From Rubrivivax sp. (lineage in GTDB: Bacteria; Pseudomonadota; Gammaproteobacteria; Burkholderiales; Burkholderiaceae_C): a DNA stretch of 64,000 bases. The notes below the pieces were generated by a model. The model saw only the letters and a list, made by a program, of their open reading frames with translations. It made no database searches and was not told the DNA's origin. Position 1 is the stretch's first letter; every line of letters starts with the position of its first letter. The stretch spans positions 62,001 through 126,000 of the forward strand of contig JAIXSE010000016.1 in assembly GCA_027484825.1 (NCBI GenBank). Direction: 5' to 3'. This document shows, piece by piece, positions 1 to 64,000 of the stretch. Both the position numbers and the translations under genes were made by a program.

Positions 1-1
1 G

Positions 2-211
2 CCATTGGCGCGGCCGCCCCTGGATGCCGCAGCAACATTCGCAGCAATAGCCGCCGCAGAAGCGGCCACCGTGGCTGGCCGCTACCGTCGCCCCTACGAG
101 GGCACGGACAACCCGAAGGAGGCCATGCAGGCCTATCTGGATTGGGAGTTCGGCCTGGTCGATCAACTCGCCCGGGACGGCACTCACTTCTTCAAGGTGC
201 TGGGGGAGTGA
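2..211 (+). CDS. C-terminal fragment of an unidentified protein
   Basis: The reading frame is open from the first base of the window and stops at 209-211, so this is the last ~69 residues of a gene that begins upstream. The fragment is Ala-rich at first and ends in a hydrophilic stretch (AYLDWEFGLVDQLARDGTHF). I do not recognise the family. A TTG at position 5 could act as a start but has no visible ribosome binding site, so truncation by the window edge is more likely. It converges on the minus-strand gene that ends at 246. Confidence 0.5.
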   Translation, partial: PLARPPLDAAATFAAIAAAEAATVAGRYRRPYEGTDNPKEAMQAYLDWEFGLVDQLARDGTHFFKVLGE

Positions 212-245
212 GAGCCCGTGGGGCCCTCGCTCACGGAGCGGCGGT

Positions 246-1607
246 CTAGCGGGACGCTGCAGCCAGGGCCTGCTCCAGATCGGCGATCAGGTCGTCAATG
301 TGCTCGATGCCGACGGACAAGCGGATCGTGTCTTCCGAGACACCGGCCTTGTCGAGCTCGGTGGGGGAGAGCTGGCGGTGCGTGGTTGAGGCCGGATGCG
401 TCGCCAGGGAGCGCACATCGCCGATGTTGACCAGGCGCGTGAACAGCTGAAGCGCATCCAGGAATCGCGCGCCCCGCTCGCGGCCTTCGCCCTGCGGTCC
501 CTTCAAGCCGAAGGTGACGATGCCGGAGGCCTTGCCGGAGAGGTACTTGCGAACGAGCGCATGGTCCGAATGATCTTCCAGCCCGGCGTAGTTGACCCAA
601 CTGACCTGCGGATGGCGCTGAAGGTGTTGGGCCAGGGCCAGCGCGTTGTCGCTGATGCGGTCCAGGCGCAGGGCCAGGGTCTCGATGCCTTGAAGGATGA
701 GGAAAGCGTTGAAGGGCGAGAGCGCCGCACCGGTATTGCGAAGCGGCACCACGCGCGCACGGCCGATGTAGGCGGCCGGGCCGAGGGCCTCGGTGTAGAC
801 AACGCCGTGATAGCTGGGATCCGGCTCATTCAGCCGCTTGAAGCGTTCCTTGTGCTGCGCCCAGGGGAATCGGCCGGAATCCACGATGGCGCCGCCAATG
901 CTGGTGCCGTGGCCGCCCAGGTATTTGGTCAGGGAATGCACGACGATGTCCGCCCCGTGTTCGATCGGGCGGCTCAGGTAGGGGGAGGGGACGGTGTTGT
1001 CAACGATCAGCGGAACGCCGTGGTCATGGGCGATCTTGGCGATGCGTTCGATGTCGGTGACATTGCCCTGCGGGTTGCCCAAGGACTCCACGAAGATGGC
1101 CTTGGTGTGCTCGTCGATCAGCGCGGCGAAGGAGTCGGGCTGACGGTAGTCGGCGAAGCGGGCCTTGATGCCGTATTGGGGCAGGGTGTGGGCGAGCAGG
1201 TTGTAGGTGCCGCCGTAGAGCGCGCTGGAGGCGACGATGTTGTCGCCGGCTTCGGCGATGGTCAGGAGGGCGTAGGTGACAGCGGCTTGACCGGAGGCGA
1301 CTGCCAGGGCGCCGATGCCGCCTTCCAGCGCGGCGAGGCGCTTCTCCAGCACATCGTTGGTCGGATTCATGATCCGGCTGTAGATGTTGCCCGGCACCTT
1401 CAGGTCGAAGAGGTCGGCGCCGTGCTGGGCGCTGTCGAATGCGTAGGCGACCGTCTGGTAGATGGGGACTGCGACGGCCTTGGTGGTGGGGTCGGGGGAA
1501 TAGCCGCCGTGGATGGAGAGGGTTTCGAAGCGCCAGGTGGGGGCGGTCGAGGGAGTGGGGGACGGCGATGGCGATGTCGATGGCGAGGGAGAGTCGGTGC
1601 GGGACAT
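246..1607 (-). CDS. metY: O-acetylhomoserine sulfhydrylase / Cys-Met metabolism PLP enzyme
   Basis: A 453-residue enzyme of the Cys/Met-metabolism PLP-dependent family, expected to make homocysteine (or methionine precursors) from O-acetyl-L-homoserine and sulfide in the cytoplasm. The PLP-binding lysine is seen as [11 protein letters not shown] (Lys228). [21 protein letters not shown] (around residues 76-97) and the [19 protein letters not shown] stretch (around 202-220) are typical of the MetY/O-acetylhomoserine aminocarboxypropyltransferase branch rather than MetB/MetC. The first ~24 residues are a Ser/Pro/Thr-rich low-complexity tail not found in most family members, so the true start could be a little further in. 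A good ribosome binding site (ggaggagc) precedes the ATG at 1607. I see no recognisable SAM riboswitch in the 160 bases upstream. Confidence 0.9.
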
Positions 1608-1768
1608 GGGGGCTCCTCCGGTTGTGGTGATCGGAGGCTACGGGGACGGCCGTGGGCGGGCAAAGCAGGTTTGCGCATGAGGTCATGCGGATTGCTGAGG
1701 CGAGGGGCCTCGACTCGCGGATCTCTGCCTCTGACTGGGTCATAGGCCGCGGGTCCAGGGAGGCAGCC

Positions 1769-2233
1769 CTAGCAGTGAAGTTGGATGAAGCGCTGACGCA
1801 GCGTCAAAAGCTCTTGCTGGATTGCGGGGCGGGTGCGGGCGTCTGAGATCCGCTCCCTTTGCTCAGCCGCTGGGATGGCTGCGTCCAATTGGCGGCATTC
1901 GGCGCGAGCGGGCGCGGCGAGATTGAGCCTCTTGCTGTCCACCTGGAGTTGCTTTGCGTCCTTGCCTGTCAGCGGACGGATGGCTTCCGCGATCCCCTCA
2001 TTGAATCTCTCCCGTTGCACATCGGCACCGGCAGCCTCCTTCCCGGTGGATGTCAGGCCCCGCGTTGGCTCCACGTCGACCTTCTTCGCCCCCAGGCATG
2101 GGGCGTCTGAATACGTGACCTTGCCGTTGACCTCGCATCTGAATACTTCGCGAGAAGGCTGGGGAAGCTTTTGGGCGAATGCGGAGCTGCAGCTCAGTGT
2201 TGCGGCGGCGAATGCAAGGAGTGGAGTGCGCAT
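1769..2233 (-). CDS. Secreted DUF4124-type protein
   Basis: A 154-residue protein with a clear N-terminal signal peptide (MRTPLLAFAAATLSCSSAFAQ, cleavage likely after residue ~20). Just after it comes the DUF4124 pattern FRCEVNGKVTYSDAPC, in which two cysteines flank a short beta hairpin. The C-terminal half is charged and probably helical, and it ends in a Cys. DUF4124 proteins are common periplasmic or envelope proteins of unknown function in beta- and gamma-proteobacteria. It reads in the same direction as the metY-like gene, 161 bases away, so it may have its own promoter. Confidence 0.75.
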   Translation of the reverse strand: MRTPLLAFAAATLSCSSAFAQKLPQPSREVFRCEVNGKVTYSDAPCLGAKKVDVEPTRGLTSTGKEAAGADVQRERFNEGIAEAIRPLTGKDAKQLQVDSKRLNLAAPARAECRQLDAAIPAAEQRERISDARTRPAIQQELLTLRQRFIQLHC

Positions 2234-2744
2234 GGAGTGACGGCGTCCTTTGCGGTGGGGTTGTGTAGCCGATTGGCGGATTGGTGATTGGCCGGTTGGG
2301 AGACTCTATCCAATATCTCTATACGCGATTGTGTTGGGACGCGGATGGGAGCGGAACATTGCGCGTTTTGCAAATCGGGAATGGCCCCTGATCGCTTGGC
2401 GCGGACGCGGTGTTGGCCGTCAATTGAGGGGTTGAGACCACTCTGTGCTTACCCTGGGAGTCCAGCCTTGGCCACCTTGAAGTGGCGGGCCTTTTGCAAT
2501 GGTTTCGCACTGAGGCGGCTCAGGTAGAGTCATCCATCGTTTGCTTCGGCGCCACCGCAATGCAAGACGGCGCCTACCCAACGACGACATGGCGGTGCCA
2601 TGTCTGCGGAGACCCGTGCTGTTGGATACGCGGTGGCTGAGATCTACCAGGAAGCTAACCTGAGCTTTACCAACGTATGCTGGCGTCGGCCATCGATCTG
2701 ATATCGTAAGCGTAACTAGATGAAGGTACGGGTGGGGGGAGACG
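2234..2744. other. 511-base intergenic region upstream of the giant RT gene
   Basis: No convincing gene is seen; the short open frames here lack coding character. The stretch is less GC-rich than its surroundings. It holds a small hairpin, GCCAC-cttgaa-GTGGC (2471-2486), followed by gggccttttg, which may be the remains of a terminator. A G-rich ribosome binding site (ggggga, 2735-2740) lies just before the ATG at 2745. Several defence-associated reverse transcriptases are encoded next to a non-coding RNA, so this segment is the natural place to look for one, but I see no specific conserved structure to prove it. Confidence 0.4.
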
Positions 2745-5700
2745 ATGGATGGCCGTTACGACATAGGCGATTTGCTCGCCAAGGTGGCTTTGGACGATGT
2801 GTTGCAGCGCCTTGGGCTGAAGACGGAACGTCGTGGTGCATCAATTCAAGCCTTGTGCCCTTTTCACCAGGACACGAAGCCGTCGCTGAATGTCTATCCG
2901 GCTGACGGTACTTCTACTGCCCACTACCATTGCTATGCCTGCGGCGCACATGGAAATGCTATTGATTTGGTCAAGAGAGTTCAGGGGGTGGACTTCTTGC
3001 CGGCGGTGCAATGGCTGGCTCAGCAGTTCGGCATCAAATCCCCGAGCCGCCAGTCCAAGCAGCGTGCTAGTGAAACCGTAGGTAGAGATGCGGCGCTGAA
3101 ATTTGCTCTTCATACATACGACGAAAAGCATGACGATGTTCGCTTCCAGGCTTGGTGCGAAGAGCGCGGATTCGAACGAAACTCCTTGTACAGCCTTGGC
3201 CTGCGCTGCATCACACGCGGCGTTCTGGTGGAAGCTCTGCAATTCAAGAGCGTGGGTGAACGGGCTGAGTTGACGGACGGTCTGCAGGATCTCGGCCTAG
3301 TCAAGCGCCTTTATCAGCGCTCAGCGCCACAGCAGTGGAAGTTGAACCTGCACGACCAGTTCCAAGACTGCTTTCATGATGGCCGCATCGTCATTCCGAT
3401 TCAGAGCGGGACTATTAAGCAGCTGCAGTGGCTGGGCTTTGCTGGACGTTCGCTGCAGACTGTTCCGCCGGAGGGCGTCGCCAAGTACTTGCTTACGGCG
3501 GGTTTTGAGAAGGCCAAGGTTCTTTTCAATGAGCCGGCTGCCTTCGATGCAGTTAGGCGGGCACAGAAAGCTAACCTCCCATCGAGACTCTACCTCGTAG
3601 AGGGATTTCTGGATGCGCTCCGACTGCACACCCTTGGTCTGCCAGCCGTCGCGTTGATGGGTACGAGCTTGGGCAATGAGCCTATGAAGCGGTTGGCGGC
3701 TCTGGCACAGAGCTCTGAGTCAAGCGCCGAGCTGTCGTACAGCTTGTTCTTGGACAATGATCCGGCCGGTTTCGCAGGCTCGGAGCGCCTCGTTCGCCGC
3801 CTGTTGGACTTGCGGGGCGTGAACCTGCGCTGGGTGGGTATGCCATGGCGAAGTGTGCCCGCGTTAGGCAAGGACCCAGACACCTGCCTGCGCGGTGTAA
3901 CCACAGCACAAGAAGCTCTAGCTTGGCTGCAACCTTTTGATCTCCCTGCTGAGGCTGTTCTGTTGGCCCAAGCACTTGGCGGCCAGGACGCCTCAGACTT
4001 GCAGCCAGAGCGGTTCAGCCAGCTGGTTCAGACGGTCCGTGAGCGTGCCTTGTTCCGGGTCGGCATGGTCCTTCGGCGGCTATATGGCCCCCGCCCCGCG
4101 GAAGTTGCGTTTGATCGTCTGCAGGTCAGTCAGTGGGACTGGGCGCGTCGGTTGCATGCTGAGCTGGCGACATCCGAGGTGGCTCGCAACTCCTTGCCTT
4201 CGCGAGGGCAGTACCTTGAGGAGCCACTTCCGCGGGTCGCGCTGGCGCGTAGTCTGGCCTATCACGGCGCGCGTCGCGGAGAGCTGCCTTGTGATGAAGA
4301 GACGTGGCAGACGCTAGGCGGCAATGCCCGGCTCTTCGATCAGATGGCACTGCATCGATTGCGGGCCATGATGGAGGGCGACCAGCTATGGAAGCAAGCG
4401 GCGCCCTTTGACGCAGTTCATTTGCCCCGCAAGCTGACTGCCGATCCAAAGGTGTTGGACGACCCACGTCGCAAGGTGATGCCACACCCCGCGGATCTTT
4501 TGGTTCATCAGACGGTTCTCAATGAGTTGCTGAGTCAGCGGCATGACCGGCCAAGCGCGACCGGGCGCGTATTCTCAGACGATATACCGGCCGTGCGTTG
4601 GTATGCCTCACGCCGGGAAGTATTGGTGACGGGATTGAATACGCCGCTGAATGAGATCGATGAGGAACTTAACCTACCGAAGACACTTAGCTTTGGCTAC
4701 CAGATCGACATGGACGTTCTGGAAGGCGATCAGACGCCTTCGGACCAGGGCATGTTCCGTCCTTTCGGGCAGTGCTGGCGTGAGTTCATGGCCACGCTAT
4801 CCAAGCAATGCCATGCGATCGGGCCTCGAGTACACGTGCTACGGTTGGATGCCAAGCGCTACTATGACTCGATCCAGCGCTTTGTGCTGCGTGATGCGCT
4901 CTTGACGCCGCTGAACCAAGCGATGGCCGTACACGGCGTTCCAAAAGGCTTCGTAGATGTTCTCGGGCTGCCACAGTCAGGCGCCGAACCTTGGGATGCA
5001 GAGCTAGAGGCGAAGCTTGAGCGCCTACTGGTCGGACTCGTCTTTCACCACCAATATCGTGACCCCGACGTGGACGGCAGAGCATCGCGGAGCGGCGAGC
5101 TCATCGGCATTCCCCAGGGGCCGGTCCTGTCGGCCTATATCGGCACCATTGCCCTCTTCCCTGTGGACGAGACGGCTCGCTCCTTCATCCACCGTACAGC
5201 GGAAAGAGGCGTCGACGGCGTTTTGCGGCCACGCGTTGGCTATGCCCGCTATGTGGACGACATTGTGTTGTTCGCTGACAGTGAAGATCTGCTTGTGCAA
5301 TTGCGGGAACTGCTGCAAGCAAAGGCTGCGGAGCGCTCCGTCGACCTCATCCACAAAGGCAATCGCGTACGTGCTGGCTCGCCGCGCCAGGTGATGCGTC
5401 AGCTCAATGACGGACGTGGCCTGGCGCCGTCCGTCCCTGCCTGGGAACCGCCTTTGGTCGGCGACGGCGAGACCGACTACAGCTTGGGCGGTGAACTGCC
5501 CGAGGTGGACCGGCAGTGCGCGCTACAGATGCTGCGTCGTGTCGCGCTGATGCATCAGCCAAGCGAGATCGTCGGCCAGGTGAAAGCGGTCCTGGAAGCG
5601 CCTGACCTGCGCCCAGGGGATCTCGGTCTTTGCGCACGTTGGTTGTGGTGGCAGGTCGCGTCAGCGATTGATCCTGTACAAGACGATTCGGCGCCGGCCC

Positions 5701-8700
5701 AACTGTGGGAAAGCTTCCGGCAGCTATGGAAAGAGGTCTGCAGCAGTCATCCGTGGGCCAGCGCGTTCGAACAGCGTGGATACGATTGGCTTTTTGCTGT
5801 GGAGGGCTTGGACAAACTGCTGGATAACCATCCGTGGCAGGAGAACGGTAAATTCTTAGTCGAGAGGCAGGAGGACCGCAGCAGGCGCCTCCGACTGGCT
5901 CGCCTGGTCTGCATGCCCGAGTTCGTCGAACAGGTGAAGCCGGCCAAGAACTTCGATCACGTGCGGCGTCGCGCTTGGCTGGCAGCGCGTAAGGCGTATC
6001 GGCTGCTCGGAGACCCTGAAGTGGTGCTGGCTCTGCCGCCTCAGTTAGGCGGTCCGTTGACGGCCATTGAGTGGCTGTGCCTGGCCGGCCCCAGCATTTC
6101 GCAGCGGGGTGCTAACCATCCGCTGAACGCACTGGTCGAAAGGCAGGTGACAGGGTCAACTGGGGATGGACTGGACCTAGCCCTTAGGGTCATTGGGCAG
6201 TTGACCAAGAGAAATGATGAGTCTGATGCCGCGGCGGCGGGCCTGGCGATCGACTTTGTACTCAACAGTTCGCCGCCAAGGGGTGGACTGTCCACGCTGG
6301 CGACCTGGTTCGATCATCTGCTTTCGCAAGTCGGCGCCGACAAGCGTTTGATGCCCCATCTTCCGGCTTTCAGTGAAGTCGAGCCGCCACTCTTTGCGAT
6401 CGACGCCCAGACGGGACTTGAGCAGCGAGCGCTCTATCGGTACACAGAGCGCGGTTCTGACGAAATGCAGCACGCGCCTGCGATGGACCGACGGTTTGCG
6501 CACGTGGTCATGCGTTCTGAGCCGCCTTGCCCTGCCGAAGAGATCACTCTTCGTTTTGTAGGAGTTCCGGAGTCGAATTCCCTACGGCTCGCCGTGGAGA
6601 AGAGTCAGGAACCAACGCATTGGATGGATCTGGACTATTCCGCTGGCGCGGAGCAGGCGCGGCTCCCCATAACACATCGGGCTGCCCGTCTCTATTACGC
6701 ACTGCTGGCCATGCATCAGATGGCAGTCGATGGCGTCCGTAGCTTGACCTATGTGCCTTTTAGGCCGCACTTGTTCCGCGGCCAAGGCAACGAGACGGAG
6801 CTCTTTCTACTGGCCGAGTGCGTGAGTCGAGATCAACTCGGGGTCAATGCTTGGTACCACGACCGTGATGGTCGTGTGCAGTCGGTCACTGTGCCTTTCG
6901 CCGGGGCTGATCTGTGGCGTGTAGGGTGGGCGGTCGCCGATGTGTTGGGGGTGGCGGCCGACATGGCTGGCGAGACGGGTGACCGTGACGAGCAACTCGA
7001 CGAGCTTGAGACGCCCGATGAAGGGGGGGACAGCTCAGAGGTATCCGCAGCCCTGGCCAGAAAAGAGCTCGAGGCCTATTTGCTGCGCCAGCAGCTGCGA
7101 AAACTTCAGGGCACCTACCTGTCATCGGCGCAGATTGAATCTGCAGGCCTAGCGGAGGACGAACTTCCTGGGACGGTCAAGCGGGCCCTGGCGCTTCTTG
7201 AGAGGTTCCCGGCTCACGAGTCGCTGGAAGCCCAGGTGCGTCATTTGCTGACGGTCGAAGCCGAAAGCCGCGCCATGGCTCTCCGCTTAGAGCATGGCAG
7301 CGGCGATGCCATGCGCCACGTTTTGCATCAGGCGGTGCCGGAGGCGTTGAACAGACTACCCCTTTGGGTTCTGCAGGGGTTACCGCTGCGACCCCCGCCG
7401 GAGTGGGAGTGTCTCTTGCGGCCAGAGTTGGGGCTGATGCTCTCGCTGTATCAGGCTTTATACCCGACGGTCCCTGGCAGCGGAAAGATATCCGCTGAGC
7501 CCCTGCGAATCTCCTTGGCGCTTGCCGTGATTGGTATCGGTCTGAGGGGCAGCGTGGCAGCCCTCTGGGGCGTTGCGCAAGCGTCTGGCGCCGCGCGCAT
7601 GCCCGAGCGGCTGAACATGCCCGCACGGTGGGCCGTGGTGAACATGGAGCGCCTGGATCCGCAGGGCGACTACAGCGTCATGCGAAAGTGGTTGGTGGAT
7701 GGAGATTGGTTGGCAGTCTGCAAGGCCAGCCCTTGGCATTGGATGCTCGCGCTTGTGGGCCTGCTGGACTCAAGCTTTCCGCAGGCACTTGAGCTGCCTC
7801 AGCTGATACAGGTGTACGAATTCCTTGCTCAGTGGCAGATCGCGCCGGCGGACCGAGGGGACGCGGAAAAAGAGAAGGCGGTTTGGCCCTTTGATGCTCT
7901 GCCGAGCTTGCCGCTGCAAACGTGTGACGAGGCAATGAGCGCCTTACCGCAGGCCTTGTGCGCGCTCGATGCGTTGCGTGGCATGCGAGTGGTGCTCGCT
8001 TCGGGCCAGAAGTTTGGCCGACAACTTCACACCGATGAGTTCATCGATACAAAGGGCGAAAGCTGGCGGATGAGCACGCCGCAGTTCACCAGTTTGTATG
8101 GCAATACGTTGCCGCAGTGGCGGAGTGGGCGGAAAAAACTGACGTGTTGGGCTGAAACGCGGCGCCTGTCGGACAACGAACTGCTGGCGGTCCATACGTT
8201 GGACCACAAGCTCGGGCGCTGGTTTATCAGAGAAGAGCTGGTGTCTTTGGCGCTTCGCGCAGCGCAGGACGGCAGTGCAGTCTCATCCGGCCAATCTCCT
8301 ATTCAGACTAAAGTGGCGCAAGCTCAGCAGGCCGACCACGTCGGGGAGGCGCCCGGCGTAGCTTCTGCACCTGACGACGTCTCTGACACACTGCCGGCTA
8401 GCGAACCGTCCCCGTCTCCCAAGCTTCAGCCCGCTGTTCCGTCCGGCCGGATGCCAGTAGAGCGCCTGGATGAATGGCAGAACGATTCTTGGGGCAAGCG
8501 CTTTGGCATTGTCAAAAGCGCTGAAGACTCAGATGCGGCGGTACGTGCTCACCTGCGCATTGCGCTGTTTCAATGGCGAGTTGACGATAGCTACAGCCAC
8601 CCAATCTCCGAGGTGGGCCTGGCCGGCTTCCCGCTGAGTGCCGATGCACATCGCGGGCTGCAAGCGCATCTCGCCGGCGATCTAAAGGAGGTGAATCGGG

Positions 8701-10316
8701 TTGCCAAGCGCGAGGCAGAGTTTCATTGGACAGACGATCGGAGGGTCATCTCGTGGCCCGAACATCGGCGCCGTGTGCTCCTGAAGCAGGCCTTGCGGGC
8801 CTGTCGGGAGTTGAACGTGAACCTCCTTGTCCTGCCCGAGGTGTCTGTCCGTCCGGACACGGTCGAATGGTTGAAGGAAGAGTTATTCCATCATCCTGGC
8901 CTGGCCGTGCTGGCAGGCACCTTCCGTCAGTTCGAGGCGAGGCACGACCACCACCAGCATCTGAGAGAGAAGCTGACGCTCTTGTGGCAGCCGGAGAAAT
9001 TCGAGGCCGAAGCATTCGGCTTGGAAGGTGATGCCCGCGTGATGCAGTTCCAGCGCGATAAGAAGTACCGCGCGGTGGCGGCGCACGAATTGTTCCGGCC
9101 TGGGACTAGCCGATTGGCACCCCTATATCAAGAGGAGAAGGTCTTGGACGAGCTCCGCAGCGTTTGGGCGGGGGGCAGGACGTTTGATCAGACCAAAGCG
9201 CTGGTGGATGCACTCATCCATGGCCCGCAGAAGCTCCGCCATTGCATGGAACTGATCTGTTCTGAACTGTTCTTGCTCACCAGCCCCGCAAACAGCCGCC
9301 CATTGCTTCAAGACTTTGTCAAGGTGCTGCGCCAGTTTGGCTCCAGCACAGAAGAGGCTGCCCAGATCGTCGACGGTGATATCAAGGCGCTGGGAGAATA
9401 CTTGACCGTTACTCAAAATAGGCGCGAGCGGCGATCGGTGCTGGTGGTCCCGGCCTGCACCAGTCGTAGCAACGACTACTGGTATGCCGGTCAAGCGAGT
9501 GTTCTGGCATCAGCAACGGCGACGGTGTTCTGCAATGCTGTCAGTAAGGGGCTGAGCGTCGGCGGGAGTTGTTTCATCGGTTGCGACTCGGTCCAGAAGC
9601 AGCCGAATGAGCACGTAGGCGTCGTTCGCCTACTCACGCCGTATCGTGGCTGGCATCACGGCATACTCCAGCCTTCTGTTAAGGGGGCTCTGTCCGAGGC
9701 TGACCAGGCGATCGTCGTGGTGGACTTGGATCCGGTGCACATGGTTAGCGGCAAGCCGCGTCCACAGTTGTTGGCAGAACCCGTGTCGATGGTGGCCTAT
9801 CTCCCCATCGTTGAAGTGATACGCAAGGAAGACAACGCTCGAGCGCTCGTGGCTTCGTTGCGAGATCAGTTCATGGGTGACGCTGGCCAGCGTGCGTTTC
9901 ACGGCGTCCTGGTTTCGAAGGGTTTTCCGAAGGATGGCGAGTCAATCCATGGCCTTGAGGAATTCCGTAGCGCCTTTGCCGAGTTGCTTGATGCCTTGAA
10001 GCGCGGCGCTATCAATCCTGAGTCAGGTGGCGTTGAGTTGGACGATTTCGTCAAATTTTTTGGTGATTCCAATACGGTGCGGCAGCGGATCATTGCCTCC
10101 TTGCGGGATCGTCTCCAACAGCCGGCGCCCCTCACCAAAGCCGACGGCATGGATCTAGAGCCAGCATGGCTGGACTTTTTGATCGCCGACATGACATGGA
10201 AACAGCCTGAGGCCGAGCCGCTTCATGGCTACAAGGCCAGCACTGCAGAGCCAGCGATCCGAGTGCCGCCCTGGCGTCTCCCGGAAGAGCGGGCGGGATG
10301 CGGTGAAGGAGGCTGA
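2745..10316 (+). CDS. Giant CHC2 zinc finger-Toprim-reverse transcriptase-nitrilase fusion, putative anti-phage protein
   Basis: A single 2523-residue open frame with four recognisable modules. (1) A DnaG-type CHC2 zinc finger: C38-x2-H41 and C63-x2-C66. (2) A Toprim domain with EGFLDA (Glu286, Asp290) and the DND acidic pair (Asp337, Asp339), as in the primase core. (3) A reverse transcriptase: motif A LDAKRYYDS (Asp702), motif B IPQGPVLS (Gln791-Pro793), catalytic YVDD (836-839). (4) After a Pro/Ser-rich linker (about 1845-1905), a nitrilase-fold domain with the Glu-Lys-Cys triad visible as LPEVS (Glu2032), RDKKY (Lys2106 or 2107) and ELICSE (Cys2172). About 1000 residues between the RT and the linker match nothing I recognise. 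RT-nitrilase fusions are known as defence-associated reverse transcriptases (UG1/DRT type 1); the primase-like N-terminus and the size are unusual. Base composition is less GC-rich than the flanking genes, suggesting transfer. No integrase is seen beside it. Defence function is inferred. Confidence 0.85.
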   Translation: MDGRYDIGDLLAKVALDDVLQRLGLKTERRGASIQALCPFHQDTKPSLNVYPADGTSTAHYHCYACGAHGNAIDLVKRVQGVDFLPAVQWLAQQFGIKSPSRQSKQRASETVGRDAALKFALHTYDEKHDDVRFQAWCEERGFERNSLYSLGLRCITRGVLVEALQFKSVGERAELTDGLQDLGLVKRLYQRSAPQQWKLNLHDQFQDCFHDGRIVIPIQSGTIKQLQWLGFAGRSLQTVPPEGVAKYLLTAGFEKAKVLFNEPAAFDAVRRAQKANLPSRLYLVEGFLDALRLHTLGLPAVALMGTSLGNEPMKRLAALAQSSESSAELSYSLFLDNDPAGFAGSERLVRRLLDLRGVNLRWVGMPWRSVPALGKDPDTCLRGVTTAQEALAWLQPFDLPAEAVLLAQALGGQDASDLQPERFSQLVQTVRERALFRVGMVLRRLYGPRPAEVAFDRLQVSQWDWARRLHAELATSEVARNSLPSRGQYLEEPLPRVALARSLAYHGARRGELPCDEETWQTLGGNARLFDQMALHRLRAMMEGDQLWKQAAPFDAVHLPRKLTADPKVLDDPRRKVMPHPADLLVHQTVLNELLSQRHDRPSATGRVFSDDIPAVRWYASRREVLVTGLNTPLNEIDEELNLPKTLSFGYQIDMDVLEGDQTPSDQGMFRPFGQCWREFMATLSKQCHAIGPRVHVLRLDAKRYYDSIQRFVLRDALLTPLNQAMAVHGVPKGFVDVLGLPQSGAEPWDAELEAKLERLLVGLVFHHQYRDPDVDGRASRSGELIGIPQGPVLSAYIGTIALFPVDETARSFIHRTAERGVDGVLRPRVGYARYVDDIVLFADSEDLLVQLRELLQAKAAERSVDLIHKGNRVRAGSPRQVMRQLNDGRGLAPSVPAWEPPLVGDGETDYSLGGELPEVDRQCALQMLRRVALMHQPSEIVGQVKAVLEAPDLRPGDLGLCARWLWWQVASAIDPVQDDSAPAQLWESFRQLWKEVCSSHPWASAFEQRGYDWLFAVEGLDKLLDNHPWQENGKFLVERQEDRSRRLRLARLVCMPEFVEQVKPAKNFDHVRRRAWLAARKAYRLLGDPEVVLALPPQLGGPLTAIEWLCLAGPSISQRGANHPLNALVERQVTGSTGDGLDLALRVIGQLTKRNDESDAAAAGLAIDFVLNSSPPRGGLSTLATWFDHLLSQVGADKRLMPHLPAFSEVEPPLFAIDAQTGLEQRALYRYTERGSDEMQHAPAMDRRFAHVVMRSEPPCPAEEITLRFVGVPESNSLRLAVEKSQEPTHWMDLDYSAGAEQARLPITHRAARLYYALLAMHQMAVDGVRSLTYVPFRPHLFRGQGNETELFLLAECVSRDQLGVNAWYHDRDGRVQSVTVPFAGADLWRVGWAVADVLGVAADMAGETGDRDEQLDELETPDEGGDSSEVSAALARKELEAYLLRQQLRKLQGTYLSSAQIESAGLAEDELPGTVKRALALLERFPAHESLEAQVRHLLTVEAESRAMALRLEHGSGDAMRHVLHQAVPEALNRLPLWVLQGLPLRPPPEWECLLRPELGLMLSLYQALYPTVPGSGKISAEPLRISLALAVIGIGLRGSVAALWGVAQASGAARMPERLNMPARWAVVNMERLDPQGDYSVMRKWLVDGDWLAVCKASPWHWMLALVGLLDSSFPQALELPQLIQVYEFLAQWQIAPADRGDAEKEKAVWPFDALPSLPLQTCDEAMSALPQALCALDALRGMRVVLASGQKFGRQLHTDEFIDTKGESWRMSTPQFTSLYGNTLPQWRSGRKKLTCWAETRRLSDNELLAVHTLDHKLGRWFIREELVSLALRAAQDGSAVSSGQSPIQTKVAQAQQADHVGEAPGVASAPDDVSDTLPASEPSPSPKLQPAVPSGRMPVERLDEWQNDSWGKRFGIVKSAEDSDAAVRAHLRIALFQWRVDDSYSHPISEVGLAGFPLSADAHRGLQAHLAGDLKEVNRVAKREAEFHWTDDRRVISWPEHRRRVLLKQALRACRELNVNLLVLPEVSVRPDTVEWLKEELFHHPGLAVLAGTFRQFEARHDHHQHLREKLTLLWQPEKFEAEAFGLEGDARVMQFQRDKKYRAVAAHELFRPGTSRLAPLYQEEKVLDELRSVWAGGRTFDQTKALVDALIHGPQKLRHCMELICSELFLLTSPANSRPLLQDFVKVLRQFGSSTEEAAQIVDGDIKALGEYLTVTQNRRERRSVLVVPACTSRSNDYWYAGQASVLASATATVFCNAVSKGLSVGGSCFIGCDSVQKQPNEHVGVVRLLTPYRGWHHGILQPSVKGALSEADQAIVVVDLDPVHMVSGKPRPQLLAEPVSMVAYLPIVEVIRKEDNARALVASLRDQFMGDAGQRAFHGVLVSKGFPKDGESIHGLEEFRSAFAELLDALKRGAINPESGGVELDDFVKFFGDSNTVRQRIIASLRDRLQQPAPLTKADGMDLEPAWLDFLIADMTWKQPEAEPLHGYKASTAEPAIRVPPWRLPEERAGCGEGG

Positions 10317-10535
10317 CGCGGTCGAAGTCCATTTTGAACCTGCCCCGGGAAGCCGTGCATATCCCCGCGCGCACGTCAGGTAGCCAAATGCCACGCCCAC
10401 GCTGCTAATTTTGCGGGGCCTTCGCGACAACACGGGAGCATGTTCCGCCGCGAAACCTTGTTCCAGAGGCCAAGGATATTGAGTGGCAGGTCACTTTTGC
10501 GCACAGCCTCCAGCCTACGCTGGCATACCTCGTTG

Positions 10536-10823
10536 ATGGAATTCGCTGACCTCCCGCTCCACGACGCCACGCTGTCCGCGATCCACATCAGCTACGAAGC
10601 TGGCCGATGCGACTTGGTCCTTCGAGTCCTGGGAGGCGGCATCTACCAATTGGCCTTTGAAGGTTTCCGCACCTTGGATTTCCCAAGACACCAGCCATGG
10701 GGCCGATCCTGTTCGGTCAACGTTGCCCGGCAAATCGCAGCTCAGCGCTACGAGTTCGAACTCCAGTCTGGCGACGTGCTTCGAGTAGAAGCAACGAGTT
10801 GGAGCCTCCTAATCCCTCGTTGA
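10536..10823 (+). CDS. Small conserved-looking protein (MEFADLPLHDATL type)
   Basis: A ~95-residue protein read from the ATG at 10536. The N-terminal pattern LPLHDATLSAIHISYEAG followed by alternating hydrophobic strands and a C-terminal RVEATSW resembles a widespread family of small, mostly beta proteins of unknown function, often found as orphan genes near mobile or polymorphic-toxin loci. The frame extends upstream to 10440, but that extension lacks coding character. No strong ribosome binding site is visible. It lies 219 bases after the giant RT gene on the same strand, so it could be part of the same insert; a functional link is speculative. Confidence 0.55.
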   Translation: MEFADLPLHDATLSAIHISYEAGRCDLVLRVLGGGIYQLAFEGFRTLDFPRHQPWGRSCSVNVARQIAAQRYEFELQSGDVLRVEATSWSLLIPR

Positions 10824-11012
10824 AGAGGTTACCCCTGCCACATTTTCAGGCAATGCGCCAAACCCCTCACCAAATCAACCACTTACCCCGTCCCTACTCA
10901 GCCTGTACACGCCCTTATCCACAGCCACTGTGGACGATCCGCTATGCTGTCGGACTTTCCGCCGCGCCAGCTCTGCTGCGCTGTGCCGGCCCCCGCAGCC
11001 CGTAGTGTCCTG

Positions 11013-12164
11013 ATGACGCCTGAGTCCGACTTCGCCGCCCCCCTCCCGACTGGCGCGCTCCCCACCATCCTGCTCGCCCCCATGGAGGGCCTGCTGGACC
11101 ACATGCTGCGTGACACGCTCACCCAGGTGGGCGGCGTGGACCGCTGCGTCTCCGAATTCATCCGCATCACCGACCAACTGCTGCCTCGGCGCGTCTTCAC
11201 CCGCATCGTCCCGGAGCTGCGCACCGGCAGCCGCACCCGCGCTGGCGTGCCAGTTCGCCCCCAACTGCTGGGCTCAGACCCCGCCTGCCTCGCCGACAAC
11301 GCCGCGCGGCTGGCCGAGCTCCACCCGGCCGGGATCGACCTGAACTTCGGCTGCCCCGCCAAAACCGTCAACCGTCACCGCGGCGGCGCCGTGCTGCTGG
11401 ACGAGCCGACCCTGGTGCACGACATCGTCTCCGCCGTGCGCCGCGCCGTCCCCGCCGCCATCCCCGTCTCCGCCAAGATGCGCCTGGGCAACGAAGACCG
11501 CTCCCGCATGCTCGAATGCGCCAGCGCCGTCGAACGGGCCGGCGCGTCCGAGCTGGTCATCCACGCCCGCACCAAGCGCGACGGCTACAAGCCACCCGCG
11601 TATTGGGACCAGATTGCCGTCGTGCGCCAAGCGGTGCGTGTGCCCGTCGTGGCCAACGGCGAAGTCTGGACCGTGGCCGATGCCCGCCGCTGCCTGGCCG
11701 AGTCCGGCTGCGACAGCCTGATGCTGGGGCGCGGCATGGTCGCCAACCCCGGTCTGGCCCTGGCCCTGCGCGCCGAGCTGACCGGCACGTCCGCCCCGGC
11801 CTTGTCCTGGGCCGACCTGCTGGTGCTGATGGCCGACTTCTTCCTGCAGGTCCGCGCCAAGGTGGCCGCGCGCCATCAAGCCGGTCGCCTCAAGCAGTGG
11901 CTGCATTACCTGCGCCGCCACTATCCGGAAGCGGAAGAGGCCTACCAGCGGGTGCGTGTCATCAATGCAGCGGACGAGCTGTCCCGCCAGATGTTCGGCG
12001 ATGCCATCGCGGACGAACTGACCGCGCGTCTGGTGCTGATCAAGGCGCAGATGTCGCCCGCGTCCCCGACTGCCGCCTCCGCCGCGCACCTGCCTGGTGG
12101 TGATCCCACTTCTCTCATCGAACCCAACGCCGCGCCCGACGAGGCCCTGACGCTGACCGCATGA
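11013..12164 (+). CDS. dusC: tRNA-dihydrouridine synthase, DusC-like
   Basis: An FMN enzyme that reduces a uridine of the tRNA D-loop to dihydrouridine; DusC acts on U16. Read from the ATG at 11013 it is 383 residues. Hallmarks are LAPMEGLLDH near the N-terminus (FMN-binding loop), NFGCPAKTVNRHRGGA with the catalytic Cys114, the VSAKMRLG strand, VIHARTK, VVANGEVW and LMLGRGMVANP (phosphate-binding end of the TIM barrel). The MEGL and NxGCPA-KTVN sequence type is that of the DusC subfamily rather than DusA/B. The frame extends to an ATG at 10944, but the added residues look non-coding. The stop overlaps the start of the next gene by four bases (ATGA), so the two are probably co-transcribed. 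Confidence 0.9.
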   Translation: MTPESDFAAPLPTGALPTILLAPMEGLLDHMLRDTLTQVGGVDRCVSEFIRITDQLLPRRVFTRIVPELRTGSRTRAGVPVRPQLLGSDPACLADNAARLAELHPAGIDLNFGCPAKTVNRHRGGAVLLDEPTLVHDIVSAVRRAVPAAIPVSAKMRLGNEDRSRMLECASAVERAGASELVIHARTKRDGYKPPAYWDQIAVVRQAVRVPVVANGEVWTVADARRCLAESGCDSLMLGRGMVANPGLALALRAELTGTSAPALSWADLLVLMADFFLQVRAKVAARHQAGRLKQWLHYLRRHYPEAEEAYQRVRVINAADELSRQMFGDAIADELTARLVLIKAQMSPASPTAASAAHLPGGDPTSLIEPNAAPDEALTLTA

Positions 12165-14713
12165 CTTTGCCCATTGCTCCCACCCCTCCCATTCGTCGCA
12201 TCCGCTCCGTCACTCGGCCCGGCGCCTGGCTGAAGCCGCTGACGTCCTCGCTGCTGCTGGCAACCACCCTGGCGGCGCTTCTCCCGATGACCGTCCACGC
12301 GCAGACCCGCGATGAAGCGCAGGCGGATCCCGCAGCACGCCCGGCATCGTCGCCCCAAGCCGGTCACCATCGCCGGGGCGCCCACAGGGGCGGCCCGCAC
12401 ACCGCTGCCGGAACGACCAGCCCCGCCCGCACCGCCGCCACGCCGCTGAGCCTGGAGCGTGTCTACGGCGAGCCTCCGCTGCAAGGCCGCCTCACGCGCC
12501 AGTCCGAGCTTTCACCGGACGGCACCTGGGTCAGCTACCTGCGCCCCTCGGCCACGGACAGCGACCAGCTCGAGCTCTGGGCCCAGCCAACCGCTGGCGG
12601 CGAGCCGCGCAAGCTGGTCTCTGCCGACGAGGTGCTGGGCGGCCGTCGCCAGCAGTTGACCGAAGCCGAACGCATGGCGCTGGAGCGCAAGCGCATCAGC
12701 CAGGGCGGCATCACCGGCTACCAGTGGTGCGGTCCGGACGGACGCACGCTGCTGTTCCCGCTGTCGGGCGATCTCTATCTGGTGCGCCTGACCGAGCAGG
12801 GCCCGCAGGCCCAGCGCCTCACGAACGATCCCGATGTCCCCGAGCAGGACCCGACCTGCTCGCCCGACGGCAGCCAACTGGCCTACGTCAAGAGCGGCAA
12901 CCTCTGGCTGCAACCGCTGCACACCCAGGGCGCCGCGCGTGCCTTGACCACGGACGGCACCGGCACCCGGTTCTGGGGCCTGGCCGAATTCATCGCCGCC
13001 GAAGAGCTGGGACGCCAGCGGGGCTACTGGTGGTCGCCGGACGGTCGTCGTCTGCTGGCCTTCCGCGTGGATGAGGCCCGCGTGCCGGTGAAGACCCGCG
13101 CGCAGATCTTTGCCGACCGCACCACCATGACGCAGCAGCGCTACCCGAGCGCCGGCAGCCCCAATGCGGAAGTCACCGCCTGGGTGCTGGACCTGGCGGG
13201 GGAGGGCGTTGCGCGTGCGGTGCCCCTGGCCCTGCCTGCGGAAGCGGAATACCTGCCGCGCGCCGGCTGGTTCAGTGACGGCACGCCGTGGCTGCAATGG
13301 ATGACGCGTGATCAGCGTCGGCTGGTGTTGACCGAGTTCAAGGCCGGGAACGCATCAGCCGCAACGCCGTCCGCCCCGGCCTCCACAACGCCGACAGCAC
13401 CGACAGCACCGACAGCGTCGCCAGCGCTGCAAGGCCGCGTCATCACTGAAGAACGCGACGACGCCTGGGTGGAAGTGCAGGACGACCTGACCGAGCTGCC
13501 CGCCCGTCGCCTCTCCGGCCAGCCCGCGCTGCTGTGGTCCAGTGAAGCCTCGGGGCGTCGGCAATTGGTGTTGATCGACCGGGTGACCGGCCGTCGCATG
13601 GCGCTGACGACCGAACCCGAGCCGGTGGCCTATCGCGTCTGCAGCAGCGGTGACCGGGTGGTGTATGCCGCCGCGCGCGATCGCGGGCGTTCCCGCGAGC
13701 TCTTCGCCGTGGACCTGGCCGGCCGCTCCCGTCCGATGGCTGGTCAGCGCGAACGTCAATGGCGCGATGCGCGCGCTGACGGCGACTGTTCCCGCCTGCT
13801 GGTCACCCGCTCGTCCTGGGGCGAGCCGCCGCGTCTGTTCCTGCAGGACCTGGACAGTGGCGCCGCCCCGGTGGCGCTGCCGGGCGATGCCCCGGATCCG
13901 CTGCTGGCCAAGGTGGTGCCCACGCCAGAGGTGGTGGAGGTCACCGCCGCAGACGGTCGCACGCCGCTCAATGCGTTCTACTTCGCACCGCTGGATGGCC
14001 GTCCCGGTCTGCACCCGGTCATCACGCTGGCCTACGGCGGCCCGGGCGTGAGCACGGTGGGCTGGAGCTGGCATCGCGACACGGCGCTCATCGCCTACTG
14101 GCAGCGGCGCGGCTACGGTGTCTTCACGCTGGACACCCGCGGCATGGCCAATCGGGACCGCGCCTTCACCCGCGCCCATGCCCGGTCCTTCGGTGTCAAT
14201 GAGGTGGCCGATCTGTTCGCCGCCGTCCGCCAGCTGCCGCAAAAGCGCGCCGGCATCGACCCGCGCCGCATCGGCTTCTTCGGCTGGTCCTATGGCGGCT
14301 TCCTCGCCGTGCGCAGCATGCTGGACGATCAGACGCCGTTTGCGGCCGCGGTCGGTGGCGCACCGCCCACCGACTGGACGCTCTACGACACCGCCTACAC
14401 CGAACGCTATCTGGGCCTGCCCACCGATGCCGCCGGTCAGCCAACCGCGCCTTATGCGCAGTCCAATCTGGTGGACCGCGTGACGCTGCTCAAACGCCCA
14501 CTGATGGTGATCCACGGCACGGCCGACGACAACGTACTGTTCGAGCACACCCTGCGCCTGAGCGAAGCCTTCCAGAAGCAGTCCGTCCCGTTCGAGCTGA
14601 TGGTCTACCCCGGCAAGGCGCACGGCATTGCCGGACGCGGCGCGCGGCTGCATCTGTACCGCACGGTCGACGCCTTCTTCGCCCGCACCTTGCAGGCATC
14701 CGCCACGCATTGA
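12161..14713 (+). CDS. S9B dipeptidyl peptidase IV-type serine peptidase, exported
   Basis: An 850-residue prolyl oligopeptidase-family protein expected to cleave N-terminal dipeptides (X-Pro) in the periplasm or outside. After a basic N-terminus there is a hydrophobic export segment ending in MTVHAQT (about residue 48), then a ~70-residue Pro/Ala/His-rich stretch. A beta-propeller follows, with WSPDG and CSPDGSQLAYV repeats and the EELGRQRGYWWSPDG segment that carries the Glu-Glu aminopeptidase motif of DPP IV. The alpha/beta hydrolase domain is last: GWSYGG (Ser710), GTADDNV (Asp789) and GKAHGI (His821). A low-complexity Ala/Pro/Thr insert sits at about residues 400-425 inside the propeller (bases 13360-13430). 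The start overlaps the dusC-like stop. Confidence 0.9.
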   Translation: MTLPIAPTPPIRRIRSVTRPGAWLKPLTSSLLLATTLAALLPMTVHAQTRDEAQADPAARPASSPQAGHHRRGAHRGGPHTAAGTTSPARTAATPLSLERVYGEPPLQGRLTRQSELSPDGTWVSYLRPSATDSDQLELWAQPTAGGEPRKLVSADEVLGGRRQQLTEAERMALERKRISQGGITGYQWCGPDGRTLLFPLSGDLYLVRLTEQGPQAQRLTNDPDVPEQDPTCSPDGSQLAYVKSGNLWLQPLHTQGAARALTTDGTGTRFWGLAEFIAAEELGRQRGYWWSPDGRRLLAFRVDEARVPVKTRAQIFADRTTMTQQRYPSAGSPNAEVTAWVLDLAGEGVARAVPLALPAEAEYLPRAGWFSDGTPWLQWMTRDQRRLVLTEFKAGNASAATPSAPASTTPTAPTAPTASPALQGRVITEERDDAWVEVQDDLTELPARRLSGQPALLWSSEASGRRQLVLIDRVTGRRMALTTEPEPVAYRVCSSGDRVVYAAARDRGRSRELFAVDLAGRSRPMAGQRERQWRDARADGDCSRLLVTRSSWGEPPRLFLQDLDSGAAPVALPGDAPDPLLAKVVPTPEVVEVTAADGRTPLNAFYFAPLDGRPGLHPVITLAYGGPGVSTVGWSWHRDTALIAYWQRRGYGVFTLDTRGMANRDRAFTRAHARSFGVNEVADLFAAVRQLPQKRAGIDPRRIGFFGWSYGGFLAVRSMLDDQTPFAAAVGGAPPTDWTLYDTAYTERYLGLPTDAAGQPTAPYAQSNLVDRVTLLKRPLMVIHGTADDNVLFEHTLRLSEAFQKQSVPFELMVYPGKAHGIAGRGARLHLYRTVDAFFARTLQASATH

Positions 14714-14720
14714 GGCTTCC

Positions 14721-15065
14721 ATGGCATTGGTCTATTCCACCGACAGCGGCCGCACCTGCCCGGTCTGTCGTCAGGCCCAGGCGGACTGCCGCTGCAAGGC
14801 GCAGGCCCAGTCCGCGGTACTGGGCAACGGTCAGGTGCGCGTGCGCCGCGAGACCGCTGGCCGCAAGGGCAAGGGGGTCACGGTGATCCTCGGGCTGCCC
14901 TTGACGGCAGACGGACTCGCCGATGTCGCCAAGCAGCTCAAGGCGGCGTGCGGCAGCGGCGGCACCGTGAAGGACGGCACAGTCGAAATCCAGGGCGACC
15001 ACTCGGACAAGGTCATGCAGTGGCTGCAAAAGGCCGGCTATTCGCCCAAGCGGGCCGGGGGTTGA
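14721..15065 (+). CDS. yciH: YciH / SUI1 family translation factor-like protein
   Basis: A 114-residue protein read from the ATG at 14721, seven bases after the peptidase gene. The N-terminus has a small Cys cluster (CPVCRQAQADCRC) and the rest is the SUI1/eIF1 fold: RETAGRKGKGVTVI, then LKAACGSGGTVKDGTVEIQGDH and a C-terminal helix ending KAGYSPKRAGG. Bacterial YciH binds the small ribosomal subunit and has been linked to start-site fidelity and stress translation. The SUI1 signature GSGGTVKDG is intact. The gene is likely co-transcribed with the peptidase gene through the short gap, although there is no functional link. Confidence 0.85.
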   Translation: MALVYSTDSGRTCPVCRQAQADCRCKAQAQSAVLGNGQVRVRRETAGRKGKGVTVILGLPLTADGLADVAKQLKAACGSGGTVKDGTVEIQGDHSDKVMQWLQKAGYSPKRAGG

Positions 15066-15230
15066 CCCCGCGGCAGGCCGGACGGACTGTGACACCTCTC
15101 GCATTCCCGCCCCCGCGATTGAGGGTGCGCCTGCAACAGCTGTAAGAACTGCGACGTTTGCACGCACATGGCGGCGGGGCCCGTCCTAATGTTGGGCCAC
15201 GCCTGCCTCCCCAGGCGATGGAGATGCGCG

Positions 15231-15470
15231 ATGAATTCGTCCGTGGATACCAGCAGCGACAGCCGCCCTGGCGCCTCGTCCCAGGCCCCGTATCTGCTGC
15301 GTTTTGAGTCCCTGTTCCACAGCGGTCGGGGACTGTGTTTTCCGTGTGATGCCCGCGGCCAGGTGGCGCTGGACCAGCTCAGCGAGCAGGCCCGCGACAA
15401 CTACCTGTTTGCCCGCGCCGTGGTCGGTCATGAATTCGCCACCCCGGTGGTGCAGCGTTGCTACGGCTGA
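15231..15470 (+). CDS. Small hypothetical protein
   Basis: A 79-residue protein read from the ATG at 15231. Its C-terminal part (SLFHSGRGLCFPCDARGQVALDQLSEQARDNYLFARAVVGHEF) resembles short conserved proteins of unknown function in Burkholderiales that share a GRGLxFPCD core. No signal peptide or membrane segment is present. The frame extends to 15168, but that part has no coding character. It lies between yciH and the DUF3297 gene on the same strand. Confidence 0.6.
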   Translation: MNSSVDTSSDSRPGASSQAPYLLRFESLFHSGRGLCFPCDARGQVALDQLSEQARDNYLFARAVVGHEFATPVVQRCYG

Positions 15471-15545
15471 CCTGATTCTGAGTGGGTGGCCGGGTCTTGA
15501 ACTGCAGGACAATGCAGGTCCTCTGATGTTCTTGTTGAGCTTTTC

Positions 15546-15791
15546 ATGACCGAGACCGCCCGCCCCGAACTGCCCGACCACCTGTCCGTGGACCCGCGCA
15601 GCCCGCACCATGTGGCCGCCATTTTTGAACACGAGATCGGCATTCGTTTCAACGGCAAGGACCGCATGGATGTCGAGGAATACTGCATCAGCGAAGGCTG
15701 GATCAAGGTGCCCGCGGGTCGCACGCTGGACCGCAAGGGCCAGCCCTTGATGATCAAGCTCAAGGGCAAGGTCGAGGCGTATTACAAGTAA
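15546..15791 (+). CDS. DUF3297 family protein
   Basis: An 81-residue cytoplasmic protein matching DUF3297 along its whole length: LPDHLSVDPRSPHHVAAIFEHEIGIRFNGKDRMDVEEYCISEGW, ending KLKGKVEAYYK. The family is widespread in proteobacteria as a single-copy gene. Its function is unknown; a glutathione peroxidase-like name is sometimes attached without evidence. Length is normal and nothing is missing. It is a stand-alone gene followed by a GC-rich repeat-bearing gap. Confidence 0.85.
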   Translation: MTETARPELPDHLSVDPRSPHHVAAIFEHEIGIRFNGKDRMDVEEYCISEGWIKVPAGRTLDRKGQPLMIKLKGKVEAYYK

Positions 15792-15796
15792 GCCGT

Positions 15797-15860
15797 CGCG
15801 ACGACGGGTACCCGTTGCGCGTCGCCCGTCGTAAGTCGCCGTCGCCCGTCGCCACGGCGG
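15797..15860. repeat. Short inverted and direct repeats after the DUF3297 gene
   Basis: ACGACGGG (15801-15808) pairs with CCCGTCGT (15825-15832), and the 11-mer GTCGCCCGTCG occurs at about 15821 and 15847. There is no T tract, so this is a weak candidate for an intrinsic terminator. The remaining bases up to 16040 hold no gene. Confidence 0.35.
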
Positions 15861-16040
15861 ACAGGGCTGACCGCTCTGTGGTCCAGCGCACGGCGTGCAG
15901 CCGGGCACCACCTTCCCCGAGTCGGTCGCTTCACTGTTTCAAGCGGTCCTGCCCCCGTTTGATACCGACGCAAGCGGCTGCGCCGCGAGGCGTCGGGGCG
16001 AATACTGGACATCCCTTCACTTGGATGTCTGCGATTCGCC

Positions 16041-17774
16041 ATGACCGTTCACCACGACTCTTCCGTTCAGGCTCGTCCTTCCGCGCCTGCCAAGACCGCG
16101 TCCGGCACACTGACCGCCACAGCCGCAGCTGCCGACTCTGGCGGGCTGTCCGCATGGCCACCGGGTGATCACCACGCTGTTGTGCGTGGCGCTCGGTTGG
16201 TCCAGGGGCTGTCCCCCACCAATCCCCTTCGTGACACCCGCCGTGAGGCGCGCAACGATCCTGCAGCCGCAGGCGAGGACGGCGATGCCGAGCCCGAGCC
16301 CATCGTCCCTGATGAAGCCGCCGCAGCCCCCACCGGACCGAATCCCGACAGCATCGCGCCTGCGCCCGTCGAAGACGAGGACCGACGAACACTGGGCGCC
16401 GTATTCCTGTCCGGCGCAGCGCCGCAGGGGCCGACCGGTGGCGTGTCCTCGGTCGGCTGGCTGGCCGCAGGCGGCGGACTGATCGCTGCGGCAGCGCTCG
16501 GCGGCGGCGGAAGCAGCACGGCGGGCACAGGGATCGGGATGAGTCCTGGCGTTCCCCCCGTCCAGGACCCTGGCGGCCAGCACCCGGTCTCGCTCGGCCT
16601 GGCCAAGGCGGCGGGCGTTGTGCAGGGCCTGCCCAGCACCAATGATCCGGTGATGCAGGTCGGCAACCTCGAAGCCGACGGCGCATGGTTCTACCGCGTG
16701 GACGGACAGGACTGGATCCAGGGGCAGGGCAGCACCATTGCCGCTTCCGCCGTCGTGGGGCAGGGCCAGCACAAGGTGGAGGTCTACCAGATGGACCTGG
16801 CCGGTAACCGCAGTGAGGTCGCCGCGCTCGATTTCTGGGTGGACAGTGAGGCGCCGACGGCACCAACCCTCCAGATCAAGAACAACACCGGCGATGTCAG
16901 CGACGCCCTCACCAGCGACGCCACGCTCACCATCAGCGGCGTGCAGCCGGGCGACCAGTGGTTCTTTTCGGTGGATGGCGGCGAGTTCCAGGCGGGGCAG
17001 GGCGGGGAACTTTCAGATGCCCAGCTGGGGGGCGACGGGACCCACACCGTTCGCGTCGTTGTGCGGGACGCCACCGGCAACCAGAGTGCGGAGACGAGCC
17101 TGACCGTTGAGCGGGACACGACCGCCCCGACGACGGCACCCGTGCTTTCGCTGCATCACGACACCGGCGCGGACGGGGATCGACTCACCTCAGACCCCTG
17201 GCTGAAGCTGAGCGGCATGGAGCCAGGCGCTCGCTGGTCCATCAGCCTGGATGGGGGCAAGACCTGGACGGCGCCGGCCAGTGCGGCCGACCCCCTCTTC
17301 AGGGACGACGCCGCCTTCGATCATGACGGCCTCTGGCGCGTGCAGGCCCGCCAGATCGACGCCGCTGGCAATGTAGGCATTGCCATCACCACCTTCGACT
17401 TTTCCCTGGACCGCCAAGCCCCTGCGGCACCGACCGTCAAGCTCCGCAATGACTCCGGCCTGTCCGCAACCGACCTTGTGACCAACGACGGTACCGTGGT
17501 GATCCAGCCGGGCGAGGCAGGTCTGACCCTGGGGTACCGCATGGACGGCGATCTTGTGTGGACGAACCTGCTGGACGATGTGCTGGTCCCGGATGGCTGG
17601 TCCGACGGCGCCCATGTCATCGAGTTCGTGGCCTGGGATGCGGCGGGCAATGCCAGTGAGGTGTCGAGCCTGGCGTTTGTCCTGGACACGAATGCGCCCG
17701 GCCTGCCCACCCTGGGCTTGGGCTTCGGCTTGGGCCTGGGAGCGATGACTCCGGCGGCCCCTGCCGGGGTCTGA
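16041..17774 (+). CDS. Bap-like protein with Ig-type repeats
   Basis: A 577-residue protein. The N-terminal ~140 residues are disordered and acidic, followed by a Gly/Ala hydrophobic segment (GWLAAGGGLIAAAALGGGGSS, around 140-160) of the type that precedes the repeats in BapA-like adhesins. Four tandem beta-sandwich repeats follow, each with a YRVDG/FSVDGG/ISLDGG-type turn, a (D/W)AAGN(x)SEV edge and a D-x-x-AP-x-AP linker. Such repeats occur in very large secreted biofilm adhesins of type I secretion systems. Here the protein is short and ends in LGFGLGLGAMTPAAPAGV, with no RTX or type I secretion C-terminal domain and no secretion genes nearby. It could be a shortened adhesin or a surface protein of its own kind. 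Confidence 0.65.
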   Translation: MTVHHDSSVQARPSAPAKTASGTLTATAAAADSGGLSAWPPGDHHAVVRGARLVQGLSPTNPLRDTRREARNDPAAAGEDGDAEPEPIVPDEAAAAPTGPNPDSIAPAPVEDEDRRTLGAVFLSGAAPQGPTGGVSSVGWLAAGGGLIAAAALGGGGSSTAGTGIGMSPGVPPVQDPGGQHPVSLGLAKAAGVVQGLPSTNDPVMQVGNLEADGAWFYRVDGQDWIQGQGSTIAASAVVGQGQHKVEVYQMDLAGNRSEVAALDFWVDSEAPTAPTLQIKNNTGDVSDALTSDATLTISGVQPGDQWFFSVDGGEFQAGQGGELSDAQLGGDGTHTVRVVVRDATGNQSAETSLTVERDTTAPTTAPVLSLHHDTGADGDRLTSDPWLKLSGMEPGARWSISLDGGKTWTAPASAADPLFRDDAAFDHDGLWRVQARQIDAAGNVGIAITTFDFSLDRQAPAAPTVKLRNDSGLSATDLVTNDGTVVIQPGEAGLTLGYRMDGDLVWTNLLDDVLVPDGWSDGAHVIEFVAWDAAGNASEVSSLAFVLDTNAPGLPTLGLGFGLGLGAMTPAAPAGV

Positions 17775-17792
17775 GCCGCTCGGCCCATGAAA

Positions 17793-17820
17793 AAGGGGCG
17801 CCTTCAAGCGCCCCTTCTTG
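17793..17820 (-). terminator. Intrinsic terminator between the Ig-repeat gene and glnS (both directions possible)
   Basis: Perfect 9-bp stem AAGGGGCGC (17793-17801) / GCGCCCCTT (17808-17816) with loop cttcaa. Read on the minus strand the stem is followed by TTTC, giving a run of five T including the stem end, which fits termination of glnS. On the plus strand the tail is the weaker ctt. The two genes converge here. Confidence 0.8.
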
Positions 17821-17845
17821 CCCAGTCGGTCTGGAGGCCGATGGC

Positions 17846-19681
17846 TTATTTGCCGAAGCTGTCCTTCAGCCCGGTGATCTTGTTGAACACCGGCGCCTGG
17901 GTCTGATGGTCCAGGCGGTCCGCCACGAAGTAGCCATGACGTTCGAACTGGAATTTCTGATCCGGCTGAGCACCGGCCAGCGATGGTTCCACAAACCCCT
18001 GCACCACCCGCTTGGAATGCGGATTGATGAAGTCCAGGAAGTTGCGGTCGCCCGAGTCCGGCTGCGCTTCGGTGAAGAGCCGGTCATACAGGCGCAGCTC
18101 GGCTGGGATGCCGTCGTGCACGCCCACCCAGGTGATCACGCCCTTGACCTTGACGGCATCCGCGCCCGGGGTGCCGCTCTTGGTGTCCGGCACCAGCTTG
18201 GCGAGCACGGCGGTGATCTCACCCTGTTCGTTCTTTTCGCTGCCCACGCACTCGATCACATAGCCGTACTTCAGGCGGACCTTGTTGCCCGGATACAGCC
18301 GGTGATAGCCCTTCGGCGGGGTCTCCATGAAGTCTTCGCGCTCGATCCACAGTTCCGGACCCAGGCTGAAGGCGCGTTGGCCCAGTTCCGGCAGGTGCGG
18401 ATGGGCAGGCGCGCTGCAGGCCTCGCGATGGTCCAGCGAACCGAACTCCTCCGCATAGTTCTGCAGCTTGAGCTTGACCGGGTCCACCACCGCCATGGCG
18501 CGGGCGGCCTTGCCTTCCAGGTCGGCGCGCAGGTAGCCGTCCAGCACGGAATAGTCGATCCAGCTGTTGGTCTTGGAGGCGCCGGTGCTCTCCACCATCG
18601 CCCGGATCGATTCCGGCGTGTAGCCGCGGCGGCGCATGCCCACCAGGGTCGGCATGCGGGGGTCGTCCCAGCCGCTCACATGCCGTTCTTCCACCAGTTG
18701 GCGCAGCTTGCGCTTGGAGGTGACCACATAGCTCAGGTTGAGCCGGCCGAATTCATACTGGTGCGGCAGCGGCCGTGCCAGCAGGCCGCCGGCGGCCAGA
18801 TGCTCCACCAGCCAGTCGTAGAACGGGCGCTGGTCTTCGAATTCCAGCGTGCAGAAGCTGTGGGTGATGCACTCCAGCGCGTCCTCAATCGGATGCGCGA
18901 AGGTGTACATCGGGTAGATGCACCACTGGTCGCCGGTGTTGTGGTGGGTGGCCCGACGCACGCGGTAGAGGGTCGGGTCCCGCATGTTGATGTTGGGCGA
19001 GGCCATGTCGATCTTGGCGCGCAGCACCATCGACCCGTCCGGATGCTGGCCATCGCGCATTTCGCGCAGCCGGGTCAGGTTCTCCTGCGGGCTGCGGCTG
19101 CGGAAGGGGCTGTTGGTGCCAGGCGTGCGGAAGTCGCCGCGGTTCACCCGCATCTCTTCCGGGGTCTGTTCGTCCACGTAGGCCAGGTCCTGGGTCACCA
19201 GATATTCGGCGGCCCGGTACATGAAGTCGAAGTAATTGCTGGCGTAGAACAGGTGGCTGGTGGTGTCGCTACCGGTGCCAGCGTCCGGGCTGTTCCAGGA
19301 CCAACCCAGCCAGGCCACCATCTCCTTGATGGCGTCCACATATTCCTGCTCTTCCTTCTCCGGATTGGTGTCGTCGAAGCGAAGGTGGCAGACGCCGCCA
19401 TAGTCGCGCGCCAGCCCAAAGTTCAGGCAGATGCTCTTGGCGTGGCCAATGTGCAGGTAGCCATTGGGCTCTGGCGGAAACCGCGTGCGGATGCGGGCGG
19501 GGTCCAGCGGGCCGGCGGCATGGTGAGCCGCATCACCGGGCGAACCGGCGAAATGACGCGCCGGCTGGAAGCCCTGTTCCAGATCGCGTTCGATGATGGC
19601 GCGCAGGAAGTTGCTGGGCTTGACAGCATCGCCGTCGTGCTCAGGCGCGGCGCTCGGGGTCTTGTCGGTGCTGGCGGACAT
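17846..19681 (-). CDS. glnS: Glutaminyl-tRNA synthetase
   Basis: A class I aminoacyl-tRNA synthetase that charges tRNA-Gln with glutamine in the cytoplasm. At 611 residues it is slightly longer than the E. coli enzyme (~554), with a ~55-residue N-terminal extension. Visible motifs are FPPEPNGYLHIGHAKS (HIGH), RFDDTNPEKE, the WCIYPMYTFAHPIEDALE block, and VVTSKRKL (the KMSKS-equivalent of GlnRS). The C-terminal anticodon-binding beta barrels include LYPGNKVRLKYGYVIECVG. It is a single gene ended by the hairpin at 17793. The presence of glnS means this organism can charge tRNA-Gln directly. Confidence 0.97.
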   Translation of the reverse strand: MSASTDKTPSAAPEHDGDAVKPSNFLRAIIERDLEQGFQPARHFAGSPGDAAHHAAGPLDPARIRTRFPPEPNGYLHIGHAKSICLNFGLARDYGGVCHLRFDDTNPEKEEQEYVDAIKEMVAWLGWSWNSPDAGTGSDTTSHLFYASNYFDFMYRAAEYLVTQDLAYVDEQTPEEMRVNRGDFRTPGTNSPFRSRSPQENLTRLREMRDGQHPDGSMVLRAKIDMASPNINMRDPTLYRVRRATHHNTGDQWCIYPMYTFAHPIEDALECITHSFCTLEFEDQRPFYDWLVEHLAAGGLLARPLPHQYEFGRLNLSYVVTSKRKLRQLVEERHVSGWDDPRMPTLVGMRRRGYTPESIRAMVESTGASKTNSWIDYSVLDGYLRADLEGKAARAMAVVDPVKLKLQNYAEEFGSLDHREACSAPAHPHLPELGQRAFSLGPELWIEREDFMETPPKGYHRLYPGNKVRLKYGYVIECVGSEKNEQGEITAVLAKLVPDTKSGTPGADAVKVKGVITWVGVHDGIPAELRLYDRLFTEAQPDSGDRNFLDFINPHSKRVVQGFVEPSLAGAQPDQKFQFERHGYFVADRLDHQTQAPVFNKITGLKDSFGK

Positions 19682-19757
19682 GAATGAATCACTGGCGAAA
19701 GAGGCAAATGATTCTACGCGCCCGGATGCACCCGGCCGGGGGGCGGGGCTCTCTCGA

Positions 19758-20750
19758 TCAAAGCGCCTTGAAACGGTGCGCGAACATGCGGCTGACGGCC
19801 AGGCGTTCCGGGCGGCGGCGCAGCTTGAGGGTCAGGCGGCCAGCCTCGTCGCGCACGGCGCGGTCAATGGCGTCCACATGCACGACATGGCCCCGGTGCA
19901 CCTGCCAGAAGCGCTCTGCATCCAGCTGCGGAAGCAGTTCGCGCAGCGAGGCGCGGACGAGGTATTCCTGGTCGGCGGTCAGCACGCGGACGTATTTGTC
20001 GGCGGCTTCCAGGAACTCGATCTGATCGACGGGCAGCAGCACGATGCTCTGGCCCACGCCCACCTGCAGATGGCGCAGCAGCGGGGCGGGCCCGCCAGGC
20101 GTCGCGGCAAAGTCCCGCGACGGGCCGCCGGCCAGCAGCAGGCTGCGCAGCTGATCCAGAGTGGCCTCGAGGGCGCTGCTACTCACACCACTGCCGCCAA
20201 TTCCAACGGTCACAGCGGCCACACCGCTTCCATCGGCCACACCGCTTCCGCCACTTCCAACGGTCGCACTGGCCACCCCGCTTCCGTCGGCCACACCGCT
20301 TCCGCCGGTCACACGGGTACCGCCGGTCAGTCCGCTCTCATCCCTGAGGCCAGGCCCTCGCCCCGCGAGCCCCGCTTGCAGGCGGCTCACCGTCTGGGCC
20401 AGGCGTTCCCTCTGCACCGGTTTGAGCACATAGTCCACGGCTGCACGGTCGAAAGCCTGTAGCGCGTATTGGTCGTAGGCGGTGACAAACACCAGCAGCG
20501 GGAAGGGCGGGGCGTCCGGGCCCTCCGGCCACTCGTCCGCCAGCAGCGCGGCGGCTTCGAGGCCTGTCATGCCGGGCATGCGGATGTCGAAGAAGCACAC
20601 CTGCGGGAGGTGCTGCAGGGCCAGGTCCACAGCGGCCTGGCCGTGCGCCGCCATGGCCACGATGGTCAGCGACGGCCACAGGGTGCTCAGTTCCTGGCGC
20701 AAGTGCTGGGCCAGGAGGTCCTCGTCTTCGGCGATCAGGGCGGTGGGCAT
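19758..20750 (-). CDS. LytTR-type response regulator
   Basis: A 330-residue regulator read from the ATG at 20750. The receiver domain is at 1-125, with acidic pocket EDED (8-11), phosphoacceptor Asp55 in FFDIRMPGMTG, VTAYD and LKPV. A ~60-residue Gly/Ser/Val linker of repeated GSGVADGSGVA type follows, then a C-terminal LytTR DNA-binding domain (VDQIEFLEAADKYVRVLT, RASLRELLPQL, FWQVHRGHVVHVDAI, LAVSRMF). It is the partner of the LytS-type kinase at 21032-22318, in AgrA/LytR-like systems that often control surface or cell-wall genes. The frame continues upstream to 21002 through simple repeats, which I treat as non-coding. The long repetitive linker is unusual. Confidence 0.88.
   Translation of the reverse strand: MPTALIAEDEDLLAQHLRQELSTLWPSLTIVAMAAHGQAAVDLALQHLPQVCFFDIRMPGMTGLEAAALLADEWPEGPDAPPFPLLVFVTAYDQYALQAFDRAAVDYVLKPVQRERLAQTVSRLQAGLAGRGPGLRDESGLTGGTRVTGGSGVADGSGVASATVGSGGSGVADGSGVAAVTVGIGGSGVSSSALEATLDQLRSLLLAGGPSRDFAATPGGPAPLLRHLQVGVGQSIVLLPVDQIEFLEAADKYVRVLTADQEYLVRASLRELLPQLDAERFWQVHRGHVVHVDAIDRAVRDEAGRLTLKLRRRPERLAVSRMFAHRFKAL
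20183..20330. repeat. Imperfect repeats coding the Gly/Ser linker of the response regulator
   Basis: Several copies of a unit resembling tcggccacaccgcttccgcc, alternating with ttccaacggtc, lie in frame inside the response regulator and encode the GSGVADGSGVA-type linker on the minus strand. The copy number may vary between strains because tandem units of this kind slip. Confidence 0.7.
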
Positions 20751-20813
20751 GGGGGCCTCTGCAAGTTCAGGATATTGAGGAAGTGGCCGAAAGGGCCAAG
20801 GGGCGACGCGACG

Positions 20814-20965
<152 letters not shown>

Positions 20966-21031
20966 TGGACGTTTGGCGATTGTCGCGATCAAACAAAGTC
21001 ACCCGTGCGGCGGTGCTCCGAACGACGGCGG

Positions 21032-22318
21032 TCAGGCCTTCAGCGTCCCGTCGGGCGCGAGAGGGATGTCGATCACCGCCAGCGTTCCGCCGTCGGGATG
21101 GGCCTGGACATGCAACCGGGCCTTCGGGCCGTACACCACCGCCAGCCGCTCGCGGATCTGGCGGGTACCAAAACCTGAGCCGGGCGTCGGGGTGTCGGGG
21201 GGCGCGTAGCCGGCGCCGTTGTCGATCACCTCCAGCCGAAGAGTCCCGGGCCTCGTCGGCTCACCCGACCGACCCGCTGCAGCAGCGCCCGGTAATGCAG
21301 CGCCCTTCGAAGCAGCACCCGGCAAAGTAGCGCCGAACGAATCGGTACCCGCCGAAGCCGCATTCAGCGAATCCGCCGACACCAGCCGCGCCCTCACCGT
21401 CAGCCGCCCACCCGCCACATGCGGCTCCAGCCCGTGCTTGATGGCGTTCTCCACCAAAGGCTGCAGCAGCAGCGGCGGCACCGGCAGCTCCGCCGTCTCG
21501 GGTGGCAGGTCGAACTCGAAGCTCAGCCGCTGACCCATGCGCACCTGCATCAGCGCCAGATAGTCCGCCAGCCGGGCAAACTCGTCCCGCAGCGCATGCT
21601 GCTCCGCCTGGGACGCCACCAGCGTAGCGCGCAGGAACGCGATCAGATGGTCCAGCATGGCTTGGGCACGCGCAGCATCCATGCCGATCAGCACCCGCAG
21701 ATTGGCCAGGGTGTTGAACAGCATGTGCGGCTCCAGTTGGCTCTCCAGCAGCCGCAACTGGGTTTCGGTGGCCTGACGTCGCAGGGTTTCCGCACGGGCT
21801 TCGGCCGCCGCGGCCTTGCCTCGCCACAAATAGATGAACGTCAGCGCGATGCCAGGAAGCATCGAGAACCCGAGGGCCCCCAGCATGGCCTGCCACGGTG
21901 CACTCAGCGGGCTGCGGAAATGGAGTCCGGTCAACTGATTACCCAGCCAGGCGCCACTGGTGTAGCCCAGCGTGGTCCCCACCAGCAGGCACAGCAACAT
22001 CAGCGGCCAGCCCGGCCAGGCGGCGACGAAGTCATGGGACCACCCCATGCGCTCGTAAAACCGGATGCGGCCCCAAGCGGCCGTCAGGCGCAGGGCATGG
22101 ATGAAGCCGCCGCATCCCAGGCTGATACAAAAGCTGTAGATGAACGTCGGCTTCCAGCTGTTGCCGAAGGTGCTCACCAGCAGCAGGGTGAGCATCGCCG
22201 ACACGGCGCCAAGAATCAGCAGCTGGCGCACCAGATAGCGGGCCCAGTCCACCGACCCCTGCGGCTGGGGCGGGTTCGGGAGGAAGGTCGGGTGGGGGTC
22301 AGGGAGAGGGCGAGTCAT
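21032..22318 (-). CDS. LytS/YehU-type sensor histidine kinase
   Basis: A 428-residue membrane kinase read from the ATG at 22318. About four transmembrane segments occupy the first ~150 residues (LLILGAVSAMLTLLLV, FIYSFCISLGCGGFIHAL, WPLMLLCLLVGTTLGY, ALGFSMLPGIALTFIYL). The His_kinase domain follows, with LLESQLEPHMLFNTLANLRVLI (phosphoacceptor His in EPHMLFN), then the HATPase region with LLLQPLVENAIKHGLEPHV (N box), VIDNGAGYAP (G1) and GSGFGTRQIRERL (G2). An Ala/Gly/Ser low-complexity insert of ~45 residues (DSLNAASAGTDSF onward, bases ~21260-21380) sits between the N and G1 boxes, an odd place for an insertion. It pairs with the LytTR regulator downstream on the same strand. Confidence 0.88.
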   Translation of the reverse strand: MTRPLPDPHPTFLPNPPQPQGSVDWARYLVRQLLILGAVSAMLTLLLVSTFGNSWKPTFIYSFCISLGCGGFIHALRLTAAWGRIRFYERMGWSHDFVAAWPGWPLMLLCLLVGTTLGYTSGAWLGNQLTGLHFRSPLSAPWQAMLGALGFSMLPGIALTFIYLWRGKAAAAEARAETLRRQATETQLRLLESQLEPHMLFNTLANLRVLIGMDAARAQAMLDHLIAFLRATLVASQAEQHALRDEFARLADYLALMQVRMGQRLSFEFDLPPETAELPVPPLLLQPLVENAIKHGLEPHVAGGRLTVRARLVSADSLNAASAGTDSFGATLPGAASKGAALPGAAAAGRSGEPTRPGTLRLEVIDNGAGYAPPDTPTPGSGFGTRQIRERLAVVYGPKARLHVQAHPDGGTLAVIDIPLAPDGTLKA

Positions 22319-22429
22319 GGCGCTGGCGCGTTGGAAGAGGCACGTGGGGCAGTGGGGCAGTGGTTCAGCGGGGCAATGAAGCGGCCGCCAGCGGTTGGGG
22401 GGCGCCGGCCACCAGACCACCCGCCTGCA

Positions 22430-22978
22430 TCATGCCGTGATCGAAGCCGAAGGGCCTTGCGTCCAGGCGCCCCGGCGCAGGATGTTGATGCTGCGACCCA
22501 CGAAGAAGCCGCTCAACAGCCCAAAGCTCAGGCTGGCGACGCCGGCAAAGGTCGAGTCGTGCGCCAGGCTCGGATGCAGACCCAAGGCCATGCCCACGGC
22601 GAAGCGGGCGCAGAAGATGCCCAGCATCACAAGCATCGGCAACCAGCTGCCGGGCACGCTGTACAGGCCGGTGGCCGGTTCGAACCGGGCTTGGCCGGGC
22701 CAGCCTGTCGCCACCAGGGCGCCGACGCTCACCAGCAGGCCGGCTGCCCAGGCCAGCATGGCCACACCGGCGCTGCCGGCCTGAGCGAAGCCGTTCTGGA
22801 CGCCCCAGGCGCCAAACACCAGCCAGACCAGCGGCAGAACCAGCAGGCGCTTGCGGGTCACCGATTGGGGGCGGCTCTGCCGGGTACCCAGGACGATCAG
22901 CAAGGCCAGAATGAACCAGACCCAGACGGGCACGTGGGTGAAGATCTGGGTCAGGGCGTCGAGCGGGGAGGTGTGCAT
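22430..22978 (-). CDS. DUF6622-type integral membrane protein
   Basis: A 182-residue membrane protein with five to six hydrophobic segments: FTHVPVWVWFILALLIVLGT at the N-terminus, LLVLPLVWLVFGAWGV, VAMLAWAAGLLVSVGALVA, WLPMLVMLGIFCARFAVGM and GVASLSFGLLSGFFVGRS. The N-terminal motif fits the DUF6622 family, of unknown function. It ends 111 bases before the kinase start on the same strand, so it could be read through into the two-component genes, but there is no evidence of a shared role. Confidence 0.7.
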   Translation of the reverse strand: MHTSPLDALTQIFTHVPVWVWFILALLIVLGTRQSRPQSVTRKRLLVLPLVWLVFGAWGVQNGFAQAGSAGVAMLAWAAGLLVSVGALVATGWPGQARFEPATGLYSVPGSWLPMLVMLGIFCARFAVGMALGLHPSLAHDSTFAGVASLSFGLLSGFFVGRSINILRRGAWTQGPSASITA

Positions 22979-23175
22979 GTGGGTCTCCAGGGGGGCGAGG
23001 GATGCATCTCACGGGATGCGATGACCGCACTGTGCCGATCCGCCTCGCGTGCCACCATGGCTGCGCGACGAGCCGCAACCAGACGCCGCCAGCGACCTCC
23101 CACGGGCGCAAGCGGTCGAGGTTCGGCGCGCACCTCGGCGCGCGAGAGGACATCTTTCCGGCCACCGCGGGCCCA

Positions 23176-24825
23176 TCAACGCCGCGATCGCCCCGACTTC
23201 CCACCCAGCAGGCTGCCCAGCACGCCCCGCACCAGCTCCCGGCCCACCGACGAGCCGATGGAGCGCAGGGCGGATTTCGCGGCGGCTTCGGCCAGCCCTT
23301 CGCGGCGGCCGCCCCTCGGACCGGTGCTGCCGAACAGCACATCCTTGAGCCCGTCGAGCATGCCGCCTTCGCTGCCACCGCTGCCGCTGCTGGCACCGCC
23401 GCCGGACGCCGTCGAAGGCGCCCGGGCGCTCCCGCCTTGAAACACCGCTCCCGCCTCATCGGCCATGGTGCGCTTCCCGGTCGGCAGCCCGCTGGACGCA
23501 TCCCGCGGGGCGGTGACCGACGCGTCCCGGTCCGCCGCCTGGGCACTCGCCGCCGCCCGCCCGGTCAGCTTTTCATAGGCGGATTCACGGTCCACCTGCT
23601 GCTCATACACCCCGGCCACCAGCGACTGCTCCATCAGCGTCTTGCGCTGTGCCGGCGTGATCGGGCCGATCTGGCTGCCAGGCGGCAGCACAAACACCCG
23701 CTCGGTGATGCAGGGCCGACCCTTGTCGTCCAGCAGGCTCACCAGCGCTTCGCCCACGCCCAATTCGGTGATGGCCATGGCGATGTCCAGGCCCGCCTTG
23801 GGCCGCATGGTGTCGGCGGCGGCTTTCACCGCCTTCTGGTCCCGCGGCGTGAAGGCCCGCAGCGCATGCTGCACCCGGTTGCCGAGCTGGCCCAGCACGG
23901 CATCCGGAATGTCCAGCGGGTTCTGGGTCACGAAGTAGACGCCCACACCCTTGGACCGCACCAGCCGCACCACCAGCTCGATCCGCTCCACCAGCGCCGG
24001 CGGGGCGTCCTTGAACAGCAGATGGGCCTCGTCGAAGAAGAACACCAGCTTGGGCTGGTCCAGGTCGCCCACTTCGGGCAGCGTCTCGAACAGCTCCGAC
24101 AGCATCCATAGCAGGAAGGTCGCATAAAGCCGGGGCGCGGCCATCAGTTTGTCGGCCGCCAGGATGTTGATCACGCCCTGGCCGTCCACCGTCTGCATGA
24201 AGTCGGCAATGTTGAGCATCGGCTCGCCGAAGAACCGGTCGCCGCCCTGGGCCTCGATCTGCAGCAGGCCGCGCTGGATGGCGCCCACGCTGGCGGCCGA
24301 CACATTGCCATATTGAGTCGTGAACTCGCTGGCGTTCTCGCCCACATGCTGCAGCATGGCGCGCAGGTCCTTGAGATCCAGCAGCGCCAGGCCATGGTCG
24401 TCGGCGATCTTGAACACCATCTGCAGCACGCCGGCCTGGGTCTCGTTCAGGCCCAGCATGCGCGACAGCAGCAGCGGTCCCATGTCCGAGACGGTGGCCC
24501 GCACCGGATGGCCCTGTTCGCCAAAGACATCCCACAGCGTGGTGGGGCAGGCGGCGGACGCGGGCGGCGCCAGGCCCCGCTCCTGCAGCACCGCCAGCAG
24601 CTTGGCCGAGGGGCGTCCCGGCTGCGAAATGCCGGTGAGGTCGCCCTTGACGTCGGCCATGAAGACCGGCACGCCGATCTGGGACAGCGATTCCGCCAGC
24701 TTCTGCAGGCTGATGGTCTTGCCGGTGCCGGTGGCCCCGGTGATCAGGCCATGGCGGTTGGCCAGCGCCGGCAGAAGCAGGCATTCGATCTCGCCGTGCC
24801 GGGCCAGCAGGATGGGGTCAGCCAT
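23176..24825 (-). CDS. yjgR: HerA-like / DUF853 (YjgR) P-loop ATPase
   Basis: A 549-residue cytoplasmic ATPase of the helicase HerA-like DUF853 family. Walker A is [13 protein letters not shown] (around residues 30-42), Walker B is [16 protein letters not shown] (around 250-265), and [32 protein letters not shown] carries the sensor region. The C-terminal ~120 residues are low-complexity Gly/Ser/Ala, ending in a basic [21 protein letters not shown]. The biological role of YjgR proteins is not established; relatives of HerA move along DNA. It is divergent from yebC, with 140 bases for two promoters between them. Confidence 0.85.
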
Positions 24826-24965
24826 GAAACATCTCCAAAAACTTGCATCGCTGACGGTGCCCGCCGGAGAGCGAGGTTCCGAAAGCTAAAATCGCAGTCT
24901 AACGAAGCATCAACAGCGTCGGCCCGACGGTTTTCCCGGGCTGGCGACACAGGAGAACCAGTCTC

Positions 24966-25691
24966 ATGGCAGGGCATTCGAAATGGGCCAATATCCAGCA
25001 CCGCAAGGGCCGTCAGGACGAAAAGCGCGGGAAGGTCTGGACCCGTCTCACGCGTGAAATCATTGTGTCGGCCCGTGCCGGCGGCGGTGATGTGACCATG
25101 AACCCGCGCCTGCGCCTGGCCATCGAAAAGGCCAAGGCGGCCAACATGCCGGCCGACAACATCAAGCGCAACGTGGACAAGGCCACCGGCAACCTGGACG
25201 GGGTCACCTACGAAGAAATTCGCTATGAGGGCTACGGCATCGGCGGCGCCGCCATCATCGTGGACTGCATGACCGACAACCGCGTGCGCACGGTGGCCGA
25301 AGTCCGTCACGCCTTCTCCAAATACGGCGGCAACCTGGGCACCGAAGGCTCGGTGGCCTTCCAGTTCAAGCATGTCGGCCAGATGATCTTTGCGCCGGGC
25401 ACCTCGGAAGACAAGGTCATGGAAGTGGGCCTGGAAGCCGGCGCGGAGGACGTGGTGTCCGGCGATGACGGCTCCATCGAGGTCCTGACCGCCCCCGGCG
25501 ACTTCGAAGCCGTCCGCGCCGCGCTGGAAGCCGCAGGCCTGAAGCCCGAAGTGGCTGAAGTCACCATGCGCGCCGAAAACACCATCGACCTGGCCGGCGA
25601 CGACGCCACCCGGATGCAAAAGCTGCTGGACGTGATCGAAGACCTGGACGACGTCCAGGAGGTCTTTCACAACGCCAACCTGGATCAATAA
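24966..25691 (+). CDS. yebC: YebC/PmpR (TACO1) family protein
   Basis: A 241-residue cytoplasmic protein with the family's invariant start [18 protein letters not shown] and the three-domain layout, including [36 protein letters not shown] and [19 protein letters not shown] at the C-terminus. It was first described as a transcriptional regulator. Homologues, including human TACO1, also assist translation of proline-rich stretches, so the mode of action is not settled. The ribosome binding site aggaga precedes the ATG. purD follows after 24 bases and is probably co-transcribed. Confidence 0.95.
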
Positions 25692-25715
25692 GCGCTTCGG
25701 CGCAAAGGAATTGCA

Positions 25716-26999
25716 ATGAAGGTCCTGGTTCTGGGGAACGGCGGGCGCGAACACGCGCTCGCATGGCGGCTGGCGCAGGGGGAGCGTGTCAGCCAGGTGT
25801 TTGTGGCGCCGGGCAATGGCGGCACCGCGCGGGATTCCCGCCTGAAGAATGTCCCGATCACCGACATCAAGGCCCTGGCGGACTTCGCCCAGGAGCAGAA
25901 GATCGCCCTGACGGTGGTGGGCCCGGAAGCCTTCCTGGCGGCTGGCGTGGTGGATGAATTCCGCGCCCGCGGCCTGCGCATCTTCGGCCCGACGCGGGCG
26001 GCTGCGCAGCTGGAGTCGTCCAAGGCCTTCGCCAAGGACTTCATGAAGCGGCACGGCATTCCCACCGCCGCTTACGAGACCTTCTCCGACCCGGCCCAGG
26101 CCCATGCCTATGTCGACGCACAAGGCGCGCCCATCGTCATCAAGGCCGACGGCCTGGCGGCCGGCAAGGGCGTGGTCGTGGCCATGACGCTGGACGAGGC
26201 CCATCAGGCCATCGACTGGATCCTGGCGGACAACAAGCTCGGCGTGGTGCACAACGAAGGCGGCGCGCGCGTGGTCATCGAGCAGTTCCTGGAAGGCGAA
26301 GAAGCCAGCTTCATCGTGCTGTGCGATGGCAAGAACGTGTTGGCGCTGGCCACCAGCCAGGACCACAAGCGCCTGCAGGACGGCGACCAGGGCCCCAACA
26401 CCGGGGGCATGGGCGCGTATTCACCGGCGCCGGTGGTCACGCCCAATGTGCATGCCAAGGTCATGCACGAGATCATCACGCCCACCATCCAGGGCATGGC
26501 CCGAGACGGCATGCCCTTCACCGGCTTCCTGTATGCCGGCCTGATGATCGACGCCCAGGGGCAGCCGCGCACGGTGGAATTCAACACCCGCATGGGCGAC
26601 CCCGAGACGCAGCCGATCATGATGCGGCTCAAGAGCGACCTGTTCGAAGTGCTGATGCATGCCACCGACGGCACGCTGGATCAGGTCGAACTGCAGTGGG
26701 ACCGCCGCGCCGCGCTGGGCGTGGTGATGGCCGCGGGCGGTTACCCCTTGTCGCCCCGCAAGGGGGACGTGATCTCCGGTCTGCCGGAGGACGCGGAAGA
26801 CGCCATGGTGTTCCACGCCGGCACCGCCCAGCAGCCGGACGGCACCCTGGTCACCAGCGGTGGCCGCGTGCTGTGCGTGACGGCGCTGGGCGAGGCGGTG
26901 CGCCATGCCCAGCAGCGGGCCTATCAGGCGCTGACCTCCATCCAGTTCGAGGGCAAGCAGTACCGGCAGGACATCGGGCACCGGGCGGTCAAGCGCTGA
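25716..26999 (+). CDS. purD: Phosphoribosylamine--glycine ligase
   Basis: An ATP-grasp enzyme that joins phosphoribosylamine and glycine in the second step of purine synthesis. At 427 residues it is normal length. MKVLVLGNGGREHALAW opens the N domain. VVGPEAFLAAGVVDEFRARGLRIFGP and PIVIKADGLAAGKGVVVA (ATP-binding loop) follow, then GEEASFIVLCDG, QDHKRLQDGDQGPNTGGMGAYSPAP and FNTRMGDPETQPIMMRLKSDL (metal/ATP site). It follows yebC closely and is ended by a compact hairpin immediately after the stop codon. Confidence 0.97.
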   Translation: MKVLVLGNGGREHALAWRLAQGERVSQVFVAPGNGGTARDSRLKNVPITDIKALADFAQEQKIALTVVGPEAFLAAGVVDEFRARGLRIFGPTRAAAQLESSKAFAKDFMKRHGIPTAAYETFSDPAQAHAYVDAQGAPIVIKADGLAAGKGVVVAMTLDEAHQAIDWILADNKLGVVHNEGGARVVIEQFLEGEEASFIVLCDGKNVLALATSQDHKRLQDGDQGPNTGGMGAYSPAPVVTPNVHAKVMHEIITPTIQGMARDGMPFTGFLYAGLMIDAQGQPRTVEFNTRMGDPETQPIMMRLKSDLFEVLMHATDGTLDQVELQWDRRAALGVVMAAGGYPLSPRKGDVISGLPEDAEDAMVFHAGTAQQPDGTLVTSGGRVLCVTALGEAVRHAQQRAYQALTSIQFEGKQYRQDIGHRAVKR

Positions 27000-27020
27000 A
27001 CATCCTTGCGGATGTTTTTG
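27000..27020 (+). terminator. Intrinsic terminator after purD
   Basis: ACATCC (27000-27005), loop ttgc, GGATGT (27010-27015), then TTTT. The stem starts one base after the purD stop codon. It is a short stem, but the tight loop and T run are typical. Confidence 0.7.
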
Positions 27021-27136
27021 GGAGATTTGCGTCGCTTTTCAGGGTTTTGAGCCTGGATTTGTTCAATGCCCGTTGCCTCACCCGCACGCCTCTTTGAACA
27101 TATCGGTCTTCGAATTCTGATTCTCTGAGCGATATC

Positions 27137-27802
27137 TTGACTCTCGAGCGTTTGCAGGACGCCCCGGCGGCGGGTGCCGCCGCGTCCGTGTTGCCCCGTC
27201 GCTGGACCGGTCCGATGATTCCCCTGCCACCCGGCAGCCGCTTCGCAGGCTGGGTGCTGGGCCTGTTCGGCTGGAAGGTCCAGGGCCGGTCGCTGCCGGC
27301 GCTGCAGGGCGTGGTGATGGTGTATCCGCACACCTCCAACTGGGACTTCCCCATCGGGCTGCTGTCCAAATGGAGCATGGGCTTTGAGCTGAAGTTCTGG
27401 GCCAAGGACAGCCTGTTCAAGCTGCCGGTGGTGGGTCACTGGATGAAGGCGGTGGGCGGTGTGCCGGTCAACCGGCGGGCCGCCAATGGGCTGGTCGGTG
27501 AGACGGTCGCCCAGATGCGGCAGGCCCGCGAGCGCGGGGAGCAGTTCTGGCTGATCGTCGCGCCCGAAGGCACCCGCGCTTACACCGACAGCTGGAAATC
27601 CGGCGCTTATTGGGTGGCCGTCCAGGCCCAGGTGCCGGTGGCGGTCACGGCCTTCGACTACGCCACCCGCACGGTGGTGTTCACCGAATTCGTCGAGCTC
27701 AGCGGCGACCCGGACCGTGATTTCGCGCTGTTTGCCCAGGTGCTGGAAGGCCGCCGCGGCAAGCATCCGGACCAGGCCGGCCCCATCCGGCTGCGCCGCT
27801 AG
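27137..27802 (+). CDS. PlsC-like lysophospholipid/1-acylglycerol-3-phosphate acyltransferase family protein
   Basis: Up to 221 residues. The acyltransferase signature is complete: the catalytic HxxxxD box in [16 protein letters not shown], then [12 protein letters not shown], and [20 protein letters not shown] in place of the FPEGTRS block. Such proteins acylate glycerophosphate or other lipids at the inner membrane; the exact substrate cannot be read from sequence. The open frame starts at a TTG (27137); an ATG at 27215 just before [19 protein letters not shown] is an equally plausible start and would give 195 residues. It lies between purD and hemF on the same strand. Confidence 0.85.
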
Positions 27803-27846
27803 CCAGGCACCGAAGCTGGCCCGCTCACCGGGTCACTCTCAACGCC

Positions 27847-27894
27847 CTCGCGCACACCCTCGCGCACACCCTCGCGCAACACCTTCGCGCAGCA
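27847..27894. repeat. 12-bp tandem repeat upstream of hemF
   Basis: About three to four copies of ctcgcgcacacc, the last ones degenerate, lie in the 259-base gap between the acyltransferase gene and hemF. The open frame continues through it upstream of hemF but has no coding character. Confidence 0.6.
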
Positions 27895-28061
27895 CACGCA
27901 TCGGCACCCCATTTAGGACCGACAATCGCCCCCTGCTGGAGGGCGCCCCCAATGGACCGCGGTGGGCCGAAGGGGGACCCAGGCGCACCCAGTTCCTGCG
28001 GTGTCCCCATTGGCCGGTGGACACGCGGCGGGCGCAGAGCCTCCTGAAGAAAGGTGAATCG

Positions 28062-28997
28062 ATGAACACTCAGTTGGTGCGCGACTACCTGCTGGGCTTG
28101 CAGCAGCGCATCGTCTCCTCCATGGAGGAGCTGGACGGACAGTCTTTTATTGAAGACGTCTGGCAACGGGAGCCCGGCGGTCGCCTGGAAGGTGACGGCC
28201 GCGTCCGTTTGATCGAGAATGGCGGGCTTTTCGAGCGCGGCGGGGTGAATTTCTCGCATGTGCTTGGGCGGGTGTTGCCGCCGTCAGCCACGGCACACCG
28301 GCCGGAGCTGGCAGGCGCACCGTTTGAGGCCATGGGGGTGTCGCTGGTGCTGCACCCGCACAATCCGTTCGTTCCCACCGTCCACATGAATGTGCGGATG
28401 TTTGCGGCCATGCCGGCCGAAGCACCGCCGGTGGTGTGGTTTGGGGGCGGCATGGACCTCACCCCGTATTACGGCTTCGAGCGCGATGCCCAGCATTTCC
28501 ACCGCACCTGCCGTGCGGCGCTGGAGCCGCACGGGGCTGAGCTGTATCCGCGCTTCAAGACGTGGTGTGACGAGTATTTCTATCTGAAGCACCGCAACGA
28601 GCCGCGTGGCATCGGCGGCGTGTTTTTCGACGACTATGCGGAAGGCGGCTTCGATGCGGCCTTCGGCATGATGCAGTCGGTGGGGGATGCGTTTGTGCCG
28701 GCGTATCGGCCGATCGTCGAGCGTCGCCATGGGGCGGCCTATGGCGAGCGGGAACGGGACTTCCAGGCCTATCGCCGCGGCCGGTATGTGGAGTTCAACC
28801 TGGTCTTCGACCGCGGCACGCTGTTTGGGCTGCAGTCGGGCGGGCGGACGGAATCCATCCTGATGTCCATGCCGCCGATGGCCCAGTGGCGGTATGACTG
28901 GCATCCGGAGCCGGGCAGCCCGGAGGCGCGTCTGTACACCGACTTCCTGCGTCCGCGTGACTGGGCGGACGAGGAAGCGACGCACCTGTGGTTCTGA
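28062..28997 (+). CDS. hemF: Oxygen-dependent coproporphyrinogen-III oxidase
   Basis: A 311-residue enzyme that converts coproporphyrinogen III to protoporphyrinogen IX with O2 in haem synthesis. The start at 28062 is preceded by gaagaaaggtg and gives the standard N-terminus [17 protein letters not shown]. Motifs include [47 protein letters not shown] (family signature), [61 protein letters not shown] and a C-terminal [11 protein letters not shown]. It starts a run of same-strand genes reaching to rng. Confidence 0.97.
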
Positions 28998-29668
28998 CCG
29001 GCGCGGACGGCGGGGAAGGCGCGGGGGGCGCGGAGGGCCCTCCGGAGCGTGGGCTTCCCGAGCGCGGCCGTGCTGGACGGCAGGTCGGCTGGTTTGGCGG
29101 GACGTTCGATCCGGTACATCTGGCCCATCGGGCACTCGCCCAGGCGGCGCTCGACCAGCTTCAGCTGGACGAAGTGCGCTGGGTGGTGGCCGGGCAGCCC
29201 TGGCAGAAGGCCGGCCGGACCTTGGCGGCGCCGGAGCATCGGGCGGCCATGGTCCAGCAGATGATCGAGGATCAACCCCGGTTTGTGCTGGACGACAGCG
29301 AACTGCAGCGCACCGGCCCCAGCTACACGCTGGAATCGGTGGCGGCCTGGCAGGCGCGGCATCCGGGGGATCAGCTCTGGCTGATCCTTGGACAGGATCA
29401 ATTGGCGGGTCTGCCCACCTGGCGAGGGTGGGAAGACCTGATTGGACGTGTGGGGCTGGCCGTGGCCGCCCGCGGGTCCGACGAGGTGAAGGCGCCGGCG
29501 GCGCTGCTGGAGCGGCCCCATCGGCTGGTCCGGCTGCAGATGCCGGCGCTTGAATGGTCATCCACCGAAGTGCGCCGACGTGCGGCTTCGGGCGGGGACG
29601 TGAGGCCCGTGGTGGGCGAAAAGGTTGCAGGTTATATTGACCTGCACCGTCTCTACAGTGAGCACTGA
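28988..29668 (+). CDS. nadD: Nicotinate-nucleotide adenylyltransferase
   Basis: Adenylates nicotinate mononucleotide to deamido-NAD in NAD synthesis. The nucleotidyl-transferase signatures are [16 protein letters not shown] (GxFxPxHxxH) and [13 protein letters not shown] (SSTxIR-like) near the C-terminus, with [21 protein letters not shown] between. The frame read from the GTG at 28988 overlaps the end of hemF by ten bases and adds ~30 Gly/Ala/Arg-rich residues before the conserved start (around GRQVGWFGG); the real start may lie further in. The stop is immediately followed by the rsfS start codon. Confidence 0.92.
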
Positions 29669-30607
29669 ATGGACATCAAGAAACTGCAACGTGCCATCGT
29701 CGATGGTCTGGAAGATGTGAAGGCCCAGGACATCCTGGTGTTCGACACCGAACGGCTGTCGCCCTTGTTCGAGCGCGTGATCATCGCCTCGGGCACGAGC
29801 AACCGTCAGACCAAAGCCCTGGCGTCCAGTGTGCGGGAGACAGTGAAGAAGCGCGGCATGCAGGTCATGCGCACCGAAGGCGAGGACAACGGCGAATGGA
29901 TCATCGTGGACTGCGGCGCCGCCGTCGTGCACGTGATGCAGCCGGCCATCCGCCAGTACTACCACCTGGAAGAGATCTGGGGCGGCAAGCCGGTCAAGCT
30001 CAAGCTGGGCGATGGCGGTACGCGCCTGGTCAAGGCTTCCGAGCCGATGGATGAAGAGGACGAGGACGGCGTGGCAGTGAGGAAGCCGGCCGGCAAGGCC
30101 AAGGCCAAGGCCGCCACAAGCGCCGCCGCACCGGCCAAGAAGGCGCCGACGCGCGCGGCTGGCAGCAAGTCGTCTGCGGCGAAGGCGGACGGCAAGGCGC
30201 CGGCGGCCAAGTCGGCAGGCAAGACTGCAGCCAAGTCGGCCGCAAAGCCCGCTGGCAAGACAGCAGGCAAGGTGGCCACCAAGACCACGTCCAAGATCAC
30301 GTCCAAGACTGGCAGCAAGACCAGCGCCACCAGCGCCAAGACGACCGCCGCCAAGCCCGCCGTCCGCAAGACGGCTGGACGCTCGGCGCCGAAGGAAGTG
30401 GTCGCCCAGACCATCAAGGTCGGTGCGAAGAAGCCTGCGGCGAAGAAGACCGTGGCGGCCAAGCCCGCAGCCAAGTCGGCTGCTAAGCCCGCCGCTAAGC
30501 CAGTCACCAAGTCCGCTGCCAAGCCGGCCGCCAAGTCTGCCCCCAAGAAGCCTGCGGCTCGCAAGACCACGGTGACCACCGGCACCAAGTCCAAGACCAA
30601 GGCCTGA
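29669..30607 (+). CDS. rsfS: Ribosomal silencing factor RsfS with long Lys/Ala-rich histone-H1-like tail
   Basis: Residues 1-115 are a complete RsfS/Iojap domain: [81 protein letters not shown]. RsfS binds ribosomal protein uL14 and keeps the subunits apart during starvation. The remaining ~185 residues are not part of the family. After an acidic patch (MDEEDEDG) they consist of [23 protein letters not shown]-type repeats, like the C-terminal tail of histone H1 or of AlgP/HctB-type bacterial H1-like proteins. The tail is in frame with no stop or frameshift and is strongly basic, so it would be expected to bind RNA or DNA. Order nadD-rsfS-rlmH is the usual one. Confidence 0.93.
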
Positions 30608-30611
30608 GTCC

Positions 30612-31082
30612 GTGCGGCTGGTGTTGTGTGCGGTCGGCCAGAAAATGCCGACCTGGGCGGATGAAGCGTACGAGGACTTTGCCAAGCGCTTCCCGCCCGA
30701 GATGCGTCTGGTGCTCAAGGCCGTCAAGGCCGAGCCCCGGACCACCGGCAAGAGCACCGAGCAGCTGATGGCCGCCGAAGCGCAGCGTCTGGAAGCGGCC
30801 TGTCCCAAGGGGGCGCGCCGGGTCTTCCTGGATGAGCGCGGCGAGCGGGTCACCTCCCGGCAACTGGCGCAGCGGCTGGAGACCTGGCGCGGCGACGGAC
30901 GGGATGTCGCCATCTTCATCGGCGGCCCGGATGGCCTGGACCCGGCCCTGAAGTCCACCGCTGACGAGATGCTGCGCCTGTCCGACCTGACGCTGCCCCA
31001 TGCCTTCGTGCGGGTGCTGCTGGCTGAAGGCCTGTACCGGGCCTGGTCGGTCATGGAAGGCCATCCCTATCACCGTGAATGA
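30612..31082 (+). CDS. rlmH: 23S rRNA (pseudouridine1915-N3)-methyltransferase
   Basis: A small SPOUT methyltransferase (156 residues, normal length) that methylates pseudouridine 1915 of 23S rRNA in assembled 70S ribosomes, using SAM. It starts with GTG ([28 protein letters not shown]). The knot region is visible as [36 protein letters not shown] and [34 protein letters not shown]. It is four bases after rsfS and is clearly translated from the same transcript. Confidence 0.96.
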
Positions 31083-31104
31083 AGCCGCGCCCGGCGGTCT
31101 GCTG

Positions 31105-31707
31105 ATGCCCATCCTCTACCTTGCCTCCCAAAGCCCACGGCGTCGCCAATTGCTGGATCAGATCGGCGTGGCGCATGAGCTGCTGCTGCCCGGCGACGAC
31201 GAGGATGCCGAGGCGCTGGAAGCGGTGCAGGCGGGCGAATCCCCCGACGACTATGTGCAGCGAGTGACGCTGGCCAAGCTGCAGGCGGCGCTGGCGCGTC
31301 GCGAGCGGCGGCAGTTGCCGCCCGGTGCGGTGCTGTGCGCCGACACGACGGTGACGGTGGACGGCGACATTCTGGGCAAGCCCCAGGATGCGGCCGAGGC
31401 CCTGGCCATGCTGCGCCGCCTCAGCGGCCGGGAGCACCGGGTGCTGACGGCGGTGGCGCTGGGCGAGCCGCAGGGGCGTACCTCGGCGGCCCTGAGTGTC
31501 TCCATCGTGCGCTTCGAACACGTCCCGGAAGATCGGCTGCAGGCCTACGTGGCGTCCGGCGAGCCAATGGGCAAGGCCGGCAGCTATGCGATACAAAGTC
31601 AGGCGGCGGCATGGATCAGCCACATCAGCGGCAGTTATTCGGGCATCATGGGGCTGCCGTTGCATGAAACCGCCCGCTTGCTGAACGCCGCCGGCTGGGC
31701 TCTGTAG
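31105..31707 (+). CDS. maf: Maf-family nucleoside triphosphate pyrophosphatase
   Basis: A 200-residue house-cleaning enzyme that hydrolyses non-canonical or specific nucleoside triphosphates (dTTP/UTP or m7GTP, depending on subfamily). Read from the ATG at 31105: LASQSPRRRQLLDQIG (substrate loop), VLCADTTVTVDGDILGKP, REHRVLTAVALG, YVASGEPMGKAGSYAIQSQAAAWISHISGSYSGIMGLPLHET. The GKAGSYAIQ and SYSGIMGLPLHET blocks are those of the dTTP/UTP-type YhdE group. The frame extends upstream into rlmH, which I regard as spurious. It lies between rlmH and rng. Confidence 0.93.
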   Translation: MPILYLASQSPRRRQLLDQIGVAHELLLPGDDEDAEALEAVQAGESPDDYVQRVTLAKLQAALARRERRQLPPGAVLCADTTVTVDGDILGKPQDAAEALAMLRRLSGREHRVLTAVALGEPQGRTSAALSVSIVRFEHVPEDRLQAYVASGEPMGKAGSYAIQSQAAAWISHISGSYSGIMGLPLHETARLLNAAGWAL

Positions 31708-31754
31708 CGGTAGCTGGATGGGCGGCCACGAGTGATGAGCGGCCACGAGCGTTG

Positions 31755-31776
31755 CCGTCAGCCTTGAGGCTGACGG
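31755..31776 (+). promoter_or_regulatory. Perfect hairpin in the rng leader
   Basis: CCGTCAGCC (31755-31763), loop ttga, GGCTGACGG (31768-31776): a perfect 9-bp stem ending 20 bases before the RNase G start codon, with no T tract after it. A direct repeat gcggccacgag lies just upstream (about 31721 and 31740). It may influence rng translation or stability; this is inferred only from position. Confidence 0.5.
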
Positions 31777-31796
31777 GAGCGCTGGAGCACAACAAT

Positions 31797-33281
31797 ATGG
31801 AAGATATCCTGATCAACTGGACCCCGCAGGAGACGCGGGTGGCGGTGGTCGAGAACGGGGCGGTGCAGGAGCTGCACATCGAGCGCACGCTCGAGCGGGG
31901 CCTGGTGGGCAATGTGTACCTGGGCAAGGTGGCCCGGGTGTTGCCGGGCATGCAGTCCGCGTTCATCGACATCGGTCTGGAACGGGCCGCATTTCTGCAT
32001 GTGGCCGACCTGCATCTGAACGGGGTGACGCCACGCAATCATCATGGGGACGGATCGCATCCGGTGCCGATTGAGCGGCAGGTGTATGAAGGCCAGGCCT
32101 TGACGGTGCAGGTCATCAAGGACCCGATCGGCACCAAGGGCGCGCGACTGTCCACCCAGATCTCGATTGCTGGCCGCCTGCTGGTGCACCTGCCGCAGGA
32201 CAACCACATCGGCATTTCGCAGAAGATCGGCTCGCCGGAAGCCCGGGATGCGCTGCGCAGCCGCATGCAGACGCTGGCGTCGGTGGGCGTGCAGGATGGC
32301 AACACCGGAGGCTTCATTCTGCGCACCAATGCCGAGGAAGCCAGCGATGAGGAGCTGTCGGCCGACATTGGCTACCTGCGCAAGACCTGGGGCATGATCC
32401 GCGACAAGAGCCTGCGCGAGCCACCGGGCACCTTGCTGTTCCAGGACCTGAGCCTGGTGGAGCGGGTGCTGCGCGATCTGGCCAGCGAGCGGACCAACTC
32501 GATCCGCATCGACTCCAAGCTGCAGTACGACGTGCTGCGCGGTTTTGGCGAGGCCTATATGCCGGCGGCCACGGCCAAGCTGGATCTCTATCGCGGCGAG
32601 CGGCCGATCTTTGATCTGCACAACATCGACGCCGAAGTGGCGCGGGCGCTGGCGCGGCGGGTGGACCTGAAGTCGGGCGGATATCTCATCATCGACCAGA
32701 CCGAGGCGATGACCACGATCGATGTGAACACCGGCGGTTATGTCGGTGCGCGCAATTTCGACGACACCATCTTCAAGACGAATTTGGAAGCGGCCGGGGC
32801 GATTGCGCGGCAGCTGCGGCTGCGCAACCTGGGCGGCATCATCATTGTCGACTTCATCGACATGACCCGCGAGGAGCACAAGACTTCCGTGCTGCAGGAG
32901 TTCCGCAAGCAGCTCAGCCGCGACCGCACCAAGGTGACGGTGGGCGGCTTCACGCAGCTGGGGCTGGTGGAGCTGACGCGCAAGCGCACGCGGGAGAGTC
33001 TGTCGCGCATGCTGTGTGAGCCGTGCCCGACCTGCGAGGCACGGGGTCAGGTCAAGACGGCGCGCAGCATCTGCTACGAGATCATGCGGGAGATCCTGCG
33101 GGAATCGCGGCAGTTCAATCCCAAGGAATTCCGGGTGGTGGCGGCGGCGAATGTGGTGGAGATGCTGCTGGATGAAGAGAGCCAGCATCTGGCTGGTCTG
33201 TCGGACTTCATCGGCAAACCGATTTCATTGACGGCCGAGCCGACCAATCAGACCGAGCATTACGACATCGTGCTGATGTGA
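31797..33281 (+). CDS. rng: Ribonuclease G
   Basis: A 494-residue endoribonuclease of the RNase E/G family that processes 16S rRNA 5' ends and degrades some mRNAs. Start ATG at 31797 gives MEDILINWTPQETRVAVVENG, standard for RNase G. The S1 domain includes GNVYLGKVARVLPGMQSAFIDIGLERAAFLH. The catalytic DNase I-like region has the Mg-binding GGYLIIDQTEAMTTIDVNTGGYVG and GGIIIVDFIDM. The zinc-link CEPCPTCEARG follows. The C-terminal scaffold of RNase E is absent, as expected. It closes the hemF-to-rng gene run. Confidence 0.95.
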   Translation: MEDILINWTPQETRVAVVENGAVQELHIERTLERGLVGNVYLGKVARVLPGMQSAFIDIGLERAAFLHVADLHLNGVTPRNHHGDGSHPVPIERQVYEGQALTVQVIKDPIGTKGARLSTQISIAGRLLVHLPQDNHIGISQKIGSPEARDALRSRMQTLASVGVQDGNTGGFILRTNAEEASDEELSADIGYLRKTWGMIRDKSLREPPGTLLFQDLSLVERVLRDLASERTNSIRIDSKLQYDVLRGFGEAYMPAATAKLDLYRGERPIFDLHNIDAEVARALARRVDLKSGGYLIIDQTEAMTTIDVNTGGYVGARNFDDTIFKTNLEAAGAIARQLRLRNLGGIIIVDFIDMTREEHKTSVLQEFRKQLSRDRTKVTVGGFTQLGLVELTRKRTRESLSRMLCEPCPTCEARGQVKTARSICYEIMREILRESRQFNPKEFRVVAAANVVEMLLDEESQHLAGLSDFIGKPISLTAEPTNQTEHYDIVLM

Positions 33282-33374
33282 GGTCGGTGAGGGGCTCCTG
33301 GCGGTGAGGGGCCTGGACGCGCGGAGGATGGGCGATGGAAGTCGCTGCAAAAAAGGCGACAATCGACGCCGAAT

Positions 33375-33977
33375 ATGCAGCAATCTCCTGCCCACCTGCT
33401 TTTTCCGGACTATCGACGCCGTGTGCTGGCCCTGCTTCTCTTGCGGCCAGAACTCGCGCTGCACGGCCGTGAGGTCGCGCGGCGCACCGGGCTTCCAGCC
33501 GGCACGCTCACCCGTGAATTGAACAAGCTGGCTGAGGCGGGCCTGCTTAAACGAGAGAAGCGCGGCAACCAGCAGATCTACAGCGCCAACGTGCAGGGGC
33601 CGATCTTTGCGGAGCTGGCCAGCATCCTGCGCAAGACATCCGGCATGGCGGACGTGCTGGCCGAAGCGCTGATGCCCCTGGCTGACCGATTGAAGTGTGC
33701 GTTCATCTTTGGATCGGTCGGTCGCGGCGAAGAGTCCGCAGGAAGTGATGTTGACGTGCTCCTGGTCGGACAGGCAGGCTTCAGGGATGTGGTGGAAGCG
33801 CTTTTTCCGGCCCAAGTCAGCCTGGGTCGAGAGGTGAATCCGAAGGTCTTCGGGACCGATGAATTCGCAGCCAAAGCGCATTCCGAGTCATTTCTTCGGG
33901 ACGTGCTGTCGCGTCCCAAGATCTTCCTGATCGGGAGCGCCGATGACCTTGCAGAACTTGTTGGGCCTGAGCCTTGA
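33375..33977 (+). CDS. Winged-helix / MNT nucleotidyltransferase fusion, probable antitoxin of a HEPN pair
   Basis: A 200-residue protein with two parts. Residues 10-75 form a winged helix (LHGREVARRTGLPAGTLTRELNKLAEAGLLKREKRGNQQIYSAN). Residues ~105-190 are a minimal nucleotidyltransferase domain with the complete active site FIFGSVGRGEESAGSDVDVLLVG (Gly113-Ser114, Asp125, Asp127). MNT proteins paired with HEPN proteins act in known modules by nucleotidylating the HEPN toxin. The added DNA-binding domain suggests that this antitoxin also represses its own operon. Its 3' end overlaps the HEPN gene by 35 bases, which supports coupled translation. Confidence 0.8.
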   Translation: MQQSPAHLLFPDYRRRVLALLLLRPELALHGREVARRTGLPAGTLTRELNKLAEAGLLKREKRGNQQIYSANVQGPIFAELASILRKTSGMADVLAEALMPLADRLKCAFIFGSVGRGEESAGSDVDVLLVGQAGFRDVVEALFPAQVSLGREVNPKVFGTDEFAAKAHSESFLRDVLSRPKIFLIGSADDLAELVGPEP

Positions 33978-34389
33978 TGCGATCGATCCGGACGTGGTGA
34001 CGATCGGCAAGCTGCTGGCCGCAGCCCAGCGCAACATCGCGGATGCGCAGTTGGTCCAACTGAGTGCCGAGAACCGGTTTGATGCTGCCTACAAAGCCAT
34101 CCTGCAGTGCGCAATGGTCGCATTGCAGGCCAATGGGTATCGGACGCTGAGCAGTAAACCCGGGCATCACCAGACCGCCATCCAGACCTTGAGCATCAGT
34201 GTGGGGTTGTCATCAGCCGACGTCATGGTGCTGGATGCGCTCCGCAAGCAGCGCAACTTGTCGGACTACTCAGGTGATCTGGTGCCCGAGGCCACTTCCG
34301 CAGAATGCTTGAGAAGCGCGCAACTGCTCTATGCCCACGTGCGTGAATGGCTTCAAGCACATCGGTCGCAATGGCAGTTCTCTGTATGA
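33943..34389 (+). CDS. HEPN-like protein, probable toxin partner of the MNT protein
   Basis: A 148-residue all-helical protein whose layout fits HEPN: an N-terminal helix pair with RFDAAYKAILQCAMVALQANGYR, then GHHQTAIQTLSISVG, and near the C-terminus LDALRKQRNLSDYSGD (R101-x2-RN-x3-Y109), a conserved variant of the HEPN Rx4-6H active site seen in proteins encoded beside nucleotidyltransferases. Many HEPN proteins are RNases. The typical His is not present here, so activity is uncertain. It overlaps the upstream MNT gene and converges on the minus-strand gene at 34451. Confidence 0.7.
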   Translation: MTLQNLLGLSLDAIDPDVVTIGKLLAAAQRNIADAQLVQLSAENRFDAAYKAILQCAMVALQANGYRTLSSKPGHHQTAIQTLSISVGLSSADVMVLDALRKQRNLSDYSGDLVPEATSAECLRSAQLLYAHVREWLQAHRSQWQFSV

Positions 34390-34450
34390 GGGGCCTCACG
34401 GCGCCAGGTTGTGCGCGCCGGGGAATGCCTCAAACGCCGAGGAATGCCGA

Positions 34451-35248
34451 TCAGCGCTGAAGCGGCGCGACTTCCAAAGGCGGCGCCGTTGGCGCCTCTT
34501 CCCAAAGGTCGCTGCCCGACTGCGCCACGGCCCAGCGGACCTCCGGCAGCGCCAGAAGGGCGCTGAATAGCTGGTGCATCGCCTCGACGCGGGCCTTGGG
34601 CATGCGGGCGGAGACGAGCAAGCCGTTCCAGTCCGTCCGGGGGAACTCGCCGGGGAGGCTGAACAGGGCCGGGAGACTGCGGGCGGGGTAGTCGCTGGTC
34701 AACTCATCGGCACGCGCCAGGGCGGCCAGCACACGCGGGTCGAGGGTCGAGGACGAGCGGCCGTCCGGGAACATCCCGCGAGGCCGCATCGGGCCCGGCA
34801 GCAAGTCGGATGGGAAGACCGACATGAAGGGCAGTTCGCCCACGCGGGCCAGCAGTTGGAACCGCGTCAATGACAGGGGCGGGGACGCCTGCGGACGCTG
34901 GCGCTGGAGGCGGGGCATCACAGGACCCGCGTCCAGCATGCGGGCGCTGGTCAGTAGTACCAGGTTGCCGTCGCTGCCGTTCTCTGCCACCCATCTTGCG
35001 GCGGTGCGACCCTGGTCTTCCGATAGGTTCACCACCGTCACTTCGTCGCCGGTGCGCGCGGTCCACACCTTTGCCAGCGTTCGCGCGATGTGGTCGGGGC
35101 CGCTGCCCGCCACGAAGGGCGTGACCAGCACGACCGGCTTGGTCTCTTCCGGCTGCGATGGACTTGCCTGAGCCAACTGATCTGCCGCGGCCAAAGCCTG
35201 CGTTGCACCCACGAGGCCGCCCGCTGACAACAGCGGGGCGATCAGCAT
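34451..35248 (-). CDS. TctC/Bug-like periplasmic binding protein, shortened
   Basis: Read from the ATG at 35248 this is a ~265-residue exported protein: signal segment MLIAPLLSAGGLVGATQALAAAD, then VVLVTPFVAGSGPDHIARTLAKVW, which matches the start of Bug/TctC receptors (the PFAxGGxxDxxAR pattern), and a C-terminal NGLLVSARMPKARVEAMHQLFSALLALPEVRWAVAQSGSDL, like the Bug C-terminal lobe. Bug proteins bind carboxylates; this one lacks parts of the usual ~300-residue core, so the ligand is unknown. The open frame continues upstream to 35794 and includes a hydrophobic stretch, so the true start is uncertain. No TctAB transporter genes are adjacent. Confidence 0.55.
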   Translation of the reverse strand: MLIAPLLSAGGLVGATQALAAADQLAQASPSQPEETKPVVLVTPFVAGSGPDHIARTLAKVWTARTGDEVTVVNLSEDQGRTAARWVAENGSDGNLVLLTSARMLDAGPVMPRLQRQRPQASPPLSLTRFQLLARVGELPFMSVFPSDLLPGPMRPRGMFPDGRSSSTLDPRVLAALARADELTSDYPARSLPALFSLPGEFPRTDWNGLLVSARMPKARVEAMHQLFSALLALPEVRWAVAQSGSDLWEEAPTAPPLEVAPLQR

Positions 35249-35943
35249 CAAGGCCCAGCGCGGCCTCCCCCCGAATCGGGCGGGCGCACGGCCGGTGCCG
35301 GGCAGGGCATTTGCCCTCCGATGGAGTCCTGATCTTGGAGACTTGCCCAGGACCTCGCGCCTGAAGCACGCGAGCGACCCAGGCGTTCGGCTTCCCGGCT
35401 GTGCGGACAGCGTCGCCCACGCACCAAGGGGCGTGGTCCTGCTGACCGCTTCAGCCGTTGAACCTTGGGTGGGCGCCGCACCCCATGGACGCGTCGGCAT
35501 CGGCCTCGCCCCTGGCGCCGTGGCCGAAAAGCCGCAGGACCGGGGCTGACGCAGCGGCCAAAGCATGGACGCAGCGATGGGCTGGATCACGAGTCGGCTC
35601 ACGGGTCGGATCACGGTCTGGAGCCGCTTCAGCAGCAGGGTCAGGAACAGGTTCAATGCCAGGTTCAACATGATGGTCACAACGATGGAGACAAGCGGAT
35701 GACGCGGAGTCAAGAACAGTTGCTGGGATTCTGGGCAGCACCCCAGGCGAGGAGCCATGACTCTCTTGCAATAGGCCCCAGCCTTCGCACCCATCAGGGT
35801 TTGTTTGGACTACCAAGGCCTGACCAGCAACACCGGCTGTCCCTGAGATTCCACCGGGACAATTCGTAGCCTCTTGCGAAGCCCGCCGCTCAACCAGCGC
35901 GTGCGGCTCGTGCACAATTCGGACTCCATTCATCGCGCAAGCC
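35249..35943. other. 695-base region between the Bug-like gene and tolB
   Basis: The minus-strand frame of the Bug-like gene stays open to 35794 and encodes a hydrophobic stretch (MLNLALNLFLTLLLKR) followed by Pro/Arg/Ser-rich sequence, but I cannot show that it is translated. Imperfect short repeats (ggctcacgggtcggatcacgg, caggttcaatgccaggttcaac) lie at about 35590-35670. The last ~100 bases must hold the tolB promoter. No other gene is supported. Confidence 0.4.
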
Positions 35944-37260
35944 ATGATCAACAAGACCCCTGCCAAGCCTTCGATGACTTTGACGCGCCGCGCCCTGCTG
36001 GGCAGCGCAGCCGCCGGGCTCGCCGCCCCTGTCTGGTCTCCCGCCTGGGCCCAGTTCCGGGTGGAGATTGCCGGCGTCGGCGCCACGCGGCTGCCGATCG
36101 CGATCAACGATTTCAAGGATGAAGCCGCCACCGGCCAGACGCTGGGCGCCATCATCCGCGCCGACCTCGAACGCAGCGGCCAGTTCAGCATGGTGCCGGG
36201 CCAGCCCGGCATGACCGAAACCAGCGCCCCTCAGTTCACCGACTGGCGTTCCCGCGCTGCCGACGCCCTGGTGGCCGGCTCCGCCACCCGCCTGGCCGAC
36301 GGCCGCTTCGATGTGCGCTACCGCCTCTGGGACGTGGTCAAGGGCCAGGACCTGGCCAGCGAGAGCCTGCCGGTGGTCGCCGCCGACCTGCGTCTGGCCG
36401 CCCACAAGATCGCCGATGCCATCTACCAGAAGCTCACCGGCGACCGCGGTGTCTTCGCCACACGTCTGGTCTATGTGAACAAGGCCGGCCCGCGTTACAC
36501 GCTGCGCGTGGCCGATGCGGACGGGGAGGGCGAGCAAACCGTGCTGGCCAGCCCGGAGCCGATCATTTCCCCGGCCTGGTCGCCCGATGGCAGTGAACTG
36601 GCCTACGTCTCCTTCGAAACCCGCAAGGCCGTGGTCTGGATCCAGGACCTGCGCACCGGACGTCGCCGCAAGATCGCCGACTTCCGGGGCAGCAACAGCG
36701 CCCCGGCGTTTTCGCCCAACGGCCAGCAACTGGCGCTGACCCTCTCGCGCGATGGCGGCTCCCAGCTCTACCTGATCGGCCGCAACGGGGAGGGCGTGCG
36801 TCGCCTGACCCAAAGCCCGTCGATCGACACCGAACCGGTCTTCTCCCCGGACGGCGCCCAGATCTATTTCGTCAGCGACCGGGGCGGCGCCCCGCAGATC
36901 TACCGAATGCCCGCGGGCGGCGGCAGCGCCGAACGGGTGACCTTCAACGGCAACTACAACATCAGCCCGGCCATCAGTCCGGACGGCCGCACGCTGACCT
37001 TCATCACCCGGGTGGGCGGTGGCAGCTTCAAGCTGTGCGTGATGGACCTGGCCAGCGGACAGGTGCAGCAGATCACCGACACGACCGACGACGAAAGCCC
37101 CAGCTTTGCCCCCAACGGCAAGCTGATCGTCTATGCCACCCGCGCGGGCGGCCGGGACGTGCTGATGACCACCACGCTGGACGGCAAGGTCAAGGCCAAG
37201 CTGGCCACCCCGACGGTGGCGGACATCCGTGAACCCGCCTGGGGGCCGTTCGGCAACTGA
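35944..37260 (+). CDS. tolB: Tol-Pal system beta-propeller protein TolB
   Basis: A 438-residue periplasmic protein that links Pal and the inner-membrane TolA complex and helps outer-membrane constriction at division. The signal peptide (residues ~1-38) contains TRRALLGSAAAGLAAPVWSPAWAQ, a twin-arginine-like form rather than a plain Sec signal. The N-terminal alpha/beta domain follows (residues ~40-165). The propeller has five WSPDGSELAYVSFE / FSPNGQQLALTLSRDGG / FSPDGAQIYFVSDRGG / ISPDGRTLTFITR / FAPNGKLIVYATR blades. tolQ, tolR and tolA are not upstream here (the neighbour is on the other strand), so the operon is split. pal and cpoB follow. Confidence 0.95.
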   Translation: MINKTPAKPSMTLTRRALLGSAAAGLAAPVWSPAWAQFRVEIAGVGATRLPIAINDFKDEAATGQTLGAIIRADLERSGQFSMVPGQPGMTETSAPQFTDWRSRAADALVAGSATRLADGRFDVRYRLWDVVKGQDLASESLPVVAADLRLAAHKIADAIYQKLTGDRGVFATRLVYVNKAGPRYTLRVADADGEGEQTVLASPEPIISPAWSPDGSELAYVSFETRKAVVWIQDLRTGRRRKIADFRGSNSAPAFSPNGQQLALTLSRDGGSQLYLIGRNGEGVRRLTQSPSIDTEPVFSPDGAQIYFVSDRGGAPQIYRMPAGGGSAERVTFNGNYNISPAISPDGRTLTFITRVGGGSFKLCVMDLASGQVQQITDTTDDESPSFAPNGKLIVYATRAGGRDVLMTTTLDGKVKAKLATPTVADIREPAWGPFGN

Positions 37261-37533
37261 GAGCAACTGAGATTTGGGTCGCCGAATCCCATCCGCTGAG
37301 CCTTCACCGCTTAACGTCCATGTCAGGCATCCCGTTTGCCCAAGTCCCCTTCGCGCCGGTTCACGAATGTGCGAGTCGCGAATCTGTCACCAGCGGGAAG
37401 GGTGCTGGTGACACCTGCGGGGCTTACAGCGTGACCGACGATTGCTTCACAATCCGTGTTTTTCCGGCTGTTGCCGGTATTTCCGGCGTCCTGCCGACAC
37501 TCGCCTGCCCTTGATCCATAGGAGCGCTTACTC

Positions 37534-38061
37534 ATGAAAATCGAAAAACTGATGCTGGGCCTGGTGGCCGCCGCCGCCCTGGCTGCTTGCAGCTCGACCA
37601 AGCTGGACGAAAAGCCGCCGGTCGAAACCGCTCAGCCGGTCGCTCAGCAACCCACCCCTCCCGTGGCTCCCCCGGCCGCTGAGCGTCAAGTGACGACGGT
37701 GGACCTGGGCGCTCAGCTCGACGCCGCCGTGGCCAACCAGCGCATCGTGTATTTCGACTTCGACAGCTATGTCGTCAAGGACGAGTACCGCAACCTGGTC
37801 GAAACCCACGCCAAGCGCCTGAACAACAAGAAGTCGCTGACGCTGAGCCTGGAAGGCCACACCGACGAGCGCGGTGGCCGCGAGTACAACCTGGCCCTGG
37901 GTCAGAAGCGTGCCGAAGCCGTGGCCAAGTCGCTGACGCTGCTGGGCGTGGCTTCGAGCCAAGTGGAACCGGTGAGCTTCGGCAAGGAGCGTCCGGCTGA
38001 TAATGGCCACACCGAAGAGGCTTGGGCCAAGAACCGTCGCGTCGAACTGCGCGACAAGTAA
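37534..38061 (+). CDS. pal: Peptidoglycan-associated lipoprotein Pal
   Basis: A 175-residue outer-membrane lipoprotein: lipobox LVAAAALAAC (acylated Cys19), a Pro-rich linker, then an OmpA-like domain that binds diaminopimelate in peptidoglycan (IVYFDFDSYVVKDEYRNLV, LSLEGHTDERGGREYNLALGQKRAEAV, VSFGKERPADNGHTEEAWAKNRRVEL). Length and all signature residues are normal. The 273-base gap after tolB may hold a separate promoter, and the ribosome binding site ggag lies before the ATG. cpoB begins nine bases after the stop. Confidence 0.97.
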   Translation: MKIEKLMLGLVAAAALAACSSTKLDEKPPVETAQPVAQQPTPPVAPPAAERQVTTVDLGAQLDAAVANQRIVYFDFDSYVVKDEYRNLVETHAKRLNNKKSLTLSLEGHTDERGGREYNLALGQKRAEAVAKSLTLLGVASSQVEPVSFGKERPADNGHTEEAWAKNRRVELRDK

Positions 38062-38070
38062 GCGAGAGAG

Positions 38071-38853
38071 ATGAGCATGCTGCGTTTTCCCCGTTTCTCC
38101 ACGTTGATGCTGGGCATGGCCCTGGCCTGGACCGCCAGCGGTCCGGCGCAGGCTGCGCTGTTTGAGGATGACGAGGCCCGCAAGGCCATCCTGGACCTTC
38201 GCGCCAAGCAGACGCAGAACGAGGACGCGCAGCGTGCCCGCCTTGAGCAGCTCCAGAACCAGCTGGCCACCGCGCAGCGGGGCCTGCTGGATCTCTCTGG
38301 GCAGATCGACGGCCTGCGTGCCGAGATCGCCAAGCTCAGAGGCCAGAATGAACAACTGGCGCGTGACCTGTCCGAGACCCAGCGCAAGGTGTCCGACCAG
38401 TCCGCGACCATCGACAACCGCCTGCGTCCGCTGGAGCCCCAGAAGGTGGCCGTGGACGGCAAGGAATTCCAGGCCGACCCGGAAGAAAAGCGTCAGTTCG
38501 ACGCCGCCATGGGCCTGGTCCGCAACGGTGACTTCAACGAAGCCGTGTCGGCGTATTCGTCTTTCCTGCAGCGTTATCCGGCCAGCGGTTATACCGACAC
38601 CGTGCGCTTCTGGCTGGGCAATGCGCAATACGGCAAGCGCGACTACAAGGGCGCAATCGCGACCTTCAAGGCCTTCGTGGCCGGCAATCCCGACCACCCG
38701 CGCGCAGCCGAAAGCCTGCTGGCGATCGCCAACTGCCAGATCGAGCTCAAGGACACCAAGAGCGCCCGCAAGACGCTGGACGATCTGATCAAGGCCTATC
38801 CCAACAGTGAAGCTGCCCGCGCCGCGAAGGAGCGGATGGCGTCGCTGCGCTGA
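38071..38853 (+). CDS. cpoB: Cell division coordinator CpoB (YbgF)
   Basis: A 260-residue periplasmic protein of the Tol-Pal system that coordinates PBP1B-dependent peptidoglycan synthesis with outer-membrane constriction. The signal peptide ends near GPAQAALFEDDEARK. A coiled coil follows (residues ~35-110: LEQLQNQLATAQRGLLDLSGQIDGLRAEIAKLRGQ). The C-terminal TPR domain contains the YbgF pattern FDAAMGLVRNGDFNEAVSAYSSFLQRYPASGYTDTVRFWLGNAQYGKRDYKGAIATF. It is nine bases after pal, in the same operon, and ends before a terminator hairpin. Confidence 0.95.
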   Translation: MSMLRFPRFSTLMLGMALAWTASGPAQAALFEDDEARKAILDLRAKQTQNEDAQRARLEQLQNQLATAQRGLLDLSGQIDGLRAEIAKLRGQNEQLARDLSETQRKVSDQSATIDNRLRPLEPQKVAVDGKEFQADPEEKRQFDAAMGLVRNGDFNEAVSAYSSFLQRYPASGYTDTVRFWLGNAQYGKRDYKGAIATFKAFVAGNPDHPRAAESLLAIANCQIELKDTKSARKTLDDLIKAYPNSEAARAAKERMASLR

Positions 38854-38888
38854 CTCGGGCCCGGAGACGCTCCGGCCCTGGATCCAGG

Positions 38889-38920
38889 CCCCGTCGGATG
38901 ATCGGCGGGGCTTTGTTGTT
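38889..38920 (+). terminator. Intrinsic terminator after cpoB
   Basis: CCCCGTCG (38889-38896), loop gatgat, CGGCGGGG (38903-38910) with one G-T pair, followed by ctttgttgttt. It sits 36 bases after the cpoB stop and ten bases before the tcdA start. Confidence 0.75.
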
Positions 38921-38929
38921 TCTGAGACG

Positions 38930-39904
38930 ATGACCGGCATGACCGCGACGCCCTCCTTCCCTCCTGTTTCGGCTGACGACGTGGCCGCTGCCGAAATGCC
39001 AGTGGCCCTGGCGCCGGCTGCCGAAATGCCAGTGGCCCTGGCGCCGGCTGCCGAAATGCCAGTGGCCCTGGCGCCGGATGCCAACGTGCCCGCCCACGAT
39101 GCACAAGTCGCCCCGGTCGCCCCGCCTCACTTGGACGCCGACAGCGAACGTCGCTTCGGCGGACTGCAGCGGCTGCATGGTGAGCGGGACTACCGGCACC
39201 TGCGTGCCGCCCGCTTCGCCGTGGTGGGGTTGGGCGGTGTCGGGTCCTGGGTGGTCGAGGCGCTGGCCCGCATGGGCGTGGCCCGTCTGGTGCTGATCGA
39301 TCTGGACCATGTGGCCGAGTCCAACATCAACCGGCAGGTGCAGGCCCTGGGCAGCACGCTGGGCATGGCCAAGGCCGAGGCCCTGCGTCAGCGTGTGGCG
39401 GACATTCATCCCGGCTGCGAAGTCATCACCATTGAAGAATTCGTCGATGACGAAAATTGGCCGCTGCTGCTGGGCGATGTGGCCATCGACGGGATCGTCG
39501 ATGCCTGCGACCAGGTGCGTGCCAAGGCGCAGATCGCCGCCTGGGCGCGACGGCTGAAGCTGGCGCATGTGTGTGTCGGCGCGGCCGGCGGCAAGCATCG
39601 CCCGCAGGATGTGGAAGTGCTGGATCTGTCCGAGACCACCCACGACCCGCTGCTGGCCAGTTTGCGTCAGCGTCTTCGCAAGCAGCATGAGCTGCCCCGG
39701 CAGGGCGGCATGGGCGTGCGCTGCGTGTTCTCGCGCGAGCCGGTGCGGCGGCCGGAGGAGTCCTGCGAGGTCGATGGCAGCCTCAACTGCCATGGCTATG
39801 GCTCCAGTGTGGCGGTCACCGCGGGCTTCGGCATGGTGGCCGCTGCGAACCTCGTGGCGCAGTATTTGCAGGCACTTGCGCGGCGCGAAAAAATCGCTCT
39901 ATAA
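38930..39904 (+). CDS. tcdA: tRNA threonylcarbamoyladenosine dehydratase
   Basis: An E1-like ATP-dependent enzyme (324 residues) that cyclises t6A37 of tRNA to ct6A. The conserved domain begins near residue 65: RFGGLQRLHGERDYRHLRAARFAVVGLGGVGSWVVEALARMGV (Rossmann ATP site), LVLIDLDHVAESNINRQVQAL, IVDACDQVRAKAQIAAWARR, and GMGVRCVFSREPVRRP near the end. The first ~65 residues are not conserved and contain three perfect AEMPVALAPA decapeptide repeats. The start could be 38930 or 38939 (both ATG). It stands alone after the tol terminator, and its 3' end carries the promoter of the tRNA genes. Confidence 0.92.
   Translation: MTGMTATPSFPPVSADDVAAAEMPVALAPAAEMPVALAPAAEMPVALAPDANVPAHDAQVAPVAPPHLDADSERRFGGLQRLHGERDYRHLRAARFAVVGLGGVGSWVVEALARMGVARLVLIDLDHVAESNINRQVQALGSTLGMAKAEALRQRVADIHPGCEVITIEEFVDDENWPLLLGDVAIDGIVDACDQVRAKAQIAAWARRLKLAHVCVGAAGGKHRPQDVEVLDLSETTHDPLLASLRQRLRKQHELPRQGGMGVRCVFSREPVRRPEESCEVDGSLNCHGYGSSVAVTAGFGMVAAANLVAQYLQALARREKIAL
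38987..39076 (+). repeat. Three perfect 30-bp tandem repeats inside tcdA
   Basis: Units at 38987-39016, 39017-39046 and 39047-39076 are identical and in frame (AEMPVALAPA each). A degenerate fourth start follows. Perfect identity suggests recent expansion. Confidence 0.92.
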
Positions 39905-39905
39905 T
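39876..39905 (+). promoter_or_regulatory. Sigma-70-type promoter for the tRNA-Lys genes
   Basis: A perfect TATAAT -10 box (39900-39905) with TTGCGC (39876-39881) 18 bases upstream as a partial -35 box. It overlaps the tcdA stop codon and lies about 110 bases before the first tRNA gene. Confidence 0.7.
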
Positions 39906-40017
39906 CTGCGGCTCTGCTGAGGGCGAACACCTCGAAGAGTTAAGGCGGACGCTGCCTGGCAAGGGTTGTTAACTGACTGATGTTAACTGCCTGATTGAGA
40001 GGCGCGATAAGCCGTAT

Positions 40018-40093
40018 GGGTCGTTAGCTCAGTCGGTAGAGCAGCGGACTTTTAATCCGTTGGTCGCAGGTTCGAATCCTGCACGACCCACCA
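40018..40093 (+). tRNA. tRNA-Lys (anticodon TTT)
   Basis: A 76-base cloverleaf: acceptor GGGTCGT pairing with ACGACCC, D arm GCTC-agtcggtaga-GAGC, anticodon loop ACTTTTAAT (TTT), T arm GCAGG-ttcgaat-CCTGC, discriminator A and an encoded CCA (40091-40093). Confidence 0.97.
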
Positions 40094-40203
40094 TGTTTTG
40101 AAGTCTTGCGTATATGGGTCGTCAGTGACTCGTCGCAGTTTGGTGAAGTTTCTTCACTCTCGACTGTGCGAAAGCTGCGGAATATTTACGAAAGATGACG
40201 TCA

Positions 40204-40236
40204 GCAGCTCATAATATGATTCATAATATGAGCTGC
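40204..40236. repeat. 33-base near-perfect palindrome between tRNA genes
   Basis: Left arm 40204-40219 (GCAGCTCATAATATGA) pairs with right arm 40221-40236 at 15 of 16 positions, around a single central base. It also contains a direct repeat tcataatatga. It lies 12 bases before the second tRNA-Lys gene and is strikingly AT-rich in the middle for this genome. Confidence 0.85.
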
Positions 40237-40247
40237 AGTGGATCCGG

Positions 40248-40323
40248 GGGCTCTTAGCTCAGTTGGTAGAGCAGCGGACTCTTAATCCGTTGGTCGAAGG
40301 TTCGAATCCTTCAGGGCCCACCA
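40248..40323 (+). tRNA. tRNA-Lys (anticodon CTT), copy 1
   Basis: A 76-base cloverleaf: acceptor GGGCTCT / AGGGCCC with one G-T pair, anticodon loop ACTCTTAAT (CTT), T arm GAAGG-ttcgaat-CCTTC, encoded CCA. Identical to the copy at 40481. Confidence 0.97.
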
Positions 40324-40480
40324 CTCAAGACGTTTTTACAGCAGGGCACTTGCAGCGTGTCACTTCTACGCAGTCCGGTTCGCAGTCCGGTCTGGACAGT
40401 TTGCGCAGAAGCGAGATGAAGCAAGTCTCCAGCAGGTTGTCACCAGGGGTCAGCCCCGGCGACGCCACCCACCGAATATC

Positions 40481-40556
40481 GGGCTCTTAGCTCAGTTGGT
40501 AGAGCAGCGGACTCTTAATCCGTTGGTCGAAGGTTCGAATCCTTCAGGGCCCACCA
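40481..40556 (+). tRNA. tRNA-Lys (anticodon CTT), copy 2
   Basis: Base-for-base identical to the tRNA at 40248-40323, including the encoded CCA. It is followed by a strong terminator at 40641, so the three tRNA-Lys genes may share one transcript from the promoter at 39876. Confidence 0.97.
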
Positions 40557-40640
40557 ACTCTTTCGATGCATCGCATTGAATGTGGCATTCACCGGTCGAA
40601 TACCTGTGTGGCGCTGCAAACAATGTCATCGAAACCCCCG

Positions 40641-40675
40641 AAAGGGCACAGCTTGCTGTGCCCTTTTTTGTTTTT
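40641..40675 (+). terminator. Strong intrinsic terminator after the tRNA cluster
   Basis: AAAGGGCACAGC (40641-40652) pairs fully with GCTGTGCCCTTT (40655-40666) across a tight tt turn, followed by a T-rich tail tttgtttttg. It is the clearest terminator in the window. Confidence 0.92.
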
Positions 40676-40821
40676 GCGCTGGCATTCTCGCAAGGGATCC
40701 TTCCGCGTCCCTCGACCGCATCCACGCCCCACACCATTTGCCGCCTTCGCGCAGTCCTTTCCCCCGGCCTTTTTGAGGCCAAGCCCCCTCGGATAGACTG
40801 GCGAGCTACATTGAGGTTCAC

Positions 40822-41916
40822 ATGTCCCAGATTCAAGAAGCCACCCTGCTGGCAGCCCTTCAACAGGTGATTGATCCCAATACCGGTCGCGACTTCGTCT
40901 CGACGCGGCAACTCAAGAACCTGCGGGTTCAAGGGGACTCGGTCAGCTTCGACGTGGAACTGGGCTATCCGGCCGCCAGCCAGATCGACCACCTGCGGTC
41001 GCTGCTGGTCACCGCGGCGCGCACCGTCCCGGGCGTTGGCAACGTCAGCGTCAGTCTCACCAGCAAGATCATTGCCCATGCGGTGCAGCGCGGCGTGCAA
41101 CTGCTGCCCGGCGTGAAGAACATCGTGGCCGTGGCCTCGGGCAAGGGCGGCGTGGGCAAGAGCACCACGGCGGCCAACCTCGCGCTGGCCCTGGCCGCGG
41201 AAGGCGCGAGCGTCGGTCTGCTGGATGCCGACATCTACGGCCCGAGCCTGCCCCTGATGCTGGGCATCCAGGGTCGCCCCGAAAGCACCGACGGCCAGAC
41301 GATGGAGCCGCTGGTCTCGCACGGCCTGCAGCTGATGTCCATCGGCTTCCTGGTGGAAGAAGACCAGGCCATGGTCTGGCGCGGCCCGATGGCTACCCAG
41401 GCCCTGGAACAACTGCTGCGCCAGACGCGTTGGCGTGACCTGGACTATCTCGTCATCGACATGCCCCCGGGCACCGGCGACATTCAGCTGACCCTGTCGC
41501 AGCGGGTGCCGGTGAGCGGCTCGGTCATCGTCACCACGCCGCAGGACATCGCGCTGATCGATGCCAAGAAGGGCCTGAAGATGTTCGAGAAGGTGGGTGT
41601 GCCCATCCTGGGCATCGTCGAGAACATGGCCGTGCATGTCTGCAGCAACTGCGGCCATGCTGAACACATCTTCGGCAGCGGTGGTGGCGAGCGCATGGCG
41701 CAGCAGTACGGCATGGAGCTGCTAGGGTCCCTGCCGCTGGCACTGTCCATTCGCGAGCAGGCCGACAGTGGCAAGCCCACCGTCGTGGCTGAGCCCGACA
41801 GCGCCCATGCCGCCGCCTACAAGGCGATCGCCCGCAAGGTGGCGGTCAAGCTGGCGGGGCAGGCCAAGGACTACTCGTCCAAATTCCCCACCATCACGAT
41901 TTCCAAAACCACCTGA
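40822..41916 (+). CDS. apbC: Iron-sulfur cluster carrier protein ApbC (Mrp/NBP35 family)
   Basis: A 364-residue P-loop ATPase that carries and transfers Fe-S clusters in the cytoplasm. The N-terminal ~95 residues are a DUF59/MIP18-like domain (LLAALQQVIDPNTGRDFVSTRQL). The deviant Walker A is VASGKGGVGKSTTAANLALAL. DADIYGPSLPLMLG, DLDYLVIDMPPGTGDIQLTL and ENMAVHVCSNCGHAEHIFG follow, the last with the CxxC that bridges the cluster in the dimer. Length is normal. It sits immediately upstream of the formate dehydrogenase operon, an enzyme with many Fe-S clusters, but a terminator separates them. Confidence 0.95.
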   Translation: MSQIQEATLLAALQQVIDPNTGRDFVSTRQLKNLRVQGDSVSFDVELGYPAASQIDHLRSLLVTAARTVPGVGNVSVSLTSKIIAHAVQRGVQLLPGVKNIVAVASGKGGVGKSTTAANLALALAAEGASVGLLDADIYGPSLPLMLGIQGRPESTDGQTMEPLVSHGLQLMSIGFLVEEDQAMVWRGPMATQALEQLLRQTRWRDLDYLVIDMPPGTGDIQLTLSQRVPVSGSVIVTTPQDIALIDAKKGLKMFEKVGVPILGIVENMAVHVCSNCGHAEHIFGSGGGERMAQQYGMELLGSLPLALSIREQADSGKPTVVAEPDSAHAAAYKAIARKVAVKLAGQAKDYSSKFPTITISKTT

Positions 41917-42082
41917 TCGTTTGGGGTATTGACCGGTGTCCAGCAAAAACTCTGCTTGAAACTGCAATTTTTGGGTTTTCAGCCAGGCTGCAAACCCCGG
42001 TCAGTTGCCAGAGCGCGGGGCTTGGTTTTTGTGCGGTGCAATACCGCTTCACCCGTCGTGATCCACCCACAGCGCGCACGCC

Positions 42083-42114
42083 AGGCGCTCTCCTGAAAAG
42101 GGGGGCGCTTTTTT
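42083..42114 (+). terminator. Intrinsic terminator between apbC and fdnG
   Basis: AGGCGCTCTCCT (42083-42094), GAAA tetraloop, AGGGGGGCGCTT (42099-42110) with a few G-T pairs, then TTTT. It lies ~170 bases after the apbC stop. Confidence 0.8.
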
Positions 42115-42342
42115 CTTGACGGCGTACAACCCCGATGAACACGGGCTTCCCGGCCATTCGGGAATATCCGTCTGCATATTCGGAACCATGACTGTGCGGG
42201 TGGCGTGTGCCACTGCACACTTCATCGCGCTCTGACATTGGACAAAGCTTTCGCTTTGTGTGGAAATAATGAATGCGGGCCGCGTGTCGGCCGTGATTTT
42301 TTCCCAGATGGCGACGACGCCATCTCAGGAGGCATCGACAAC
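42115..42342 (+). promoter_or_regulatory. Leader/promoter region of the formate dehydrogenase operon
   Basis: This gap after the terminator must hold the operon promoter. It contains a hairpin ACAAAGC-tttc-GCTTTGT (42242-42259), an imperfect repeat cattcggga / catattcgga (about 42157-42184), and the ribosome binding site AGGAGG (42327-42332), ten bases before the ATG at 42343. I cannot name the regulator; no clear FNR or NarL site stands out. Confidence 0.45.
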
Positions 42343-45300
42343 ATGGACATGAACCGGAGGCACTTCTTCCGGGTGAGCGGGGCGGCCGTCATGGGCTCCA
42401 GCCTCGTGGCGCTGGGGTTCTCCCCCACCGCCGCACTGGCGGAGACACGCCAGTTCAAGCTCTCCCGGGCGACTGAAACACGCAACACCTGCCCGTACTG
42501 CTCGGTGGGTTGCGGTCTCATCATGTACTCGCTCGGTGACAAGGCGAAGAACGTCAAGAGCGAGATCGTTCACATCGAAGGGGATCCGGACCATCCGGTG
42601 AACCGCGGCACCTTGTGCCCCAAGGGCGCTGGCCTGCTGGACTTCGTCCACAGCCCCAACCGCCTCAAGTATCCGGAGATCCGCGAAGCCGGCAGCAAGG
42701 AATGGAAGCGCGTGAGCTGGGACGAGGCGATGGATCGCGTCGCCAAGCTCATGAAGGCTGACCGTGACGCCAACTTCGTCACCACCAATGCGCAGGGCCA
42801 GACCGTCAACCGCTGGTTGACCACGGGCATGCTGTGTGCGTCGGCATCGTCGAATGAATCGGGCTACATCACCCACAAGGCGATGCGCTCGATGGGGTTG
42901 CTCGCGTTCGACAATCAAGCGCGCGTTTGACACGGACCGACGGTGGCCAGTCTGGCCCCGACGTTCGGACGCGGCGCGATGACCAACCATTGGGTGGACA
43001 TCAAGAACGCTGACCTGATCCTGATCATGGGCGGCAATGCCGCCGAGGCGCATCCCTGCGGTTTCAAGTGGGTGATTGAGGCCAAGCACCACAACAAGGC
43101 GAAACTCATCGTCGTGGACCCGCGCTTCACCCGCTCGGCCGCGATGAGCGATTACTACGCGCCCATCCGCGCGGGGTCGGACATCGCCTTCCTGGGCGGC
43201 GTGATCAACTACCTCTTGTCCAACGACAAGATCCAGCACGAGTACGTCAAGCACTACACCAACGCCAGCTTCATCGTTGGCGAGGCCTACAAGTTCGAGG
43301 ACGGTCTGTTCTCGGGCTATGACGCGGCCAAGCGCAGCTACAACAACTCGTCCTGGGCCTATGAGATGGACGAGAAGGGGTTTGCCAAGGTCGACCCGAC
43401 CCTGCAGCACCCCCGCTGCGTGCTGCAGCTGATGAAGCAGCACTACGCCCGCTACACGCCGGAAATGGTCAGCACCATCTCCGGCACGCCGAAGGACAAG
43501 TTCCTCAAGATCTGCGAATCCATCGCGGAGACCTCGGCGCCGGGCAAGGTGATGACCATCATGTACGCGCTGGGCTGGACACAGCACAGCCAGGGCTCCC
43601 AGATCATCCGCACGGGTGCGCTGGTGCAGCTGCTGCTGGGCAACATCGGCCTGCCCGGTGGCGGCATGAATGCGCTGCGCGGACACAGCAACATCCAGGG
43701 TCTGACCGACCTGGGCCTGCTCTCGACCGCCCTGACCGGCTACATGAGCCTGGCCAAGGAGTCCGAGCAGGACCTGGACACGTACTACAAGACGCGTGCG
43801 CTCAAGCCGCTGCGTCCCAACCAGATGAGCTTCTGGCAGAACTATCCCAAGTTCTTCGTCAGCCAGCAAAAAGCCTGGTGGGGCAAAGCCGCGACCAAGG
43901 ACAACGACTGGGCCTTCCACTATCTGCCGAAGTGGGACAAGGGCTACGACATGCTGCAGACCTTCGACCTGATGCATCAGGGGAAGATCAACGGCTACAT
44001 CTGCCAGGGCTTCAACCCGGTGGCGTCGCTGGCCAACAAGACCAAGGTGGTCGAAAGCCTGTCCAAGCTGAAGTACCTGGTCATCATCGACCCGCTCGAG
44101 ACCGAGACCGCCAACTTCTGGAAGAACTACGGCGAGTATCACGACGTCAAGACCGAAGAGATCCAGACGACCGTCTTCCGTTTCCCGAGCACCTGCTTCG
44201 CGGAAGAGGACGGCTCGCTGACCAACTCCGGTCGCTGGCTGCAGTGGCACTGGCGCGGCGCCGAGCCTCCGGGCGAAGCCAAGCAGGACGCGGAAATCAT
44301 CGCCGAGCTGTTCCTGCGCATGCGCTCGCTCTACCAGAAGGACGGTGGTGCCTTCCCGGATCCGATCGTCAACCTGAGCTGGCCCTACAAGATTCCCAAC
44401 AGCCCTTCGGCCGAAGAGCTGGCGATGGAATTCAACGGCAAGGCGCTGGCCGACGTGTTCGATCCCAAGGACCCGACCAAGGTGCTGGCCAAGGCGGGCG
44501 AACAACTCGCCGGCTTCGGCCTGCTGCGCGACGACGGCTCGACCTCCAGCGGCTGCTGGATCTACGCCGGCGCCTGGACGCAGGCCGGCAACCAGATGGC
44601 CCGTCGGGACAATTCCGACCCGTGGGGCATCGGCCAGACGCTGAACTGGGCCTGGGCCTGGCCGGCGAACCGCCGCGTGCTCTACAACGCTGCCTCGTGT
44701 GATCCGAGCGGCAAGCCCTGGAATGGCAAGCGCCGCTTGATCAGCTGGACCGGCGACAAGTGGACCGGCTCGGACGTGCCCGACATCCGTCCGGATGCAA
44801 ATCCGAACGACCCGGATGCCGTGCGCCCGTTCATCATGACGGCTGAAGGCGTTGCCCGTCTGTTCGCGCCCACTGGCCTGGCCGATGGACCGTTGCCGGA
44901 GCACTACGAGCCGTTCGAGACGCCGCTGGAAGTCAACCCGCTGCATCCGAACAATCCGAAGGCCAAGAGCAATCCGGCCGCGCGTGTGTTCAAGAGCGAC
45001 TTCGAACAGTTCGGCAAGCCGGACAAGTTCCCGTATGTCGCCACGAGCTACCGCCTGACCGAGCACTTCCACTACTGGACCAAGCATGCGCGGTCCAATG
45101 CGGTGATCCAGCCGCAGCAGTTTGTCGAGATCGGCGAGGAACTCGCCAAGGAGAAGGGCATCGCCAATGGCGACACCGTCAAGGTCAGCTCCAACCGCGG
45201 CGCCATCAAGGCCGTCGCGCTGGTGACCAAGCGGGTGGCGTCGCTGGACGTGGGCGGCAAGCGGGTGCATACCGTCGGCCTGCCCAATCACTGGGGCTTC

Positions 45301-45414
45301 GTGGGGCTGGCTCGCCCCGGCTACCTGGTCAATACGCTGACCCCGTTCGTGGGTGATGCGAATTCCCAGACGCCGGAAGTGAAGAGCTTCACCGTCAACA
45401 TTGAGAAAGCCTGA
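42343..45414 (+). CDS. fdnG: Selenocysteine formate dehydrogenase, alpha subunit (in-frame TGA = Sec196)
   Basis: A 1023-residue molybdenum (bis-MGD) enzyme subunit that oxidises formate to CO2 in the periplasm. The signal is twin-arginine ([23 protein letters not shown]), so it is exported folded. The 4Fe-4S motif [13 protein letters not shown] comes first. At residue 196 the TGA (42928-42930) is read as selenocysteine in the context RV[24 protein letters not shown], which matches E. coli FdnG/FdoG including the residue number. The molybdopterin domains ([42 protein letters not shown]) and the C-terminal dinucleotide-binding domain follow. A simple gene finder would split it at the TGA into 42343-42930 and a second piece. 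selA, selB and selC are encoded downstream, which confirms the reading. Its partners are the next two genes. Confidence 0.96.
42928..42968 (+). promoter_or_regulatory. Bacterial SECIS element directing Sec insertion
   Basis: Immediately after the TGA the mRNA can fold: CCGACG (42937-42942) with CGTTCGG (42962-42968), then an upper stem GGCC (42945-42948) / GGCC (42954-42957) closed by loop AGTCT. The length, the distance from the TGA and the small GU-containing loop fit the SelB-binding hairpin of formate dehydrogenase mRNAs. Confidence 0.8.
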
Positions 45415-45416
45415 TC

Positions 45417-46379
45417 ATGTCCTCGCTTCAATCGCTCGACATCGCGAAGCGCTCGGCCACGACCACGCCCAGCCCTGACGCCCGCCGCCAGGTCATCGAG
45501 GTGGCCAAGCTCATCGACGTGTCCTCCTGCATCGGCTGCAAAGCCTGTCAGGTGGCCTGCATGCAGTGGAACGACCTGCGCGATGAGGTCGGTCACAACG
45601 TCGGTGTCTATGACAACCCTGCGGACCTGTCGCCGCAGTCCTGGACGGTGATGCGTTATTCCGAGGTGGAGGTCCAGCAGGACCGCCTCGAATGGCTGAT
45701 CCGCAAGGACGGCTGCATGCACTGCGAAGACCCGGGCTGCCTCAAGAGCTGTCCGTCGCCAGGTGCGATCGTCAAATACCAGAACGGGATTGTCGATTTC
45801 ATCTCGGAGCACTGCGTGGGCTGCGGCAACTGCGTCACCGGCTGTCCGTTCGACGTGCCCCGCATCTCCAAGGCCGACAACAAGGCCTACAAGTGCAGCC
45901 TGTGCTCCGACCGCGTCGGGGTGGGCCTGGAGCCGGCCTGCGTCAAGGCCTGCCCGACCGGCGCCATCCGCTTCGGTTCCAAGGAAGACATGCATGAGTT
46001 CGCCGAGGAACGCATCGTTGACTTGAAGGAACGCGGCTACGACAAGGCCGGTGTCTACGACCCGCAAGGCGTTGGCGGCACCCACGTCATGTACGTGCTG
46101 CAGCATGCGGACCAGCCCGAGCTCTACCACGGTCTGCCCAAGGACCCGAAGATCAGTCCGCTGGTCTCGCTGTGGAAGGGCGCGGCCAAGCCGCTGGCGG
46201 TGGCCGCCATGATCGGCGCTGCCGTGGCCGGTTTCTTCCACTACATGAAGGTGGGACCGATCGAGTCGGGGCATGACAACCCCGATGAGGACGAGGAACT
46301 GGCGGACGAGAAGGCCCGCAGTGCCGCCCATGCGCGGGGCTCGGACACGCGCACCGACGTCAACGGCCCGCGCGGCTGA
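45417..46379 (+). CDS. fdnH: Formate dehydrogenase beta subunit, four [4Fe-4S] clusters
   Basis: A 320-residue electron-transfer subunit carried to the periplasm with the alpha subunit. Four ferredoxin-type clusters are seen: [49 protein letters not shown] and [26 protein letters not shown] single C-terminal membrane helix ([22 protein letters not shown], around residues 262-283) anchors it, followed by an acidic tail longer than usual. It begins two bases after the fdnG stop and passes electrons to the cytochrome b subunit that follows. Confidence 0.96.
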
Positions 46380-46393
46380 GGAAGGAGCGAACC

Positions 46394-47008
46394 ATGTTGC
46401 AACGCTATCCTGACGCACAGCGGATGAACCACTGGCTCATCGCCTTGCTGTTCTTTGGCGCCGGCCTGTCCGGCCTGGCCTTCTTCCATCCGAGCCTCTT
46501 CTTCCTGAGCAACCTGTTCGGCGGCGGCCCCTGGGCCCGCATCCTGCATCCCTACATGGGGCTGCTGATGGTGCTGGCCTTTGCCGTGCTGGCCCTGCAG
46601 CTCTGGAAAGAGAACCGCTGGACCAAGACCGACACCGAATGGGTGCGCCACAGCAAGGACATGCTGGCCGGTGACAAGTCCAACATGCCGCCAGCCGGCA
46701 AGTACAACGCCGGCCAGAAGGGCATCTTCTGGGTGATGGTGGTGTGCCTGGCCGTGCTGCTGGTGACCGGGATCATGTTCTGGCATGCCTGGTTCCCGGA
46801 GGGCAACATCCTGATGCGCCGCATCGCCGTGCTGCTGCACGCGGCTGCGGCCACCGGGCTGATCCTGGGCGTCATCGTGCATATTTACGCCGCCATCTGG
46901 GTCAAGGGCACCATCCGGGCCATGACTCGTGGTACGGTGACGGAAACCTGGGCCAAGCACAACCACCCCCTGTGGTACAAGGAAGTCAAGGAGCGTCCGC
47001 GCGCATGA
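46394..47008 (+). CDS. fdnI: Formate dehydrogenase gamma subunit, cytochrome b556
   Basis: A 204-residue membrane protein with four transmembrane helices (HWLIALLFFGAGLSGLAFF, ILHPYMGLLMVLAFAVLAL, FWVMVVCLAVLLVTGIMFWHAWF, VLLHAAAATGLILGVIVHIYAAIW) and the histidines that bind two b haems. It takes electrons from the beta subunit and reduces quinone. The subunit size and the C-terminal VTETWAKHNHPLWYKEV match FdnI/FdoI. It follows fdnH after 14 bases and overlaps fdhE by four. Confidence 0.95.
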   Translation: MLQRYPDAQRMNHWLIALLFFGAGLSGLAFFHPSLFFLSNLFGGGPWARILHPYMGLLMVLAFAVLALQLWKENRWTKTDTEWVRHSKDMLAGDKSNMPPAGKYNAGQKGIFWVMVVCLAVLLVTGIMFWHAWFPEGNILMRRIAVLLHAAAATGLILGVIVHIYAAIWVKGTIRAMTRGTVTETWAKHNHPLWYKEVKERPRA

Positions 47009-48126
47009 CTGCCACGAGCAATACGGGCAATCCAGGCGGCCCTGGCGAGACCGGCAAAACGGTCAGCAGCCAGATCCGCCTGATGACACCGGAGGAAATC
47101 GCGGTGAACGCGGGGGCTCGCCCCGCGCCGCTGCGATTGCCCGAAGCCGGTGTCTTCGCCGAGCGCGCCCTGCGCCTGCGTGAGCTGGCGCAGGACCATC
47201 CGATGCGGGACTACCTGCTGTTTGCCGCCGAGCTGGCCCAGCGCCAGCACGAGCAGCTCAAGCAGGCCCGCCCCCTGACGCTGCCCACCGAATCCGATCT
47301 GGCCGAAGCCATGGCGTCCGGCCTGCCTCCGCTGGACAGCCGCACCTTCACCCGCCAGAGCGCCTGGCGTGACGAACTCAAGGACCTGCTGCAGCATCTG
47401 AGCACGGCCGCCGTGCCAGCACCGGTGCAGACGCTGGCCCAGTCGCTGATGCAACTGGATGAAGCTGCGCTGGAACGCCAGGCGCAAGCCTTGTTGTCCG
47501 GCGGCGGACCCGGCCTGGACCCGGCCGCCGCACCGTTGCTGGCGGCCGCCTTGCAACTGCACTGGGTGCGCCTGGTCCAGCAGCTGCAGGACCGCTACCA
47601 GCGTGCCGGCAAGACCGAGCATCTGGCGCCCTTCGGCATGATCGACGATCCGACGGTCTGCCCCTGCTGCGGCTCGCGTCCGGTGGCCTCCATCACCCGC
47701 ATCGCGGCGGAGGTGTCCGGGCAGCGCTTCCTGGCCTGCTCGCTGTGCGCCACACAGTGGCATTACGTGCGCATCAAGTGCACCCATTGCCAGAGCACCA
47801 AGGGCATCAGCTTCCGCCAACTGGTGGACGATGACGGCCGGCTGCCCAACGAAGCGGTGCAGGCCGAATGCTGCGAGACCTGCGGTCACTATCTCAAGCA
47901 GGTCCATATGGAAAAAGACCTGCAGGTCGAGCCACTGGCCGACGATCTGGCGTCCCTGACGCTGGACCTGCTGGTGGGCGACCTGGGCCTGGTGCGGCAC
48001 GGATTCAATCCGCTGCTGATCCTGGGCGAGCCGGACGCCGGCGACGATCGACCGCCCGGGGATGACACCCAGTCACCCGGCCCGGCCCACGGCGGCGCGG
48101 CGCCACCGGATCCCGGAGGGCACTGA
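47005..48126 (+). CDS. fdhE: Formate dehydrogenase accessory protein FdhE
   Basis: A 373-residue cytoplasmic protein needed to mature respiratory formate dehydrogenases before Tat export; it binds the alpha subunit. The start at 47005 overlaps the fdnI stop. Cys4-type metal sites are seen in the C-terminal half: [32 protein letters not shown] and [11 protein letters not shown], as in rubredoxin-like iron-binding FdhE. The last ~40 residues are a Pro/Asp/Gly-rich extension beyond the usual length. Its place between the structural genes and selA fits cofactor assembly. Confidence 0.93.
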
Positions 48127-48128
48127 GC

Positions 48129-49616
48129 ATGAAGCCCGAGGCATCCATGGTCCATGGTCCGAAGGCGAGTCTCCCGGCAGACGCCCCCGCGTTCTCGCCG
48201 GCCGCCCCCAAAGACCTCCCTTCTGTCGACCGTTTGCTGCGCGACCCGGCGGTGACGCCGCTGGTCGCAGCGCATGGTCATGCGCTGGTGGCCGCCCAGG
48301 CGCGAGAACTGCTCGACGCCTGGCGTGCGCAGGCGCTGCAAGGGCAACTGCCCCGGGCGCAACTGGACGGCATTGTCCAGGCCTTGCAGGCCCGCTGCGA
48401 CGCCCGCCTGACCCCGCGCATGCGCCGGGTGATCAACCTCACCGGCACGGTGCTGCACACCAACCTGGGCCGCGCGCTGCTGGCCGATGAAGCGCTGCAG
48501 CAGGTGCTGGCCTGCATGGGTTCGCCCAACAACCTGGAATTCGACCTGGCCCAGGGCGCCCGCGGGGACCGCGACAGCCTGGTGGAATCGCTCTTGTGCG
48601 AGATCACCGGCGCCGAGGCGGCCACGGTGGTCAACAACAATGCAGCGGCGGTGCTGCTGGGCATTGCTGCGCTGGCGGGCGGCGGACGCGAGGTGATCGT
48701 GTCCCGCGGTGAGCTGGTGGAGATCGGCGGCGCTTTCCGGATGCCGGATGTGATGGCGGCGGCTGGCGCGAAGCTGGTCGAGGTGGGCACCACCAACCGC
48801 ACCCATCCAAAGGATTACGAAGCCGCCATCGGCCCCGCCACCGCGCTGCTGGTGAAGGTGCACACCAGCAACTACGCCATCCAGGGGTTCACCGCCTCGG
48901 TGGATGAGGCGACGCTCGCGCCGATTGCCAAGGCGCATGGCGTGCCGCTGATGACCGACCTGGGCAGCGGATCGCTGGTGGACCTGGCGCAATGGGGTCT
49001 GCCAGCCGAACCCTTGCCGCAGCAGATGCTCAAGGACGGCTGCGATGTCGTGACCTTCAGCGGCGACAAGCTGCTGGGTGGGCCGCAGGCCGGTCTGATC
49101 GTCGGCACCCGCGAGCACATCCAGCGCATCCGCAAGTTCCCGATGAAGCGCGCACTGCGCCTGTCCAAGCTGCCGCTGGCGGCGCTGGAGGCCACGCTGC
49201 GCCTGTATCTCAAGCCGGACCGCCTGACGCAGGACCTGCCCACGCTGCGCCACCTGACCCGTCCGGTGGCCCAGATCGAAGCCCAGGCCGCCCGTCTGCT
49301 GGCGCCGCTGCGGCAGGCGGTGGCTCCGCGCTTTGAGGTGCGGGCTGCGTCGATGCGCGGCCAGATCGGCTCGGGCTCGCTGCCGGTGGAGACGTTGCCG
49401 TCGGCCGGGCTGGCGCTGGCGCCGGTGCTGGAGGGCAAACGCGGCACCGGCCGCGCGCTGGACGAATTGCAAACCGCGCTGCGGGCGCTGCCCCTGCCCA
49501 TCGTGGCCCGCGTGCAGGCCGACGAATTGTGGATGGACCTGCGCTGCCTGGACGAAGGTCCGCGTGAGGCGGAGTTCCTGGCGCAATTGCCGCTGCTGTC
49601 GGAGGCGCTGCGATGA
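48129..49616 (+). CDS. selA: L-seryl-tRNA(Sec) selenium transferase SelA
   Basis: A PLP enzyme (495 residues) that converts seryl-tRNA(Sec) to selenocysteyl-tRNA(Sec) using selenophosphate, forming a decamer in the cytoplasm. The N-terminal ~30 residues are a poorly conserved extension; the family begins near [21 protein letters not shown]. Further motifs are [82 protein letters not shown] and the PLP lysine in [17 protein letters not shown] (Lys314). Two bases separate it from fdhE, and it overlaps selB by four bases. Confidence 0.97.
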
Positions 49617-51667
49617 TCGTCGGGACCGCCGGCCACATCGACCACGGCAAGACCACGCTGGTGAAAGCGCTCACCGGCGTGGACACCGACCGCCTGCCGG
49701 AAGAGAAGCAGCGTGGCATCAGCATTGCGCTGGGCTATGCCTATCTCGAGACGCCGGACGGCCAGCGCCTGGGTTTTGTGGATGTGCCGGGCCATGAGCG
49801 GCTGGTGCACACCATGCTGTCAGGGGCGACGGGCATCGACCATGCCTTGCTGCTGATTGCCGCGGACGACGGCATCATGCCGCAGACCCGCGAGCATCTG
49901 GCCCTGCTGTCCCTGCTGGGCATCGATCACGGCACGGTGGTGCTGACCAAGATCGACCGGGCCGACGAGGCCCTGCGGGCGCAGCGCCGGTCGGAAGTGG
50001 CGGAGCTGCTGGCCCATACCGGGCTGTGTGCGTCGCCGGTGTTTGAAGTGTCCGCCGCGACAGGGCAGGGCGTGGACATCCTGCGCGAGCATCTGCTGGC
50101 CCAGGCCCGCGGACTCGGTCGGCGCGATGCGTCGGGGCAGGGCTTCCGTCTGGCCGTGGACCGGGTCTTCAGCCTCTCCGGCGTCGGCACGGTGTGCACC
50201 GGCACCGCCTATGCGGGCGAGGTGTCGATCGGCGAGGAATTGCAGCTGGTGCCGCCTGATGCGGGTCAGACGCCGCGTACCGCGCGGGTGCGCAGCCTGC
50301 ATGCGCAAAATGCCGCCGCCACGCAGGCGCAGGCCGGACAACGCGTCGCTATCGGCCTGGTCGGTGTGGACAAGGACCAGGTCACGCGCGGCCAGTGGTG
50401 GGTGGCGCCGGAAGTGGCGCTGTGGACCGACCGCATCGATGTGCGGCTGCGCCTGTGGTTTGATGAAGCGCGGCCGCTGCGCAGCGGCACCACGGTGCAT
50501 GTGCACTTGGGCGCGTCGCAGACGACCGGCTCGGTGGCGGTGCTTGGCACGCTGGACGGTGAACCGCTGGACGCCATCCAGCCTGGCAATGAGGCGCTGG
50601 TGCAACTGGTGCTGCATCAGCCGCTGTGTGCCTGGGCGGGCGACCGGGTGGTGCTGCGGGATGCGTCGGCCACGCGGGCGCTGGCCGGGGGCGCGGTGCT
50701 GGATCCGTTTGCGCCGGTGCGTTATCGCCGCACGGCGCAGCGGCTGGCGGAATTGAAGGCGCTGCTGGCACCGACGGCCGGGCAGCGGCTGGAGGGCCTG
50801 CTGGCGCAGGCGCCGTTGGGCGTCGATGTGCAGCGCTTCGCGGCGGCGCAAGGGGTGGCGCGGTCGGTGCGGGCCGCGTGGCTGGCACAGGCGCTGCCCG
50901 CGGATGACTCGGTGTGTACGGTGCCGGGGCTTGAAGGGCCGCTGTGGGCGCTGGGGCCGGTGCAGACCGCCCAGGGACGGCAGGCGGCGCTGGAGCGGCT
51001 GGCGCTGTATCACCAGCAGCAGCCCGATGAACTGGGGCCGGATCTGGCCCGCTGGCGCCGTTTGAGCCTGCCGCGATTGGCAGAGCCGCTGTGGCGCGCG
51101 CTGGTGCATCAGCTGGTGGCGCGCGGAGAGGTGGTCATCACCGGTGCGGCGGCGCATCTGCCGGCGCATGGGGTGCAGTTGTCGGCGCTGGACCAGCGGC
51201 TGGCGCAGCGGGTGCTGCCGAAGTTGCTGGATGCAGGGTTTGAGGGCGCGTGGGCGCGAGATCTGGCCAAGGACTCGGGCGAGGCGGAGGCGCTGGTGCG
51301 CACGACGCTGGCGCGCTTGGCACAGCGTGGGGAGCTGTTTCAGATCGTCAAGGACCTGTACTATGCGCCCGCACATGTGGAGTCCCTGGCACGGCTGGCG
51401 CGTGGCGCGGTCGCCGATCACGGCGAAGTGACCGCCGCGACCTTCCGTGATCTGACGGGCCTGGGCCGCAAGCGCGCGATTCAGGTGCTGGAATTCTTCG
51501 ACCGCGTGGGACTCCTGCGCCGCGTCGGAGATGCCCATAAACTCCGTGCTGATTGCAGATTGTTCCTGGATGAGGATGAGGTTCTGGATGGGGAAAGGGC
51601 CGGTTCGGATACCCCCACCCGCCACCCCCCATCCCCCAGCAACATCCCTTCACTGGGGGGCCCTTGA
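49613..51667 (+). CDS. selB: Selenocysteine-specific elongation factor SelB
   Basis: A 684-residue GTPase that delivers Sec-tRNA(Sec) to the ribosome at UGA codons marked by a SECIS hairpin. The G domain has [35 protein letters not shown] (G1, G2), [12 protein letters not shown] (G3) and TKIDRAD (G4). EF-Tu-like domains II/III include [19 protein letters not shown]. Four winged helices at the C-terminus (residues ~390-650) bind the SECIS RNA, ending [30 protein letters not shown]. The last ~35 residues are Pro/Ser-rich. The operon fdnGHI-fdhE-selAB has gaps or overlaps of only a few bases. Confidence 0.97.
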
Positions 51668-51686
51668 GCCCCCACGTTTTGTCCCC

Positions 51687-51779
51687 GGAGGGGGAACGAT
51701 CCCGGTGGATCGGCCAGGCTTCAAACCTGGTGGGTGGCGCCATGCGTTGCCAGGTGGGTTCGACCCCCGCCCCCCTCCG
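51687..51779 (+). tRNA. selC: tRNA-Sec (selC), anticodon TCA
   Basis: A 93-base tRNA 20 bases after selB. It has the 8-bp acceptor stem typical of bacterial tRNA-Sec (GGAGGGGG 51687-51694 with CCCCCTCC 51771-51778), a 5-bp T stem GTGGG-ttcgacc-CCCGC, a long variable arm (around 51728-51752), and the anticodon loop CTTCAAA with TCA on stem CCAGG/CCTGG. The discriminator base is G779. The next bases are CCG, so the 3' CCA is not encoded, unlike the three tRNA-Lys genes in this window. Standard gene finders may miss it or read an open frame through it. Confidence 0.95.
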
Positions 51780-51904
51780 CCGGAAGCATGGGCTTGGCTA
51801 CTGCGCGGGGCGATCTTGCGTCTGCGGTGCTCGCCGTACGAGAGTACGGCTGCGCTCCTCAACGCAACCTCGCCCCGCTCGCGACGCCAATCCCATGCTT
51901 CCGG
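51780..51904. repeat. 125-base long interrupted palindrome directly after selC
   Basis: The segment folds on itself in nested arms: 51780-51792 with 51892-51904 (13 bp, perfect), 51794-51798 with 51886-51890 (5 bp), 51805-51813 with 51870-51878 (9 bp), 51816-51821 with 51862-51867 (6 bp), and 51833-51839 with 51844-51850 (7 bp) closed by a GAGA loop. It begins on the base after the tRNA-Sec discriminator. It could be a dispersed palindromic element or a structured RNA. Confidence 0.85.
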
Positions 51905-51906
51905 AC

Positions 51907-52006
51907 CACCTGCGTGGCGCGACGGCGCTGCGCGCGTCGCGTGGGCGGCACTTCGTGCGCCCACTTGCGAGGGGAGGGCGTATCGCGCCACTCCTGGGTT
52001 CAGGTG
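51907..52006. repeat. Second large hairpin, followed by a T-rich tract
   Basis: CACCTG (51907-51912) and GTGGCGCGA (51914-51922) pair with CAGGTG (52001-52006) and TCGCGCCAC (51983-51991). Inside, GTGGGCG (51941-51947) pairs with CGCCCAC (about 51958-51964). The segment is followed by ttttgtcctttttatt (52007-52022), then the start of the binding-protein gene at 52038. The T tract after a stem is terminator- or attenuator-like. Confidence 0.65.
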
Positions 52007-52037
52007 TTTTGTCCTTTTTATTCCTTTGGAGATCGTG

Positions 52038-52916
52038 ATGGCTGGGTTGATGAATCGGGTGGGTCGTGTGGTGCAAGCACTTGCAGTGGCTGGCTTGGCG
52101 GCACTGTCGATGGCTGGCGTTCAGGCGCAGACCGTTTTGCGGGTCACCGCCATTCCGGATGAGTCGCCGACGGAACTCGCACGCAAGTTCGCACCCCTGG
52201 GCAAGTACCTCGAGAAAGAACTTGGCGTGAAGGTGGAGTGGACCCCCGTCACCGATTACGCCGCCGCCGTCGAGGCCGTGGTCAACAAGAAGATCGATCT
52301 GGCCTGGTTTGGCGGGTTTACCTTCGTGCAGGCCAATGTGCGCTCCGGGGGCAAGATCGTGCCGCTGGTGCAGCGCGAGGAAGACGAGAAGTTCCGCTCG
52401 GTGTTCATCACCGAAGCCAGCTCCAAAATCAACAAGCTCGAAGACCTCAAGGGCCACACCCTGAGCTTCGGCTCCGCCTCCAGCACCTCCGGCCATCTGA
52501 TGCCGCGCAGCTTCCTGCTCGCCGCCAAGATCAACCCGGAAACCGACCTCAAGCGCATCAGCTTCTCCGGCGCCCATGACGCCACCGTCGCCGCCGTCGC
52601 CGGCGGCAAGGTCGATGCCGGCGCCCTGAATATCTCCGTCTGGGAAAAGCTGGTCAGCGAGAAGAAGGTGGACCCGAAAGAAATCCGCGTCTTCTACACC
52701 ACCCCCGCCTACTACGACTACAACTGGAGCGTGCATGCCGATATGCCTGCCGCCATGCAGGAAAAGCTCAAGCAGGCCTTCCTGAAACTCAACGACAGCA
52801 CGCCCGAAGGCAAGGAAATCCTCGCCCTGCAACGCGCCACCCGCTTCGTGCCCACCAAGCCGGAGAACTACGCCGGCATCAAGGCCGCCGCCGAGAACGC
52901 CGGTCTGCTGAAGTAA
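52038..52916 (+). CDS. PhnD-family ABC transporter substrate-binding protein, putative selenium oxyanion binder
   Basis: A 292-residue periplasmic protein with a signal peptide (cleavage near MAGVQAQT) and the phosphate/phosphite/phosphonate-binding fold: LRVTAIPDESPTELARKFAPLGKYLEKELGVKVEW, AVEAVVNKKIDLAWFGGFTFVQA, LSFGSASSTSGHLMPRSFL, SGAHDATVAAVAGGKVDAGALN. Proteins of this group encoded next to sel genes are often called putative selenate transporters. The neighbours here (formate dehydrogenase, selA, selB, selC) make selenate or selenite the best guess; phosphonate or phosphite remains possible. The open frame runs upstream through selC and the hairpins, but those parts are RNA features, not protein. 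ATPase and permease follow. Confidence 0.85.
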   Translation: MAGLMNRVGRVVQALAVAGLAALSMAGVQAQTVLRVTAIPDESPTELARKFAPLGKYLEKELGVKVEWTPVTDYAAAVEAVVNKKIDLAWFGGFTFVQANVRSGGKIVPLVQREEDEKFRSVFITEASSKINKLEDLKGHTLSFGSASSTSGHLMPRSFLLAAKINPETDLKRISFSGAHDATVAAVAGGKVDAGALNISVWEKLVSEKKVDPKEIRVFYTTPAYYDYNWSVHADMPAAMQEKLKQAFLKLNDSTPEGKEILALQRATRFVPTKPENYAGIKAAAENAGLLK

Positions 52917-52921
52917 ACCCC

Positions 52922-53791
52922 ATGTCCCTGCTGGCGCTCGAAAGCCTGCGGCTGGATGCCGGCCCCCGCTGCCTCATCCAGCCCCTGTCCCTGCAGATCA
53001 ACGCCGGAGAACAGATCGCCCTGATCGGCCCCTCCGGCGCCGGCAAGACCTCCCTGCTGCACGCCCTGGCCCTGGCCCTGCGCCCCAGCAGCGGACGTCT
53101 GGTCCTGAGCCAGCAGGACGCATGGTCCCTCTCCCACAGCGCCCGCCATCAACTGCGCCGCCAGCTGATGCTGGCTCCCCAGCATCCGCCCCTGCCACCG
53201 CGCCAGCGCGTGGCCGTGGCCGTGCTCGCCGGCCAGTTGCCCGGCGCCAGCCTCGCCCGCAGCCTGCGCATGCTGTTCAGCCCCTCCGCCGAGCAGGCCC
53301 GCCAGGCCCACGACGCCCTGGCGGCCCTGGAACTGGGCGACCGGCTCTGGTCTCGCGTGGATCAGCTCTCCGGCGGCGAGCGGCAACGCGTGGCGCTGGC
53401 CCGGCTGCTGGTGTCGCAGGCACCCCTGTGGCTGGTGGATGAGCCACTCTCCGCGCTCGACCCGCAACGCGCTCAGCGCAGCCTCGGCGTGCTGCAGCAA
53501 GCCGCGCGCCAGTCGCAGCGCACCCTCGTGTGCAGCCTGCATCAGGTGGAACTGGCGCGTTCGCTGTTCCCCCGCATCGTCGCGCTGCGCGACGGCCGGC
53601 TCTTTTACGACGGGCCGCCCGAGGGCCTGGACGATGCCACCGTGGCCGCGCTCTATGCCGGCGACGAGACCGTGATGCCGCCCACGCCCATCCGTGGTCA
53701 CGATGCCGACGGCGGTCCCCGCGAGATCGATGGCGCCCCGGGTGTCGATCGTCCCGCGCCGGCGCCAGCCCCCCAACTGATCTGCCGATGA
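52922..53791 (+). CDS. ABC transporter ATP-binding protein (PhnC-like)
   Basis: A 289-residue cytoplasmic ATPase: Walker A GPSGAGKTSLLHALALAL, Q loop LMLAPQHPPLPPRQRV, signature LSGGERQRVALARLL, Walker B LWLVDEPLSALD, and H loop SLHQVELAR. The family matches PhnC-type importers. The ~35 C-terminal residues after YAGDE are a Pro/Ala-rich tail. It starts six bases after the binding-protein stop and overlaps the permease start by four bases, so the three genes form one operon. Confidence 0.92.
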   Translation: MSLLALESLRLDAGPRCLIQPLSLQINAGEQIALIGPSGAGKTSLLHALALALRPSSGRLVLSQQDAWSLSHSARHQLRRQLMLAPQHPPLPPRQRVAVAVLAGQLPGASLARSLRMLFSPSAEQARQAHDALAALELGDRLWSRVDQLSGGERQRVALARLLVSQAPLWLVDEPLSALDPQRAQRSLGVLQQAARQSQRTLVCSLHQVELARSLFPRIVALRDGRLFYDGPPEGLDDATVAALYAGDETVMPPTPIRGHDADGGPREIDGAPGVDRPAPAPAPQLICR

Positions 53792-55428
53792 GCAATCCGG
53801 CTGCCCTGTCCGCCCCGCCACCCTGGCAGCGCGATCCGCTGGCGCTGCGGCGCCTGACCCTGGCGGTGACGCTGCTGGTGCTGCTGTGGCCGCTGCTGGT
53901 GCTGTGCGAGTTCCGGCCCTGGGAATTGCTGGAGCCGCGCAGCCTGCGGGCCACTGGCCGCTTCCTGGTCCAGTTCCTGACGCCGCGAGTGGATGCGGAA
54001 TTCCTGATCATGGTGGCCGGGGACACTTGGCGGACCGTGGCCATGGCGTCGGCCGGCCTGGCATTGGCCTGGATCATTGCGATTCCCATGGCGCTGCTGG
54101 GCACCGCGCGTTTGTCCGTCTCGGCGCTGACCGGACGCATGGGCACCTGGCCGGCCGCGCTGCGGTTTGTGGTGCGGGGCGTGCTCGTCATCCTGCGCTC
54201 GGTGCCGGAGCTGGTGTGGGCGCTGATGCTGGTGCGTGTGATCGGCCTGGGTCCCGGCGCCGGGGTGCTGGCCATCGCGCTGACCTACGGCGGCATGCTG
54301 GGCAAGGTCTACGCCGAGATCCTGGAGAGCGCCGACGGCGCGCCCACACGCGCCTTGCTGCGCAACGGTGCTGGCCGGCTTCAGGCCTTTTTCTTCGGCA
54401 CGCTGCCGGGCTGCGCGGACGAGCTGGTCAGCTACACCGTCTACCGCTGGGAATGCGCCATCCGGACGTCGGTGGTGCTGGGCTTTGTCGGCGCGGGTGG
54501 CCTGGGGCAGCAGCTCGACAATGCCAACAAGATGCTGGCCGGCAACGAGGTCATCACGCTGCTGCTGGTGTTCGTGGCCCTGGTGGCCGCAGCGGATCGG
54601 GTCAGCGCCTGGCTGCGGCCCAGCCGCCGCGGGCAGGAAGAGGGCGAGGGCGGCCGCGAGCGGCCCGCGCCGCGCTGGGGCCTGTGGGCGCTGCTGCTGG
54701 CGCTGGCCGCCATGTTTGTGGCCAGCTTCGCCACGCTGCCGATGCATTGGGGCGAATGGCTGAGCTGGCAGGCGTTTCAGCAGATGGGCGCCTTCCTGGC
54801 CGAATTCTTCCCGCCGCAATGGGCGCCGGACTTCCTGCAGCGGGTGGGGCAGGGCGCCCTGGAGACGCTGGCCATGTCCGCCTTGGGCAGCCTGCTGGCA
54901 GCAGTGGCCGGTCTGGCGCTGGCGCTGGTGGCCAGCCGGCCGTCGGGCCTGCTGCGCATCGGGGCGCGCATGGCGCTCAACGTGCTGCGCAGCGTGCCGG
55001 AGCTGGTGTGGGCGTCGCTGCTGCTGATCTCTGCCGGTCTGGGCCCGATGCCCGGCACGCTGGCGCTCGCCCTTCACACCACGGGCGTTCTGGGCCGCCT
55101 GATGGCCGAAGCGCTGGAGAACGCGCCGTCGGCCAACGCGTTGGCGCTGCGCTGGGCGGGGGCGTCTCGCTGGCAGGTGTTCCTGTATGCCACGCTGCCG
55201 CAGGCGGCGCCGCAACTGCTCAGCTACAGTCTCTACCGCTGGGAAAACAACATCCGCGCCGCGACGGTGCTGGGCGTGGTCGGTGCCGGTGGGCTGGGGC
55301 AGATGCTGACCGTGCATCTGGGGCTTTTCCAGATGCGCGAAACCGGCACGGTGGTGCTGGCGATGCTGCTGCTGGTGATGGTGGTGGATGCCTGCTCTTA
55401 TGCGGCGCGGCGCCAACTGAATCGATGA
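53788..55428 (+). CDS. ABC transporter permease, two fused PhnE-like domains
   Basis: A 546-residue inner-membrane protein made of two homologous permease halves. Each half has the same landmark series: LRSVPELVWALMLVRVIGLGP / LRSVPELVWASLLLISAGLGP, then YAEILESADGAPTRALLRNGAG / MAEALENAPSANALALRWAGAS (EAA coupling loop), then YTVYRWECAIRTSVVLGFVGAGGLGQ / YSLYRWENNIRAATVLGVVGAGGLGQ. PhnE permeases normally are ~260-290 residues and work as homodimers, so this gene encodes the full transmembrane unit in one chain. A charged linker (RRGQEEGEGGRERPAPR) joins the halves at about residue 275-295. Confidence 0.9.
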   Translation: MSNPAALSAPPPWQRDPLALRRLTLAVTLLVLLWPLLVLCEFRPWELLEPRSLRATGRFLVQFLTPRVDAEFLIMVAGDTWRTVAMASAGLALAWIIAIPMALLGTARLSVSALTGRMGTWPAALRFVVRGVLVILRSVPELVWALMLVRVIGLGPGAGVLAIALTYGGMLGKVYAEILESADGAPTRALLRNGAGRLQAFFFGTLPGCADELVSYTVYRWECAIRTSVVLGFVGAGGLGQQLDNANKMLAGNEVITLLLVFVALVAAADRVSAWLRPSRRGQEEGEGGRERPAPRWGLWALLLALAAMFVASFATLPMHWGEWLSWQAFQQMGAFLAEFFPPQWAPDFLQRVGQGALETLAMSALGSLLAAVAGLALALVASRPSGLLRIGARMALNVLRSVPELVWASLLLISAGLGPMPGTLALALHTTGVLGRLMAEALENAPSANALALRWAGASRWQVFLYATLPQAAPQLLSYSLYRWENNIRAATVLGVVGAGGLGQMLTVHLGLFQMRETGTVVLAMLLLVMVVDACSYAARRQLNR

Positions 55429-55556
55429 GGCACGACGTGGGCCACCTACTCACGCAGGGGTGCTCGGGCTGCCGGCCACCCGCTGGAGGGCGCGGCAGGG
55501 CCTCTTGCTCACGCGAGGGGTCGGTATCGCCGGCTGCTTGAAGGAGAACGATCACC

Positions 55557-56129
55557 ATGGACGCAATGACCCTGTTGCATGGCCGCGCATCGGTCGGCCC
55601 CAAGCATCTGGTGGAGCCGGGACCCGATGAGGCTCAGCTTCGGCTGATGCTGGAAGCCGCGCTGCATGCGCCGGACCATGGCGAACTGGTGCCCTATCGC
55701 TTCAAGGTGGTGAGCGGTGAGGCGCGCCAGGCAATGTCCCGGCTGTTCGGCGAAGCGGCCCGGCGCGCCGGCAAGGACGACACTGGAGTGGCTCTAGACG
55801 AAGAACGCGCGCTGCTGCCGCCGGTGACGGTGGCCGTGGTCGCCCGGCTGGACCTGGGGCATCCGCAGGTGCCTGCGCATGAACAGTGGATCGCCTTGGG
55901 GGGCGCGCTTGCGAACTTCCTCAATGCGGCGCACGCGCTGGGGTTCGGCGGCAAGATGCTGTCCGGGGCGAAGGCGCGTGACCCGGGTCTGGTGGCCGCT
56001 TTCTGTGATCCGGGGGAGACCCTGGTGGGGTGGATTGCGCTGGGTACGCCGGCGCGGGCGGCCAAGTCCCGACCGGCCAAGCGCGGGGCGGCACTGGCGC
56101 TGACGGCGTGGCAGCCGCCAGGGGCATGA
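55557..56129 (+). CDS. YdjA-type nitroreductase
   Basis: A 190-residue FMN flavoprotein of the minimal nitroreductase group. Visible are LLHGRASVGPKHLVEPGPDEAQLRLMLEAALHAPDHGELVPYRFKVV (FMN-binding start), ALGGALANFLNAAHALGFGGKMLSG and PGETLVGWIALGTPARAAKSRPA at the C-terminus. The aligned E. coli protein YdjA lies just upstream of selD in its genome, so a nitroreductase of this subfamily beside the selenium genes here may be meaningful. Its native substrate is unknown. It follows the permease by 128 bases and converges on the secreted-protein gene at 56146. Confidence 0.87.
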   Translation: MDAMTLLHGRASVGPKHLVEPGPDEAQLRLMLEAALHAPDHGELVPYRFKVVSGEARQAMSRLFGEAARRAGKDDTGVALDEERALLPPVTVAVVARLDLGHPQVPAHEQWIALGGALANFLNAAHALGFGGKMLSGAKARDPGLVAAFCDPGETLVGWIALGTPARAAKSRPAKRGAALALTAWQPPGA

Positions 56130-56145
56130 GCTGGGCGGACCTGGC

Positions 56146-56700
56146 TTACTGCTGCTCAACGCCGGGGATGCGTCCGTCCCTCATCTTGAACGGCTTCGAA
56201 ATCAGACAAAGTGCTTCGGCGTCGATGAAGACAGGGAGCACCAAGCGCATGACTGCTGAAGCGCCTGTCATGACCTGCCGCTGGAACAAGCTGCGCCGCA
56301 CATGAACGGTGGAGCCGGGCTTGATGACCGCGACGTCGGCGGGTTCGGGATCGTGCTCAATCGCTCCGATGAGAGGTTTCCAAGAGCCATTGAGATCTCG
56401 GAACTCAATGAAGGAGTGGATGCGATCGACCCAAAAATCGGCCGCCTCTCTGTTGCCTTTGATCTTGAGCGCTTCACCGGTTGCCTGGTTGCTGATGCGG
56501 AACTCCCCTGAAACAAAACCGTCAGGCGAGATGAGGGTTTTGGTCAGCTGAATGTTGACATCGGAAAACGGTGGTGTTCCAGCACTAAAGCAGAATTTGT
56601 AGTTGTCTGGTGCTGCGAAGGCGAACCAAGGCGAAAAAGCAATTGCTGCTGCTACGAGATGCCTGGATCGGGCGAAGCGTTGGAATAGATTGATGAGCAT
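56146..56700 (-). CDS. Secreted protein of unknown function, paralogue A
   Basis: A 184-residue protein with a signal peptide (cleavage near PWFAFAAPD). The mature part shares, in order, the features of its neighbour at 56740: a Cys near the start, PP(F/Y)SD(V/I)(N/D)I(Q/R)LTKTLISP-x-G-x-VSG-x-FR(I/V)S, K(I)-x-G, FWVDR, EFR(D)LNG, VIKPGS, LF-RQ, and IPGV(E/K)QQ at the end. I recognise no known family. It reads in the same direction as its paralogue and could be co-transcribed with it. Confidence 0.7.
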   Translation of the reverse strand: MLINLFQRFARSRHLVAAAIAFSPWFAFAAPDNYKFCFSAGTPPFSDVNIQLTKTLISPDGFVSGEFRISNQATGEALKIKGNREAADFWVDRIHSFIEFRDLNGSWKPLIGAIEHDPEPADVAVIKPGSTVHVRRSLFQRQVMTGASAVMRLVLPVFIDAEALCLISKPFKMRDGRIPGVEQQ

Positions 56701-56739
56701 AAGGCCGTTCCTTCGTCAAAGTGACGCCTGACGCCGAGG

Positions 56740-57306
56740 TCAGCGCTTGACTTGCTGCTGCTTGACTCCGGGGATAGCACCGTCGCTCATCTTGAACTGG
56801 GTTGAATTCAGGCATACGGTTTGAGTACCTATGATCACATCGAGCGCTAAACGCATATCTGCTGATGCGTCCTTCATTTCCTGACGTGGGAACAAGTCGC
56901 GGTGCAGTTCAAATGAGGAGCCGGGCTTGACGATGGTGAAGTCGTTGGCCTTCTCGGACTGAAAGCGAAGCAGGAAGTAGCTATCCCAAACGCCATTTAA
57001 ATTGCGAAACTCGAGTTTTGAAAATGGTCGGTCCACCCAGAATTCAGATTTGTACCAGGAGCCCTGAATTTTGATTTCCCTGTCTGACCCATGATGGCTG
57101 ACACGAAAGACTCCTGAAACAAGACCGCTCGGCGATATGAGAGTTTTAGTCAACCGGATGTCGATGTCGGAATAAGGCGGATGTCCTGCATCCAAGCACA
57201 CTGGGTGAGTATGCGGATCCGCGAAAGCGGAGCAGGGCGCAAGGGCGACCCATGCTGGCAGGAAGCACCTTAAGACAAATGCACGTCGGAACAGGTCAGT
57301 GGCCAT
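56740..57306 (-). CDS. Secreted protein of unknown function, paralogue B
   Basis: A 188-residue protein read from the ATG at 57306, with a signal peptide ending near APCSAFADP. It has the same block order as the protein at 56146 (LTKTLISPSGLVSGVFRVS, EFWVDRPFSKLEFRNLNG, IVKPGSSFELHRDLFPRQE, IPGVKQQ). The two are clearly a tandem duplication that has diverged. Its start codon overlaps the last bases of the LysR gene by eleven bases, so it may be translated from the LysR transcript. The function is unknown. Confidence 0.7.
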   Translation of the reverse strand: MATDLFRRAFVLRCFLPAWVALAPCSAFADPHTHPVCLDAGHPPYSDIDIRLTKTLISPSGLVSGVFRVSHHGSDREIKIQGSWYKSEFWVDRPFSKLEFRNLNGVWDSYFLLRFQSEKANDFTIVKPGSSFELHRDLFPRQEMKDASADMRLALDVIIGTQTVCLNSTQFKMSDGAIPGVKQQQVKR

Positions 57307-58252
57307 GAGGCCCTCCAGCGCTATCACACCCCAGGAAACTCGCCGCATGTCCGCGCGCTCGAAACTCATGCACGACGTGATCCACGAACACCCGCACCTT
57401 CGCCGGTAGTAGCCGGCGGCTGGCGTAGTAGATGCTCAGCGGCAGGCCGTTGCCCCACCATTCGGGCAGCACCTGCACGACCTCTCCACTGCGCACCAGG
57501 GGCCGCGCATGCGGCGCCGACATCAGCGCCACGCCCATGCCGGCGGCGGCGGCTTTGCCCATGGCCTCCGGGTCGTCGAGCACGATCACTGGCCGCACCT
57601 CCGCGACCACGGAGCTGCCGTCCGCATGGGTGAGCGTCCACGGCATCAGCCGCCCGGTGCGGAGCGACCGGCGGACCACACCCCGATGACGCACCAGGTC
57701 TTCGGGCGTCTGCGGCACCGGATGCCGCTCCAGATAACCCGGTGAGGCCACCAGCACAAAACGCAGCTGCGCCAGCTCCCGCGAAATCAGGCCATCGGTG
57801 AGCTCGATGCCGCCGCCCACAGCCACGTCAAACCCTTCCGCCACCAGCTCCACCTGCCGATTCGCGAAGTGCAGGTCCGGCACGATGTCCGGGTAGCGCT
57901 CCAGAAAGCTGTCCAGCATCGGCAGTACATATTCGCGGCCCACCATCGGCGCCAGCGCCACCTTCAGTGGGCCTGCGGGCTGCCCGGCGCCTTGCCGAAG
58001 GTCTGCCAGCGCGTCGCCGATCTCGCCCCAGGGCAGACGCACCTGGGCGTACAGCCGTTCTCCGTCCGTGGTCAGCGCCAGGCTGCGCGTGCTGCGCTGA
58101 AACAAGCGCAGCCCCATGCGGGCCTCGAACTGCGCGACGCTCTTGCTGACGGCTGCGGGCGTCAGTCCCAGCCGCCGTCCGGCTGCGGAAAAACTGCCCT
58201 CATCCGCAGCGGCGATGAAGGCGTCCAGATGGCTGCGGAGGTCGGTCAGCAT
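57296..58252 (-). CDS. LysR-family transcriptional regulator
   Basis: A 318-residue DNA-binding regulator. The N-terminal winged helix is complete (FIAAADEGSFSAAGRRLGLTPAAVSKSVAQFEARMGLRLFQRSTRSLALT) and is followed by a LysR substrate-binding domain with AGPLKVALAPMVGREYVLPMLDSFLERYPDI and the second-lobe region FVLVASPGYLERHPVPQTPEDL. It is transcribed divergently from the SDR oxidoreductase at 58371, the classic arrangement for a LysR regulator and its target. The effector cannot be told from sequence. Confidence 0.92.
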   Translation of the reverse strand: MLTDLRSHLDAFIAAADEGSFSAAGRRLGLTPAAVSKSVAQFEARMGLRLFQRSTRSLALTTDGERLYAQVRLPWGEIGDALADLRQGAGQPAGPLKVALAPMVGREYVLPMLDSFLERYPDIVPDLHFANRQVELVAEGFDVAVGGGIELTDGLISRELAQLRFVLVASPGYLERHPVPQTPEDLVRHRGVVRRSLRTGRLMPWTLTHADGSSVVAEVRPVIVLDDPEAMGKAAAAGMGVALMSAPHARPLVRSGEVVQVLPEWWGNGLPLSIYYASRRLLPAKVRVFVDHVVHEFRARGHAASFLGCDSAGGPHGH

Positions 58253-58370
58253 GGTTGCAGCTTATCCGAATGGTTGAAAGTGATCGAGCAGATTGATGAC
58301 TACACCAATCAGCTGGTGCCGACCACACTGTGATCACTGATTCACTCAACCCTTCGGAAAGCAACCCATC
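58253..58370. promoter_or_regulatory. Divergent regulatory region LysR / SDR
   Basis: The 118 bases between the two start codons must contain both promoters and the LysR operator. A short palindrome GTGATCAC (about 58331-58338) and several A/T-rich TNA-type elements (gattgatgactacaccaatc, about 58292-58311) are candidate sites; I cannot assign them with certainty. Confidence 0.4.
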
Positions 58371-59123
58371 ATGACCACTTCCCACACTCCTTTGCTTGGC
58401 CAAGTCGCCTTCATCCACGGCGGTTCACGCGGCATTGGCGCTGCCACGGCGCGTCGCCTGGCCCGCGACGGTGCCGTCGTCGCCATCGGATACGCCGCCT
58501 CTGCCAGCGCCGCACAGGCGTTGGTGGATGAGATCGTCACAGCAGGCGGCCAGGCCGTCGCGGTAAAGGCGGATGCGACCGACGCCGCTGCGCTGACCGC
58601 AGCCATTGATCAAGTGGCTGAGCGTTTTGGCCGGCTGGACATCCTCGTTAATAGCGCCGGCGTGCTGCACACTGGGCCCTTCGAGACCTTCTCGCTGGAC
58701 GACTTCGACCGCACGCTGGCGGTGAATGTGCGCTCGGTGTTTGTGGCGTCGCAAGCAGCGGCGCGGCATATGAAGACCGGTGGCCGCATCATCAACATTG
58801 GCAGCACCAATGCCCAGCGCATGCCCTTCGTCGGCGGCGCGGCCTATGCCATGAGCAAGTCGGCGCTGGTCGGGCTGGTCAAGGGCATGGCGCGTGACCT
58901 GGGGCCGCGCGGCATCACGGTCAACAACGTGGCGCCGGGGCCGGTGGATACGGACATGAATCCGGAAGCCGGTGAGTTCGGTGCCGCGCTGCACGACCTG
59001 ATGGCCTTGCGCCGTCACGCCAAGGTGGAGGAGATCGCCGGCATGGTGGCCTACCTGGCGAGTGCCGAAGCGGGTTTTGTCACCGGGGCCGATCTGCTGA
59101 TTGACGGGGGTTTCGCGGCCTGA
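58371..59123 (+). CDS. SDR-family oxidoreductase (FabG-like)
   Basis: A 250-residue NAD(P)H-dependent short-chain dehydrogenase. The cofactor site is FIHGGSRGIGAATARRLARDG. NSAGVLH (NNAG equivalent) follows, then the catalytic Ser-Tyr-Lys as NIGSTNAQ and YAMSKSALVGLVKGMARDLGPRGITVNNVAPGPVDTDM. The C-terminal SAEAGFVTGADLLIDGGFAA is typical of FabG-like enzymes. The substrate is unknown; it is the likely target of the divergent LysR regulator. Start ATG at 58371. Confidence 0.92.
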   Translation: MTTSHTPLLGQVAFIHGGSRGIGAATARRLARDGAVVAIGYAASASAAQALVDEIVTAGGQAVAVKADATDAAALTAAIDQVAERFGRLDILVNSAGVLHTGPFETFSLDDFDRTLAVNVRSVFVASQAAARHMKTGGRIINIGSTNAQRMPFVGGAAYAMSKSALVGLVKGMARDLGPRGITVNNVAPGPVDTDMNPEAGEFGAALHDLMALRRHAKVEEIAGMVAYLASAEAGFVTGADLLIDGGFAA

Positions 59124-59192
59124 GCCTTGAAAGGAGAGTCGGCAAGCCCGGTGGGGACCTCTGCCGATCTCCTGCCCGACGGGCGGCGTTGC

Positions 59193-59867
59193 TCAGTGCG
59201 CGTGGGCCAGGTCGAGGGCTTCGACCATGGCCTTGCCAATGGCCTCACTGGACTTCGGGTTCTGGCCCGTGATCAAGTGGCCGTCACGCTCGACATGCGA
59301 GAGCATGGGCAGCAGCGCCGAATGGAAGTCGGCGCCCTGATCCTTCATGGCGTCCTCGAGCAGGAACGGCACCTGGCCATGCAGGCCGGCCAGGCGTTCC
59401 TCCATGTTGGTGAAGCCGGTTACGCGGCGTCCCTTCAACAGGGGCGAGCCGTCGCGGCGGCGGACGTGCAGCAGTCCGGCCGGCCCGTGGCAAACCGCGG
59501 CGATGAGCTTGCCGTCGGCATCCTGGCGGGACAGCATCTCCTGCAGCGTGGCATCGGTGGCCAGGTCCACCAGCGGACCGTGCCCGCCGGGCAGGAAGAT
59601 GAGGTCGAACGATTCGTCCTTGACCGATGCCAGGGTGCGCGTGGTGTGCAGGGCGGACAGCGCAGAGGCCCACTCTTGGGCTTCCTTCTCGCTGGGTTGG
59701 GACTTCTCGTCGATGGGCACGGCACCACCGGCCGGCGACGCCACCGTCACCTCGACGCCGGCTTGCGTCAATGCCAGGTAGGGCACGGCGAATTCTTCGG
59801 CCCACAGACCGGTGGGATGGCCAGATGGGAGCTGACGGCAGCTGGTAGCGACAATGAGGGCGCGCAT
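59193..59867 (-). CDS. DJ-1/PfpI (Hsp31-like) class I glutamine amidotransferase-fold protein
   Basis: A 224-residue protein read from the ATG at 59867. It has the DJ-1/PfpI nucleophile elbow LIAAVCHGPAGLL, the acidic residue in LWAEEFAVPYLAL, and FLPGGHGPLVDLATDATLQ. The longer insert and the C-terminal ITGQNPKSSEAIGKAMVEAL place it near Hsp31/YhbO-like chaperone, glyoxalase III or deglycase proteins, whose exact activity is debated. It stands alone, convergent with the SDR gene 69 bases away. Confidence 0.88.
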   Translation of the reverse strand: MRALIVATSCRQLPSGHPTGLWAEEFAVPYLALTQAGVEVTVASPAGGAVPIDEKSQPSEKEAQEWASALSALHTTRTLASVKDESFDLIFLPGGHGPLVDLATDATLQEMLSRQDADGKLIAAVCHGPAGLLHVRRRDGSPLLKGRRVTGFTNMEERLAGLHGQVPFLLEDAMKDQGADFHSALLPMLSHVERDGHLITGQNPKSSEAIGKAMVEALDLAHAH

Positions 59868-60142
59868 GGGAAGGCTCCTGGAGGTGGAAGAGGGGATGGC
59901 GCCTGTTCGGCAAGCAGGGTGCCTGCCGCCATCCACGGGGTGCTTGCATCCGCCACAGCGCTTTTTCGAAAGCCCATTGCTGAGCAAGCCGCGCAGTACA
60001 AAGCTGGGTTGGGTGTCAGCGGGACTTGTTGCACGCGCCCACCCTATGACGCTCGCACTTGTCCCTGTGCCTGCCTCGACGCCGGTCCAGATCAATCGGC
60101 CAGACGCATAATTTGCGCCGTGTACGCTGACGACTCGAACTC

Positions 60143-60676
60143 ATGAAGACGATTGCCGATTTGCGCGCACAGATGATTGCGGCTCAAAAACTGACCGGGC
60201 AGTCGTCCCTGGACCGCAGGGCGCCGGCTCCGAAGGCGGTTCCTGCGCTGCTGGACGCCAAGTCGGCGATCAGTCGCTTCATCGCGGAAAACGGGGAGAG
60301 CGCTGACGCCTATCGCCTGCTCAGCATGGCGCAGGAATGCCTGTTGAACTACGCCGGAGCACGAAGCAGCTTTGAGAAGGCACTGTCGCTGTCCAATCAG
60401 CGCCATCCGAAGAATCTGAAGCATCTGGCGCTGCTGCGCGAGTACGAAGGCAAGTGGAATGAGCTTCCTTTGACTCCCGATGAACTGCTCCACCTGGGCG
60501 CGCATCTCACTAGCGCGCTCGCCACCCATGCCTGTGACCACACGCCCAAGCACACCAAGGCCTGGCTGGCGCAGTGTTCTCCCGGTCAGCAGGACCAGAA
60601 GCTGAAGGCGCTCCGCCACTGGGGCGGGTACTGCGACTGTGAGGTTCTCAGCAATGCTGTGCAAAGTGCCGCATGA
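60143..60676 (+). CDS. TPR-like protein with C-terminal DUF2695 domain
   Basis: A 177-residue cytoplasmic protein. Residues ~50-105 form two TPR-like helices (ESADAYRLLSMAQECLLNYAGARSSFEKALSLSNQRHPKN). The C-terminal ~65 residues match DUF2695: HACDHTPKHTKAWLAQCSPGQQDQKLKALRHWGGYCDCEVLSN, with a conserved CDHT and a CDCEV end that may bind metal. I know no function for DUF2695. The fusion with TPR is less common. The next gene begins 43 bases later. Confidence 0.75.
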   Translation: MKTIADLRAQMIAAQKLTGQSSLDRRAPAPKAVPALLDAKSAISRFIAENGESADAYRLLSMAQECLLNYAGARSSFEKALSLSNQRHPKNLKHLALLREYEGKWNELPLTPDELLHLGAHLTSALATHACDHTPKHTKAWLAQCSPGQQDQKLKALRHWGGYCDCEVLSNAVQSAA

Positions 60677-60719
60677 GGCTGCTCACACTTCCCAACCCAG
60701 GGCCAAGCGCTCCGCTCCG

Positions 60720-61163
60720 ATGATGAAACCTTTCCTCCTCGTGACTCTCCTGTTCACGGGCCGCGCGGCCCTGGCGGCCTCGAGTGTGATGTGGTTTTCG
60801 TGCCCTCCACAGCTGGACGGCACTGAGCAGCATGCCAGGCAGGTGCCCGAGGGCTGGGAGGCCACCGTGCAGGACGCGGGTCCCAAGCACATGCTCACGG
60901 GCTTCACCATCAATCTCGGGCCTGCCAGCAAATCGGACGGCACGATTTATGACGACGTGAAAGAAACCACCGATCGCAAAGGCAATGTGACGTCCCGGCT
61001 GATCTGGAACGTCAAGCCGCTGGAGGACGCATACGCCGTGTGCGCCTACACACGGACCTCGCTGGTGCTGACGCGATCCCTCAAGGGCTATTCAGAATGT
61101 GTGGCCACCAGCCGCCGCAGCAAAGACACCCAGTTCCAGATGGAAGAGGTTGTTTGCCGCTGA
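60720..61163 (+). CDS. STY0301-type secreted protein
   Basis: A 147-residue protein read from the ATG at 60720 (a second ATG follows directly). It has a signal peptide (FLLVTLLFTGRAALAAS), then VMWFSCPPQLDG, the core WEATVQDAGPKHMLTGFTINLGPAS, and WNVKPLEDAYAVCAYTRTSLVLTRSLKGYSECVAT with four Cys in the mature part. This layout fits the STY0301 family of periplasmic proteins of unknown function. It is in the same direction as the TPR-DUF2695 gene. Confidence 0.7.
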   Translation: MMKPFLLVTLLFTGRAALAASSVMWFSCPPQLDGTEQHARQVPEGWEATVQDAGPKHMLTGFTINLGPASKSDGTIYDDVKETTDRKGNVTSRLIWNVKPLEDAYAVCAYTRTSLVLTRSLKGYSECVATSRRSKDTQFQMEEVVCR

Positions 61164-61181
61164 GTCCTGCTCGCGGCCCCG

Positions 61182-61610
61182 TCAGCCGTAGATGTAGCTC
61201 TGCAACTGCGCAATGGTCATCTCATCGTCCGCGATGATGTCGTTCATCAGGTCGCGGATCGACAGCATGCCGATCACCTTGTCGCCTTCCATCACTGGAA
61301 GGTGCCGGATCTTGCGCTGGCTCATCAGGCTCATGCAGTCCCGCATCTCGGTGGTCGGTTTGACGACCAGCACATTGGGCGTCATGACCTCGCTCACCAG
61401 CGTGTGGCGCGAATCCCGGCCCTGCAAGGCGATTTTGCGGGTGTAGTCCCGCTCGGAGAAGATGCCCAGCAGCCGCTCGTCTTCCATGACCAGCAGCGCA
61501 CCGACATCATGTTCGGCCAGCAGGTGCAGCGCATCAAACACCGTTGCTTCCGGCGTCACACGCCAGACGCTCGGGCCGCGGTTCTTCAGCAGTTCGGACA
61601 CCGGTTTCAT
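61182..61610 (-). CDS. CBS-domain pair protein
   Basis: A 142-residue cytoplasmic protein made of two CBS domains that form a Bateman module for adenine nucleotides: VSELLKNRGPSVWRVTPEATVFDALHLLAEHDVGALLVMEDERLLGIFSERDYTRKI, then VSEVMTPNVLVVKPTTEMRDCMSLMSQRKIRHLPVMEGDKVIGMLSIRDLMNDII. Stand-alone CBS pairs of this type are common in beta-proteobacteria and may act as nucleotide sensors; the partner is not known. It converges on the STY0301-like gene 18 bases away. No gene is seen between 61611 and 61864. Confidence 0.9.
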   Translation of the reverse strand: MKPVSELLKNRGPSVWRVTPEATVFDALHLLAEHDVGALLVMEDERLLGIFSERDYTRKIALQGRDSRHTLVSEVMTPNVLVVKPTTEMRDCMSLMSQRKIRHLPVMEGDKVIGMLSIRDLMNDIIADDEMTIAQLQSYIYG

Positions 61611-61864
61611 GGATCCTCCTGACCTGTCGACCAAGCTTTGATGCCCCGGCGACGATCGTCGGGACCCATGTACCCGAGGCCAAGCCTCCGGGTGGTTTCA
61701 CCTTAGCGGTGATGCGCACTTTGCGCTGTCTGCCAACATAAGCGCAGTGCCAACGCAGCGCAAGACCCTGCGCAAGCTTTCTCGCGCGTTGCCCGCGCTC
61801 TGGCAAGACCCGTCCCTACGACTGTGGACACACAACGGCGCAACCGCGCTGCGCCGGGAAGGCC

Positions 61865-62395
61865 TCAGGCCGGATGCGTCAAATCCCGCAGATGGGTCGG
61901 ACCGGCGCGGCGTTCGATCTCGGCGAGCAACTCCCGACCCCATCCCAGCGCAAACAGTGCTTCGCCCACCACGAACATCGGGCCCACCAGCAGCCCGATG
62001 AGGTCGTCGACAAACGCCGGCTTGCGGCCTTCGTAATAGTGGCCCACGAACTGGATGATCCAGCCCACGATGAAGCTGCCCAGCCCCCAGGCCAGCCAAC
62101 TGGCCATCGTGCCTGCGGCCAATGGATGGGCCAGCGCCATCAGGATGGCGTTGACCAGCGCGGTGGCCAGCCCCAGCACCAGATTGCCGCGGGTCAGGTA
62201 CCACAGCGTGGCGGCGGCCCAAGCCAGCCAGCCGAGCGTCACCGTGTAGTCGCCCACATGAAATTCGCCTCGCGCCAGCAGCACGCCCACCGCAAACACG
62301 ATCAGCGGAATGCCGACGAAGTGGGTGGCGATATTGCGGCGGTCGCGGTGATAGGCCGCGTACTGGGCCATCAGGTCAGTGGCTTGACGAGCCAT
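61865..62395 (-). CDS. Mpo1/DUF962-type membrane protein
   Basis: A 176-residue membrane protein read from the ATG at 62395. It has the DUF962 (YGL010w/Mpo1) signature: AQYAAYHRDRRNIATHFVGIPLIVFAVGVLL, several membrane helices, and FIVGWIIQFVGHYYEGRKPAFVDDLIGLLVGPMFVVGEAL, which contains the conserved histidines. Yeast Mpo1 is an iron-dependent dioxygenase that shortens 2-hydroxy fatty acids; bacterial members are presumed similar. It is divergent from the YceI-like gene with 51 bases between the starts. Confidence 0.88.
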   Translation of the reverse strand: MARQATDLMAQYAAYHRDRRNIATHFVGIPLIVFAVGVLLARGEFHVGDYTVTLGWLAWAAATLWYLTRGNLVLGLATALVNAILMALAHPLAAGTMASWLAWGLGSFIVGWIIQFVGHYYEGRKPAFVDDLIGLLVGPMFVVGEALFALGWGRELLAEIERRAGPTHLRDLTHPA

Positions 62396-62446
62396 GGCGT
62401 GTCTCCAGATTGCGTTTTGAACAATGCTAGTGCGACTCCGCCCGGA

Positions 62447-63400
62447 ATGGCCATCAAAATGCAGAAATTCGAACTCTCGGTTATCCCTATGCCGTGCCAC
62501 TTGCGTGACAGAAGTCCTCGTTCGGGCCATCGACCGCGTGTTGCCGTCGTCTTCATCGCACTTCTGGCGGCCCTGACGGCCTGCTCGACCTCGCCACCTT
62601 CCACTCCCACTCCCACCCCCGCCAACGGCCCAGCCACGCTCCCGGCGAGCGACACGGCGCCCCCCGCATCAGCAGCCCCGGCACAGAGCCGTTCACCGCT
62701 GCCCGCGCTGGCGCCCCTTGCGCCCCCCGCGTCCAACGCGCCGCGTCCATCCACGGCATGCGCTGACTGGTTGCGCCTGCAGCAGGGCGGGGAGGGCCGA
62801 CTCTATGCACTGGATCCAGCGCAGACCACGCTGCGCATCCTGGTTTATCGGGGCGGGCGGCTGGCCTCGCTGGGGCATAACCACGTGATTGCTGCGGAGC
62901 AGCATGCCGTGGGCCAGGTCTACCTGCCCAAGGACGGCTTTGCGACGGCGGGTGCGGAACTCGGTTTCCGTCTAGACGAACTGGTGCTGGATTCGCCGGC
63001 GTGGCGCACAGCCCTGGGAGGCGACTTTGCCAAGATCCTGTCCGAGGCGGACATTGCTGGCACCCGCGCCAACATGCTCAAGGCCTTGGATGCGGCGCAA
63101 TATCCGGTGGTCCAGGCGGTGACGCGTACGGTGGAGGGCGGCTGGCCCCGGCCGGTGTTGAAGCTTGATGTGACCTTGCACGGAAAGACCCGCACGCTCG
63201 ACCTGCCCGTGGAGGCCGCCAAGCCCGAGGGAGATCAGCCGCTGAAGGCAAGGGGTCGTCTGGTGCTGCGGCAGACAGACTTTGGCATTCAGCCGTTCAC
63301 TGTGCTGGGCGGCTTATTGGCGATCCAGGACCCGTTGGTGGTGGAACTGGACCTGACGGCGCGCCCGGCGACGTCGTGCCAGGCACTGCCGGTGGGCTGA
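62447..63400 (+). CDS. YceI-like lipoprotein
   Basis: A 317-residue protein. A hydrophobic signal with lipobox LLAALTAC (Cys at about residue 46 from the ATG at 62447; an alternative ATG at 62489 gives a shorter leader) is followed by a ~50-residue Pro/Thr/Ser/Ala linker. A YceI-type lipocalin-like domain then begins at YALDPAQTTLRILVYRGGRLASLGHNHVI. YceI domains bind isoprenoid or other lipids in the periplasm. This version shows the family's GHNH motif and VTLHGKTRTLDLPVEA. The ligand is unknown. Confidence 0.85.
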   Translation: MAIKMQKFELSVIPMPCHLRDRSPRSGHRPRVAVVFIALLAALTACSTSPPSTPTPTPANGPATLPASDTAPPASAAPAQSRSPLPALAPLAPPASNAPRPSTACADWLRLQQGGEGRLYALDPAQTTLRILVYRGGRLASLGHNHVIAAEQHAVGQVYLPKDGFATAGAELGFRLDELVLDSPAWRTALGGDFAKILSEADIAGTRANMLKALDAAQYPVVQAVTRTVEGGWPRPVLKLDVTLHGKTRTLDLPVEAAKPEGDQPLKARGRLVLRQTDFGIQPFTVLGGLLAIQDPLVVELDLTARPATSCQALPVG

Positions 63401-63776
63401 TCCGTGTTGATGGCAGTCGTCGGGGCTTTCTGAGTTCCCATCCTGCCTTCCCTTCCTGCCTAGTCCCGCGCATTCAAGATTCGAAGAGGCCTGCGCAGAC
63501 TCTTGGTCTTGATGGAGGAGTCTGAGCAGTGCGCCGTTGGGTGCCGCTCTCCCGCAGTGCTCGGTGTTCTCCCCTCTCCCAAGGGGCTCGGTGTTGGAAT
63601 GGGCAGGGTCGGGTGCCTTTTGCGGAAGTTAAGAAGGGAATGGCCGGCGGAGCCGGACAGGAATGACATGAAGCAAAAGGTGCCCGGCCCTGCCCATTCC
63701 TCCGCAGTCCTCCCCACGCCGCCGCAGTCCTCCCCACGCCGCCGCAGTCCTCCCCACACCGCCGCAGTCCTCCCCC
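63401..63776. other. 376-base non-coding region
   Basis: No credible gene. It holds fragments such as ctctcccaaggggctcggtgttgga and a 20-bp tandem repeat at its right end (listed separately). The short open frames through it are repetitive. Confidence 0.5.
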
Positions 63777-63780
63777 TCAG
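63701..63780. repeat. 20-bp tandem repeat, about four copies
   Basis: Copies of gccgcagtcctccccacgcc start at about 63701 (first copy degenerate), 63721, 63741 and 63761 (last copy ends tccccctcag, overlapping the stop codon of the GNAT gene). No spacers are present. Confidence 0.85.
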
Positions 63781-64000
63781 CGCTGCAACTCCAAGCTCAT
63801 CAGGTCCTTCGCCACATACCGCCCATCGCTCAGCCGCAGCGCCCGTGGCAGATGCCCATACCGCGTGAACCCGAAGCTCCGATAGAGCGCCATCGCCGGC
63901 GCGTTGCCGGCGCTCACGCTCAGCGTCACGATTTCCAGCAGGGGCTCCCGACGAAGCAGCGTCAGCGCATGTCCCAGAAGTTCCCGCCCGATGCCGCGCC
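63777..64000 (-). CDS. GNAT-family N-acetyltransferase, C-terminal part (cut by window edge)
   Basis: On the minus strand the frame ends with TGA at 63777-63779 and is open to the window edge, giving the last ~73 residues: GRGIGRELLGHALTLLRREP (acetyl-CoA binding loop R-G-x-G-x), VTLSVSAGNAPAMALYRSFGFTRYG (the N-x-x-A-x-x-LY-x-x-x-GF GNAT signature) and DGRYVAKDLMSLELQR at the C-terminus. Its start and substrate lie outside the window. The stop codon overlaps the last copy of the 20-bp tandem repeat. Confidence 0.85.
   Translation of the reverse strand, partial: RGIGRELLGHALTLLRREPLLEIVTLSVSAGNAPAMALYRSFGFTRYGHLPRALRLSDGRYVAKDLMSLELQR

Follow-up and report, generated by a model that had tools for sequence, protein, structure and literature searches.

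In this study, we assigned a 2523-residue protein of a Rubrivivax sp. contig, encoded near the left end of the window (the whole 64,000-nucleotide stretch of DNA that was analysed), to the UG29 class of the UG/Abi reverse transcriptases (RTs). The PADLOC model RT_UG29 (PDLC03767) matches the protein over its whole length (2647 bits; residues 4-2511 against model positions 3-2278 of 2280), which, at the level of sequence profiles, settles the class, and no difference was found between the protein and the class as this model describes it. That the fusion is an undescribed architecture was not borne out, as the RT_UG29 profile covers the full length and a model named RTasDnaG-like also exists; judged by these matches, the protein adds one more member to a catalogued, rare class and is not a new kind of fusion. 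What the initial annotation proposed about the modules was supported: the protein is of DRT type, combines primase, RT and nitrilase-like modules and resembles UG1/DRT1 in architecture. As to function, we give a little better than an even chance to a horizontally transferred single-gene anti-phage system, which would cause abortive infection without a non-coding RNA (ncRNA), through a DRT1-like cycle with a primase placed in front. The point of interest in UG29 is what this primase does.

Two other proteins, a Sphingomonas member (P0007) and a further relative (P0008), also match RT_UG29 along the model length. The next-best RT class models, other than UG29, reached at most 36 bits with the window protein, 51 with P0008 and 69 with P0007. 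RTasDnaG-like gave 287 bits in all with the window protein; when segments were scanned apart, the primase part fell on model positions 45-372 and the C-terminal part on positions 269-546. Judging by the name of this model, DnaG-like parts with defence RTs were already familiar to the makers of the PADLOC library. A literature search, with the 2022 classification paper outside its reach, found no experimental work on UG29 RTs.

The gene is a single open frame with an ATG start and no internal stop (Table 1), so that all modules lie in one uninterrupted frame, as initially annotated. It is the longest frame in the window (2530 codons from stop to stop, the next longest having 1029), and this length, together with conservation across about 2500 residues, rules out a chance open reading frame (ORF). 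The deviating base composition noticed at first was confirmed, with a GC content of 60.3% in the ORF versus 66.2% in the rest of the window and a GC3 of 67.6% versus 84-87% in three nearby genes. On the left the gene is flanked by a metZ-like gene (246-1607, reverse strand) and a small ORF, and on the right by a dusC-like gene (10944-12164, forward strand), the names being taken from reading the translations. A promoter and terminator scan gave nothing above chance (0 promoter-like signals, and 10 terminator-like signals versus 7.0 ± 2.2 expected).

Table 1. Features of the UG29 gene and its leader in the window
Feature	Position	Strand	Evidence
UG29 gene, 2523-residue primase-RT-nitrilase-like protein	2745-10316	+	open frame; RT_UG29 2647 bits, residues 4-2511
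200 bp upstream common to L002; left limit of DNA similarity	2545-2744	+	blastn
CHC2 zinc finger, residues 7-102	2763-3050	+	PF01807 6.6e-19
DnaG-type primase core, residues 8-384	2766-3896	+	TIGR01391 1.3e-42, 146.2 bits
Toprim (Toprim_2), residues 283-379	3591-3881	+	PF13155 2.8e-6
Linker / probable RT N-terminal extension, residues 400-600	3942-4544	+	dN 0.018, dS 0.307 vs L002
RT core, residues 668-865; YVDD at 5250-5261	4746-5339	+	PF00078; YVDD invariant
Middle region, residues 900-1900	5442-8444	+	no recognised domain
C-terminal nitrilase-like domain, residues 1930-2430; E2032 at 8838, K2106 at 9060, C2172 at 9258	8532-10034	+	triad invariant; some members match nitrilase-bearing models

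Three other places in the window drew attention. A SECIS_3 element (42925-42983) and a tRNA-Sec gene (51686-51781) are present, and there is probably a selenoprotein gene, with TGA read as selenocysteine, around 42.9 kb. The kilobase of the window richest in AT holds three tRNA-Lys genes (ttt, ctt, ctt) at 40018-40556, spaced by about 230 bp. On the reverse strand at 56146-57369, two adjoining small genes (184 and 209 aa), related by eye and with signal-peptide-like starts, coincide with a dip in GC to 57% and are possibly a duplication.

By alignment, the N-terminal module is a DnaG-type primase core in which the catalytic residues are intact. Both CHC2 and Toprim_2 exceed their Pfam cut-offs in the window protein, which stays below that of the DnaG equivalog (TIGR01391; 146.2 of 283.6 bits). 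The initial annotation had named C38, H41, C63 and C66 as CHC2 residues and E286, D337 and D339 as Toprim residues; all were found where it had placed them and are, with D290, identical in seven aligned proteins (that of the window and six relatives, down to 27% identity). Twelve of 29 fetched DnaG loci were aligned and 10 rows were used, several of the ten being closely similar. In these ten housekeeping DnaGs 82 positions are identical, and 29 of the 82 are also identical in the five UG29 proteins compared, including C38, H41, C63, C66, R214, R235, K247, Y248, E286, D290, D337, D339 and D377. The idea that the UG29 primase replaces the host DnaG was rejected, as all four same-genus genomes carry a dnaG over the cut-off. 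No other DnaG match was found in the window's own assembly. Because the 9.5 kb around the dnaG of a same-genus genome (G584) gave only three short matches there (at most 179 bases) and the assembly is 95.2% complete, the missing housekeeping dnaG is most likely an assembly gap.

If the primase works, its simplest use in a fusion with a polymerase would plausibly be to make the primer, the alternative being the binding or sensing of single-stranded DNA (ssDNA) at phage forks. Primer making calls for the catalytic acids, and these are conserved. The alternative may be cast as a DRT1-like system primed on the protein, with the DnaG module as a sensor or anchor that would bind phage ssDNA or replication intermediates through its zinc finger and Toprim and so signal phage replication. 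This is in keeping with the purified class 3 DRTs (DRT1 and DRT5S/L), which made protein-linked DNA without added template, and with the T4 ssDNA helicase that DRT1 activity requires, both as described in the accessible part of PMC13275509. Pfam also gave no match to a DnaB-binding domain in the window protein, so that no tie to the host replisome is seen with this insensitive model, whose control was found in 2 of 14 genomes. However, a module that only binds would not need metal-binding acids, and E286, D290, D337, D339 and D377 are kept in all five UG29 proteins compared with DnaG, and D379 in four of the five. We regard the sensor or anchor role as unlikely. As to the primer-making role, it is possible, and proposed here tentatively, that the built-in DnaG-type primase would lay an RNA primer, on phage ssDNA or de novo, that the RT would extend it and that the RNA-DNA product on the protein would gate the nitrilase effector. 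If true, defence RTs would have a third priming mode in addition to side chains of the protein and structured RNAs, and the system could read phage replication forks directly. Defence RTs synthesize DNA by unexpected routes, and the start of synthesis is one of the traits that separate their classes; with UG29, whether a primase can start a defence RT becomes a question open to direct test. Such a role of the primase would tie the class 3 nitrilase effectors to the sensing of DNA replication.

The RT, annotated at first by its YVDD at 836-839, held up well. This motif (Y836-D839) is identical in the seven aligned proteins, and the RT residues are also invariant in an eight-row alignment. RVT_1 reached 27.2 bits in the whole protein, just under its cut-off of 29.6, and 32.7 bits, over the cut-off, when residues 560-999 were scanned alone. 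A group II intron RT (TIGR04416, 18.9 of 300) and a retron RT (retron St85 model, 14.8 of 235) were rejected, both scores being far under the cut-offs. A search of the PDB with an RT profile had a group II maturase as its best match (0.012), with DRT1 at 0.12. By these comparisons the UG29 RT is near no studied RT class, and for this reason the mechanism proposed here is taken from DRT1 on the basis of architecture. The slowly evolving residues 400-600 (rates in Table 1) are probably the N-terminal extension of the RT. An AlphaFold2 model of residues 560-980, built with six mostly similar sequences, had a mean pLDDT of 33.2 and is meaningless.

Downstream of the RT, residues 1000-1899 have no Pfam match and match RT_UG29 only in PADLOC. 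Judged by position only, the middle region may correspond to the helical-repeat domain of DRT1.

The C-terminal domain is likely, and not proven, to be a diverged nitrilase-type domain. E2032, K2106 and C2172 are identical in the seven aligned proteins and in a 10-member alignment, down to 27% identity. The Glu-Lys-Cys site first proposed, with the lysine at 2106 or 2107, is thus present and invariant in its residues; of the two candidate positions only K2106 is invariant, 2107 being Arg in P0007. The nitrilase label fared less evenly and is the weakest of the module labels: some members match nitrilase-bearing PADLOC models, but Pfam gave no nitrilase match in the domain. A PDB profile search of the domain likewise found no nitrilase. 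Compared by profile with three proteins of the nitrilase superfamily from the same genome, the domain gave a negative result (0.35% probability), the sole aligned stretch being the Glu motif. NCBIfam gave single-member ABC and IMPDH matches only on the C-terminal domains, which were taken as noise. Ten C-terminal domains were scanned singly against PADLOC at E ≤ 5. The UG5-nitrilase model matched three of the ten (best 3.8e-5), and RTasNitrilase (3.3e-5), Drt1a (0.0013) and CARF_nitrilase (0.021) matched two each; besides RT_UG29 and RTasDnaG-like, these four nitrilase-bearing models were the sole ones to match. In another scan, UG5-nitrilase also matched P0008 at 2093-2159. The triad spacing of five UG29 members (Glu-Lys 73-94, Lys-Cys 41-70) overlaps that of three nitrilase-superfamily members (57-79 and 49-56). 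An AlphaFold2 model of residues 1900-2452, built with five mostly similar sequences, had a mean pLDDT of 35.3 and is meaningless.

The RT and the C-terminal domain both bear on a reading in which UG29 would be a writing machine in the style of DRT7/UG10, the primase and the RT each making one strand of a toxic or signalling duplex and the nitrilase-like domain being structural. UG10 does couple an RT with a primase-polymerase, and preprint work on DRT7 is described in the accessible part of PMC13213688. The best RT model of the Sphingomonas protein P0007, other than UG29, is RT_UG10_large (69.4 bits). Against this, the window protein reaches only 18.5 bits with RT_UG10_large, and the primase partner of UG10 is listed in the accessible part of PMC8934634 as AE_Prim_S-like, another kind than DnaG. 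The C-terminal Glu, Lys and Cys are invariant, and a purely structural domain would not need these residues. We consider the writing machine improbable.

The comparison with the closest relative, on a Simplicispira hankyongi contig (L002; 91% identity), gave dN 0.043 and dS 0.281 over the whole gene (dN/dS about 0.15), and dN/dS was at most 0.26 across the eight segments tested. By module, dN and dS were 0.043 and 0.260 for DnaG, 0.030 and 0.251 for the RT and 0.024 and 0.300 for the C-terminal domain. The invariant active-site residues and the low dN/dS therefore indicate, as far as substitution patterns can, that the UG29 modules are maintained by purifying selection.

Eight full-length or near-full-length relatives were found, with 27-91% identity. 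Besides the Simplicispira protein, they comprise three from Burkholderiales or Rhodoferax MAGs (L003, L004 and L005; 69-72%), one encoded by the Polaromonas plasmid pPNAP05 (58%), one on a Sphingomonas aerolata plasmid (27%; its frame reaches the end of the record), and those of genomes G790 (about 50%) and G464 (about 32% over residues 401 onwards). A further member lies at a contig end in G674. In the genome samples searched, the UG29 class is rare and patchy. Residues 401-2523, used as the query, matched 3 of 399 genomes in the window's family, its own genome counted, and 2 of 399 in its order; a profile of the same residues matched 2 of 398 genomes of the phylum, one of them carrying the remnant in G1171. 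The full RT_UG29 profile matched 344 of 369 genomes; this signal is that of DnaG and is uninformative about the occurrence of UG29, and the genome matches listed besides the own gene covered only the first 360-490 or so of the 2280 model positions.

The remnant in G1171 (L055, 8189-9794) consists of the last 200 or so codons (204) of a UG29 gene, with 54% identity to the Sphingomonas member; it adjoins genes recognized by eye as transposase genes and is a decayed copy. A 2.4-kb GenBank record labelled Cyanobacteria phage AS-1 contig_3 (DQ115810.1; L038) contains an unannotated UG29 fragment at 3-1415, with 66% identity to window residues 773-1211 and 73% to the L003 protein. It is either contamination of the phage preparation or a phage-carried member. 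No full-length UG29 member was found in phage records or viral contigs, the viral-contig scans being directed at short conserved peptides only. Four matched viral-contig loci were set aside as other RTs by eye: L051, L052 and L054 are diversity-generating-retroelement-like and L053 is DRT3-pair-like. The two adjoining RT genes of L053 (3-3251) resemble a Drt3a-Drt3b pair by eye, and a profile including the second of them matches Drt3b in the PDB strongly; this match was set aside, as it stems from the DRT3-like protein of L053.

The blastn match between the window and L002 spans 2545-10298 at 90.7% identity, ending just short of the stop codon, with no second match over 150 bp listed. Since the DNA similarity is confined to this stretch, the moving unit looks like one gene with a short leader. 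Between the dusC gene and a long lectin-like gene, the latter matched by eye, there are about 16.7 kb here versus about 3.7 kb in G584, which has no match to the UG29 gene; the gene thus sits in a variable stretch of its genome. At the corresponding site G584 (L065, 3600-7290) has, by eye, a zeta-toxin-like kinase and small immunity-like genes and no UG29, which suggests that the site beside dusC is a hotspot for conflict genes.

When 20 chosen neighbour proteins were scanned, known or candidate defence genes were found within about 5 kb of four of the nine members having flanks: Avs1b adjoins UG29 in L048 (1978 bits), the Lamassu genes LmuA and LmuB are near it in L037, a NACHT protein in L036, and a STAND-like protein (61 bits to PDC-M54A), an AlbA protein and an integrase in L005. 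No defence match was obtained for one 97-residue ORF beside the window's gene or for two proteins each beside the genes of L004 and L044. IS21 genes lie upstream of UG29 in L002 and a TniQ gene, by a weak match, in L003. A PADLOC match to DrmD beside L002 (102 bits) was rejected and counted as a transposon gene, Pfam identifying the protein as the IstB of IS21 (233.7 bits).

These settings also bear on a reading without any defence role, in which the gene would be a selfish or replication element, a primase/RT derived from a plasmid, phage or transposon that aids its own replication. Two members are carried on plasmids and others stand beside the IS21 or TniQ genes, most of the plasmid matches listed are plasmid primases, and the primase part matches phage primase families (best PHROG 6444, 9.2e-40). 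Nevertheless, the transferred unit looks like one gene with no replication partner, some relatives neighbour defence genes, and the nitrilase-like domain would have no evident role in replication. Such an element is, in our judgement, highly improbable.

No sign of an ncRNA was seen at the locus. Rfam gave no RNA match in 1-14000 of the window, and in distant members the upstream sequence is unconserved beyond about 60 nt before the start, as is the downstream sequence. Such unconserved flanks would still be compatible with an RNA whose gene lies elsewhere or within the UG29 gene. Self-priming is plausible, as it would fit the intact DnaG site, the unconserved distant flanks and the lack of an Rfam match.

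Because of the order RT, long middle region and nitrilase-like domain, and because no ncRNA was seen, a DRT1-like cycle is our best guess. In DRT1, as reported in the accessible part of PMC13275509, template-free DNA is primed on the protein's own serine 402, the DNA adducts drive the formation of tetramers and filaments, by which the nitrilase is switched, and immunity needs the active sites of both RT and nitrilase; the class 3 DRTs studied so far are described there as priming on the protein itself. By analogy, the UG29 RT would make DNA without a dedicated ncRNA, and the start would be supplied either by the attached primase, as an RNA primer on ssDNA, or by a protein side chain as in DRT1. 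The DNA product held by the protein would then control how the nitrilase-like domains assemble, and infection by a phage would free the nitrilase activity, so that the cell stops.

Among known systems, DRT1 (UG1; RT, alpha-helical repeat and nitrilase; PDB 9YFD) is like UG29 in being a single gene with the order RT, large middle region and C-terminal nitrilase or nitrilase-like domain with a Cys. UG29 is about twice the size (2523 versus 1229 residues) and has at its N-terminus a DnaG-type primase, which is not a feature of DRT1. The Drt1a model matches the window protein in the RT core only (residues 681-847, 28.4 bits), so that its RT is distantly related and not UG1. A search with Drt1a matched none of 143 genomes, and its controls likewise matched none. 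UG5-nitrilase (DRT5) combines an RT and a nitrilase as UG29 does, and its model matches the C-terminal domain in three of the ten UG29 members; unlike UG29, this model of 907 positions includes no primase by name or size. DRT7 (UG10) is not known to have a nitrilase-like domain. DRT7 resembles UG29 in joining a primase and an RT in one defence protein, according to the accessible parts of PMC8934634 and PMC13213688, but its primase is AE_Prim_S-like whereas that of UG29 is DnaG-type, and the window protein is not an AEP-type primase-polymerase. With the housekeeping DnaG, UG29 has in common the CHC2 zinc finger, the core and the Toprim domain with its catalytic residues; unlike it, UG29 falls under the equivalog cut-off, matches no DnaB-binding domain and runs on into an RT.
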